DNA of 38,527 bases, from assembly GCF_019753045.1 (NCBI RefSeq), contig NZ_JAIELN010000018.1, forward strand, positions 1 through 38,527, in the 5' to 3' direction. Both the position numbers and the translations under genes were made by a program. Source of the DNA: Hyphomicrobium sp. GTDB lineage: Bacteria; Pseudomonadota; Alphaproteobacteria; Rhizobiales; Hyphomicrobiaceae. This document shows positions 1 to 38,527 of the stretch, one piece after another (the first letter of the stretch is position 1; every line of letters begins with the position of its first letter). Below the pieces are notes generated by a model, which did no database searches, was not told the DNA's origin, and worked only from the letters and a program-made list of their open reading frames with translations.

Positions 1-220
1 GGGCGTTTTCTTTCTGGTCAAGGGGTACCGCGTCCTCGAGGTTGCCGAGGACCACGTCGACCTGGGACGCCAAGTCCTTGATCTTGGCGCGGATCTTTTC
101 GTTATGCGGCGGCACGAAATGAATCATGCGCTCCAGCGTGACGGGAAGGGCCCGGTAGGGTTCCGGAGCGCCGATGGCGAGGGGCGAGAAATGCTTGGCA
201 GGTGTGCGCGTCGAAGCCAT
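1..220 (-). CDS. HpcH/HpaI aldolase / citrate lyase family CoA-ester lyase (5' part)
   Basis: Only the first 73 codons are present; the gene runs off the left edge. The reading starts at an ATG (complement of 218-220) with an AGGA about 10 bases upstream. The visible N-terminus contains [13 protein letters not shown] and [13 protein letters not shown]. The second is the beta-strand of the HpcH/HpaI TIM barrel that carries a conserved LEDA(V/I) element near the CoA-ester and metal site. The family includes malyl-CoA, citramalyl-CoA and beta-methylmalyl-CoA lyases, which cleave CoA esters to acetyl- or propionyl-CoA and glyoxylate. In serine-cycle methylotrophs such a lyase is central to carbon assimilation, but the exact substrate cannot be decided from this fragment. 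It is divergent from the aidB homologue at 436. Confidence 0.8.
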
Positions 221-435
221 CGGCAGCTATCCTATTCAAAGGCTTGGAAGATAGGCCGCCACCATTGTGGGGTCGGTGTCCCGCTGTCAACTTGCTCTTT
301 GGCGCGGTCGAGAGAGTTGTCGTTGGCGCTAGCGACACGCCTCCGGCGCGCCGGCCGCCTGCGCGGGTTAGCTGTGCTCGCGGCGCGAGAGCGATCGTTC
401 TAGAGTGCCGGCAAACGAGAGGAAGCGAGGGCCGG

Positions 436-2058
436 ATGCTCGAGGTTTCCAATCAGCCGCCGCCGCTCGAGAACTACGATCTGCTGGCGAGCGATCCCGT
501 CCTACGCGGGGCCCTAGTCCGCGAGCATGCGGGCTGGGCGTTGGACGAGCTTTCAACGCTCGGAAGGCTGCTCGGTACCGCAGAAATGATCGGCGCCGGG
601 GCGGAGGCCAATCGCAACAGCCCCGTTCTCAAATCGTTCGACCGGTACGGCCATAGGATCGACGAGGTCGAGTTTCACGGCAGCTGGCACAAACTGCTGG
701 GTCTCGCGCTGAACGCGGGGCTGCATTCCGGTCCGTGGGTCAAGCCGCGAAAGGGCGCGCATGTCGCTCGCGCGGCCGGTTGCTACATGCTGGCCCAGAT
801 CGAAAGCGGCGTTTATTGCCCTGTCTCGATGACGTACGCGGCCGTGGCGACGCTCTCGCATTCGCCACCGCTCGCAGCCGAATGGCTGCCGCGCATTTAT
901 TCGCGCGTCTACGATCCGAGTTTCAGGCCGGCGGCGGACAAGACGTCGGCATTGATCGGAATGGGGATGACGGAAAATCAGGGCGGATCGGATTTGCGCG
1001 CGAACGTCACGCGCGCTGTCCATTACGCGAGCGAGGGGAACCGCCGCTTCTACCGGATCAACGGGCACAAATGGTTCATGTCGGCGCCGATGTCGGACGC
1101 CTTCCTGATCCTGGCGCAGACCGGAGCCGGGCCGAGCTGCTTCCTGGTTCCGCGGTGGGGGCCGGAGGGCAAGCGCAATGCGATCCATATTCGCCGTCTC
1201 AAAGACAAGCTCGGGAACCGTTCGAACGCGTCGAGCGAGGTCGAACTCGATGGCGCTCACGGGGAACTCGTTGGCGGCGAAGGCCGGGGAATTCCGACCA
1301 TTATCGAAATGGGAAACTACACCCGCCTCGATTGCGCCATCGGAACCTCGGGGCTGATGCGACAAGGCCTCGCGCAGGCGGTGCATCACGCTCGCTACCG
1401 CCGCGCATTTCAGAAGCTGCTGATCGATCAAGCTCTCATGACGAACGTCCTCGCCGACCTCGCTATTGAATCGGAGGCCGCAACGGTTCTGACCATGCGT
1501 CTGGCCCGGGCTTATGACGAGGACGATGAGGCGGCGTTGGCGTTTCGCCGCGTCGTGACGCCGGCCGCAAAATTCTGGATTTGCAAACGCGGGCCCGCTT
1601 TTGCCGCCGAAGCGATGGAAGTGCTCGGGGGGAACGGCTACGTCGAGGAGTTCAATCTGGCGAGAATCTACAGGGAAACGCCGCTCAATTCGATTTGGGA
1701 GGGGTCGGGAAATGTCATGTGTCTCGACGTGCTGCGCGCGCTCACGCGGACGCCTGCCGCCGTCGCGATGCTTCTGGATGAGGTCGTCGAGCCTGCGACG
1801 GCTGATCCGCGCCTGAGGGCGCTCCTCGTCCGACTGCAGGGGGAAGCGAAGCAGCTGGATGAAGCGGGGGCGCGTTCGTTCGTCCGCGATCTCGTCCTCG
1901 CGTTACAGGCGGCATTGCTCATTCGCTATTCGTCAGCGGATGTTGCGGATGCGTTTTGCGCCACGCGATTGGCCGGTGACGGCGGAGCGTTCGGTCTTCT
2001 TCCCGCTGGCACCAAAGCGCGGGCCATTGTCGAACAGGCGGCCCCGGCGTTCCGTTGA
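436..2058 (+). CDS. aidB: AidB-like acyl-CoA dehydrogenase
   Basis: A 540-residue flavoprotein, almost the length of E. coli AidB (541). It shows the AidB hallmarks in order: GMGMTENQGGSDLRANVT (FAD-binding region), LGGNGYVEE, and the C-terminal dehydrogenase signature IYRETPLNSIWEGSGNVMC, whose Glu corresponds to the acyl-CoA dehydrogenase catalytic region. AidB belongs to the adaptive response to alkylation damage; it binds DNA and has weak isovaleryl-CoA dehydrogenase activity, and its physiological reaction is unsettled. The ATG at 436 is chosen because it gives the family length and has a GAGG upstream; the frame stays open to about 202, but that extension has no similarity to the family. 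No ada or alkB gene is nearby. A catabolic acyl-CoA dehydrogenase is the alternative. Confidence 0.88.
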   Translation: MLEVSNQPPPLENYDLLASDPVLRGALVREHAGWALDELSTLGRLLGTAEMIGAGAEANRNSPVLKSFDRYGHRIDEVEFHGSWHKLLGLALNAGLHSGPWVKPRKGAHVARAAGCYMLAQIESGVYCPVSMTYAAVATLSHSPPLAAEWLPRIYSRVYDPSFRPAADKTSALIGMGMTENQGGSDLRANVTRAVHYASEGNRRFYRINGHKWFMSAPMSDAFLILAQTGAGPSCFLVPRWGPEGKRNAIHIRRLKDKLGNRSNASSEVELDGAHGELVGGEGRGIPTIIEMGNYTRLDCAIGTSGLMRQGLAQAVHHARYRRAFQKLLIDQALMTNVLADLAIESEAATVLTMRLARAYDEDDEAALAFRRVVTPAAKFWICKRGPAFAAEAMEVLGGNGYVEEFNLARIYRETPLNSIWEGSGNVMCLDVLRALTRTPAAVAMLLDEVVEPATADPRLRALLVRLQGEAKQLDEAGARSFVRDLVLALQAALLIRYSSADVADAFCATRLAGDGGAFGLLPAGTKARAIVEQAAPAFR

Positions 2059-2155
2059 TAAGCTTGTCGCGAGGATGAGCTGGTGCAACCTGTCTCAATC
2101 GGGCAACGTGGGACTTGGCCCCAAAGTGCGGGCGCGGGGTGCGGGGAGCGGTTGA

Positions 2156-2989
2156 GTGAAGCAAAAGCCGGTCTGGTTCGGACTTTCATTGCTTTCCACA
2201 CTGATGATTGATGCCGGCTGCACTGTCCGGACGTCGAAGCCCGGATGGTCGGTGGCGATGGATTGGTCGGCCGGCGAGCGTTTCGATACTTCGGAATGGA
2301 CGTTCGAAAAGGGATTTTTGCGGAACGAGGAGCTGCAGTATTACGCGGGTCAATCCAATTTTGAGACTTCGTATGGCGGCGTAACGCTCATTGCACGGAA
2401 AGAACAGGTCGCTAATCCGGATTATCGCAAGGGCGCTGCGAACTGGCGGCAAGCGCGGGCAGAGGGCAAGTACACCTCGGCCAGTCTCGTTTCGAAGAAG
2501 TCCTGGCAGAACCTGTATATTGAAATTGTCGCCAGCGTTCGCGGCGGTAAAGGCGCGTGGCCTGCAATCTGGCTGAGGGCCGAGAACAGGCAAGGTTTCG
2601 GCGAAGTCGATCTGATGGAGCAGCTTGGCCGAGAGCCTGATCTCGTCCATTCGACGGTGCACTATGGTCCGTCGTTCAGCAACCGGATTGCCGAACAGGC
2701 CGAGCGTACGATCCCCGGGCTGCAGGGCAAGGACGTGCTCTATTCAGCCGAGTTGACGCCCGAGAAGCTTCTCGTGTCGATCGACAATCGGGCGATGATT
2801 ACGATGGATCGAAAGCGGCCGTTGCAGCAGCCGTTCAATCTCGTGATCAATCTTGCGCTCGGAAGTGCATGGGCGGGGCCGGTCGATGAAGCGGCATTAC
2901 CCGCGACGATGACGATCAAGGCCATCCGCCTATGGGAATGGCCGCCGCCCGAACCCGATCGACGAGAAGAAGTCACCGCGTCGGATTAG
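2156..2989 (+). CDS. Glycoside hydrolase family 16 protein (exported)
   Basis: A 277-residue protein with a GTG start preceded by GGGGAGCGG. The N-terminus is hydrophobic and ends in IDAGC, an imperfect lipobox (Asp at -3), so it may be a lipoprotein or a cleaved secreted protein. The GH16 active-site motif is E150-V-D152-L-M-E155, giving nucleophile, assisting Asp and acid/base Glu. Aromatic-rich sandwich strands such as GAWPAIWLRAEN and STVHYG flank it, as in laminarinases and related endo-beta-glucanases or galactanases. The substrate is probably a beta-linked glycan; 1,3-beta-glucan is only a guess. It lies 97 bases after aidB, unrelated in function, and about 15 kb from the polysaccharide locus, where it could help remodel the polymer. 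Confidence 0.88.
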   Translation: MKQKPVWFGLSLLSTLMIDAGCTVRTSKPGWSVAMDWSAGERFDTSEWTFEKGFLRNEELQYYAGQSNFETSYGGVTLIARKEQVANPDYRKGAANWRQARAEGKYTSASLVSKKSWQNLYIEIVASVRGGKGAWPAIWLRAENRQGFGEVDLMEQLGREPDLVHSTVHYGPSFSNRIAEQAERTIPGLQGKDVLYSAELTPEKLLVSIDNRAMITMDRKRPLQQPFNLVINLALGSAWAGPVDEAALPATMTIKAIRLWEWPPPEPDRREEVTASD

Positions 2990-3024
2990 GGCGAATGCTG
3001 GAACTGTTGCGGGGCTTCGAACAG

Positions 3025-3396
3025 TCAACCGGCTTTGGGATCGGGCGTCGTGCTTGGATTGGCAGCGGGGCCTGCAGCGCTTGCGATCTGGGGAAGCATC
3101 TTCGCCATGCCGGCGAGGATCGAATCCACGGGAATGCCGAGGGATCTCGCGATCTGCTGAATATGTTCGTCGCCGAGCGCGGCTTGAATCTGCTCGGGCG
3201 TGATCGGCAGATTGGCTTTGTTCTTGTCGAGCCACGAAGACACCTGAGATCCGAAACCCGCATCTTGAAGTTTCGTGAGGATCGACTGGAGGCCTTCGGT
3301 TCCGAGGACGCCCTTCAGGAGCTCCGGCAAGGCTCCTTCCTCGGCTTGTCCGACGATGTTTCCGACAACTCCCTTGAGTGTATCGCTCCAGCTCAT
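3025..3396 (-). CDS. YidB / DUF937 family protein
   Basis: A 123-residue protein beginning MSWSDTLKGVVGN; the ATG at 3396 has an AAAGGGCAG ribosome-binding site, and the open frame upstream to 3426 is probably untranslated. The pattern GALPELLKGVLG, LPITPEQIQAALG and HIQQIARSLGI followed by a Pro/Ala-rich tail is typical of the YidB-like DUF937 family: small helical proteins of unknown function with a conserved PITPEQI helix start. There is no signal peptide or membrane helix. It is convergent with the GH16 gene, leaving 35 bases between stops. No function is assigned. Confidence 0.8.
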   Translation of the reverse strand: MSWSDTLKGVVGNIVGQAEEGALPELLKGVLGTEGLQSILTKLQDAGFGSQVSSWLDKNKANLPITPEQIQAALGDEHIQQIARSLGIPVDSILAGMAKMLPQIASAAGPAANPSTTPDPKAG

Positions 3397-3426
3397 GGTC
3401 TGCCCTTTCTCTGTTCGGCACGTCAT

Positions 3427-3669
3427 CCAGCGTGATTGCTTTCTGACCTCTGTCCCGCGACGTGGCGGGCGTCACCCAAGCATTACGGATCTCCGGCTGT
3501 TAACCGGCGTTCGTGTGAGTTGAGCAAGCAGATACTAGGCTCACGTGACAGAGCCGTAAATGCAGCGATGCCGGTCTGCCGGTTAATGTCCGCACTGAAG
3601 GGCTACGACGGTGGACGATTTCAGATGCTTCGCCATATCATGATCAAAGTTCATAGCTAACAGGCGACT
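3427..3669. promoter_or_regulatory. Divergent intergenic region with inverted repeats
   Basis: This 243-base region separates the YidB-like gene (leftward) from the barrel-like gene (rightward). It holds a 9-base inverted repeat, TTAACCGGC at 3500-3508 and GCCGGTTAA at 3578-3586. Between them lies the perfect 8-base palindrome TCACGTGA (3541-3548), nested within GGCTC (3538-3542) and GAGCC (3551-3555). These are candidate operator sites; no clear -35/-10 pair was assigned. What binds is unknown. Confidence 0.3.
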
Positions 3670-4674
3670 ATGATCATCAGACACATTCGATCCATCTGCG
3701 AGAGCGGAGCCGCGCGCGCGGGCGTTGCATGCTTGGCACTTATTTTCTGCGTCGCTCCGGAGGCTCGTGCCGAGGATTGCGTCGGCGTGCAGTCGGCGAC
3801 CGCTGATCCCGATTTTACGGTTTGCGACGACGAACTCGAGTTCGATTTGGATATGGCTCTTGCAGAGCAGGGCTTACCGGTCGCGTCAGTTTCTCCTGCG
3901 TCAGATGGCATGCCGTGGATTGCGCTGAGCAAAGGGACCATTCCCTCCAAGTTCAACGCCAACGATGGCAGTGTTTCGGTTCGCACGAGCTTGGGCACAT
4001 TGCGCGATTACAATGCGCGGACCGTGTCCGTACAACGCCCGGACGATGCGACCGGAAATGCTTACGCCGTGAAGCTTCCCAAAGCTGGCGCCGGCCCAAA
4101 TACTCCACTTGATGTTTGGAGCAACATCGATCTTAGCGGCTACAATGGATCGGAGTCGCATTCGTCGCGCGTCGGCTTCGGTGCGGACTACAAGATCAAC
4201 AGAGCGACGAGCGTCGGCGTGTCGTTGGAGAAGGGCGATGCTCGTTCCTCGCCGACGGCGGGCATCGAGCAGGATCAGAAGGCTTCGGCTTACGTCACGA
4301 TGCAGGCGGCGCCGATGCTCAGCCTCGACGCGCGCACTGAATGGCAGGCTGGCAACAGCGAATTTGCGGCGAGTGCTGGAGCCGCTCAAAAGAGTGCCGT
4401 CATCCTCGCGCCGAAGGTCAATCATTCGTTCTCGCTCGAAGGTGGAACGACACTCGAGCCGTTCGTCACCTACAAGCGTGCCTTCGATTTATCGACGAGC
4501 CGCAAGGAAGGAGTGGATACATCCTTCGACGCGGCGTCGGCCGGTGCTGGCGTGACCTATAGCAAACCCGACGCTTACTCGCTGAGCGTTACGGCAGACG
4601 TCGAGAATGTCGGAATGTCAGCCGAGCCGCAGAGCGTGAGCAGCAAGTTCCGGCTCAGCGTTCCGATCAGGTAA
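3670..4674 (+). CDS. Exported protein, probable outer-membrane beta-barrel
   Basis: 334 residues. An N-terminal signal peptide (basic start, hydrophobic LALIFCVAP, cleavage after EARA near residue 35) is followed by two Cys (ED-C and FTVC) that may form a disulphide. The second half alternates polar and hydrophobic residues in repeated strands (SRVGFGADYKINRATSVGVS, AYVTMQAAPMLSLDARTEW, TTLEPFVTYKRAF, YSLSVTADVENVGMS) and ends FRLSVPIR, resembling the last strands of an autotransporter-type barrel. No passenger or catalytic motif is seen, and no family name is certain. The ATG at 3670 follows CAGGCGACT. The upstream 270-base intergenic region contains inverted repeats (see separate entry). 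Confidence 0.7.
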   Translation: MIIRHIRSICESGAARAGVACLALIFCVAPEARAEDCVGVQSATADPDFTVCDDELEFDLDMALAEQGLPVASVSPASDGMPWIALSKGTIPSKFNANDGSVSVRTSLGTLRDYNARTVSVQRPDDATGNAYAVKLPKAGAGPNTPLDVWSNIDLSGYNGSESHSSRVGFGADYKINRATSVGVSLEKGDARSSPTAGIEQDQKASAYVTMQAAPMLSLDARTEWQAGNSEFAASAGAAQKSAVILAPKVNHSFSLEGGTTLEPFVTYKRAFDLSTSRKEGVDTSFDAASAGAGVTYSKPDAYSLSVTADVENVGMSAEPQSVSSKFRLSVPIR

Positions 4675-4686
4675 CGGCGTCATTGC

Positions 4687-5034
4687 TCACAATGGCGCCT
4701 TGAAGATGAAAAACGCTCCGAGAGCGATGAAGGCAAATCCGACGCCCTGATTGATCGTGATCGGCTGGCCGAGATAGGTAGCCGAAAAAACCACGAAAAC
4801 GACCAGGGTTATAACTTCCTGCATCGTCTTCAATTCCGCCGGCGAATAGACCGCGACCCCGTAGCGATTTGCCGGGACGGCGAGACAATATTCGAAAAAC
4901 GCTATTCCCCAACTTACGATGACGACGAGCCATAGCGGTTTGTTGGTGAATTTGAGATGGCCGTACCAGGCGAAGGTCATGAAGACGTTCGACATCGTCA
5001 GGAGGACGATGGGTAATACTGCTTGTGGGATCAT
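4687..5034 (-). CDS. DMT-superfamily membrane protein, DUF486
   Basis: A 115-residue, four-helix membrane protein. Helices are near residues 5-25, 35-55, 70-90 and 95-113. The run ANRYGVAVYSPAELKTMQEV between helices 2 and 3, with TLVVFVVFSATYLGQPI after it, is characteristic of the DUF486 family of the drug/metabolite transporter superfamily, small proteins related in architecture to EmrE-type transporters. The transported substrate is unknown. The ATG at 5034 follows GAGAAAC. The gene is convergent with the barrel-like gene (12 bases between stops) and divergent from the small-protein unit at 5171. Confidence 0.85.
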   Translation of the reverse strand: MIPQAVLPIVLLTMSNVFMTFAWYGHLKFTNKPLWLVVIVSWGIAFFEYCLAVPANRYGVAVYSPAELKTMQEVITLVVFVVFSATYLGQPITINQGVGFAFIALGAFFIFKAPL

Positions 5035-5093
5035 GTTTCTCGGGGGTCCGAATTAACTGCGCCTGATAGCTAACGCCATTCCTCAATTACCCG

Positions 5094-5106
5094 TTGAACG
5101 GTTCAA
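5094..5106. promoter_or_regulatory. Palindrome TTGAAC-G-GTTCAA
   Basis: A perfect inverted repeat of six bases around one central base lies immediately upstream of the EcfG-type promoter at 5115. It may be an operator for the rightward small-gene unit or the leftward DUF486 gene. This rests on symmetry and position only. Confidence 0.3.
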
Positions 5107-5114
5107 GGCAAAGC

Positions 5115-5140
5115 GGAACCGTAATTCGGCGGGACGCGTT
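5115..5140 (+). promoter_or_regulatory. EcfG-type (general stress) promoter
   Basis: GGAAC at 5115-5119, a 17-base spacer, then CGTT at 5137-5140, an exact match to the consensus recognised by the alphaproteobacterial general-stress sigma factor EcfG. It is 30 bases upstream of the ATG at 5171 and points into two small genes that end at a terminator, forming a complete transcription unit. Confidence 0.7.
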
Positions 5141-5170
5141 CACCGAGCAGTCGAAATTGGCGAGGCTCGG

Positions 5171-5416
5171 ATGCCGGAAAACATCAAAGAGACCGTACCG
5201 AAGGTTCTGAAGACCCTTTGGGATATTGAAAACAAACTACGCGGTGCCGCTCGTGATGGCGTCTTACTGCGGCGCGAAGAAGCAAAACAACACCTGGCCG
5301 AGGCGCGGCAACACCTCGATGAATTGCTGCAACTTGCACGTTCGCAGGATTCATCCGCGGAAGGTCAATCAGAGCAGTCAACTGAAAACCGCAATCCCCC
5401 GTCGATCAAACATTGA
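5171..5416 (+). CDS. Small charged helical protein, function unknown
   Basis: An 81-residue soluble protein. Residues 1-60 are predicted almost all helix, with heptad-like leucines (LLRREEAKQHLAEARQHLDE) suggesting a coiled coil. The last 20 residues are polar and disordered. The ATG at 5171 has GAGG six bases upstream. It is the first gene of a two-gene unit driven by an exact EcfG-type promoter, with the 27-residue membrane peptide gene 10 bases downstream, so a role in general stress is inferred. No family was recognised. Confidence 0.65.
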   Translation: MPENIKETVPKVLKTLWDIENKLRGAARDGVLLRREEAKQHLAEARQHLDELLQLARSQDSSAEGQSEQSTENRNPPSIKH

Positions 5417-5426
5417 GGAGAGCATC

Positions 5427-5510
5427 ATGGCACGTGACGTAATTCTTTGGCTGGCAGGCGTTCCGCTGGTCGTGATCATCGGCCTGCATCTGTTCGGCTT
5501 CCTGCACTAA
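5427..5510 (+). CDS. 27-residue membrane peptide
   Basis: A very short gene encoding 27 residues with one hydrophobic helix (ILWLAGVPLVVIIGLHLFGF) after a charged MARD start. The ribosome-binding site TTGAGGAG at near-ideal spacing, the tight coupling to the gene at 5171 and the terminator right after the stop argue that it is real. It is probably an inner-membrane peptide, stress-induced by the upstream EcfG-type promoter. Its function is unknown. Confidence 0.7.
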   Translation: MARDVILWLAGVPLVVIIGLHLFGFLH

Positions 5511-5521
5511 CCTCAAAGCGC

Positions 5522-5557
5522 AAACCCGGAGCGTCAGCTCTGGGTTTTCTTTCTTCT
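5522..5557 (+). terminator. Rho-independent terminator
   Basis: An 11-bp stem (AAACCCGGAGC at 5522-5532 with GCTCTGGGTTT at 5537-5547, one G-U pair) closes a GTCA loop and runs into TTTTCTTTCTTC. It ends the 5171-5510 unit. It sits between convergent genes but lacks a T-tract on the other strand. Confidence 0.85.
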
Positions 5558-5570
5558 GCGGATGGTCGTT

Positions 5571-5867
5571 TCAGCTTGCCGTATCGTCAGGTTCTTCCTT
5601 TTTTGCCAGCATGACAGCTACATGCCGGTTCAAAGCGTCGGCCGCGAGTGTTGGAACAAGACCCGGTCCAATAGGTCCATGAGCGGCGTTATATGCCGTG
5701 CGAATGTCGCCGTCCTTGCCCCAAACGATCAGTGCAAATCCCGCAACGTTGTTTCCCAGTCCGTCGACTGCGGAGTTGCACTTTTCAAACAGATCATCGC
5801 GCAGAAGTTCCGCATCCCGCTCGGATCGTGCAGCCTTTTCAGTGGTCAGCTGTACAAGTTTTGACAT
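5571..5867 (-). CDS. Small soluble protein, function unknown
   Basis: A 98-residue protein starting MSKLVQLTTEKAARSERDAE. The N-terminal half is a charged helix; the C-terminal half has a strand-rich segment (VAGFALIVWGKDGDIRTAY) and ends in an acidic tail. There is no signal peptide. The start at 5867 is chosen because the residues predicted further upstream (to 6077) have no ordered composition; the ribosome-binding site is weak. A near-consensus EcfG element (TGAAC-N16-CGTT on this strand, 5928 to 5904) lies 37 bases upstream. No family was recognised. Confidence 0.6.
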   Translation of the reverse strand: MSKLVQLTTEKAARSERDAELLRDDLFEKCNSAVDGLGNNVAGFALIVWGKDGDIRTAYNAAHGPIGPGLVPTLAADALNRHVAVMLAKKEEPDDTAS

Positions 5868-5903
5868 TGTTTCACGCCCGGTTGTGTGATCGTTGAAAGT
5901 GGT

Positions 5904-5928
5904 AACGCGCGGAAAGGGTTCAGGTTCA
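5904..5928 (-). promoter_or_regulatory. EcfG-like promoter, one mismatch
   Basis: On the minus strand TGAAC (5928-5924), 16 bases, then CGTT (5907-5904): one mismatch from GGAAC-N16-CGTT. It is correctly placed and oriented for the 5571-5867 gene. Confidence 0.35.
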
Positions 5929-6088
5929 TTGCGTGCGGCCTGACGAGGCATTCTCTCCAGGCTTTCGGGGGGCTTGACTGCGGCATTTGTATCGGCATCC
6001 TGGGGACAGCCGCGAAACGGAGGCGCCGGGAATTCCTGGTTGGTTGTGAAGGTGTCGGCCGGACGACATCGCAACAATCGAGGTCGTC

Positions 6089-7144
6089 ATGTTTTCCGGC
6101 GCTACAACCGGCGTGCGTTCGCAGCATAAGCTCAGCGCGCTGTCTCCTTCCTCCATCGCTTCCGAACAAACCTATTCGGGTACCCATACTTTTCTGCGGG
6201 CGCCACGCGTCGACCGGGCACGGGCGGGCGATTTCGCCGTGCTTGGGATACCGCTCGACATCGCAACGTCGAACCGGCCGGGAGCGCGTCTCGGGCCCGA
6301 CGCGGTCAGAACTGCTTCGGCTCAACTCGCTGAGCTCAAAGCTTACCCCGGCGGTTTCGATCCTTTATCGCACGTCAGGATCGTCGATCTGGGCGACGCT
6401 TTGCTCGATTTCGGATTTCCGCAAACGATCCCGGCGGCAATCGAAGACGCTGCATTCGAAATCGTTTCAAGCGGTGCATTTTTGTGCGCTCTCGGCGGCG
6501 ATCATTTCGTCAGTTATCCGCTGCTCAAAGCGCATGCGCGGACGCACGGGCCGCTGACGCTTATTCATTTCGACGCTCATCCCGATACGTGGACGCCGCG
6601 CACCGGGCCTGACGGTTCAGTCGAGATCAATCACGGCACGATGTTCGCGCAAGCCATCCACGATGGCCTGATCGATCCCAAGAAGTCGTCGCAGATCGGT
6701 ATTCGAACCTGGGTCGACGATCCGATGGGCATGAACATTTTCGACAGTGTCGCCGTTGCCGATAGAGGTCCGAATGAGATCGTTGCGATGGTGAAGGCGC
6801 TTGCGGGGGATTCTCCCTGCTATCTGACCGTCGATATCGATTGTCTCGATCCGGCCTTTGCGCCCGGCACCGGCACGCCCGTGATGGGTGGGCTTACGCC
6901 GCGCGAACTACTCGCCATGCTTCGCGGCCTCGAAGATGTTCGGATCGTCGGATGCGACGTCGTCGAAGTGGCGCCGGCCTATGATCATGGGGGCATCACG
7001 GCACTTGCTGCCGCAACTGTCGTCTATGAACAGGCGTGCCGGTTGGCTCGCAAAAACGGGGCGCGGGCGGACGTCTATCCCTGGCCAGGCAGGGCGATAC
7101 CCAAAGGCGATGACGCAAGGGCAGGGCAGTTGGGCCGGATGTAA
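6089..7144 (+). CDS. speB: Agmatinase (ureohydrolase family)
   Basis: A 351-residue member of the arginase/agmatinase superfamily. All Mn-binding motifs are present: GGDHFVSYP, FDAHPDTW and DIDCLDPAFAPGTGTP, followed by EVAPAYD. The enzyme hydrolyses agmatine to putrescine and urea in the cytoplasm; the GGLTPRE and EVAP context favours agmatinase over arginase, but related guanidino substrates cannot be excluded. It is about 45 residues longer than E. coli SpeB because of an N-terminal extension before TFLRAP. The ATG at 6089 has GAGG six bases upstream. It is divergent from the 5571-5867 gene; no arginine decarboxylase is in the window. Confidence 0.9.
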   Translation: MFSGATTGVRSQHKLSALSPSSIASEQTYSGTHTFLRAPRVDRARAGDFAVLGIPLDIATSNRPGARLGPDAVRTASAQLAELKAYPGGFDPLSHVRIVDLGDALLDFGFPQTIPAAIEDAAFEIVSSGAFLCALGGDHFVSYPLLKAHARTHGPLTLIHFDAHPDTWTPRTGPDGSVEINHGTMFAQAIHDGLIDPKKSSQIGIRTWVDDPMGMNIFDSVAVADRGPNEIVAMVKALAGDSPCYLTVDIDCLDPAFAPGTGTPVMGGLTPRELLAMLRGLEDVRIVGCDVVEVAPAYDHGGITALAAATVVYEQACRLARKNGARADVYPWPGRAIPKGDDARAGQLGRM

Positions 7145-7246
7145 GTCCGGTTCCCGCCGGAACAGCGGAAGCATCCCGGGACGCGCTATTTCTTCTCGCG
7201 ACAACGGCCCATAGGGGCTTGCCGCTAGAAGAGATGGAGACCTGCA

Positions 7247-7558
7247 ATGACTACTTTTGTTGTGATCCACCGGAATGCTTTCCGCGCTGTTCTCGCGCCG
7301 GTCCTCGCTCTCGCCGGGGTCACGCTGATGGCGGGCACTGCCTCTGCCGTCAGCCTGCGCGTACAAATGGCATGCGCCACCGATTATTATGCTCACTGCA
7401 GCGCCTACAGTCCGAACAGCCCGCAGGTCAGATCGTGCATGCGCGCGGTCGGCGTCGGCCTCTCGAAGAGCTGTGTCGATGCACTGGTTGCGGCCGGCGA
7501 AGTTTCAGCAGCGGAGGTTTCGCGGCGGCGTGGCGGATCGATGACCGCGGCGAAGTAA
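7247..7558 (+). CDS. Small exported Cys-containing protein
   Basis: 103 residues with a signal peptide (hydrophobic VLAPVLALAGVTLMAG, cleavage after ASA near residue 34). The mature part has a four-Cys pattern: ACATDYYAHC, SCMRAVG and SKSCVDAL, about 50 residues long, likely forming two disulphides in the periplasm. Similar short Cys-motif proteins are common in Hyphomicrobiales without known function. The ATG at 7247 follows GAGATGGAGA. The C-terminus is basic and disordered. Confidence 0.75.
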   Translation: MTTFVVIHRNAFRAVLAPVLALAGVTLMAGTASAVSLRVQMACATDYYAHCSAYSPNSPQVRSCMRAVGVGLSKSCVDALVAAGEVSAAEVSRRRGGSMTAAK

Positions 7559-7625
7559 GCCTTTCGCGAAATTCGCACATTCGGTCGCGTTCGCGGCTGA
7601 GATATTGGACATCCTAAACCAGATC

Positions 7626-7633
7626 TTAACCAT
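7626..7633 (+). promoter_or_regulatory. CtrA-type half-site TTAACCAT
   Basis: TTAACCAT resembles the CtrA half-site and lies 47 bases upstream of the ParB-like gene; a second TTAA occurs 18 bases downstream, not at the canonical 7-base spacing. It is weak evidence, worth noting because CtrA controls the alphaproteobacterial cell cycle. Confidence 0.2.
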
Positions 7634-7679
7634 AAAGGCGAAAACGTTAAGCGGTGTTCAGTTGGCTTTGTGGGAAGTC

Positions 7680-8381
7680 ATGCCGCCGCTTGATGTTTGG
7701 TTTGAACCGTCTTCCGATTTGCGTATCGCCCAGAACTTCCAATTACAGTTGCAGCGTTCTCACCTCCACGCCCGCAGCAAATCCAAGCTCATTCAGGTTC
7801 CCATCGAGGATTTACGTCCGACGCAGATGGCGGTTGGAATGCGGGCCGTTGCGGCGAAGCGAGAAAAGGTCGAACGACGCGCGAGAAGCCGGCGGAAGCT
7901 CAAATGTTTTCTCGAGGAGCGTCCGATACCGGCCGTGCTCGGTCCCGGCGAAGACTTCTTCATCATCGATCATCATCACTTGAGCCTGGCGCTTTTGAAG
8001 AGCGAGGTGGAAGAGGCATGGGTCGATGTGATCGCCGATTTTTCGCATCTGCCGCGCAAGCGCTTCCTGAGGCAGATGACAACGCTCGGGCTGTTGCATC
8101 CTTATGATGCGCACGGGCAGCCGGTGTCCCCGTCAAAACTTCCCGAGACGTTGAAGGAATTGCGCGCCGATCCCTATCGCGACCTCGCTTGGTCCGTTCG
8201 CAAAGCCGGAGGCTTTGCAAAGTCGGGCAAGCCCTATGAGGAATTCCGGTGGGCCGATTTTTTCCGGGCGCGCATTCCGAGGGCGACCGTGCGCCGTGAT
8301 TTCGAATATGCGCACAGACATGCCATGCGCCTCTCTGCCTCTCGCGAGGCCGTGCGGATGCCCGGATATATCGGGCAGTAA
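7680..8381 (+). CDS. ParB-like (ParBc_2 type) protein
   Basis: A 233-residue protein. The region LIQVPIEDLRPTQMAVG followed by FFIIDHHHLSLALLKSEV is the ParB/sulfiredoxin-like N-terminal fold of the 'putative ParB-like nuclease' family (ParBc_2), with the HHH(L)xxAL element in place of the GERRxxA motif of true ParB. The C-terminal half, with WADFFRARIP, is family-specific. There is no helix-turn-helix of chromosomal ParB and no parA neighbour, so this is not the segregation protein; its activity is unknown. The ATG at 7680 has GGGAAG close upstream; an in-frame TTG at 7605 is a less likely start. Confidence 0.75.
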   Translation: MPPLDVWFEPSSDLRIAQNFQLQLQRSHLHARSKSKLIQVPIEDLRPTQMAVGMRAVAAKREKVERRARSRRKLKCFLEERPIPAVLGPGEDFFIIDHHHLSLALLKSEVEEAWVDVIADFSHLPRKRFLRQMTTLGLLHPYDAHGQPVSPSKLPETLKELRADPYRDLAWSVRKAGGFAKSGKPYEEFRWADFFRARIPRATVRRDFEYAHRHAMRLSASREAVRMPGYIGQ

Positions 8382-8387
8382 GCTGGC

Positions 8388-8795
8388 CTAGTGCCGCTGT
8401 TGACCGTTGAAGGTGAACTCGAACTCGTCGTGCATATTCTGTGCGGCTTGGCGCCAATCGGCTCCGGCCTGACCATTCAGCGCGGCTTCGATTTCGGCTC
8501 GTGTCGGATTGCCTGGTTCCTGCTGCTGATACCCTTGTTGATCAATCGCGGTGACCGGCTGTATCGGCGTGCGTACGGGAAGAGCGCAAAGTCGCGAAGC
8601 AAGATCCTGCAGTTCTCCGAGAATGGCTTCGCGGCGTAGTTCGTGTTGGATTGCGACGTTGCGAACGTCACGCAGCAATTGTTCGTCGACGCGGCGGATA
8701 GCGTCGGACAACGTCATCACGAAATCCTGTTCGGTGCGCGCATTATCCGCAAGGCGCATCAGCATTTCTTCGACGTTTTTAGATAGTGCGGCCAT
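8388..8795 (-). CDS. Helical protein of unknown function
   Basis: A 135-residue soluble protein, nearly all helix in its first 75 residues (charged, NVEEMLMRLADNARTEQDF, DVRNVAIQHELRREAI), then a Gln/Pro-rich linker and a second short helical part (TRAEIEAALNGQAGADW). The ATG at 8795 has a strong GAGGAG ribosome-binding site. The gene is convergent with the ParB-like gene, with six bases between stops. No family was recognised. Confidence 0.7.
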   Translation of the reverse strand: MAALSKNVEEMLMRLADNARTEQDFVMTLSDAIRRVDEQLLRDVRNVAIQHELRREAILGELQDLASRLCALPVRTPIQPVTAIDQQGYQQQEPGNPTRAEIEAALNGQAGADWRQAAQNMHDEFEFTFNGQQRH

Positions 8796-8863
8796 GGTTA
8801 TCTCCTCGCGGCTTAGAGGTCCGATACCGTGCGATTCTCATGGCCAAAAAGTGATGACGTTAT

Positions 8864-8878
8864 GCTCGGAATGCGAGC
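8864..8878. promoter_or_regulatory. Inverted repeat GCTCG-N5-CGAGC
   Basis: A five-base inverted repeat lies 69 bases upstream of the 8388-8795 gene. It is an operator candidate from position only. Confidence 0.2.
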
Positions 8879-9004
8879 TAAGAGGTGCGCGGGGCTCATC
8901 AATTTGCTGAGCACAAAATATCAGCTGACAGCGTAATTTCGCGGGAAGACAAGCGCGCCGCATATCGAATTGCAGCGCGCCGCCGTTTCGTTCTGCTCTT
9001 CGAC

Positions 9005-9499
9005 TTATGGCTTGAAGATAGTCAAGCCGGCGACGCCGGCAGAAATGTTCAGTCCCGTCTGTCCTTCGACGCTCACGGGCTGGAGGACGATGGACTGGCT
9101 CGAGCCACCGATGAGCGCGTTCGCGTTGGCGCCGATGCCGACAGCGGCGCCCGCTGTGATACCGCCGTAGTTGCCTTCGAGTGCTTCACTCGGAATATCC
9201 GTCGTCGGTCCGAGAACCGTCCAAATGAGGGTGCTATCGCCCTTGATGCCGATGTCGATGCCGACTTTGGAAATCGTCGCGGCGTAGCGATAGGTGCGTC
9301 CGCTGATTGGCGTTTCGAAATTGCACCGCAGGTTTTGCTTCGAGCCGAAAATGTAGCCGACGCCGCCCTTGCCGTAGCAGGTCAATGTGCCGACCGCGAT
9401 TTTCGGTGCGGCGATCGAAGGCGAAAGCGGCGTTGCGGCCAGCGCGGCGAACACTGCGCATCCGGCGAGAACGCGCGAAACAAGGGGTGATGAAGTCAT
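9005..9499 (-). CDS. DUF992 family exported protein
   Basis: A 164-residue protein with a signal peptide (cleavage after SIAA, about residue 31). The mature part matches DUF992: VGTLTCYGKGGVGYIFGS, then a second Cys in LRCNFE, the strand YRYAATISKVGIDIGIKG, and the glycine-rich tail YGGITAGAAVGIGANANAL ending LNISAGVAGLTIF. DUF992 proteins are periplasmic or surface proteins frequent in Hyphomicrobiales; their function is unknown. The two Cys probably form a disulphide. The ATG at 9499 has GGAG upstream; an upstream in-frame start at 9562 is unlikely because it would bury the signal peptide. Confidence 0.88.
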   Translation of the reverse strand: MTSSPLVSRVLAGCAVFAALAATPLSPSIAAPKIAVGTLTCYGKGGVGYIFGSKQNLRCNFETPISGRTYRYAATISKVGIDIGIKGDSTLIWTVLGPTTDIPSEALEGNYGGITAGAAVGIGANANALIGGSSQSIVLQPVSVEGQTGLNISAGVAGLTIFKP

Positions 9500-9726
9500 G
9501 TTCTTTTCTCCGACATCGACTGTCGCGCGCGGGCATGTCCGGGCGCGTGTACATAAGGACAAAAACTCTGCGCATGCGTGACGTTAGAGCCCCCTGCAGT
9601 CGCGGAGGTCTAAAGTCGCAAAACGACGGTTCGGTGGCAGTCAATCGGGCCAAAGTCACGCGCGAGTGAAGGGTATGGTGAACGACTATCTTGGCGTGCA
9701 TGTTGAGCCACGCTCAGTGAGCCGTC

Positions 9727-10152
9727 TCAGTGCTCCGAATATCGGTCTATGAGCTCTTTGGTCCGCTGGATGGTCTTTTCTGTCATGCATCCAAGTGAGG
9801 CCGATGACGTTCCGCTGCCGCCGGACCACTCCTGGGCCACTAGATCTTTGCAGTCGGCATCGCGATAGGCGACCCAGGCGCGTTGGGCTTTGCGCAACGC
9901 TTCCTGGAAGCTCTCCGTGTCGTACGGCTTTTCCTGGTCGCCGCGCGTTCGGATGTACTCAACCGCATTTGCATAGGCGGCGTTGAGGGCCTTATCGGCG
10001 GCCTGATAATCCTTGTCCGCGCAGAAGTTCATTTCGACTGTCGATACAGCGTTGGCGCAATCGATCGCTGCGCGTGCGGGCGGGGCGGACCATAGGCTTG
10101 CGAGGCCGAAACAAGTGAGAAGGCAGGGGATGTGTGCGGCACGGCGGGGCAT
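9727..10152 (-). CDS. LprI-like / DUF1311 exported protein
   Basis: A 141-residue protein with a signal peptide ending PARAA. The mature domain shows the DUF1311 pattern: IDCANAVSTVEMNFCADKDY, AADKALNAAYANAV, RKAQRAWVAYRDADC and a late Cys in LGCMTEKTIQRTKEL, with four conserved Cys. The family includes lysozyme inhibitor LprI of mycobacteria and many periplasmic proteins of Gram-negatives; inhibition of lysozyme is only a possibility here. The ATG at 10152 follows TTGGAG. Confidence 0.85.
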   Translation of the reverse strand: MPRRAAHIPCLLTCFGLASLWSAPPARAAIDCANAVSTVEMNFCADKDYQAADKALNAAYANAVEYIRTRGDQEKPYDTESFQEALRKAQRAWVAYRDADCKDLVAQEWSGGSGTSSASLGCMTEKTIQRTKELIDRYSEH

Positions 10153-10334
10153 GTTCTGAACTCCAAGTAGCGCTGCATATGGCGTGTGCAATTTTCTACG
10201 CGGCGCGCGGTCAGGCCGGAAGGCTTAATTCGGAACAATTCGGCATTGGGACGGAAGCCCAATTTGCTTCACAATAGCGCCAGCTCTCCGGCTTCATAAA
10301 CCGGACATGAAATTGAGACAGGAAATGATCCGTG

Positions 10335-10793
10335 ATGTCCTTCACGGCTTACAGCTATCGAGATGATCCGGCGGTTCCGCGCTTTGACGATAGCGAGCCC
10401 TTGATCATTTTCGACGGACTTTGCGTTCTCTGTTCGAGTGGCGTGCAGTGGATGCTCGATCGCGATCCGGCCGGGCAAACCCGGTTCGCTGTCATCCAGG
10501 ATGCGCTGCCGACTGCCCTCTATCGCCATTACAAACTTGACGCCGAAGCGTTCGATACCTTCATGGTGTTGAGCAAGGGGCTGCCTTACACGAGGTGGGC
10601 GGGCGTGTTGGCTGCGGCGCAGACGATGCCTCAACCCTGGCGTGGATTGGGGTTCGCGGGCAGAATTATTCCCAGTGCGATTGGCGACCGGTTTTACGAT
10701 TGGGTGCAGCGGAACAGGCTGAGGTGGTTCGGCAGCCGGGATTCGTGCAGGCGTCCGAGTGTCGCCGAGAAATTGCGATTTCTGGTGACGTAG
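10335..10793 (+). CDS. DCC-family thiol-disulphide oxidoreductase-like protein (DUF393)
   Basis: A 152-residue protein with LIIFDGLCVLCSSGVQWMLD, the DUF393/DCC signature (DGxCxxC), followed by RFAVIQDALPTALY and a transmembrane-like or buried helix (WAGVLAAAQTMPQPWRGLG). The two Cys of the motif are present, consistent with a thioredoxin-like redox role predicted for the family; no substrate is known. A GTG sits directly before the ATG and either could start the protein. The pirin gene follows after 65 bases on the same strand and may be cotranscribed. Confidence 0.88.
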   Translation: MSFTAYSYRDDPAVPRFDDSEPLIIFDGLCVLCSSGVQWMLDRDPAGQTRFAVIQDALPTALYRHYKLDAEAFDTFMVLSKGLPYTRWAGVLAAAQTMPQPWRGLGFAGRIIPSAIGDRFYDWVQRNRLRWFGSRDSCRRPSVAEKLRFLVT

Positions 10794-10858
10794 ATTTTGC
10801 GGCCGGTTGCGGCAGGCGCCGGATGCCGCCATGTATGCCAAAGCAGAGGAGACGCTCG

Positions 10859-11782
10859 ATGAGTTGGCTCAAGGATAACGATCCCATTCCGGGCGATTGC
10901 AAGTCTTGCGATGCGATCGAGCAAGTCATTCTGCCGCGCGCTCGCGATCTCGGCGGGTTCGAAGTGCGGCGCGCGCTGCCGTCGGCGCAGCGCCAGATGA
11001 TCGGGCCGTTCATATTTTTCGATCAGATGGGGCCGGCGCAATTTCTATCGGGGCAAGGCATTGACGTCAGACCGCATCCCCACATCGGGCTTGCGACCGT
11101 CACCTATCTTTTCGAAGGCGAGATGATGCATCGCGACAGCCTCGGGTCGGCGCTTGCGATCCGCCCGGGTGAGGTTAATCTGATGACGGCGGGGCGCGGC
11201 ATCGTGCATTCCGAGCGAACGGCTCCCGATACGCGAATGTCAGGCCAGGATATGTTTGGAATTCAGGCGTGGATGGCTCTTCCGAAGTCTCACGAGGAGA
11301 GCGCTCCGGCCTTTGCGCATCACGATGTCAGCGCGCTGCCGAGGCTCGAAGGCGAGGGGAAGCGCGTTCGGCTCATCGTCGGCAGTCTTTATGGTGAGAC
11401 GTCGCCCGCCGCGTTTCCGCATGATTGCTTCTATGCCGAAGCTGTTCTGGCGCCGGGCGCCATTCTGCCGCTCGATCCCGATTACGACGAGCGCGCTGTG
11501 TATCTCGCGTCGGGGCGCGTCGACATTGGCGGGCAGACATTCGAGGGTGGGCAACTTCTCGTCTTCAAGCCCGGCGATCGGATATCAATTCTCGCGGAAA
11601 CGAACGCGCGGCTGATGCTGCTTGGTGGTGAACCGATGGACGGGCCGCGGCATATCTGGTGGAATTTCGTATCGAGCTCGCAAGAGCGCATCGACAGCGC
11701 GAAGGAAGATTGGCGGCAAGGCCGCTTCGCAATTGTTCCCGGCGATGAAACGGAATTTATTCCGCTACCTGAAAATCGCTGA
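10859..11782 (+). CDS. Pirin family bicupin protein
   Basis: A 307-residue pirin. The N-terminal cupin carries the metal ligands HPHIGLATVTYLFEG (two His) and GRGIVHSERT (His and Glu), all intact. FIFFDQMGPA and the C-terminal cupin (LIVGSLYGETSP ... GRVDIGGQTFEGGQLLVF) match the family. Pirins are iron-binding proteins; bacterial members include quercetin 2,3-dioxygenase YhhW and redox regulators of metabolic enzymes, so the activity is not fixed by sequence. The ATG at 10859 has AGAGGAGA at ideal spacing; the longer open frame upstream is not used. A stem-loop (11797-11830) lies downstream. Confidence 0.92.
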   Translation: MSWLKDNDPIPGDCKSCDAIEQVILPRARDLGGFEVRRALPSAQRQMIGPFIFFDQMGPAQFLSGQGIDVRPHPHIGLATVTYLFEGEMMHRDSLGSALAIRPGEVNLMTAGRGIVHSERTAPDTRMSGQDMFGIQAWMALPKSHEESAPAFAHHDVSALPRLEGEGKRVRLIVGSLYGETSPAAFPHDCFYAEAVLAPGAILPLDPDYDERAVYLASGRVDIGGQTFEGGQLLVFKPGDRISILAETNARLMLLGGEPMDGPRHIWWNFVSSSQERIDSAKEDWRQGRFAIVPGDETEFIPLPENR

Positions 11783-11796
11783 TCTCTGATTTGCGC

Positions 11797-11830
11797 CGCA
11801 ATCCATTCCGATTTTCCTCCTGGGATTGCG
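11797..11830. repeat. Stem-loop CGCAATCC / GGATTGCG
   Basis: An 8-base inverted repeat with an 18-base loop lies just after the pirin stop. There is no T-tract, so it is not a classical terminator; it may stabilise the mRNA 3' end. Confidence 0.3.
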
Positions 11831-11888
11831 TGCGCCGTACAGCTGCCGTTCAGTCAAGGTCTCCTAGAGTACATAAGCCGGAACCAGA

Positions 11889-11905
11889 AATTGCCATCGG
11901 CAATT
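11889..11905. promoter_or_regulatory. Hairpin or operator AATTGCC-ATC-GGCAATT
   Basis: A perfect 7-base inverted repeat with a 3-base centre lies 31 bases upstream of the gene at 11936. It could be an operator overlapping the promoter or a 5' UTR hairpin. Confidence 0.3.
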
Positions 11906-11935
11906 GTTGGAAGGCAATAAGATTGGGAGACCAAA

Positions 11936-12226
11936 ATGCGAAATCTTCTTTTGGCGTTGGCTTTGGGACTCGGGATCGGCTTTGCCGCGACCGGAGCTCA
12001 GGCTGCGACATTGGGTGGCGGAAATCTTGCGGCCGTTGAATCGGCTGCGAAAAGCGGCAACAGCGTCGTCGAGCAGACGCGTTACCGCCGCCATTGGCGC
12101 GGCGGCTACGGGCGCGGTTACTACGGGCCTCGCTATTACCGGCCCTATTATGGATATGGGTATAATCGCCCTTATCGCTCTTATGGCCATAACCGTCCTT
12201 GGCGTCAGAACCACCGCCGCTGGTAA
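11936..12226 (+). CDS. Small exported Tyr/Arg/Gly-rich protein
   Basis: 96 residues. The signal peptide (LLLALALGLGIGFAATGAQA) is followed by a short helical part and then a low-complexity basic tail rich in Tyr, Arg, Gly and Pro (RGGYGRGYYGPRYYRPYYG). Such YRP-rich exported proteins are common in Hyphomicrobiales and resemble the envelope-associated protein at 36674-36985 in style. The ATG at 11936 has GGGAG upstream. Function unknown; cell-envelope or matrix association is inferred from composition. Confidence 0.75.
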   Translation: MRNLLLALALGLGIGFAATGAQAATLGGGNLAAVESAAKSGNSVVEQTRYRRHWRGGYGRGYYGPRYYRPYYGYGYNRPYRSYGHNRPWRQNHRRW

Positions 12227-12261
12227 TTCGATCGGCTCACGAGAGCTGATTGGAGATCATG

Positions 12262-12291
12262 ACAGGGGACGGGGTTAGCCTCGTCCCCTGT
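12262..12291. terminator. Strong hairpin between convergent genes, overlapping the queF stop
   Basis: A 13-bp stem (12262-12274 with 12279-12291, one G-U pair) closes a TTAG loop. The queF stop codon is read from the loop and the right arm encodes the last residues of QueF. It probably terminates the upstream YRP-rich gene and perhaps queF, although the T-tract is weak on the plus side (AAGTTT) and absent on the minus side. Confidence 0.6.
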
Positions 12292-12736
12292 AAGTTTGCA
12301 CGCCCTGGTCAGGCAGCCATACGTCCTTCGGAGGCGTCCCCGTCTGCCAAAAGACGTCAATCGGGATGCCGCCGCGCGGATACCAGTAACCGCCAATCCG
12401 CAAGAATTTCGGTTCGATAAGGCCGGCAATGCGTTTGCCGATCGCAACGGTGCAATCTTCGTGGAAAGCGCCGTGGTTGCGAAACGAGGCGAGATAAAGC
12501 TTCAGCGATTTGCTTTCGAGCAGCCATCCGCCCGGCACGTAATCGATGACGAGGTGCGCGAAATCGGGCTGCCCCGTCACCGGACAGAGTGACGTGAACT
12601 CGGGCGCCGTGAAGCGGGCGACATAATCGGTATCGGCGTGCGGATTGGCGACACGGTCAAGCCGAGCCGCCTCGGGGCTTTCCGGTATCCCGACTTGCTT
12701 GCCGAGCTGAGTTGCGCCCGGCTTTTCCGCTGCCAT
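12275..12736 (-). CDS. queF: NADPH-dependent 7-cyano-7-deazaguanine reductase
   Basis: A 153-residue, type I (short) QueF. It reduces preQ0 to preQ1 with NADPH in queuosine synthesis. The catalytic Cys51 ([13 protein letters not shown]), Asp58, the QueF motif [15 protein letters not shown] (residues 74-88) and the substrate-binding FHED (His92, Glu93) are all visible. The ATG at 12736 lies 6 bases after the queD stop, so the two genes are cotranscribed. The stop codon lies in the loop of a strong hairpin. Confidence 0.96.
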
Positions 12737-12742
12737 TGTCCG

Positions 12743-13129
12743 TTACTCCGCAGCCAAACGCGCTTCGGGTGAAGGTCCGCGATATATACAACCTTCACTG
12801 CAGCTATCGCGATGAACTTCGACCTGGCAAAGGCCCGGGATGCGGTTGGAAAGCCGGTTCCAGATCCACACGGCGATGCGCTCGAGCGTCGGCGCTTCGA
12901 GCCCGTCGATGTCGTTCAGCATGCGGTGATCGAGTGCGTCTTCCGTTTCGCGGAGCGCTGACGACAATTCGTCGAAATGGAAGATGTAGCCCGTGGTCGG
13001 CCCGGGTTCGCCTTCAACGACAATGCGCGCGCGAAACGAGTGTCCGTGCACGCGGGCATTGGGTGTGCCGGGTGCTGCCGACGGCAGGAAGTGGGCCGCC
13101 TCGAACCTGAATTCCTTATAAATTTGCAT
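12743..13129 (-). CDS. queD: 6-carboxy-5,6,7,8-tetrahydropterin synthase (QueD), Cys-less variant
   Basis: A 128-residue T-fold enzyme converting dihydroneopterin triphosphate to 6-carboxytetrahydropterin. The zinc ligands are His13 (FEAAH), His28 and His30 (HGHSF), and the catalytic Asp67-His68 (LDHRMLND) is present. Alignment without gaps to E. coli QueD from FEAAH to HGH puts Asn24 where E. coli has the catalytic Cys27, and Asp108 (HRDSC) in place of the substrate-binding Glu110. The start at 13129 is chosen by match to the family N-terminus. It is flanked by queE and queF, so it is expected to work in the same pathway despite the substitution. Confidence 0.92.
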   Translation of the reverse strand: MQIYKEFRFEAAHFLPSAAPGTPNARVHGHSFRARIVVEGEPGPTTGYIFHFDELSSALRETEDALDHRMLNDIDGLEAPTLERIAVWIWNRLSNRIPGLCQVEVHRDSCSEGCIYRGPSPEARLAAE

Positions 13130-13215
13130 GGCCGCTCCATACGGGATTTCGCCCCGAGGCGCCACCCCCGCCGGGGGGCTCAAACCGCGCCAAACCGGCG
13201 CGGAAGGCCCATTCG

Positions 13216-13845
13216 TTAAGGGATTCCGAGGATTTTATGGGTTTGGACGGACAGACGCCATGCCGGATTGGCTTTGCAGTAAGCGATGGCTGCAAGGGTG
13301 TTGGCGTGCTGGTCGGGTCCGTCCATCGGCTGGAGGAAGCGTTCCTCGAAGTCGAGGTCGAGATACCGGGCAGGGTCGCCGCCTTCCTGCGGGAAGACGA
13401 GCTTCAACTCATGGCCGTGCAGTTGCTTCAGGTCGGAGCCGACTTTCGGCGAGACGCAGATCCAATCGATCGTTTCGAGAACCGGAAGCGTGCCGTTGGT
13501 TTCGATGGCGATCCTGAAGCCGCGCGCGTGGAGGGCGTCGACCAGCTGCGGGTCGACCTGCAGCATCGGTTCTCCGCCGGTCAGAACCACGAGTATCGAA
13601 TGGTTTGACGCAGGAGCCGCTTGCCGGCAGGCGTCCGCGAGGGCGTCGGCGGTCTCAAAGCGTCCGCCGCCGTCTCCGTCCATGCCGACGAAGTCCGTAT
13701 CGCAGAACTGGCAGACGGCCTTGGCGCGATCCTGCTCACGCCCGGTCCACAGGTTGCAGCCTGCAAACCGGCAGAAGACGGCGGGCGTTCCGGCGTTCGC
13801 GCCTTCGCCTTGCAGCGTGTAGAAAATCTCCTTGATCGCGTACAT
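13216..13845 (-). CDS. queE: 7-carboxy-7-deazaguanine synthase
   Basis: A 209-residue radical-SAM enzyme that ring-contracts 6-carboxytetrahydropterin to 7-carboxy-7-deazaguanine. The start MYAIKEIFYTLQGEG is the family N-terminus (ATG at 13845). The cluster motif is the QueE-specific CX14CX2C: Cys30, Cys45, Cys48. LTGGEP and IETNGT, the SAM-binding elements, follow. Upstream in-frame sequence to 13980 is not part of the protein. queD begins 86 bases downstream; the gene is divergent from the thioesterase at 14067. Confidence 0.95.
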   Translation of the reverse strand: MYAIKEIFYTLQGEGANAGTPAVFCRFAGCNLWTGREQDRAKAVCQFCDTDFVGMDGDGGGRFETADALADACRQAAPASNHSILVVLTGGEPMLQVDPQLVDALHARGFRIAIETNGTLPVLETIDWICVSPKVGSDLKQLHGHELKLVFPQEGGDPARYLDLDFEERFLQPMDGPDQHANTLAAIAYCKANPAWRLSVQTHKILGIP

Positions 13846-14066
13846 GCAGGGATACCTACGAAGCGCCGCGTGCAAGTCAAGTCCGGCCGGCCAGGATGGT
13901 GACCGCAGCGCGTTCCTGTCGCTGTTTCGGAGGCGCGGGCGGGCCGGGCGAAAATGGCCGAGAGGGCGTCGTCGCCGCATTGAAAGACGCCGAGCACCGG
14001 AACAATCTCAATCAGGCGACGGATTCCAATCCGTTTGCTTTAGAAGCCTGACGGAAGGGACCGGCC

Positions 14067-14564
14067 ATGCAGCCAAGCGCACCGCAAAGCTCTCCCGGGC
14101 CGGACAATGTCGGCATCGTCGATCTAGCGACGCTGACTTCAATGAGTGGGCTCGAGTTTCTTACCGCCATGATGCGCGGCGATCTGCCTGGACCGCCAAT
14201 TTCGAAGACGCTTGGCTTCCGGCTGGTCGAAGCGGAGGAGGGGCGGACGGTGTTCGTTTCCGAACCTCGCGAAGAGCACTACAACCCCATTCGAACCGTA
14301 CACGCAGGCTATACCGCTACGCTGCTCGATTCCTGCATGGCGTGCGCGGTGCTTTCGACGCTTCCGAAGGGCACCGGTTTTACGACAATGGAATTCAAGG
14401 TTTCGTTGCTCCGTCCGATGACGAAGGACACGGGTACCGTGCGTGCCGAAGGAACGTTGCTGTCGCGCGGGCGACGGGGTGCGGCGGCGGAAGGGCGATT
14501 GACGGACACGAGCGGCAAGCTCATCGCGCACGCGACGACGACCTGCCTGATCTATCCGTTCTGA
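14067..14564 (+). CDS. PaaI-family hotdog thioesterase
   Basis: A 165-residue hotdog protein. HYNPIRTVHAGYTATLLDSC is the PaaI-type active-site helix (HxGx pattern with Asp), followed by TTMEFKVSLLRPM and the central strand GTVRAEGTLLSRGRR; the end HATTTCLIYPF is typical. These enzymes hydrolyse acyl-CoA, often aromatic; the substrate here is unknown. GGAAGG precedes the ATG at 14067. It sits alone on the plus strand between queE and queC and ends 4 bases from the convergent queC stop, with no evident link to queuosine. Confidence 0.88.
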   Translation: MQPSAPQSSPGPDNVGIVDLATLTSMSGLEFLTAMMRGDLPGPPISKTLGFRLVEAEEGRTVFVSEPREEHYNPIRTVHAGYTATLLDSCMACAVLSTLPKGTGFTTMEFKVSLLRPMTKDTGTVRAEGTLLSRGRRGAAAEGRLTDTSGKLIAHATTTCLIYPF

Positions 14565-14568
14565 AGAT

Positions 14569-15330
14569 CTACGCTTTCTGAGGCAATTCGGAATTTGCAC
14601 GCGCTTGCCATTCCGCCCAGCCTTTGGCGCGAAGATCGCAAGCCGGGCACGCGCCGCAACCATAGCCCCACTCGTGTCGGTTGGTGCGGTCGCCCACGTA
14701 GCAGGTGTGGGTGTCTTCGAGGATGATGTTGATCAGGTCGTTCCCGCCGAGCTTCGACGCCAATTCCCAAGTTCCGGCCTTGTCGATGAACATCAGCGGG
14801 GTTTCGATGGACACCGGCGTCGCCAGTCCCAACGATAGGGCTTGGGCCATTGCCTGGATCGTATCGTTCCGGCAATCGGGATAGCCGGAGAAGTCGGTCT
14901 CGCACATGCCGCCGACGAGGGTGGCGATACCGCGCCGGTATCCGAGCGCCGCGGCATAGGTGAGGAATAGGAGGTTGCGTCCTGGTACGAACGTCGTCGG
15001 CAATCCGGTCGCGGCGAACGTAATTTCCGTCTCGCGGGTCAGTGCGGTATCGCTGATGCCTTGGAGCGCCGGCAAATCGAGGATCGTATCGCCACCGAGC
15101 CGGTGTCCTGCGGGGCCGAGGCGCGCGAGCTTCGAGCGGATGATTTCACGCTGCCCGAGTTCGACGCTGTGGCGCTGTCCGTAGCTGAACCCGACCGTTT
15201 CCACACGGTCGCAACGATCAAGCGCCCAGGCCAGGCATACGGTCGAGTCCTGGCCACCTGAAAAAAGGACAAGAGCGGAAGTTTCTGGCACGGGGCGATG
15301 ATTCTCTCTCAGAAGGGCTGTGGACGGCAC
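14569..15330 (-). CDS. queC: 7-cyano-7-deazaguanine synthase
   Basis: A 253-residue ATP-dependent enzyme that turns 7-carboxy-7-deazaguanine and ammonia into preQ0. The PP-loop [10 protein letters not shown] is at residues 22-31, and the zinc site is Cys210, Cys225, Cys228 and Cys231 (CGACPAC). [17 protein letters not shown] and [13 protein letters not shown] are family motifs. A GTG start at 15330 gives a 13-residue extension relative to E. coli; the GTG at 15291 (just before [12 protein letters not shown], with GAGAGA upstream) may be the true start. It is separated from queE by the thioesterase gene and has its own upstream region shared with eno. Confidence 0.95.
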
Positions 15331-15456
15331 CGACTTGGTATGAAAACCCTCGGGGACGGCTTATTTAGCGCAACCCCGGCATCTTGGGTGGGTTTCTCTA
15401 TCGCCGGACACGTTATCTCATCCGCACTTCTCGACCGCACCTGGCCCATCGGGTAG

Positions 15457-16854
<1,398 letters not shown>

Positions 16855-16960
16855 TGGCGCCTGAAGGCGGCGGCACGCGCGATGCGAGCCGTCGTCTTAG
16901 GCCCGTTAATGTGGCTTTTTATTGAGCTTTTATAACATCAGCTCGCGGTATTGTGACGCC

Positions 16961-16985
16961 GGAACGCTACTACATTCCGCGCGTT
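16961..16985 (+). promoter_or_regulatory. EcfG-type promoter, possibly giving a leaderless mRNA
   Basis: GGAAC (16961-16965), a 16-base spacer and CGTT (16982-16985) match the EcfG consensus exactly. The -10 ends 8 bases before the ATG at 16994, so the transcript should start at or next to the start codon. Confidence 0.65.
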
Positions 16986-16993
16986 TCGTTCCC

Positions 16994-17308
16994 ATGAGTG
17001 TGAGCGTAATGCGTCAAACGAGATCAGTCACTTTACGCAGGGCGAATCCCGCGCGGAGGATCGATCGTTTTCGCCGCCGTGCTTGGGTGCACCGCCGGGC
17101 GTCTCGGCAAAACGTCGAGCCCCCGTGCCCAACGCGTGAGTACTTTCCCGGTGAATTTCCTGAGCCGCCGAAATCCAAAGCGTGGGCTTTTCTACGCCGC
17201 GGCATCGGCTTGGCATCGGATTTGGTAATTCTCATTCTTGCCGCGCCGTTTTTTGCCGTTTGGTTCCTCTACCGGCTGGTCCTACGTTCAATTCGCGGGA
17301 AGGAATGA
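16994..17308 (+). CDS. Small basic membrane-anchored protein, function unknown
   Basis: 104 residues. The first 60 are strongly basic and Arg-rich (VTLRRANPARRIDRFRRRAW), followed by PCPTREYFPGEFPEPPKSK and one C-terminal transmembrane helix (ASDLVILILAAPFFAVWFLY) with a basic end. The ATG at 16994 is supported by an exact EcfG-type promoter whose -10 is 8 bases upstream, which rules out the longer in-frame TTG start at 16922. A leaderless message would explain the missing ribosome-binding site. Orientation may place the basic domain in the cytoplasm, near nucleic acid or phospholipid head groups. No family was recognised. Confidence 0.6.
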   Translation: MSVSVMRQTRSVTLRRANPARRIDRFRRRAWVHRRASRQNVEPPCPTREYFPGEFPEPPKSKAWAFLRRGIGLASDLVILILAAPFFAVWFLYRLVLRSIRGKE

Positions 17309-17343
17309 TTTCCTGAATGTGATCGGGTTCGTGTCGCAGTAGC

Positions 17344-17368
17344 GGAACACCGTGAGGACGGGTTCGTT
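17344..17368 (+). promoter_or_regulatory. EcfG-type promoter
   Basis: GGAAC (17344-17348), a 16-base spacer and CGTT (17365-17368), an exact consensus match 39 bases upstream of the ATG at 17408. With the terminator at 17716 it frames a single-gene stress unit. Confidence 0.7.
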
Positions 17369-17407
17369 TCATCTTGGCAACGGAAGAAACCAAAGGATGG
17401 ACACGCC

Positions 17408-17707
17408 ATGAAGAAACTCATTGTGGCATGCGCGTTCGCAGCGCTGATCGGTGCTGCACCGGCAATCGCAGCTGATACGTCGAACGACAATCAGCCGCCT
17501 TCGGACACGAGTTCGGGACCCGGCGTAAAGGGTGCACCGGGTAGCACGAACGGCCCTGCCATGGATGCAAACGATCCTGCTGGCAATAGCGGCGCGAGTG
17601 CAGGAGATCAGGGCATGTCACCTTCTCAGGACGCGACCGGCGTAAAGGGCGCACAAGACAGCACCAATGGCCCTTCCGACAAAAAGCCGGGCGACACATC
17701 AAAATAA
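17408..17707 (+). CDS. Small exported protein with two GVKGAxxSTNGP repeats
   Basis: 99 residues: a signal peptide (LIVACAFAALIGAAPAIAA), then an all-disordered mature part rich in Gly, Ser, Asp and Pro. Two 12-residue repeats, GVKGAPGSTNGP (39-50) and GVKGAQDSTNGP (78-89), are 10/12 identical. From memory, comparable GxKGxPGxxxGP modules occur in small exported proteins of Hyphomicrobiales; their function is unknown. Expression from an exact EcfG-type promoter suggests a periplasmic stress or desiccation role (hydrophilin-like composition). AAGGA precedes the ATG. Confidence 0.75.
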   Translation: MKKLIVACAFAALIGAAPAIAADTSNDNQPPSDTSSGPGVKGAPGSTNGPAMDANDPAGNSGASAGDQGMSPSQDATGVKGAQDSTNGPSDKKPGDTSK

Positions 17708-17715
17708 CCAGATTG

Positions 17716-17743
17716 AAAGGCCCCGGCTTCCGGGGCCTTTTTT
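17716..17743 (+). terminator. Rho-independent terminator
   Basis: An 11-bp perfect GC-rich stem (AAAGGCCCCGG at 17716-17726 with CCGGGGCCTTT at 17730-17740), a three-base loop and six T's. It ends the 17408 gene. Confidence 0.92.
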
Positions 17744-17895
17744 CATTGGTGGGACGGTAGAGCCGGGGCTCTTTCGGTCCAATCGTTAATCATGTCGGCC
17801 GCTGGCATGTCGTTTGCTGGTCATTGGCGGTCCCCCTGGCTCCATTGGGTCGGGGAGGGCCGCTTTTTCATGACCAGATGCGGGCGGAGACAGAC

Positions 17896-20235
17896 GTGTT
17901 TTTGGATAAACCTCATGCCGGGGCCATTCAGGATCGGCTTGCCTCTCAGTCCACGAAGCGCGGGATCGATGCCGCCGACATTCTCGCAGCGCTCTGGCGA
18001 CGCACGCTTTTTCTGCTGATTTGCGGGCTTCTAGGCGCTGGCTTTGCGGTGACGCTGTCGAAGTTCGTACCGCACCGGTATGTCGCCACAGCCGAGCTTC
18101 TCGTCGATCCGCGGGACCTCCGACTTCTCGACAAAGAGGTGATGCCACGGGCCGGCGAATCCGATTCCGGCATTACGGTCGTCGAAAGCCAGGTCCAGGT
18201 GCTGTCGTCGAACAGTGTTCTAAAACGAGCCATCTCGGCATTGGATCTTCAAAATGACCCGGAGTTCAACGGCACTCAAGGCAACGTTTTGACGACCGCA
18301 TTACCCGGGCTCGCGGGGTATTTGAGTTCCGAGCCGAAGGGCGACCGGGAAACGACGGCTCTGCAGACGTTGCAGCAGCGGATCGGCGTCAAGAGACCCG
18401 AGCGTACGTTCGTCATCGAGCTGTCGGTCATCTCCAACGATCCGACCAAATCGGCGCGCATCGCCGACGCGATCATCGCCGCGTATCTCGAAGATCAGGC
18501 GCAATATCGTTCGTCGAGCAATGAGGGCGCTGCCGAGGCTCTGGACTCGGGCCTCAAGGCGATGAAGGAGCAGGTCAACGCGGCGGAAGAAAAGATCGCT
18601 GCCTACAAGGCGGCTAACAACCTTGGCCTCGCAAGCGGCAAACTTGTCGTCGAGCAACAGCTGACCGATGCGAACAATCAATTGGCCCTGGCGCGAGCCG
18701 CGACGGAGCGCATCAAAGCCCAGATGGACGATATTCAGGCGTCGCGCGCTACGCCCGAGTCGATCCCGGAGATCATGGCTTCGCAGACGTTGATCAATTT
18801 GAAAAAGCAGCTCGCCACGGTGACAGCCGAGCGCGCGCGGTTTGCCGCGCAATTGATGCCGAAGCATCCCGTGATGGTGACGATGGCTCAACAGGAGCGC
18901 GCTGTCAGATCTGAGATGGATCGCGAGATCCTTCGCGTCCTTGGAAGCATCCGCCATGACTACGAACGAGCGAAGGCCAATGAGCAATCTTTGGCAGATG
19001 CCGTTCAACGTCTCAAAGGCGAAATGAACGAGGCGGCCAAGGCACAAATCGAGTTGCGCGAATTGGAGCGCAATCTCGAGGTTACACAGAGCCTTTATCA
19101 GCAGTCGGTGGCGCGATCGCGCGAGACGCGCGAGCAGTCGCGGCTCAATACGACGAACGTGCGTATCATTTCGGCTGCGATGCCGCTTCCGGCGCGCGTG
19201 TTTCCGCCTCGCGGCGTTATCCTGGCGATTCTCGGCTTTCTGGTCGGGCAGGCATTCGCTGCAGCTGCCATCTTGCTTCCTCTTGTGCGAGGTCTTTTCG
19301 AGACGCCGCGTTCCGTAGGTGCAACGGGAGCCAGCAGCGACCGCGCGATGCCGTCAGCACGCGAGCGCGATAAGGCGACTGAAATCCCGCTAAAGACGCC
19401 TCAAAATGGCAAAACGACTGCTGAGGCCGGCGTTGACACGAGTGCCGACGAAACCCCGAGAGGTGCTGCCAGGGCGCCGACGCTCGTCAAGGCGAGCAAC
19501 GGCGTTTCTAGTGAAGATGACGTGGTTCCGTTGTCGCCTCGCCGGTTGATCTGCGATATGCGCGCCGCTTCGCGGGCGGCTCAGACAGTGTGGCTACGCG
19601 ACGGCACTTCGGCAATGGCATCGCTTGCGCGCGTCGCTGCGACCTCGCCGGATACGGCGTTTGCCGATCATATTCGGACGCTCCACGGTTACCTCGGCGG
19701 CCGGGCGAGTTCAGATGCTGTGCGGACGGTTTGGTTCGTCTCCAATCATGGCGTGCCTATCAAGCCTGTCATCGCGCTCGCCTTCGCGCATGCATGTGTC
19801 GCGGAAGGCAAGAAGGTTCTGCTTGTTGACGGCGACGTTCGGACGCCCGGACTTACGCGCTTGCTGGTGGCCGATGGCTCGTTGAGCGCGAGCACAGCGC
19901 GGGAGGTGAGAGGAAAGATCAGCAAGACACGGGATCCGAACCTCGATCTGCTGATAGTCAACAACCCAGACGCTTCTTCGATCCTAGCGTCGCTGGATGA
20001 TGCAAAGCGATCCTACGATGTCGTCATCATCGATGCGCGTACTGATGCCTTGTCGCGCGATCTCGATGCCACGAACCAGGTGCTCTTCGTTTCATCCAAT
20101 CGGCCCAACGACACCGTCGCGTTCGATACGGGCGTTGACGCCCTGACGAAGGATATGCCGCGTCTCTGCGGAACGATCCTCACGGCGAAGGGTCTTGCGC
20201 GCCCCACTGCGGCGGTGGCGGTGCATGCCATCTGA
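17896..20235 (+). CDS. Wzc/GumC-type polysaccharide co-polymerase with degenerate kinase domain
   Basis: A 779-residue inner-membrane protein. Order: cytoplasmic start, TM1 (about 37-55), Wzz-type domain (YVATAELLVDPRDLRLL), long periplasmic coiled coil (about 215-420), proline-rich TM2 (PARVFPPRGVILAILG, about 433-462), a 130-residue low-complexity linker and a BY-kinase-like domain. In that domain the Walker A' (VLLVDGDVRTP, near 645) and Walker B (YDVVIIDA) survive, but the P-loop is SNHGVPIKPV instead of GxGK(S/T), and there is no C-terminal Tyr cluster, so kinase activity is unlikely. The GTG start has GGAGA five bases upstream; an ATG at 17878 is possible. It overlaps the next gene by 11 bases. 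Confidence 0.88.
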   Translation: MFLDKPHAGAIQDRLASQSTKRGIDAADILAALWRRTLFLLICGLLGAGFAVTLSKFVPHRYVATAELLVDPRDLRLLDKEVMPRAGESDSGITVVESQVQVLSSNSVLKRAISALDLQNDPEFNGTQGNVLTTALPGLAGYLSSEPKGDRETTALQTLQQRIGVKRPERTFVIELSVISNDPTKSARIADAIIAAYLEDQAQYRSSSNEGAAEALDSGLKAMKEQVNAAEEKIAAYKAANNLGLASGKLVVEQQLTDANNQLALARAATERIKAQMDDIQASRATPESIPEIMASQTLINLKKQLATVTAERARFAAQLMPKHPVMVTMAQQERAVRSEMDREILRVLGSIRHDYERAKANEQSLADAVQRLKGEMNEAAKAQIELRELERNLEVTQSLYQQSVARSRETREQSRLNTTNVRIISAAMPLPARVFPPRGVILAILGFLVGQAFAAAAILLPLVRGLFETPRSVGATGASSDRAMPSARERDKATEIPLKTPQNGKTTAEAGVDTSADETPRGAARAPTLVKASNGVSSEDDVVPLSPRRLICDMRAASRAAQTVWLRDGTSAMASLARVAATSPDTAFADHIRTLHGYLGGRASSDAVRTVWFVSNHGVPIKPVIALAFAHACVAEGKKVLLVDGDVRTPGLTRLLVADGSLSASTAREVRGKISKTRDPNLDLLIVNNPDASSILASLDDAKRSYDVVIIDARTDALSRDLDATNQVLFVSSNRPNDTVAFDTGVDALTKDMPRLCGTILTAKGLARPTAAVAVHAI

Positions 20236-21262
20236 GCTTACCCGCCGCAACTTCCTCGCCGGGGCGACGGCTGCAGGCGCTCTTCTGAGTTCGATGTCCG
20301 CGCGTGCGGGAGATCAGTCGAGGTTCGACGTCGCCGGCAATCAGCTCCGTTTCGGCGGCCGTCCCATTCGCTTGCTGGGTGTAGGCGTCGGCGATCCGGT
20401 GTACGTGCGGGGCGAACGGCCCCTCAGCGATTATGAAGTTCTTGCACGCGATTGGCGCTCAACGGCCGTGCGGATCAGCGTTCATCCCGGACATTGGCGT
20501 CATGATCGGGAGCATACACTCGCGGCGCTCGAACGCGATGTCGCCGCTGCACGAGCCGCAGGTCTGTTCGTGATTATCGATTGGCATGCGATCGGATTTC
20601 CCGGGCGTTACGCGGAGCCTGTAGATCCCAGTTGGGGCCTGCCTCTCGATGCATTTGCTTCCGATGATGTGCTGGCTCTGGATTTCTGGCGGCTTGTGTC
20701 CGAACGTTTCGGGAAAGATCCCGCTATTCTTTTCGAGCTTTGGAACGAGCCGGTTTACGACGGTAAGCTGTGGCGAAGCACCGGCGAACATTGGCCGGTT
20801 CTCAAAGCCCTCTGGGTGCGCCTGATCAACGAAATCAGATCGCGATCGGACGCGATCATCATCGTTGCCGGTGGGCGGTGGGCCCACGATCTCAAGGGCG
20901 TTGCGAATAATCTGATCGATGACGAGCGGGTCATTTATTCCTGGCATTGCTATCCGAATGAGGACCGTGGCGTCGCTTCGCGCTGGCCGGACAGCCTGGA
21001 CGGCCTCCCGGCGGTCAAACCTGTTGTCGTGACCGAGTGGGGCTTCAGCAGGGACGGCGACGATGCCATCAGAGGCACGCCGGAAGACTTCGGCGCTCCA
21101 TTTACGCGCGATGTTCTAGAACCGCTCAAGCTTCATTCAATGGCGTGGTGCTTCTCTGCCGGGGCGACGCCGAGGATGCTTGCGCCGGATGGTGTCTCAA
21201 CAACCGAGTACGGAGCGTTCGTCAAAGACTATCTGGCGCGTGCGTGGCGTCCCGAGACCTGA
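20225..21262 (+). CDS. Tat-exported glycoside hydrolase family 5 protein
   Basis: 345 residues. The N-terminus has a twin-arginine signal (TRRNFLAGATAAGALL, cleavage after SARA). The mature part is a GH5-type TIM barrel: RISVHPGHW, FVIIDWHA, the acid/base Glu175 in FELWNEP and the nucleophile Glu271 in VVVTEWGFS. GH5 enzymes are mostly beta-1,4-glucanases and mannanases. Overlap with the co-polymerase stop (ATG inside its last codons) implies translational coupling, so the enzyme probably trims or edits the polymer made by this locus in the periplasm, as endoglucanases do in cellulose and other exopolysaccharide systems. Confidence 0.9.
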   Translation: MPSELTRRNFLAGATAAGALLSSMSARAGDQSRFDVAGNQLRFGGRPIRLLGVGVGDPVYVRGERPLSDYEVLARDWRSTAVRISVHPGHWRHDREHTLAALERDVAAARAAGLFVIIDWHAIGFPGRYAEPVDPSWGLPLDAFASDDVLALDFWRLVSERFGKDPAILFELWNEPVYDGKLWRSTGEHWPVLKALWVRLINEIRSRSDAIIIVAGGRWAHDLKGVANNLIDDERVIYSWHCYPNEDRGVASRWPDSLDGLPAVKPVVVTEWGFSRDGDDAIRGTPEDFGAPFTRDVLEPLKLHSMAWCFSAGATPRMLAPDGVSTTEYGAFVKDYLARAWRPET

Positions 21263-21279
21263 TCCGAGGGCGAACAGAA

Positions 21280-22617
21280 ATGGTAACGATGAAAGGGGAA
21301 GTCGGCACCGCGGCACCGGTTGCAAGCGATCTTGCGCGGATCGTTCGTCCGTTCCTTGTGCTTGTCGTGCTGCTCGTCTACTGGATTTCATTCGAGCCGT
21401 TTCATGACCGCTCGGGCGCCGATCTCGCCGGGCCGCTCGAAGGCGGCAATATCGCCAATCAGATTGCCTTCCCGCTGCTGTTCATCGTGTTGGCGGCCTT
21501 TACGCTCGCGACGAAGCCTAACCACTTCCGCAACGTTGCCGCGTTTCCGTTCGTGGCATTCATGGTTTGGCTGCTGATCACGAATGTCGTCTCCGGCGAT
21601 CCCGCAACGGGTTTGAAGCGCGGGCTATTCGAGGTCATCTCGATGACGATTGCGGCAATGGCCGTGGGGTTGCCGCAGAGTCCGCGCCAGTTCGCAAATC
21701 AACTCGCGATCGCTGCTTTTGCCGTGCTCGTTCTTTGCTACGCGGGTGTTGCGTTCCTCCCGTCGCTTTCCATCCACTCGGCCGGCGATACATTGGAGAG
21801 AGAACTCGCCGGAAACTGGCGCGGCTTCTTCAATCACAAGAATGAAGCCGGGGCGATGATGGTCGTCCTCATCTTCTCGGGGCTGTTCATCGCCGAAATC
21901 GGCAAGCGGTGGGCCGGTTGGCTGATCGTCGGCGCAGCATCCGTGTTCCTGCTGTTGTCGGTTTCGAAGACGTCGATTGCGCTGGTGCCATTTACGCTCA
22001 TCCTAGCGGCGTTGGTCTACCGTGCGCGAAGCGGCTGGTTTCGCGCTGCCCTCGTTCTGCTGCCGCTTGTTTTCCTCAACATTGCGACGGTCGGGTCGAG
22101 CTGGCCGGGTCCAATCAGATCGCTGGTCGCCCTCGTACTTCCTGACGCCAGTTTCACGGGGAGAACGGATCTTTGGCGCTTCTCTCTAGAGCAAACAGCG
22201 GCGCATCCGATTTTCGGCTACGGCCTTGCGGGGCCATGGCGGACGAACGAGCTTATGTATCGGGATAAACTTCCGGCGGAGCCCGAGGATATCTCGGGCT
22301 GGGTCGAAGAACTTGGAACGGATTCTCACAACAGCTATCTCGAAGCGGCGCTTCAATTCGGCATTCCCGGTTTGGTATTGCTGCTGATCGCGGTGATCTA
22401 CGTTCCGCTGCGGGACTTCGGGGCCGCATCACGATTGTCGAACAATCCGGCCCTCGCGCGATATTTCCTGAGGCTGTGGATCTACGTCCTCTTCACGGCG
22501 TCGCTCGAGACCGTGCTCGTCTCGCGCAACAATCCGGTCTGGTTCATGGCTCTGATGGCGATTGTCGGGATGCATTTGCTCGCGCGTTTCCCCGTCGCCA
22601 ACGAGGATCGCCGCTGA
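21280..22617 (+). CDS. O-antigen ligase / Wzy-type polymerase family membrane protein
   Basis: A 445-residue polytopic membrane protein with about 10-12 helices. The large periplasmic loop contains TGRTDLWRFSLEQTAAHPIF and GTDSHNSYLEAALQFGIPG, the Wzy_C (O-antigen ligase/polymerase) signature with its conserved His. GNWRGFFNHKNEAGAMM is another family motif. In this locus it most likely polymerises lipid-linked repeat units at the periplasmic face. The ATG at 21280 follows GAGGG; a second ATG at 21289 is possible. It starts 17 bases after the GH5 stop, in the same operon as the co-polymerase. Confidence 0.9.
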   Translation: MVTMKGEVGTAAPVASDLARIVRPFLVLVVLLVYWISFEPFHDRSGADLAGPLEGGNIANQIAFPLLFIVLAAFTLATKPNHFRNVAAFPFVAFMVWLLITNVVSGDPATGLKRGLFEVISMTIAAMAVGLPQSPRQFANQLAIAAFAVLVLCYAGVAFLPSLSIHSAGDTLERELAGNWRGFFNHKNEAGAMMVVLIFSGLFIAEIGKRWAGWLIVGAASVFLLLSVSKTSIALVPFTLILAALVYRARSGWFRAALVLLPLVFLNIATVGSSWPGPIRSLVALVLPDASFTGRTDLWRFSLEQTAAHPIFGYGLAGPWRTNELMYRDKLPAEPEDISGWVEELGTDSHNSYLEAALQFGIPGLVLLLIAVIYVPLRDFGAASRLSNNPALARYFLRLWIYVLFTASLETVLVSRNNPVWFMALMAIVGMHLLARFPVANEDRR

Positions 22618-22626
22618 GTTTTCCGG

Positions 22627-23439
22627 TCAGGCGCGAACGCCTATTGTGTGCAAGGCTTGGTCGACCGACAGGCATGGAATTCCGCGGGCCATTGCCGCGT
22701 TCACAGCCATTTCGAGATGAGCAGGGGAGCAGCCGATCCAGCTCGGGTTTGGGGTCACGTCGTGGGTATAGAAGATGACCCATGCGTTCGTCGCGATCGC
22801 CTGGTCGAGAATTGCGTTGATCGACTGCTCGGTGCTCGTTCGATCATAGAGCTCGATCGACCGAAGCATCGCCAAATCGATGAGGCCGGAGTTCAAACCA
22901 CCGTAGATGCTTCGGCAGCTGCTGAATGTTTTGTCGAGGTCGAACTTGCGCGGGAACGAAACATTCCCAAACGGATAGGCGAAATTTTTGCTCGCAGCGT
23001 TTCCGCAAATGTCGCGGAGGGCATTGAAGCACTGTTGCGTTTCGCGCGCGAGGGCGGATCGGGTCAGGCTCTGCACTTTGACGTGGCTGTATGTGTGGCA
23101 ACCGATTTCGTGGCCTGCGCGGGCGAGCGCTTCGACATCGCGCTTATCGATGACGGTCCAATGCTCGTCCTCGGTCCCGCAGATGCCGGGCGCAATGTAG
23201 TAGGTTCCGCGTATGCCATAGCGATCAAGTATCCGCGCACCGTTCGTCCGAGCGGAATCCGGCGCATCGTCGAAGGTGAAGCTCACGATCGGATGGGTGT
23301 TCTTGGCGATGATCGGCTTCGTCGGTACGATACGCGCGAGATAGCGCGAGGCGCTTGCACAAAGTCCCGTAACGCGCTTCGGCGTTACGTCGGCGTGACT
23401 TCCTTGAACCATTCCGCTGACCCCGTTGATCCCCTCCAT
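22627..23439 (-). CDS. Polysaccharide deacetylase (CE4)
   Basis: A 270-residue NodB-fold protein. CE4 motifs in order: TFDDAP (motif 1, two Asp), IGCHTYSH (motif 2, metal His pair), FAYPFGN (motif 3) and VIFYTHDV (motif 5 His). It should remove N- or O-acetyl groups from a glycan. No signal peptide is evident, so it may act in the cytoplasm on lipid-linked units or be exported another way. The ATG at 23439 is 4 bases after the stop of the upstream glycosyltransferase gene, so the two are cotranscribed, and it is convergent with the polymerase gene. Confidence 0.9.
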   Translation of the reverse strand: MEGINGVSGMVQGSHADVTPKRVTGLCASASRYLARIVPTKPIIAKNTHPIVSFTFDDAPDSARTNGARILDRYGIRGTYYIAPGICGTEDEHWTVIDKRDVEALARAGHEIGCHTYSHVKVQSLTRSALARETQQCFNALRDICGNAASKNFAYPFGNVSFPRKFDLDKTFSSCRSIYGGLNSGLIDLAMLRSIELYDRTSTEQSINAILDQAIATNAWVIFYTHDVTPNPSWIGCSPAHLEMAVNAAMARGIPCLSVDQALHTIGVRA

Positions 23440-23443
23440 GGTG

Positions 23444-24646
23444 TCACCCGAGTTCCAGATTGGAGATAAGGTATGCCGCGGCTTGTCGCGTGGTATGCCG
23501 CTCGGCGGCGCGTCTCAGCGAAGCCCTATCGGTTGGCGTATTGAGCGCCAGCTCGATCGCGTTAGAGAGCGCTTTCTTGTCGCCGACGGGCACGAGGCCG
23601 CCGAGGCTGCCGCCTTCGAGAACTTCGCGAGGTCCGTAGGGGCAATCGGTTGAAACGACGGCGGTTCCGCAGGCGAGAGCTTCGATCAGCACGTTGCCGA
23701 GACCTTCGAACTTCGACGAGCTGACGAGCACCTCGGCTTTCAGAAGCCATTCGAATGGGTCGTTCGTTGCGCCCGCGAGCGTTACGCGATCTCCGAGTTC
23801 AAGGCGCGCGATTGTGTCTTCTAGGGCTGGCCGCATGGGGCCTTCGCCAATAATGACAAGGCGCGCGGGCGCGCGCTTCGCGAGATCGGCAAAAGCTCCG
23901 ATCAATGTCAGATGGTCTTTCTCTGGCGACAGGCGGCCGATGGCGACGAGCAAGCCTTTCTCGCGCGTTTCGGGAGTTCCCTTTCCAAGTGCTAACCGCG
24001 CAGCCGTCGGCGGATCGATGACAGCGTTCGATGTCATGACGCTGATCCGGTCAGCCGGTACGCCGAAATTCAAAATGAGGTCGCGGCGCGCGCCTTCTGT
24101 CAAGGTGAGGACGCGATCGGCTCGACTGTAGACGTATCCGGCCGCGCGGAAGGCGAGGCGGTTCTGAAGATATGGGTCGAGGCCTTTCGCAATCGAGGGT
24201 GCTGTCACTTCGCGCAAAACTAGGCGCGGGCGTGATCCCGGCGAGAGCAATCGGGTGGCGGCGTACGCCGCGACATTAGGGGCGGCCTCAGAACTGAAGA
24301 GAACAGTCGGCTGCAATCGGCTGATCGCGTTCCTGAGAAGGATGACTGCCGTTGCGAGCCGCTTTGCAGGGACGTGAACGATGCGGACGCCGTCAGCCAC
24401 GAACTGTCTCAGCCGGCCCTCGGGAACGAGAGTGAGAATGCTGACGTCAATGCCGGTTTCGAACAGGCTGTTCGCCAGCAGGATGGCGTCGCGCTGAGCG
24501 CCGCCGCCGTGGAGGGCGCGGATAAAGAATGCGACGTGCGGGCGGCAGGTCACGGCATTGACAGCAGAGGCGTCAAGCGGTCGGCCAACATCTCCTTCGA
24601 GGTTGGCATGGAAAGTGGATTTCTTGTTTGTCCCATGAAGCATCAT
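23444..24646 (-). CDS. GT4-family glycosyltransferase
   Basis: A 400-residue GT-B glycosyltransferase. The N-terminal domain starts VAFFIRALHGGGAQRDAI (glycine-rich acceptor loop); the C-terminal domain has LLVAIGRLSPEKDHLTLI, ARLVIIGEGPMRPALE and the donor EX7E motif FEGLGNVLIEALACGTAVV. It likely adds a hexose from a nucleotide sugar to the lipid-linked unit. The start is uncertain: ATG 24646 leaves room for divergent promoters against the flippase gene, whereas the longest frame begins at a TTG at 24739, only 31 bases from it. It is cotranscribed with the deacetylase. Confidence 0.88.
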   Translation of the reverse strand: MMLHGTNKKSTFHANLEGDVGRPLDASAVNAVTCRPHVAFFIRALHGGGAQRDAILLANSLFETGIDVSILTLVPEGRLRQFVADGVRIVHVPAKRLATAVILLRNAISRLQPTVLFSSEAAPNVAAYAATRLLSPGSRPRLVLREVTAPSIAKGLDPYLQNRLAFRAAGYVYSRADRVLTLTEGARRDLILNFGVPADRISVMTSNAVIDPPTAARLALGKGTPETREKGLLVAIGRLSPEKDHLTLIGAFADLAKRAPARLVIIGEGPMRPALEDTIARLELGDRVTLAGATNDPFEWLLKAEVLVSSSKFEGLGNVLIEALACGTAVVSTDCPYGPREVLEGGSLGGLVPVGDKKALSNAIELALNTPTDRASLRRAAERHTTRQAAAYLISNLELG

Positions 24647-24770
24647 GGGAGCGGTCCATGCCAAAAGCGTGCCTGAATCGACAACGAGCGGGCGCGATGC
24701 GTCGAAAATGAAAACGAGACGTGTCCCAAAATCGGGCAATTATTCAGTGGTGCAGTAAGGCTTTCCCGTA

Positions 24771-26204
24771 ATGATTTTGCGCCACACTGTGATCTATATC
24801 GGCTCGCGAGTGTTTGCCGCTGCACTCAACTTGCTTTCGGTCGCACTCTTCGCGCGTCTCGCAGGCCCTGAGACGTTCGGAGCTTATCTTCTCTATCTCG
24901 CCTCGGCGTACATCATCTACGGGTTCGCCATCCAATGGCTGCGGATGTCGTTTTTTGCCGTCTATACGGCGGACCATTCGCTTTCGATTGTCGGCACGTT
25001 CATTCGTACGATGTCTGTTTTCGTGGGACTGGTCGTCGTCGTAGCGGGCATAACTGTTTGGGCCGGTATCTTCAGCCGCGATGTGGTGGTTGGCACCGTC
25101 TTGCCGACGGTCGGCCTCGCGGTATTCGAGACGTTCTTTGAGATCGCACGTGCGCGTCTGAAGGTAGAGCTTGTTGGGGTCGCCGTGCTCCTTCGGGCGC
25201 TTTTCGTTCCGATCGCCGGGGCGGTTGCATTCGCGTTAACGGGAACTGCGACTGGCCTTGCAGCGGGCGTTGCGCTTGCTCACGTTTTGGCGGCGGCGCC
25301 GTTGATCCGCGAGGGTTGGCCGGCGGTCAGAGAGAAGTTTTCAGCCGGGATTGCGCGTCAATATTTGAAGTACGGCTCGCCGCTGATCCTGGCTTTCGGC
25401 ATCAACGCCGCCGGACAAAGCGGCGATCGATTGCTTCTCGCGAAGTTCGAAAGCGTCGGGGCGGTTGGTCCCTATGGGGCTGTCAGCGATCTCATCAAGC
25501 AAAGCCTTGTTGTGGTATCCGAGGCGGTCGCCGGATCTTACATGCCGCACGCCAAACGCGCCGCGAGCGATGGCGATAGTGCGCGAACGAGGCTTATTCT
25601 AACGGAGGCTTTCCGCGCATATTCGTTCATAACGGCCTTCGGGTCGGCGTTCATTTTGTGCTTTGCGCCCGACTTGATTCATGTGCTTTTCGGCGAGGCT
25701 TACGCGAAGGCGGCCGCGTCGTTGGTTCCGCTTTTTACGTTGGCAACGGCCCTTTACGTTTTTCGGGCGTTCTACTTCGGTCAGGCGATCTACTTCCTGG
25801 AGAGTTCATCGGCCGAACTCTACGTATCGACCGCGACTGTGCTTGCGGGAGCTGCAACTGCGCTTCTGCTCATTCCACCTTATGGTGCGGGCGGCGCGGC
25901 TTGGGCCATGCTGGCGGCTCAGGGTGCGGGTTGTCTCGTTGCTGCGCTCGCGGCGCGACGGTGGCAAGCCATGCCGCTTCCCATTCTCGATCTTTGCGGA
26001 ATAATCGGCATTGCAGCAGCATCGGCTTTTCTGGCTGATATTGCTGGTCTGCTGCCATTGGGACATGTGTTGATATTGGCGATTAAGCTCGTCGCGCTCG
26101 GCCTTGGGGCGTGCCTCGTGATCAAAGTGTACGATATCTTCGGTATCGGCGTGTGGATGCGGCAACTCACACGCCGCAAGTTGGCCGCTCCACGATTGGT
26201 CTAA
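24771..26204 (+). CDS. Wzx-type polysaccharide flippase
   Basis: A 477-residue integral membrane protein with about 12-14 helices. The start IYIGSRVFAAALNLLSVALFARLAGPETFGAY is the common N-terminus of the polysaccharide transporter (PST) branch of the MOP superfamily, and GINAAGQSGDRLLLAKFESVGAVGPYG begins the second half. It should flip undecaprenyl-linked repeat units across the inner membrane for the Wzy-type polymerase at 21280. The ATG at 24771 follows TAAGG. It is divergent from the GT4 gene at 23444 and convergent with the one at 26218. Confidence 0.9.
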   Translation: MILRHTVIYIGSRVFAAALNLLSVALFARLAGPETFGAYLLYLASAYIIYGFAIQWLRMSFFAVYTADHSLSIVGTFIRTMSVFVGLVVVVAGITVWAGIFSRDVVVGTVLPTVGLAVFETFFEIARARLKVELVGVAVLLRALFVPIAGAVAFALTGTATGLAAGVALAHVLAAAPLIREGWPAVREKFSAGIARQYLKYGSPLILAFGINAAGQSGDRLLLAKFESVGAVGPYGAVSDLIKQSLVVVSEAVAGSYMPHAKRAASDGDSARTRLILTEAFRAYSFITAFGSAFILCFAPDLIHVLFGEAYAKAAASLVPLFTLATALYVFRAFYFGQAIYFLESSSAELYVSTATVLAGAATALLLIPPYGAGGAAWAMLAAQGAGCLVAALAARRWQAMPLPILDLCGIIGIAAASAFLADIAGLLPLGHVLILAIKLVALGLGACLVIKVYDIFGIGVWMRQLTRRKLAAPRLV

Positions 26205-26217
26205 GAACTGCGCGGTG

Positions 26218-27396
26218 TTATTCGGCTGCGACGACCAGTTCATTATAGGCGGCGAGCATCCGGCCGCGTGAATATTTGGCCCGAATTGCCTGAGCGAACT
26301 TATCGAGATCGACGCTTGTTTGTGTGTGCGGGCGTTGGTCTGCGATCGCTTCGGCGAATGCCAGAGTGTCATCGGGGTGAACGAAGCTTACAGGTTCGCC
26401 TCCGCCGACGGAGAGGACTTCGCGCAAGACCGGAAGGTCAGCGGCAACGATCGCTACACCCGCCATGGCTGCTTCCACAGCTGCGAGCCCGAACGTTTCC
26501 CATTTGGACGGAAACACGAACACGTCGACGGCGCCGAGAAGATCTCCGAGCGCTTCCCGAGAGACAATTCCCAAGAAGTGGATTCGATCTGCAACTCCAA
26601 GTGAGCGTGCCAGGTCGCGAAGGTCGTTCTCGTTCGGTCCGCCACCCGCAAGGATAAGCCGGGCGTCAGTCACATGAGGCAGGGCGCGAATGATCTGATG
26701 CTGGCCCTTCTGATCGCAAAGTCTGCCGGCGTTCAGAAGCAGCAGGCCATCGTCCGGAACGGCATATCGCGGCAAGACTTCGGCGCGGGGGTGACGGGCT
26801 TTTGGTGCGTCAAGGCCGTGATCGATTCTGCGCAGGTTTCTGCGGTAACGCCGTGGATAGTGACGGAAGGCGTGCTCGGTTGCGGCGGAGTTCGCAATGT
26901 TGACGCTGTAGAGCCCTGCCGACCCCATGGCTGCATCAAGCAATCGTACTGCGGGGTGAATTTCGTCCGGCATCGCCGTTTGGTGCACGATGCGCCGTTT
27001 GCAGCCGACGAGGGCGCCAATGAACCCGACGATGACAGATGCCGTCGATTGATAGGCGATGAGCGTGTCGGGCCTTGTCCTCGCGATTTTTAGGATCGCG
27101 CCTGCAACGCCGCGCAGCTTCTGAGCGGTGGTGGCGCTGATGCCGGGGTAAATGAAGCGTGTCTCGACGCGGGCGCCGTTGTGCTGAAGGCCATCGGAGA
27201 TCATCTGGGCAAGCGCTTCGACGCCGCCGCCCTCATTGCTGTGAACCAATTGCAATACGGAGGTGCCGCTTCGGCCGAGATGTGCCGCGCCCTCGTCAGG
27301 CAAGGCCGCGCCGGCCGTCGCGAGGCGCGCGTTGGTTAACAAAGTCTTTCGCGATGCCTCAAACTGGAACTTGGCTTGCAACGTTGATGCTCCCAC
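26218..27396 (-). CDS. GT4-family glycosyltransferase
   Basis: A GT-B glycosyltransferase of about 390 residues. VLQLVHSNEGGGVEALAQMI is the N-terminal acceptor loop; LLLLNAGRLCDQKGQHQII, ARLILAGGGPNENDL and the EX7E motif WETFGLAAVEAAMAGVAIV form the donor domain. No ATG is in frame near the expected N-terminus. Candidates are GTG 27396, TTG 27381 (with GGGAG eight bases upstream) and TTG 27453; GTG 27396 is reported but the choice is uncertain. It is divergent from the FAD-enzyme gene and convergent with the flippase gene. Confidence 0.85.
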   Translation of the reverse strand: MGASTLQAKFQFEASRKTLLTNARLATAGAALPDEGAAHLGRSGTSVLQLVHSNEGGGVEALAQMISDGLQHNGARVETRFIYPGISATTAQKLRGVAGAILKIARTRPDTLIAYQSTASVIVGFIGALVGCKRRIVHQTAMPDEIHPAVRLLDAAMGSAGLYSVNIANSAATEHAFRHYPRRYRRNLRRIDHGLDAPKARHPRAEVLPRYAVPDDGLLLLNAGRLCDQKGQHQIIRALPHVTDARLILAGGGPNENDLRDLARSLGVADRIHFLGIVSREALGDLLGAVDVFVFPSKWETFGLAAVEAAMAGVAIVAADLPVLREVLSVGGGEPVSFVHPDDTLAFAEAIADQRPHTQTSVDLDKFAQAIRAKYSRGRMLAAYNELVVAAE

Positions 27397-27741
27397 TCTG
27401 GCCGGCAATTCTTTTCGGCTCGATTGGGCAGGCCGTTGCAAACCAGCAGCCAATTGGGGTGCGTTGGGCCGGGCTACTTCGTCGACTCTGGATCATTCGA
27501 GAGGGGGAGGTGCGCAGCCGCCACAGGCGAGGCCGCGAAAGCCAGTTGGCGCTATCTTTGCTTTGGGTAACGAGCCTTCGCGACACCCCATCGGAGCTTC
27601 GTGCAACCCCTCGTGACCTTCCAATCATCATCCGAATCCTCTCGGGAGGCCGGCCATATTGACCGGTTTTCGGAGTCCCGCGTTCCGATTTGGAACGGTG
27701 TTCAATATGAAACGACACCTCCAGACTTAGGGGACAGCTAA
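27397..27741. promoter_or_regulatory. Divergent intergenic region with two interleaved inverted repeats
   Basis: This region contains the start region of the leftward GT4 gene and the control region of the rightward FAD enzyme. Close to the latter are CGTTCC-N5-GGAACG (27681-27697) and an outer pair, CATATTGA (27655-27662) with TCAATATG (27702-27709). The GTG of the FAD gene follows 32 bases after the outer arm. They are candidate operators or a structured 5' UTR. Confidence 0.35.
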
Positions 27742-28947
27742 GTGCCGACGAACGAGATCGCGGCTGCGCAAGACCTTGCGAGCGGAGGCGAACATCCCGT
27801 CTCCGATGTCACGATCATCGGTGGGGGCGCCGCCGGTTCGATGGCTGCGATCGTGCTGGCACGGCGGGGAATTTCCGTCACGCTTGTCGACATGCGTGCC
27901 AAACATCCTCCGGAATTTCGCTGCGAGAAAATTGTCGACGACCAACTCGATCTCATCGAAGAACTTCAGCTTCTCGACTTCCTGAGGCCGGTATCGACGC
28001 GCGTGGACCAGATGCTGGTCGTGCGGTCCGGCAGCATTCAGGAGTTGCGTACAACGACCGAATACGGCTTCAACTATCAGGACTTCATCAATTCATTGCG
28101 GAGAGGCGTTCCCGGACGCGTGCGGTTCGTCAACGAGCGCGTTGTGAAGATCCGCAACGGCGAAGAGACACAGACCGTCGAACTCGCCAACGGCGAAACG
28201 CTGTCAACGCGTCTCGTCGTGTTGGCAACCGGGCTCTCGCAGGCGCTACGTCAAAACCTCGGAATGACGCTCGATACTGTCCATCATCACTCGCTCTGCG
28301 TCGGCTTTTCGCTCAGGCCGGGTGAAGGTCAAAAATTCAATTTTTCGGCGCTGACGTATTACAGCGAGCGTCTTGAAAGCGGCATCGCCTACATCACGCT
28401 GTTTCCGATGGGCGACGTGATGCGCGCCAATCTCTTCACCTACCACGGTCATCAGGATCCGTTTGTCGCCGCGATCAGAAACGATCCGGTTTCGGCGCTT
28501 TACGGCGCCATGCCCGGGCTCGAGAAATTTCTCAGATCGTTCGAGAGGACCGATGCGGTTCGGATCAGAATGATAGATCTCGATCGCGTGGCGAACCACC
28601 GGCAGCACGGCGTCGTCTTGATCGGCGATGCGTTTCAGACGTCATGTCCCGCGACCGGCACTGGATTGACCCGGTGCATGAATGATGTCGCGCGATTGTC
28701 GGAGCACATTGACGATTGGCTTGCGACGCCCGGCATGAGCCGGGGTAAACTTGCGTCATTCTACGACGATCCCCGGAAGACATCGGTCGATGAAAAGGCT
28801 GCCTATGCGGCGCATTATGCGCGCAGATTTGCGACCGACCGCAGCCTGAGCTGGGATCTCCGGCGGATCAAGACGGTTCTCAGATCTCGCTTCAACATCA
28901 TGGAAGCTTCCGTCGCTGAGCGATTGAGCCTGCTGTCGGCATCCTGA
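27742..28947 (+). CDS. FAD-dependent oxidoreductase / monooxygenase-like protein
   Basis: A 401-residue flavoprotein of the PHBH/geranylgeranyl-reductase fold. The N-terminal Rossmann motif is IIGGGAAGSMAA (GxGxxG at 27-32); VVLATGLS and the FAD-ribityl GDAFQTSCPATGTG follow. It keeps ERLESGIAY and YHHHSLCVGF-type strands of the substrate domain, but no substrate can be named; hydroxylation, halogenation or saturation of a lipid or sugar are options. The GTG start has GGGGA upstream. The position between a glycosyltransferase and an acyltransferase suggests modification of the polysaccharide or its lipid carrier. Confidence 0.85.
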   Translation: MPTNEIAAAQDLASGGEHPVSDVTIIGGGAAGSMAAIVLARRGISVTLVDMRAKHPPEFRCEKIVDDQLDLIEELQLLDFLRPVSTRVDQMLVVRSGSIQELRTTTEYGFNYQDFINSLRRGVPGRVRFVNERVVKIRNGEETQTVELANGETLSTRLVVLATGLSQALRQNLGMTLDTVHHHSLCVGFSLRPGEGQKFNFSALTYYSERLESGIAYITLFPMGDVMRANLFTYHGHQDPFVAAIRNDPVSALYGAMPGLEKFLRSFERTDAVRIRMIDLDRVANHRQHGVVLIGDAFQTSCPATGTGLTRCMNDVARLSEHIDDWLATPGMSRGKLASFYDDPRKTSVDEKAAYAAHYARRFATDRSLSWDLRRIKTVLRSRFNIMEASVAERLSLLSAS

Positions 28948-28969
28948 TCGAATAGCGTCGCGCCCGGTG

Positions 28970-30109
28970 CTACGATGCGAGGCGCGGGAGCCTATCGGCA
29001 ATCGAGCGTGCGAGTGCCATCAGTTTGGGCTTCCGCGAAATGTAGGCGATAGCTTTTCTGCGTGCGATGAACGGCGTGCCGCGCAAACTCAGCGGGGTTG
29101 TCAATTCCGCCATAGGCACGGGCAAAACGCCAAATTCGTCCTTATATCGGTGAGCGCCCACCGACAGATCAAAGGTACGGCAGCCTTCGGCATGAAGCGT
29201 TTCGAGGGCCTGATGTATGATCATCTTGCCCAATCCGAGCGGCCGCCAAATAGGGTCTTGCGACTGGCTCATGCGTATTAGCGTGGTGTGATCGTTATTT
29301 TTGAGAGCAAAGAATGTCGCGACGATTTCGGCGTCGGCCGCGAGTACGAACATGACTGCGTGTCCAGTCACGAGGCCGCGCAAAAGCTGACGGCGATAGA
29401 ACTCTTGGTAGACCGGCTCATTGAACACATGCTTGGCGCCCCGGGCGGCCAAGCGCGAGGTTTGTTGTTCCTGGAGTACTTGGAGGGCTTTCACCGCCTC
29501 ATCGCTGTTCGTGATGCGCCGCAGCCGTCCTCCGTTTTCGTTGGCGAACTTGGTCGTGCGGCGGCGTAGTTCCCGGCGTGCAGATTTGCTGAGTGTCGAC
29601 AGGTATTCGTCCCAATTGTCGCCGAGCGATACGATATGGCCGCTCAGATCACTGCTTTCGATGCCGGAAAGCGTGGTCATGGGGTTCACATTCGAGCCGA
29701 GCGACACCGGCATCTTTTGCAGCGTCAGGACGTCCGCCGGCGGAAGCGCTCGCAGAATGGCCGGCCAAATCTCCCGGTCAAAGCCCTGAAAGTCATAGTC
29801 CGAGCGTGCGAGCGGTGCGTTGTAATCGGTAATCCATAAATCGGCGAATTCGATCCGTCTGATCCCGTTCTGAGAATGCCGCATGAGCGGGATCATCATG
29901 AGATCACGGCCGGAACTTCGCTCTACAACGCTGACGATGACAGGTTCGACGCCGGTTGGTGCGAAGGATTCGTACCAATTTCCGATCCAATGGGCCGTTT
30001 GAAAGGGCGATGCAAATGCGTGCCGCTCAAGCGCCTGCCAGCGATCGGAAACGGAACCCCATGTCGAAGCAATTTCGACCGAGACATTTGTATTGATGGA
30101 AGCAGTCAA
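28970..30109 (-). CDS. CelD/BcsL-type GNAT acyltransferase
   Basis: A 379-residue protein of the CelD/BcsL (FemAB-like double GNAT) family. FASPFQTAHWIGNWYESFAP is the conserved N-terminal element; RELRRRTTKFANENGGRLRR and FFALKNNDHTTLIRMSQSQ with PLGLGKMIIHQALETLHAEG belong to the C-terminal GNAT domain. Homologues occur in exopolysaccharide and cellulose loci, where they are presumed to acylate sugars or amino groups. The first usable start is TTG 30109 with no clear ribosome-binding site; no ATG or GTG is in frame upstream before a stop. It is convergent with the FAD-enzyme gene (22 bases). Confidence 0.85.
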   Translation of the reverse strand: MTASINTNVSVEIASTWGSVSDRWQALERHAFASPFQTAHWIGNWYESFAPTGVEPVIVSVVERSSGRDLMMIPLMRHSQNGIRRIEFADLWITDYNAPLARSDYDFQGFDREIWPAILRALPPADVLTLQKMPVSLGSNVNPMTTLSGIESSDLSGHIVSLGDNWDEYLSTLSKSARRELRRRTTKFANENGGRLRRITNSDEAVKALQVLQEQQTSRLAARGAKHVFNEPVYQEFYRRQLLRGLVTGHAVMFVLAADAEIVATFFALKNNDHTTLIRMSQSQDPIWRPLGLGKMIIHQALETLHAEGCRTFDLSVGAHRYKDEFGVLPVPMAELTTPLSLRGTPFIARRKAIAYISRKPKLMALARSIADRLPRLAS

Positions 30110-30282
30110 TGGATAACCCGGGGCGAGGGGGATGCGACACGGCGAACCGTGCCTCCCGAACGTTGCACAATGGATGCCAGCCCGCTGTCTCGCAGAGAGA
30201 ATTCATGTCATGCAAAAACTAACGTTCTGCTAGCGGCTCGCTGGAGAGCGTCAGAATTTGCGAGCGTTGAGCCCGAGGCTCG

Positions 30283-30696
30283 TCATTTTGACGGCGATAC
30301 GGTGCTCGTGGCGCGCGTCGGGTTCAACTCGCTGTCGATGTCGACGGCTTTACATCCACCCGCGCGGAGCAATTCATTGACGCGGTCGGCGTCGCGGCGC
30401 AAGTCCGCCAATTTTGCGACCTTATCGGGATCAAGACTTTTCTGGCCTTGCAGATGCTGGATCCAACCAACGAGGTTGTCCGAGCCGAGTTCGAGCGAAC
30501 CCTGCAGCTGCTTCATTTTTGCGATATGCTGTCGGATGAATGCCGTCGGTTCGGCGCAAGGATCGCTGGATGATTGAACCGGCGTTTTGCGGTGCTTCGC
30601 CGAGCTTTCTCCGGGCAGCCCTATGAGGCCGTAAATCAACGCGGTGCCTGCAAGGGCGGCTAGGCGAAGACCGTTTGAGGGTGAGTATCTCGGCAT
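30283..30696 (-). CDS. Exported helical protein, function unknown
   Basis: 137 residues. A basic start and hydrophobic stretch (LRLAALAGTALIYGLIGLPG) form a signal peptide or anchor ending near SSAKHRK. The mature part is a single helical domain with two Cys (DPCAEPTAFIRQHIAKMKQ and RAGGCKAVDIDSEL), which could be joined by a disulphide, and a Ser/Thr tail. The ATG at 30696 is chosen because it begins the signal peptide; the longer frame to 30813 adds a basic non-signal segment. No family was recognised. Confidence 0.65.
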   Translation of the reverse strand: MPRYSPSNGLRLAALAGTALIYGLIGLPGESSAKHRKTPVQSSSDPCAEPTAFIRQHIAKMKQLQGSLELGSDNLVGWIQHLQGQKSLDPDKVAKLADLRRDADRVNELLRAGGCKAVDIDSELNPTRATSTVSPSK

Positions 30697-31186
30697 CAAA
30701 TTCCGCGTCTGAGCATTCGTCGTTGATCGAGTCGCGTTTCGTGAAAAGTAGCGCAGGCGGAATATTTGCGAAATGCGACGTTCGGGGATGTTTGAACGGC
30801 CGCTATCGATCACGGCAAATTAGACACGACAAATAGGACGGCCCGGTGGCGATCCATCGGCCGACGCGCGCAGAGGAGGTCTGCGAAGTTCGCGCGGCAC
30901 CTTATGGCGGTCAGCGGCATATCCGGAGTACCGGTCGCGGGCCCAAGCCACTGATTCTCATCAAAGAGATCTTATGCCCGGACACACAACCTTGGATCGG
31001 CGAATTCATACAGTTTCGAGATGCTCGGGCCGGTAACTCGGCTCGTTTGTGGTCTCGGCGCAATGCCGGGATCGAAAAAAGGTGGACGCCGTTCGATGCT
31101 GGGGGCCGAGCAACTAGCTTCCCGGAAATAGTTCCGATAAATTTCAGGAGCTCGGCGGGGGCGTGGGGCACGGGGGAAGTCGGAAC
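30697..31186. other. 490-base region without a recognised gene
   Basis: The region between the exported protein gene (leftward) and mlaA (rightward). Several short open frames are present but none has a good start signal or protein-like composition. A small inverted repeat, CGGAA-ATAG-TTCCG (31123-31136), lies 50 bases before the mlaA start. No terminator, tRNA or clear promoter was identified. It presumably holds both divergent promoters. Confidence 0.4.
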
Positions 31187-32179
31187 GTGAAGTTTCGTGC
31201 AATCTTCAATTTGACCGGCAGCATGATGGTCGCCGCAGGAATGTCCGCGTGCGCCGGTTCGCCGATGTCGCTGCCGCCTGCCCAATATCTCGCGTCTCCC
31301 GAAAAAGATGAAGAGCCGAAGGCGATTTCGGATCCGAACGAAGCCTTCAACCGCGCCGTCTTCGAGACCAATCAGAAATTCAATCATTCCATTCTCTATC
31401 CGGTCGCCAAAGCCTACAACGAGAACGTCCCTCAGGCGGTGCGCGATAGGGTCGACGCGTTCTCGACGAACCTTTCCGAACCGATGGTGTTCGCGAACAA
31501 CATTCTGCAGCTTCGTCCGAAGGCGGCGGCGACCACGCTTGGACGTTTCGCTTTGAATTCGACAATTGGTGTCGGCGGCCTGTTCGACGTTGCGGTGGCG
31601 CAAGGGCTCGACCACCAGTCAGGCGACTTCGGCCAGACCATGTTTGTCTGGGGTTATCGTGACAGCAGCTACTTGGTGCTGCCGATCGTCGGCCCGACAA
31701 ACGTCAGAGACGCTATGGGCAGCGGTATCGAGTTTGCGGCGCAGCTGGATTCGGGTGCACTTCTCCCTGCTTCGCTCATGTCGATGAAGAGCGTCGCGGA
31801 TTTCGTCGAGGACGTCCAACCCGTAACGAATGCCGTCGGCGTGGCGGGAAGTGTGTCGAGCCCCCTCACCAATCTCAGCAAAGCGCAGGATATGGAAACG
31901 CTCGAGGACAGTTCGCTCGACTTCTATACGATGCTCCGAAGCGTGACGGATCAGAAGCGTCAGGCAGAACTGCAGGAAGCATTGGATACGAGCGCTCTGA
32001 CGAGCACGCCGCCTCCGCCTGATCCCAATGCAATAGAGCCCGTGACCGTGCTCGTTTCATCGCCGACGATGCTGGAAGTCCGGCGAGTCGTCGATGCGTC
32101 CAAGCCCGCAAGTCCCGACACCGGGACAATGGTGATCATCGGGCCGCCGAAGCCGGCGGAAGCGCCGATTGCCCGGTGA
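31187..32179 (+). CDS. mlaA: MlaA/VacJ family outer-membrane lipoprotein
   Basis: A 330-residue lipoprotein. The GTG start (ribosome-binding GGGGAAG upstream) gives a signal peptide ending in the lipobox MSAC, with Cys22 lipidated. The mature domain shows MlaA hallmarks: DPNEAFNRAVFETNQKFN, RLGRFALNSTIGVGGLFDVA-type segment (residues about 115-140), HQSGDFGQTMFVWGY and YLVLPIVGPTNVRDA. MlaA removes misplaced phospholipid from the outer leaflet of the outer membrane and passes it to MlaC; the other Mla genes are not here. A 60-residue Pro-rich C-terminal extension (TPPPPDPNAIEPV) goes beyond E. coli MlaA. Confidence 0.92.
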   Translation: MKFRAIFNLTGSMMVAAGMSACAGSPMSLPPAQYLASPEKDEEPKAISDPNEAFNRAVFETNQKFNHSILYPVAKAYNENVPQAVRDRVDAFSTNLSEPMVFANNILQLRPKAAATTLGRFALNSTIGVGGLFDVAVAQGLDHQSGDFGQTMFVWGYRDSSYLVLPIVGPTNVRDAMGSGIEFAAQLDSGALLPASLMSMKSVADFVEDVQPVTNAVGVAGSVSSPLTNLSKAQDMETLEDSSLDFYTMLRSVTDQKRQAELQEALDTSALTSTPPPPDPNAIEPVTVLVSSPTMLEVRRVVDASKPASPDTGTMVIIGPPKPAEAPIAR

Positions 32180-32181
32180 TC

Positions 32182-32226
32182 GGAATCACAACACGTCATT
32201 CCCGTTGATGCATTCTCGTTGATGCA
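32182..32226 (+). promoter_or_regulatory. EcfG-like element and 10-base direct repeat upstream of the ATP-grasp operon
   Basis: GGAAT (32182-32186), 16 bases and CGTT (32203-32206) is one mismatch from the EcfG consensus. CGTTGATGCA occurs twice, at 32203-32212 and 32217-32226, so the repeats overlap the -10 and the expected start of transcription. The operon's first ATG is at 32395, implying a leader of about 180 bases if this promoter is used. Confidence 0.3.
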
Positions 32227-32394
32227 ATGGCGAATCGCGCCTGGCCGCGGGCGTTATTTGCCGCGCAGAGCCGCGCCGTCAGATTGGCACAAGGCCACGC
32301 ACAGAGATTGGACGCCAGGAATCGAGCTGCTTGCGCGACCGCTCCGGGCGTTCCCGCGCGAGGCCCGACATGAGCCTCCGTGGCAAGGTGCGAT

Positions 32395-33633
32395 ATGCTG
32401 AAAAGAGCAGCTGCTCAGGTCGACGACGTAAATGAGCAGTCGCTCATCATCGGCAAGGCGCCTCTGGTTCGTCATCTCTATGAAGGACGAGACATTACGC
32501 CGATCTGGAACGACCTGTTAGCGCGCGTCTCGGCCGATCCGAACGATGCCGCGGCGTTCCTCGATCTTTCGACGATTTTGTACACGTTGGGGCAGCCCGA
32601 CAAGGCGGTGCTGGCGCAGACTGCGGCGCTCGACATTCGCCGGTCTTTTCACATCCGGAATGGGCGAGGCACAGGGCCAAGAATTCTCGTTTTCGTGACG
32701 GCCGGCGACTTCATGGCGAACACGCCGATCGAGTTTCTTCTGGAGACCTCGGACGCGAACGTTCTGCTGCACTATGTCGATGCCGGAACGAGCGATCTCT
32801 CCGGCGTTCCCGATCATGATGTCGCGTTCGTCGCTATCGGCGAGTCTCCCGCCAATCGGCCTGTCCTTCAGAGGCTCGAACGGCTTCTGAGCGGGTGGGC
32901 AGGCCCTATCATGAACAATGCGCCTTTGCGGATCGTGGCGCTCACCCGGGATGGCGTCGCGGGAAGTTTCGTCGATGAGCCGTCGATCTTGGCGCCTACG
33001 ACGGTCGACGTTTCACGCGATACGCTCGAGAAAATTGCAGCGGGTCAGCTTCGGCTCGCCGGCATGGATTACCCGATCATCGTGCGGCCGGTCGGAACGC
33101 ACGCCGGCAAATCCATGGAAAAAATCACGAGCGAAGAAGAGCTCTGCCGCTATCTCGAAGCCCGATCGGAGGCTGAGTATTATATCGCGCCGTTCGTCGA
33201 CTACAGCGGGCCGGACGGCAAATTCCGGAAGCAGCGAATTGCATTCATCGACGGACGGGCATACGCGAGCCATCTCGCCGTATCCGATCATTGGATGGTG
33301 CACTACCTCAGTGCAGGCATGGCAAAATACGCGGATCGTCGCGCGGAAGAAGCGGCGTGGATGCGCGATTTCGACAGCGATTTCGCCGCTCGTCACGCGG
33401 TCGCGTTCGAAGCGCTGCATAAGCGGTTCGGCTTGGATTATTTCGCGATCGATTGCGCGGAACTTCCCGATGGACGGCTCCTGTTGTTCGAAGCCGACGT
33501 CGCCATGATCGTTCACTCGATGGATTCCGACGTTACGTTTCCCTACAAAAAGCTGGCGATGCGCAAATTGTTCGATGCGTTCGAAGATGCGCTGCAACGG
33601 CGTGTCCAACCCAAGATGATCAGCGCGGCATGA
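32395..33633 (+). CDS. ATP-grasp domain protein with TPR-like N-terminus
   Basis: A 412-residue soluble protein. Residues about 30-80 look like one or two TPR helices (WNDLLARVSADPNDAAAFL, TILYTLGQPDKAVLAQTAAL). The second half is an ATP-grasp fold: PIIVRPVGTHAGKSMEKI (nucleotide-binding strand and loop), YYIAPFVDYSGPDGKFRKQR, and the metal-binding end FAIDCAELPDGRLLLFEADV, where Glu-x-Asp replaces the usual Glu-x-Asn. Such enzymes ligate a carboxylate to an amine, thiol or peptide with ATP. The start at 32395 has AAGGTG upstream. It is the first gene of a three-gene operon with two PLP enzymes, 25 bases before the next. Confidence 0.75.
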   Translation: MLKRAAAQVDDVNEQSLIIGKAPLVRHLYEGRDITPIWNDLLARVSADPNDAAAFLDLSTILYTLGQPDKAVLAQTAALDIRRSFHIRNGRGTGPRILVFVTAGDFMANTPIEFLLETSDANVLLHYVDAGTSDLSGVPDHDVAFVAIGESPANRPVLQRLERLLSGWAGPIMNNAPLRIVALTRDGVAGSFVDEPSILAPTTVDVSRDTLEKIAAGQLRLAGMDYPIIVRPVGTHAGKSMEKITSEEELCRYLEARSEAEYYIAPFVDYSGPDGKFRKQRIAFIDGRAYASHLAVSDHWMVHYLSAGMAKYADRRAEEAAWMRDFDSDFAARHAVAFEALHKRFGLDYFAIDCAELPDGRLLLFEADVAMIVHSMDSDVTFPYKKLAMRKLFDAFEDALQRRVQPKMISAA

Positions 33634-33658
33634 GCGACATTCACTTTCGGAGATTTTG

Positions 33659-35203
33659 ATGGTCGCGAAGCTGCGCACTATTCCCAACGGGTTGACGGAC
33701 ACCGACTTAGATTCTGTTTCCTATGCCAACGCAGGGCAGCCGCTTTCCTCTGTCTCGCTGTTGCTCGGAAGCGGCGGCGACAGGCGTATCTGGTCTGACG
33801 CCGCGACAGGCCGCAACCGCTATGGGACGCTGACAAGACCTGCGGGGGAAGAAATCTCGTTCTCGTCGACGACGGCGAGCAACGTATCGGCGGAGGGTTA
33901 CGCTGCCGCCGACCGCGCACTGAAGCGTCTCGTCGGTACGAATGCGGTTACCCCAATTCCATACGACGAATGGTTCGACGACGTGCGGGACGGCGTTCGC
34001 CGGAGCCTCGCCGTGGCGGATGCCGAAGTCATTCTGGCGGCCTCGGGGACGGACGCGGAAATCCTTGCCCTCTGCCTCGTCGCAGGCCTCTCGGTGAGAC
34101 CGATCACCAACATCTTCATCGCCCCTGACGAGACCGGGAACGGTATTCCGCTTGCGGCGTCGGGCCGTCATTTTTCAGATCTGACCGCGCTTGGCCGCGC
34201 AGTCGATAGCGGCGAGCTTCTCGAGGGGTTTTCGGACAGCCGCATCGAGGTTCGAACCGTTCCGATCCGAGATGAAACGGGCCAGCAGCGCACGCGGGAG
34301 TCGGTCGATTACGCAGTCGCCGGGCTCGTCGAACAGGAATTGAGGCGCGGGCGCGATGTTCTTGTGCACGTGCTCGATACTTCGAAGACGGGCTTGGAAG
34401 GCGTATCGAGGGAAACGGCGCGCCAGCTTGCGGCCGCCGCGCCCGGCCGCGTGCGCATTCTCATCGATGCTTGCCAGCTGCGTTGCCCGCTCAGTCAGCT
34501 GCGGCAAGATCTGAACGACGGCTTCCTCGTCGCTGTGACGGGTTCGAAGCTCGCGGCGGGGCCGCCTTTTTCCGGCGCCCTGTTGATCCCGGCCTCAACC
34601 GTCGACGAGCTTGCTCGGTGCCGGAATATTCCAGCCGGTCTCGCAGAATATACGGCAGCGCAGGACTGGCCGGCGTCGCTTCGCCAACGGACCGACTTCG
34701 GTTTCAAGTCGGAAATGAATATCGGCCTCAGCTTGCGATGGGTGGCGGCGCTCGCAAACCTCGTGCCTTACGCAGCTGTCGATGAGATGCTGCGTGCTCA
34801 GATCAAGCAGCACTTCGTCGACGCCGTCCTTGTTCGAGCGACGGACCTGAAGGGTGTCCAGCTGCATCCCAACGACGAGGGCGCGTATCTGGCGTCGCGC
34901 GGCATCGTTCCGCTGACGGTCCTGGGCGGCAACGGAGGCTTTGCGTCCTTTGATCAAGCGCAGGCCGATCAGGTCGCGCTAAGAAGTGCTGCCGGTGGTC
35001 CGATTTGCCATATCGGGCAGGCCGTACGGATCGGCCCTCGAGTTGCGCTTCGCATTGGAGCGTCGGCGACCGACATAGCGGGGGTCGCGGCGCGTATGGC
35101 TGCCGGCGAGACGCTGCAGGACGCGTTCAAGCCAATTGAGGCTGATCTCGACACGGTCTTCGCGAAGTGGTCGGGAATCCGACGGCATCCCTTCGGCGCA
35201 TGA
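33659..35203 (+). CDS. PLP enzyme, fold type I, aminotransferase class V-like
   Basis: A 514-residue protein. The fold-type I core is recognisable: AASGTDAEILALCL (phosphate-binding), VLVHVLDTSKTGLEG, Asp270 in ILIDACQLRCP (pyridine N ligand, with Gln273) and the candidate Schiff-base Lys297 in VAVTGSKLAAGPPFSGALL. The layout resembles class V enzymes (cysteine desulphurase, kynureninase), but the N-terminal 130 residues and the C-terminal domain do not match one I can name, so the reaction is unknown. GGAGA precedes the ATG. The stop overlaps the next gene's start (ATGA). Confidence 0.75.
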   Translation: MVAKLRTIPNGLTDTDLDSVSYANAGQPLSSVSLLLGSGGDRRIWSDAATGRNRYGTLTRPAGEEISFSSTTASNVSAEGYAAADRALKRLVGTNAVTPIPYDEWFDDVRDGVRRSLAVADAEVILAASGTDAEILALCLVAGLSVRPITNIFIAPDETGNGIPLAASGRHFSDLTALGRAVDSGELLEGFSDSRIEVRTVPIRDETGQQRTRESVDYAVAGLVEQELRRGRDVLVHVLDTSKTGLEGVSRETARQLAAAAPGRVRILIDACQLRCPLSQLRQDLNDGFLVAVTGSKLAAGPPFSGALLIPASTVDELARCRNIPAGLAEYTAAQDWPASLRQRTDFGFKSEMNIGLSLRWVAALANLVPYAAVDEMLRAQIKQHFVDAVLVRATDLKGVQLHPNDEGAYLASRGIVPLTVLGGNGGFASFDQAQADQVALRSAAGGPICHIGQAVRIGPRVALRIGASATDIAGVAARMAAGETLQDAFKPIEADLDTVFAKWSGIRRHPFGA

Positions 35204-36654
35204 CGGGCCGAGACGGCGAGGTGTGGCCTGCTGATCGTTCGCGCGATCTTGATCCGACCGACTGGGCAGAATTTCGCCGGCTCGCTCACGCTGCGCTGGA
35301 CGATGTCATCACGCATGTTCAAACCATCCGAGAGAGAGCTGTCTGGCAACCGGTTCCTGATGAAACGCGCGATCGTTTCGCTCAGGCGCTGCCGGTTGGC
35401 CCGCGTGATCTGAGCGACGTCCTGGCCGACGTCAGAACGCAGGTGTTGCCGTTCGCCTCCGGCAATTTGCACCCGCGCTTCATGGGGTGGGCGCAGGGCG
35501 CCGGAACGCCGGTCGGCATGGTCGCGGACATGCTGGCTGCCGGTTTGAACATGAATTGTGGGGGCCGAGACCACATCGGCATCGAGGTTGAACGTCAGAT
35601 CGTTCGCTGGATGGCCGAGGCATTCGGGTATCCGGATGGCGCGAGCGGGTTGCTGCTCACGGGCTCGTCGATGGCGAATTTTCTGGCCGTCACCATCGCC
35701 AAGGTGAACGCGATTGGACGTGAGAGCCGAAAGACGGGCCTCAGATGCGGGGACGGTCAGCTCGTCGCTTACACGTCGGCGGAAGCTCACAGCTGCATAG
35801 CGCAGGCGATGCAACTTTCGGGCATCGGATCAGCGAATTTGCGGAAGATCGAGGTCGACGCCGCGGGGAGGCTGCGGCCTGAAGCTTTGAAGGCTTCCAT
35901 CACAGCCGATCGGGCTCGGGGATTTCTGCCGTTCCTGGTCGTTGCGACTGCCGGAACCGTGAACACGGGAGCGATTGATCCGCTGGCGGACATTGCCCGG
36001 GTCGCATCGGAAGAAAAGCTATGGTTTCACGTCGATGGCGCGATCGGAGCGCTATCGATCTTTGCGCCGCGGCTTCGTCATGTGTGTGCGGGGATCGAGA
36101 AGTCGGACTCAGTGGCGCTCGATTTTCATAAGTGGGGTCAGGTTCCCTACGAGGCTGGCTTCCTGCTTGTGAAAGACGGGAAGGCGCACAGCCAGGCCTT
36201 TGCCGAACCCGCTGCTTATCTTCAACGCGCGGAGAGGGGACTCGCGGCAGGCGAAACTTGGCCGTGCGATCTCGGTCCGGATCTCTCGCGAGGGTTCCGG
36301 GCTCTCAAGACGTGGATGACAATCGAAACCTTAGGAACGGCGCGGATTGGCGACGCCATCCTCCACACCTGCGAGCTAGCGACTTATCTGGCAGAGCAGG
36401 TGAAACAGAGTCCGATCTTCGAGCTGAAGGCTCCGGTCGCTCTCAACATCGTCTGCTTCGGCGTTAAAGGGGGAAGCAGCGAGGACAACCGCCAACTCGT
36501 GATGGATCTTCAGGAAGCGGGGACGGCCGCGCCTTCCTGGACGACGATCGCCGGCGAGGTCGTGATCCGGTGCGCGATATTCAATCACCGGACGACGCGC
36601 GCCGATATCGATCAGTTCATGGAAGCGATCAGTGGCTTGGCAAGGGAGGCGTAG
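35200..36654 (+). CDS. PLP-dependent amino-acid decarboxylase (group II)
   Basis: A 484-residue group II decarboxylase. Motifs: FASGNLHPRFMGWAQG, LLLTGSSMANFLAVTIAK, YTSAEAHSCIAQAMQLSGI (His stacking on PLP), VVATAGTVNTGAIDPLADI, WFHVDGAIGALSIF (Asp) and the PLP Lys311 in DFHKWGQVPYEAG. It removes the carboxyl group of an amino acid to give an amine; aromatic, glutamate, diaminobutyrate or aspartate substrates are all within the family. The ATG overlaps the stop of the previous gene, with no own ribosome-binding site, so translation is coupled. It ends the three-gene operon. Confidence 0.88.
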   Translation: MTGRDGEVWPADRSRDLDPTDWAEFRRLAHAALDDVITHVQTIRERAVWQPVPDETRDRFAQALPVGPRDLSDVLADVRTQVLPFASGNLHPRFMGWAQGAGTPVGMVADMLAAGLNMNCGGRDHIGIEVERQIVRWMAEAFGYPDGASGLLLTGSSMANFLAVTIAKVNAIGRESRKTGLRCGDGQLVAYTSAEAHSCIAQAMQLSGIGSANLRKIEVDAAGRLRPEALKASITADRARGFLPFLVVATAGTVNTGAIDPLADIARVASEEKLWFHVDGAIGALSIFAPRLRHVCAGIEKSDSVALDFHKWGQVPYEAGFLLVKDGKAHSQAFAEPAAYLQRAERGLAAGETWPCDLGPDLSRGFRALKTWMTIETLGTARIGDAILHTCELATYLAEQVKQSPIFELKAPVALNIVCFGVKGGSSEDNRQLVMDLQEAGTAAPSWTTIAGEVVIRCAIFNHRTTRADIDQFMEAISGLAREA

Positions 36655-36676
36655 GAGCCGTTGCTCCTAGCTCCTA
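36652..36676. repeat. Hairpin TAGGAGC-CGTT-GCTCCTA with tandem GCTCCTA
   Basis: The stop codon of the decarboxylase opens a 7-bp stem (36652-36658 with 36663-36669), and GCTCCTA repeats at once (36670-36676), ending on the convergent gene's stop. There is no T-tract, so termination is doubtful. Confidence 0.35.
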
Positions 36677-36985
36677 CCAGCGGCGAGGCTGCCGCCCTCT
36701 ACGGGCATCCCAGCGGGCGCGCGAATAGACCTCGACAGCGCCGTAAGGCCTGCGCCAATTCGGAAACAGGCCAAAGTAGGGAAGCGGATACGGCGACGCG
36801 TAGATGTAGCCGTTTTCCTCGTAAAGGTTGTTGTACGGCTGCGCGATGACGACCGGTGGAGGGAGAACCTCCTCAAAATAGGCATCATCAGGCGGCGGAT
36901 AGCTGCCACCGAAATCCGCGGCCGACGCGGATGATGCGTTGAAACCCACAGCCGCGAACGCAGCGAGCGCGATAAGCGTTTTCAT
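36674..36985 (-). CDS. Small exported Pro/Tyr-rich protein
   Basis: 103 residues. The signal peptide MKTLIALAAFAAVGFNASSASAA is followed by an acidic, Pro- and Tyr-rich segment (GGSYPPPDDAYFEEVLPPP, NLYEENGYIYASPYPLPYFG) and a basic Arg-rich end (RARWDARRGRQPRRW). The ATG at 36985 starts the signal peptide and has GGGGAAAA about 10 bases upstream; the longer frame to 37030 is rejected. It is periplasmic or envelope-associated by inference; function unknown. The 39-residue membrane peptide gene lies 28 bases upstream on the same strand, so the two may be cotranscribed. Confidence 0.75.
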   Translation of the reverse strand: MKTLIALAAFAAVGFNASSASAADFGGSYPPPDDAYFEEVLPPPVVIAQPYNNLYEENGYIYASPYPLPYFGLFPNWRRPYGAVEVYSRARWDARRGRQPRRW

Positions 36986-37013
36986 TGATACGAAATTTTC
37001 CCCGCGAAGCCGA

Positions 37014-37133
37014 TCAATGGAACAGCGCAAACACGACCCAAGCGAGCGTCATCAAGCAGATGATGGCGAGGGTCAGGCCGAAGTTTTTCCGCTCGCGCTC
37101 AGGGTAGGATCTGAAATTCGGGTGGGTGGCCAT
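37014..37133 (-). CDS. 39-residue membrane peptide
   Basis: A short gene not obvious from length alone. It starts MATHPNFRSYPERERKNFGL, followed by one hydrophobic helix (TLAIICLMTLAWVVFALFH) at the C-terminus: a charged cytoplasmic head with a single membrane anchor. There is no clear ribosome-binding site, but an EcfG-like element ends 8 bases upstream (37141), which would give a leaderless message as proposed for 16994. The protein-like composition and placement directly upstream of an exported-protein gene on the same strand support it. No family was recognised. Confidence 0.55.
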   Translation of the reverse strand: MATHPNFRSYPERERKNFGLTLAIICLMTLAWVVFALFH

Positions 37134-37140
37134 CGGTGGT

Positions 37141-37165
37141 TACGCAACTCGATTTGATCTGTTCC
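37141..37165 (-). promoter_or_regulatory. EcfG-like promoter, one mismatch
   Basis: On the minus strand GGAAC (37165-37161), 16 bases, then CGTA (37144-37141): one mismatch from the EcfG consensus. It ends 8 bases from the ATG at 37133. Confidence 0.4.
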
Positions 37166-37264
37166 GAGGCTATTGTCGGCTCAGCGGGTAATGATCCCGT
37201 TAAGGGCAGCCGCCAAATTGTCTGGGAGAGACGGTGTGTAGGGCTGAGCTCGGTATGGCTGTCG

Positions 37265-37660
37265 TCACTTCCGGTACTGCTCGTCGGTGACGTGCTCCAA
37301 CCAGTCGACGACCTTTCCGTTCAGCGCTTCCTGGACCGCGATGTGGCTCATGCCGTTCGTCGGCGTTGCGCCGTGCCAATGCTTTTCGCCGGGCGGAAAC
37401 CACACGACGTCCCCGGGACGGATTTCTTCGATCGGGCCGCCTTCGTGCTGAGCCCAGCCGAGGCCCGTCATCACGATCAGAGTTTGTCCGAGTGGGTGGG
37501 TATGCCAGGCGGTGCGAGCCCCGGGTTCGAATGTCACCAGTGCGCCGGCGACGCGCGCGGGTTCCGGCGCCTGGAGGAGCGGATCGATCCGTGCGTGGCC
37601 AGTAAAGTACTCCGGCGAACCCTTGGCTGACGGTTGAGAGCCGCTGCGCGTAATCTTCAT
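37265..37660 (-). CDS. Single-domain cupin protein
   Basis: A 131-residue cupin with [19 protein letters not shown] (motif 1: two His and the downstream Gln) and [19 protein letters not shown] (motif 2, His). The pattern matches the group of small cupins that includes bacterial (R)-mandelonitrile lyase-like and carboxymuconolactone-associated proteins; a metal (Mn or Fe) is expected. The N-terminus [19 protein letters not shown] and the ending [13 protein letters not shown] are typical of this group. The reaction here is unknown. The ATG at 37660 has AAGGAAA upstream; the gene is monocistronic. Confidence 0.88.
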
Positions 37661-37773
37661 GGGATTTTCCTTTGCAAGCTGCAGGGCGATTTGGTCGAGC
37701 GTTCACGGCTGGTGCTAAAGCAACGCTCCGCTGTCGCAGTGGTGCGCGTCAGCCTACATCACTGCGAGGCCCA

Positions 37774-37805
37774 GGCGGGTATGGGTTTGTGCGGGTATGG
37801 GTTTG
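37774..37805 (+). repeat. Perfect 16-base tandem duplication
   Basis: GCGGGTATGGGTTTGT is repeated twice in tandem (37774-37789 and 37790-37805) in the 240-base gap upstream of the cupin gene. It looks like a recent slippage duplication in non-coding DNA; no other feature was seen in this gap. Confidence 0.9.
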
Positions 37806-37900
37806 TCGGGTAGCTCTGCGGACCGCTCATTCGACGGCCGCAAAGCATGAACGATCAGCCTAATGCTGATTGCGGGGGATCGGTGGTCGGTGCGCTGTGA

Positions 37901-38044
37901 TCAGTCTAGGCCGACATGTCCGCCGCGGCGTAGCCGCAGCGACTTGACGATGAAGCCCACTGCGATCGTTGCCGCAACAGGAATGAAGGCGGCAGCCGCG
38001 ATTTGCGGAAGCGAACTCAGCACAGCGTAGAAAGAATAGCCCAT
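37901..38044 (-). CDS. 47-residue membrane peptide
   Basis: A short protein, MGYSFYAVLSSLPQIAAAAF followed by a hydrophobic run (IPVAATIAVGFIVKSL) and a basic end (RLRRGGHVGLD), so one or two membrane helices with a positively charged cytoplasmic tail. The ATG at 38044 has GGAG six bases upstream. A longer version from ATG 38089 (15 extra residues, with GGAAAGG close upstream) is also possible. It is isolated: the nearest gene on either side is more than 200 bases away. No family was recognised. Confidence 0.55.
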   Translation of the reverse strand: MGYSFYAVLSSLPQIAAAAFIPVAATIAVGFIVKSLRLRRGGHVGLD

Positions 38045-38418
38045 GGCATACTCCGGAGATCGGCTTAGCAACGTCGAAAAACGCTGCATGTTCCTTTCCG
38101 GTTAAAATTTCTTTTGCGGCGGGGCGGTCGATTTGGTCGGTGGTCGCGATCCGCGATGACAGAGATGGCTAGCGGCCCTCGTCCGTTGATGCGGTTTGTC
38201 GATGCTCGCGCGGGGTTTGGTCGGAAGGTGCATACTGCCCCGCAACATGCATCGGTGTTCCTCGAAGGTCTTCGGTCGTCATGAAGCGCTGCCGCCATTC
38301 GTGAGGGCGTGCATCCAGCGTCAGGTGCGGCAGATGTGACGCATGAAAAATTTCAGAGACGAGAATTGCGGAGTTGCCCGTGCGATGGCCGCTGGAAACA
38401 CCGCAAATAAAGGCGTTT

Positions 38419-38442
38419 ACTCGAGGCTGTGGGTAACTCGAG
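38419..38442. promoter_or_regulatory. Direct repeats ACTCGAG, 17 bases apart
   Basis: ACTCGAG at 38419-38425 and again at 38436-38442, each holding the palindrome CTCGAG. They end 17 bases before the -35 at 38460, the usual place for an activator site. Confidence 0.4.
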
Positions 38443-38459
38443 TCGGTGATCAGCGGGTG

Positions 38460-38488
38460 TTGACACCGAAGTCGGTATGTTGTTTAAA
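38460..38488 (+). promoter_or_regulatory. Sigma70-like promoter pointing out of the window
   Basis: TTGACA (38460-38465, perfect -35), a 17-base spacer and TTTAAA (38483-38488, 4 of 6 for -10). It would drive a gene or stable RNA that begins just beyond or at the right edge. Confidence 0.5.
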
Positions 38489-38527
38489 CAGCCTCGTTGG
38501 CGGGCCACACGGCCTCGCCGCCCTCGC

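Follow-up and report, generated by a model that had tools for sequence, protein, structure and literature searches.

A conserved three-gene unit encoding an ATP-grasp protein, a fold type I PLP enzyme and a group II decarboxylase in Hyphomicrobium and its possible role in making an amide-type metabolite

An ATP-grasp gene (ATPg), a PLP-enzyme gene (PLP) and a group II decarboxylase gene (DEC) form a real conserved unit in Hyphomicrobium and other bacteria. The three genes travel together, and in each predicted protein the residues that activity would require are conserved. The trio is kept together in many bacteria, with several gene orders and sometimes beside flagellum genes, and its products therefore probably make an amide-type molecule jointly. 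The fuller reading, in which the trio acts as a single module that builds a small amide- or dipeptide-like compound independently of non-ribosomal peptide synthetases (NRPSs), is in our judgement about evenly balanced between right and wrong.

The window, meaning the whole 38,527-nucleotide stretch of DNA that was analysed, is an entire contig of a 4.5 Mb Hyphomicrobium genome. Its three genes (Table 1) occupy positions 32395-36654 on one strand, with a 25-base gap between ATPg and PLP (33634-33658) followed by a four-base ATGA overlap between PLP and DEC (35200-35203), confirming the layout described in a first-pass annotation made from the sequence alone. An alternative PLP start, TTG at 33656, is likewise open. 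The mlaA gene lies upstream (31163-32179), and the open reading frame (ORF) downstream converges on the trio. A scan of 32100-36800 for sigma-70-like promoters found none, against 0.9 expected in shuffled sequences, and the inverted repeat at the end of DEC carries no T-run and is absent from the terminator scan output. Loci and genomes are designated below by L and G numbers.

Table 1. Features of the three-gene locus in the window
Feature	Description	Position	Strand	Basis
ATPg	ATP-grasp ligase with short TPR-like N-terminus, 412 aa, ATG start	32395-33633	+	ORF
PLP	Fold type I PLP enzyme, no named family, 514 aa	33659-35203	+	ORF, model
DEC	Group II PLP decarboxylase, 484 aa, ATG start	35200-36654	+	Pfam
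Inverted repeat	7 bp, 4-base loop, overlaps DEC stop codon	36652-36669	+	by eye

Recurrence of the trio carries the main finding. All three genes are present in 11 of 22 Hyphomicrobium genomes and none of them in the other 11, the same 11 carriers being found for each gene; in one carrier (G004) the ATPg is divergent and multi-TPR. Among 63 PLP neighbourhoods examined, which were chosen for the PLP gene through genus, order, phylum, contig and plasmid searches and are not a random sample, 44 hold a contiguous trio in one of four gene orders: ATPg-PLP-DEC (25), PLP-ATPg-DEC (11), DEC-ATPg-PLP (7) and PLP-DEC-ATPg (1). One PLP-ATPg-DEC locus (L116) has a glycosyltransferase-like gene inserted between PLP and ATPg. 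Carriers beyond Hyphomicrobium include Rhizobium, Mesorhizobium and distant Pseudomonadota. Such retention of content under shuffled order would be difficult to account for if the genes had no common function. When genome contigs were scanned with the PLP alignment, 20 loci emerged, and in all 20 the three genes stand side by side; eight are contigs already in the Hyphomicrobium set, and twelve come from Mesorhizobium, Rhizobium and isolates labelled 'Rhizobiales bacterium'.

Counts over wider samples are lower bounds, since scoring was confined to a few top candidates from each genome in the order-wide (397 genomes) and phylum-wide (398 genomes) sets. Across the order, PLP was found in at least 19 genomes, ATPg (E<1e-70) in at least 23 and both in at least 17, a co-occurrence with a Fisher p of 6e-23 that is uncorrected for species kinship. 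PLP occurs in at least 25 of the 398 phylum genomes and in 32/60 genomes of one genus (g53), which we take, as a guess, to be Bradyrhizobium. Mirror-tree correlations over 46 loci were 0.87-0.94, exceeded in 0/500 permutations, although shared ancestry would also yield such values; these loci were preselected as likely trios, so that 44/63 is the count to rely on and the 44/46 found there is not a frequency. The PLP and DEC trees recover the same main clades. The trees do not show recent horizontal spread: Hyphomicrobium needs a single change on the PLP tree and two on the DEC tree, and no well-supported branch forces a second origin. No fourth gene is conserved across all clades, the only recurrent neighbour being a glycosyltransferase-like gene in g53, and ORFs upstream of PLP in L103, L104 and L106 were dropped as resembling antisense shadow ORFs. 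The first-pass annotation had staked its idea on the trio recurring as a unit elsewhere and on close homologues having no assigned pathway already. The idea survived on both points, the trio recurring with shuffled orders as counted above; neither the annotated plasmid records examined nor the literature search results contained a relative with an assigned pathway, and no publication among those results names the trio.

The PLP protein has no match in Pfam up to E 0.1, Aminotran_5 (PF00266) included, or in NCBIfam, and PDB sequences gave nothing with E below 0.1. Its structural model is of moderate confidence (pLDDT 70, pTM 0.75), and a Foldseek search with it returned fold type I proteins, namely class V enzymes, group II decarboxylases, serine palmitoyltransferase and others. 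K297 and D270, the putative Schiff-base lysine and the aspartate predicted to face the pyridine nitrogen, are invariant in 37/37 aligned relatives and, with the Foldseek result, identify the protein as fold type I, in agreement with the earlier naming of a fold type I enzyme with Lys297. The wider signature comprises D41-x-R43, N53-x-Y55, S129-G-T131, G160-x-G162, S242-K243, D270-x-x-Q273-x-R275, S296-K297, P302-x-F304 and R360. Within it, D-x-x-Q and S-K-x3-GPP look class V-like by what we take to be the motifs of that family. On these motifs and the moderate model, the enzyme looks like a class V-like protein of fold type I; the earlier remark that it fits no nameable class holds for family models, but the motifs look class V-like and the Foldseek list has class V among others.

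DEC is identified as a group II decarboxylase by Pyridoxal_deC (PF00282) with an E-value of 7.2e-61 and 206 bits against a cut-off of 27. H310 and K311 of its active site are kept in 44/44 relatives, bearing out the group II decarboxylase with Lys311 of the first reading. A family signature, G-G-R-(D/N)-(H/Q), places G121-G122-R123 near the expected substrate loop. In pairwise alignment DOPA and tyrosine decarboxylases have aromatic residues in this segment, and R123 is invariant in 44/44 relatives. An invariant arginine where DOPA decarboxylase is aromatic may point to a substrate that is polar or acidic, and the amino acid decarboxylated is, to judge from sequence, perhaps of this kind.

The window ATPg protein has no Pfam or NCBIfam match above curated cut-offs; its sub-threshold matches are CofF (16.9 bits against an equivalog cut-off of 300), CPSase and LysX. 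The model of a relative (L026) was matched by Foldseek best to LysX/ArgX and further to D-Ala-D-Ala ligases (Ddl) and synapsin. Putative Mg/ATP residues are conserved among relatives in an R/K-rich G-T-H-A-G loop, D-x-C-A and F-E-A-(D/N). The relative's fold and the conserved D, E and D/N place the family in the ATP-grasp superfamily, so the earlier ATP-grasp call stands through the LysX/Ddl-like fold of the relative, the window protein itself lying below family cut-offs. The TPR-like N-terminus claimed with it is partly upheld: the N-terminus is helical in the relative's model and another relative (L020) has many TPRs, while the window protein itself gives only sub-threshold Pfam TPR matches (TPR_12, E 0.012).

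Chemically, the decarboxylase would take CO2 off an amino acid to give an amine, the ATP-grasp enzyme would activate a carboxylate as an acyl phosphate and join it to the amine as an amide, and the PLP enzyme would make or alter an unusual amino acid that feeds the pathway. Decarboxylation could alternatively come after ligation. The decarboxylate-then-ligate scheme of the first-pass annotation is still the best reading, its individual steps remaining inferred. As half of the Hyphomicrobium species have none of the three genes, the product would be an accessory metabolite and not an essential cofactor. In one clade it may have a connection with the flagellum. The first-pass annotation suggested an intracellular product; in that clade the genes lie in a cluster of flagellar hook genes.

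Sets that are incomplete, split or substituted bear on this pathway. The 19 of 63 PLP neighbourhoods without a contiguous trio consist of 15 with PLP only, two with PLP and DEC (L101, L102), one with PLP and ATPg (L111), and L065, which has DEC-PLP plus only a distant ATP-grasp gene on the opposite strand. Where the trio-type ATPg is absent, another ATP-grasp gene can accompany PLP: a PF14397 ATP-grasp gene adjoins PLP in L064, and a tandem ATP-grasp/acylphosphatase gene, with a homologue in L101, adjoins DEC in L102. These substitutions are counted in favour of a shared pathway. A trio-type decarboxylase gene lies about 1.1 Mb away in G269, the genome of L064, and on another contig in G312. 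ATPg without PLP was found in six of the 397 order genomes, among the best few candidates scored per genome; DEC adjoins it in G087, G247 and G300, G137 has none, and G071 and G146 have only distant decarboxylases. Distant PLP members lie directly 3' of NRPS genes on rhizobial plasmids and on one G438 replicon, which indicates that the chemistry of the PLP enzyme does not depend on this ligase. A role of the PLP enzyme as an NRPS off-loader was rejected, as the three NRPS genes scanned all end in a thioesterase domain. On a Neorhizobium plasmid, a PLP gene (product 51% identical) sits beside genes annotated dmpA and dat, with no ATPg or DEC partners.

One rival explanation assigns to the module the synthesis of a building block for flagellar decoration (a glycan of the hook or filament); copies outside flagellar clusters would serve other surface polymers. 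It draws on the g53 loci, where the trio follows flgE, flgK and flgL (identified by Pfam/NCBIfam in L072). A neighbouring gene that we read as glycosyltransferase-like, itself without a Pfam match, stands beside the trio in all 11 contiguous-trio loci of this genus, and flgK lies within the fetched stretch in nine of the 11, the other two ending at a contig edge. Even where PLP is missing the association persists: ATPg-DEC is kept beside flgE/K/L in two g53 genomes (L120, L121), ATPg and DEC face each other beside flgE/K/L in another family (L119), and ATPg alone adjoins a FliI-like ATPase gene in L118. In the window an exopolysaccharide cluster is found about 3.4 kb away, with the trio on its 3' side, but this MlaA/exopolysaccharide neighbourhood is common to only 6/11 Hyphomicrobium loci, some of these incomplete. 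Outside the flagellar clade, no flgE/K/L relatives were detected within the 14-19 kb fetched around the trio in Hyphomicrobium, Mesorhizobium, Rhizobium and distant Pseudomonadota. We regard this explanation as unlikely; the position in a flagellar gene cluster may be a lead to such decoration in one clade.

It is improbable that the ATP-grasp enzyme modifies a protein or carrier, as RimK and LysX do, with DEC and the PLP enzyme supplying an amine or acting on a carrier-bound residue in the manner of BtrJ/BtrK in butirosin synthesis. The best fold match, LysX/ArgX, acts on an amino-group carrier protein, and the TPR-like N-terminus could bind a protein. Seven relatives (L018, L026, L028, L030, L031, L039, L079) also carry an extra C-terminal domain of about 150 aa on ATPg, in which the six sequences that were aligned all keep Q, C, H and D, a pattern recalling the C39/papain-like active site; L077 and L078, of genus g79, have ATPg without it. 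The domain has no Pfam or PDB sequence match and is mostly modelled with pLDDT <50, so that C39/papain-like is a candidate type. No carrier protein gene was noticed directly beside the trio when the neighbourhoods were looked over.

Handling of phosphoserine- or phosphonate-like amino acids by the pathway is a distinctly improbable reading. It is prompted by L065, where DEC and PLP are followed by genes for a DAO-type oxidoreductase and a phosphonoacetaldehyde hydrolase, by a Paraburkholderia FT54 plasmid on which ATPg overlaps a gene annotated serC, and by a ParB-N-domain gene 3' of PLP in rhizobial NRPS loci. ParB-N domains include serine kinases, and the invariant R123 of DEC would suit this reading as well. 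Each of the genomic links, however, occurs in one lineage only, and in the two further genomes of the L065 genus the contigs end too close by to show whether the arrangement recurs.

Bacterial synthesis of methanofuran or methylofuran, with an MfnA-like tyrosine decarboxylase, an MfnC-like transaminase and an MfnD-like tyramine-glutamate ligase, is very improbable as the role of the trio. According to PMC8141765, MfnA is a PLP decarboxylase, MfnC a PLP transaminase and MfnD an ATP-grasp tyramine-glutamate ligase, three enzyme types that match the trio exactly; the same source describes a tyramine-type methylofuran in Hyphomicrobium zavarzinii, where homologues of MfnA and MfnD were not found. 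Against this match, MfnB (PF04476, 4-HFC-P synthase) is present in 19/19 Hyphomicrobium genomes tested, 11 of which carry the trio and 8 of which lack it, and in 0/24 PLP-positive genomes outside Hyphomicrobium, 20 of which hold a contiguous trio. The decarboxylase reaches 81.6 bits against the MfnA cut-off of 299.4, and the contig scan, pattern-based and thus able to miss cases, matched H. facile but not H. zavarzinii. Because the trio does not track MfnB, the methylofuran route was rejected as its general function and is largely refuted; a special role within Hyphomicrobium stays conceivable. The link to methylotrophs or to a general cofactor raised by the first-pass annotation is not supported, given the same MfnB pattern and the 11/22 Hyphomicrobium genomes without the trio, the latter also being the ground for rejecting a methylotrophy trait. 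Anti-phage defence was dismissed, PADLOC returning nothing for ATPg and PLP and, for DEC, only weak cross-matches to the PLP proteins SspA/DndA.

The preferred reading remains a joint pathway to a small amide. A broader version of it holds that the trio represents an undescribed, widespread proteobacterial pathway built round a new PLP family and leading to an amide metabolite whose ends differ by lineage, flagellar decoration being one and the PLP enzyme alone supplying NRPSs with an unusual amino acid another; we consider this version doubtful. Cultured Hyphomicrobium, Mesorhizobium and Rhizobium carry the trio, making gene deletion with metabolite comparison feasible. Its all-or-none presence among close species provides a natural experiment, and the flagellar and NRPS linkages offer two independent routes to the chemistry.

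DEC is homologous over its full length to Ruminococcus gnavus tryptophan decarboxylase (4obu, E 2e-63), but scores 176.2 bits against the cut-off of 900 of the RhbB equivalog model (NF052646, L-2,4-diaminobutyrate decarboxylase) and bears its own substrate-loop signature. The PLP enzyme shares fold type I, D-x-x-Q and S-K-x3-GPP with class V aminotransferase-like enzymes, yet matches neither Aminotran_5 nor, at E below 0.1, any PDB sequence. LysX/ArgX and D-Ala-D-Ala ligases, the best Foldseek matches of the ATP-grasp relative, are 13-17% identical to it, and the window protein reaches 13.4 bits against the LysX equivalog cut-off of 275.6.

Small pathways combining an ATP-grasp enzyme with a PLP enzyme are already known as a kind; in the present set the PLP enzyme belongs to a family without a Pfam or NCBIfam model. 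The closest in enzyme types, MfnA/MfnC/MfnD as given in PMC8141765, differs in that the trio is not tracked by MfnB and DEC falls far under the MfnA cut-off. Glutathionylspermidine synthetase/amidase differs in domain order, and no ATP-grasp protein scanned here has a Pfam match to that synthetase; the likeness is that it couples a carboxylate with an amine through an ATP-grasp ligase to which a papain-like domain is fused. BtrJ and BtrK work in butirosin synthesis, where BtrK, whose PLP fold is a different one, has a carrier protein as its target, in contrast to the trio, beside which no such protein was seen. With BtrH, they nevertheless present an ATP-grasp enzyme, a PLP decarboxylase and a C39/papain-like acyl transferase, the last comparable to the extra domain of the ATP-grasp relatives.

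An exopolysaccharide-type gene cluster lies in the window near the trio of ATP-grasp, PLP-enzyme and group II decarboxylase genes, and two further genes stand a short way upstream of the trio. The HfsF-like protein of this cluster scored 57 bits against a cut-off of 700. In six Hyphomicrobium loci, this cluster occurs near the trio, either whole or in part.

Features near the trio in the window (coordinates of NZ_JAIELN010000018.1)
Feature	Coordinates	Description
Exopolysaccharide-type cluster	17824-28947	Wzz-like, GH5 cellulase, Wzy/O-antigen ligase, polysaccharide deacetylase
Exopolysaccharide-type cluster, further members	17824-28947	two GT4 glycosyltransferases, HfsF-like protein, UbiH-like FAD enzyme
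FemAB/CelD-like GNAT protein	28970-30109	just upstream of trio
MlaA lipoprotein	31163-32179	just upstream of trio

Relatives of the trio genes elsewhere have diverse neighbours. At locus L065 (6826-11786), the decarboxylase and PLP genes are followed by genes for a DAO-type oxidoreductase and phosphonoacetaldehyde hydrolase, all in the same direction. On a Paraburkholderia plasmid (L126, 8941-11306) a gene annotated serC overlaps the ATP-grasp relative. At locus L123 (8079-9860), another ATP-grasp relative has a TPR-sulfotransferase gene next to it, with neither the PLP enzyme nor a trio-type decarboxylase nearby.

PLP relatives at L100, L101 and L102 lie in longer frames of 734-840 aa, in which the PLP part begins between residues 185 and 323. 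The additional sequence at the N-terminus, scanned in L100 and L101, gave no Pfam match and may partly be a start-codon artefact.

At four loci (L081, L082, L083 and L113), a distant PLP-family member comes right after an NRPS gene, with an overlap or a gap of a few bases, and genes for ParB-N-domain and SagB-like proteins and phosphopantetheinyl transferase occur downstream in some of these. On a Neorhizobium plasmid (L080, 6831-10413), the neighbours of the PLP relative carry the annotations dmpA (D-aminopeptidase) and dat (D-alanine aminotransferase), and genes for peptide ABC transporters lie close by.
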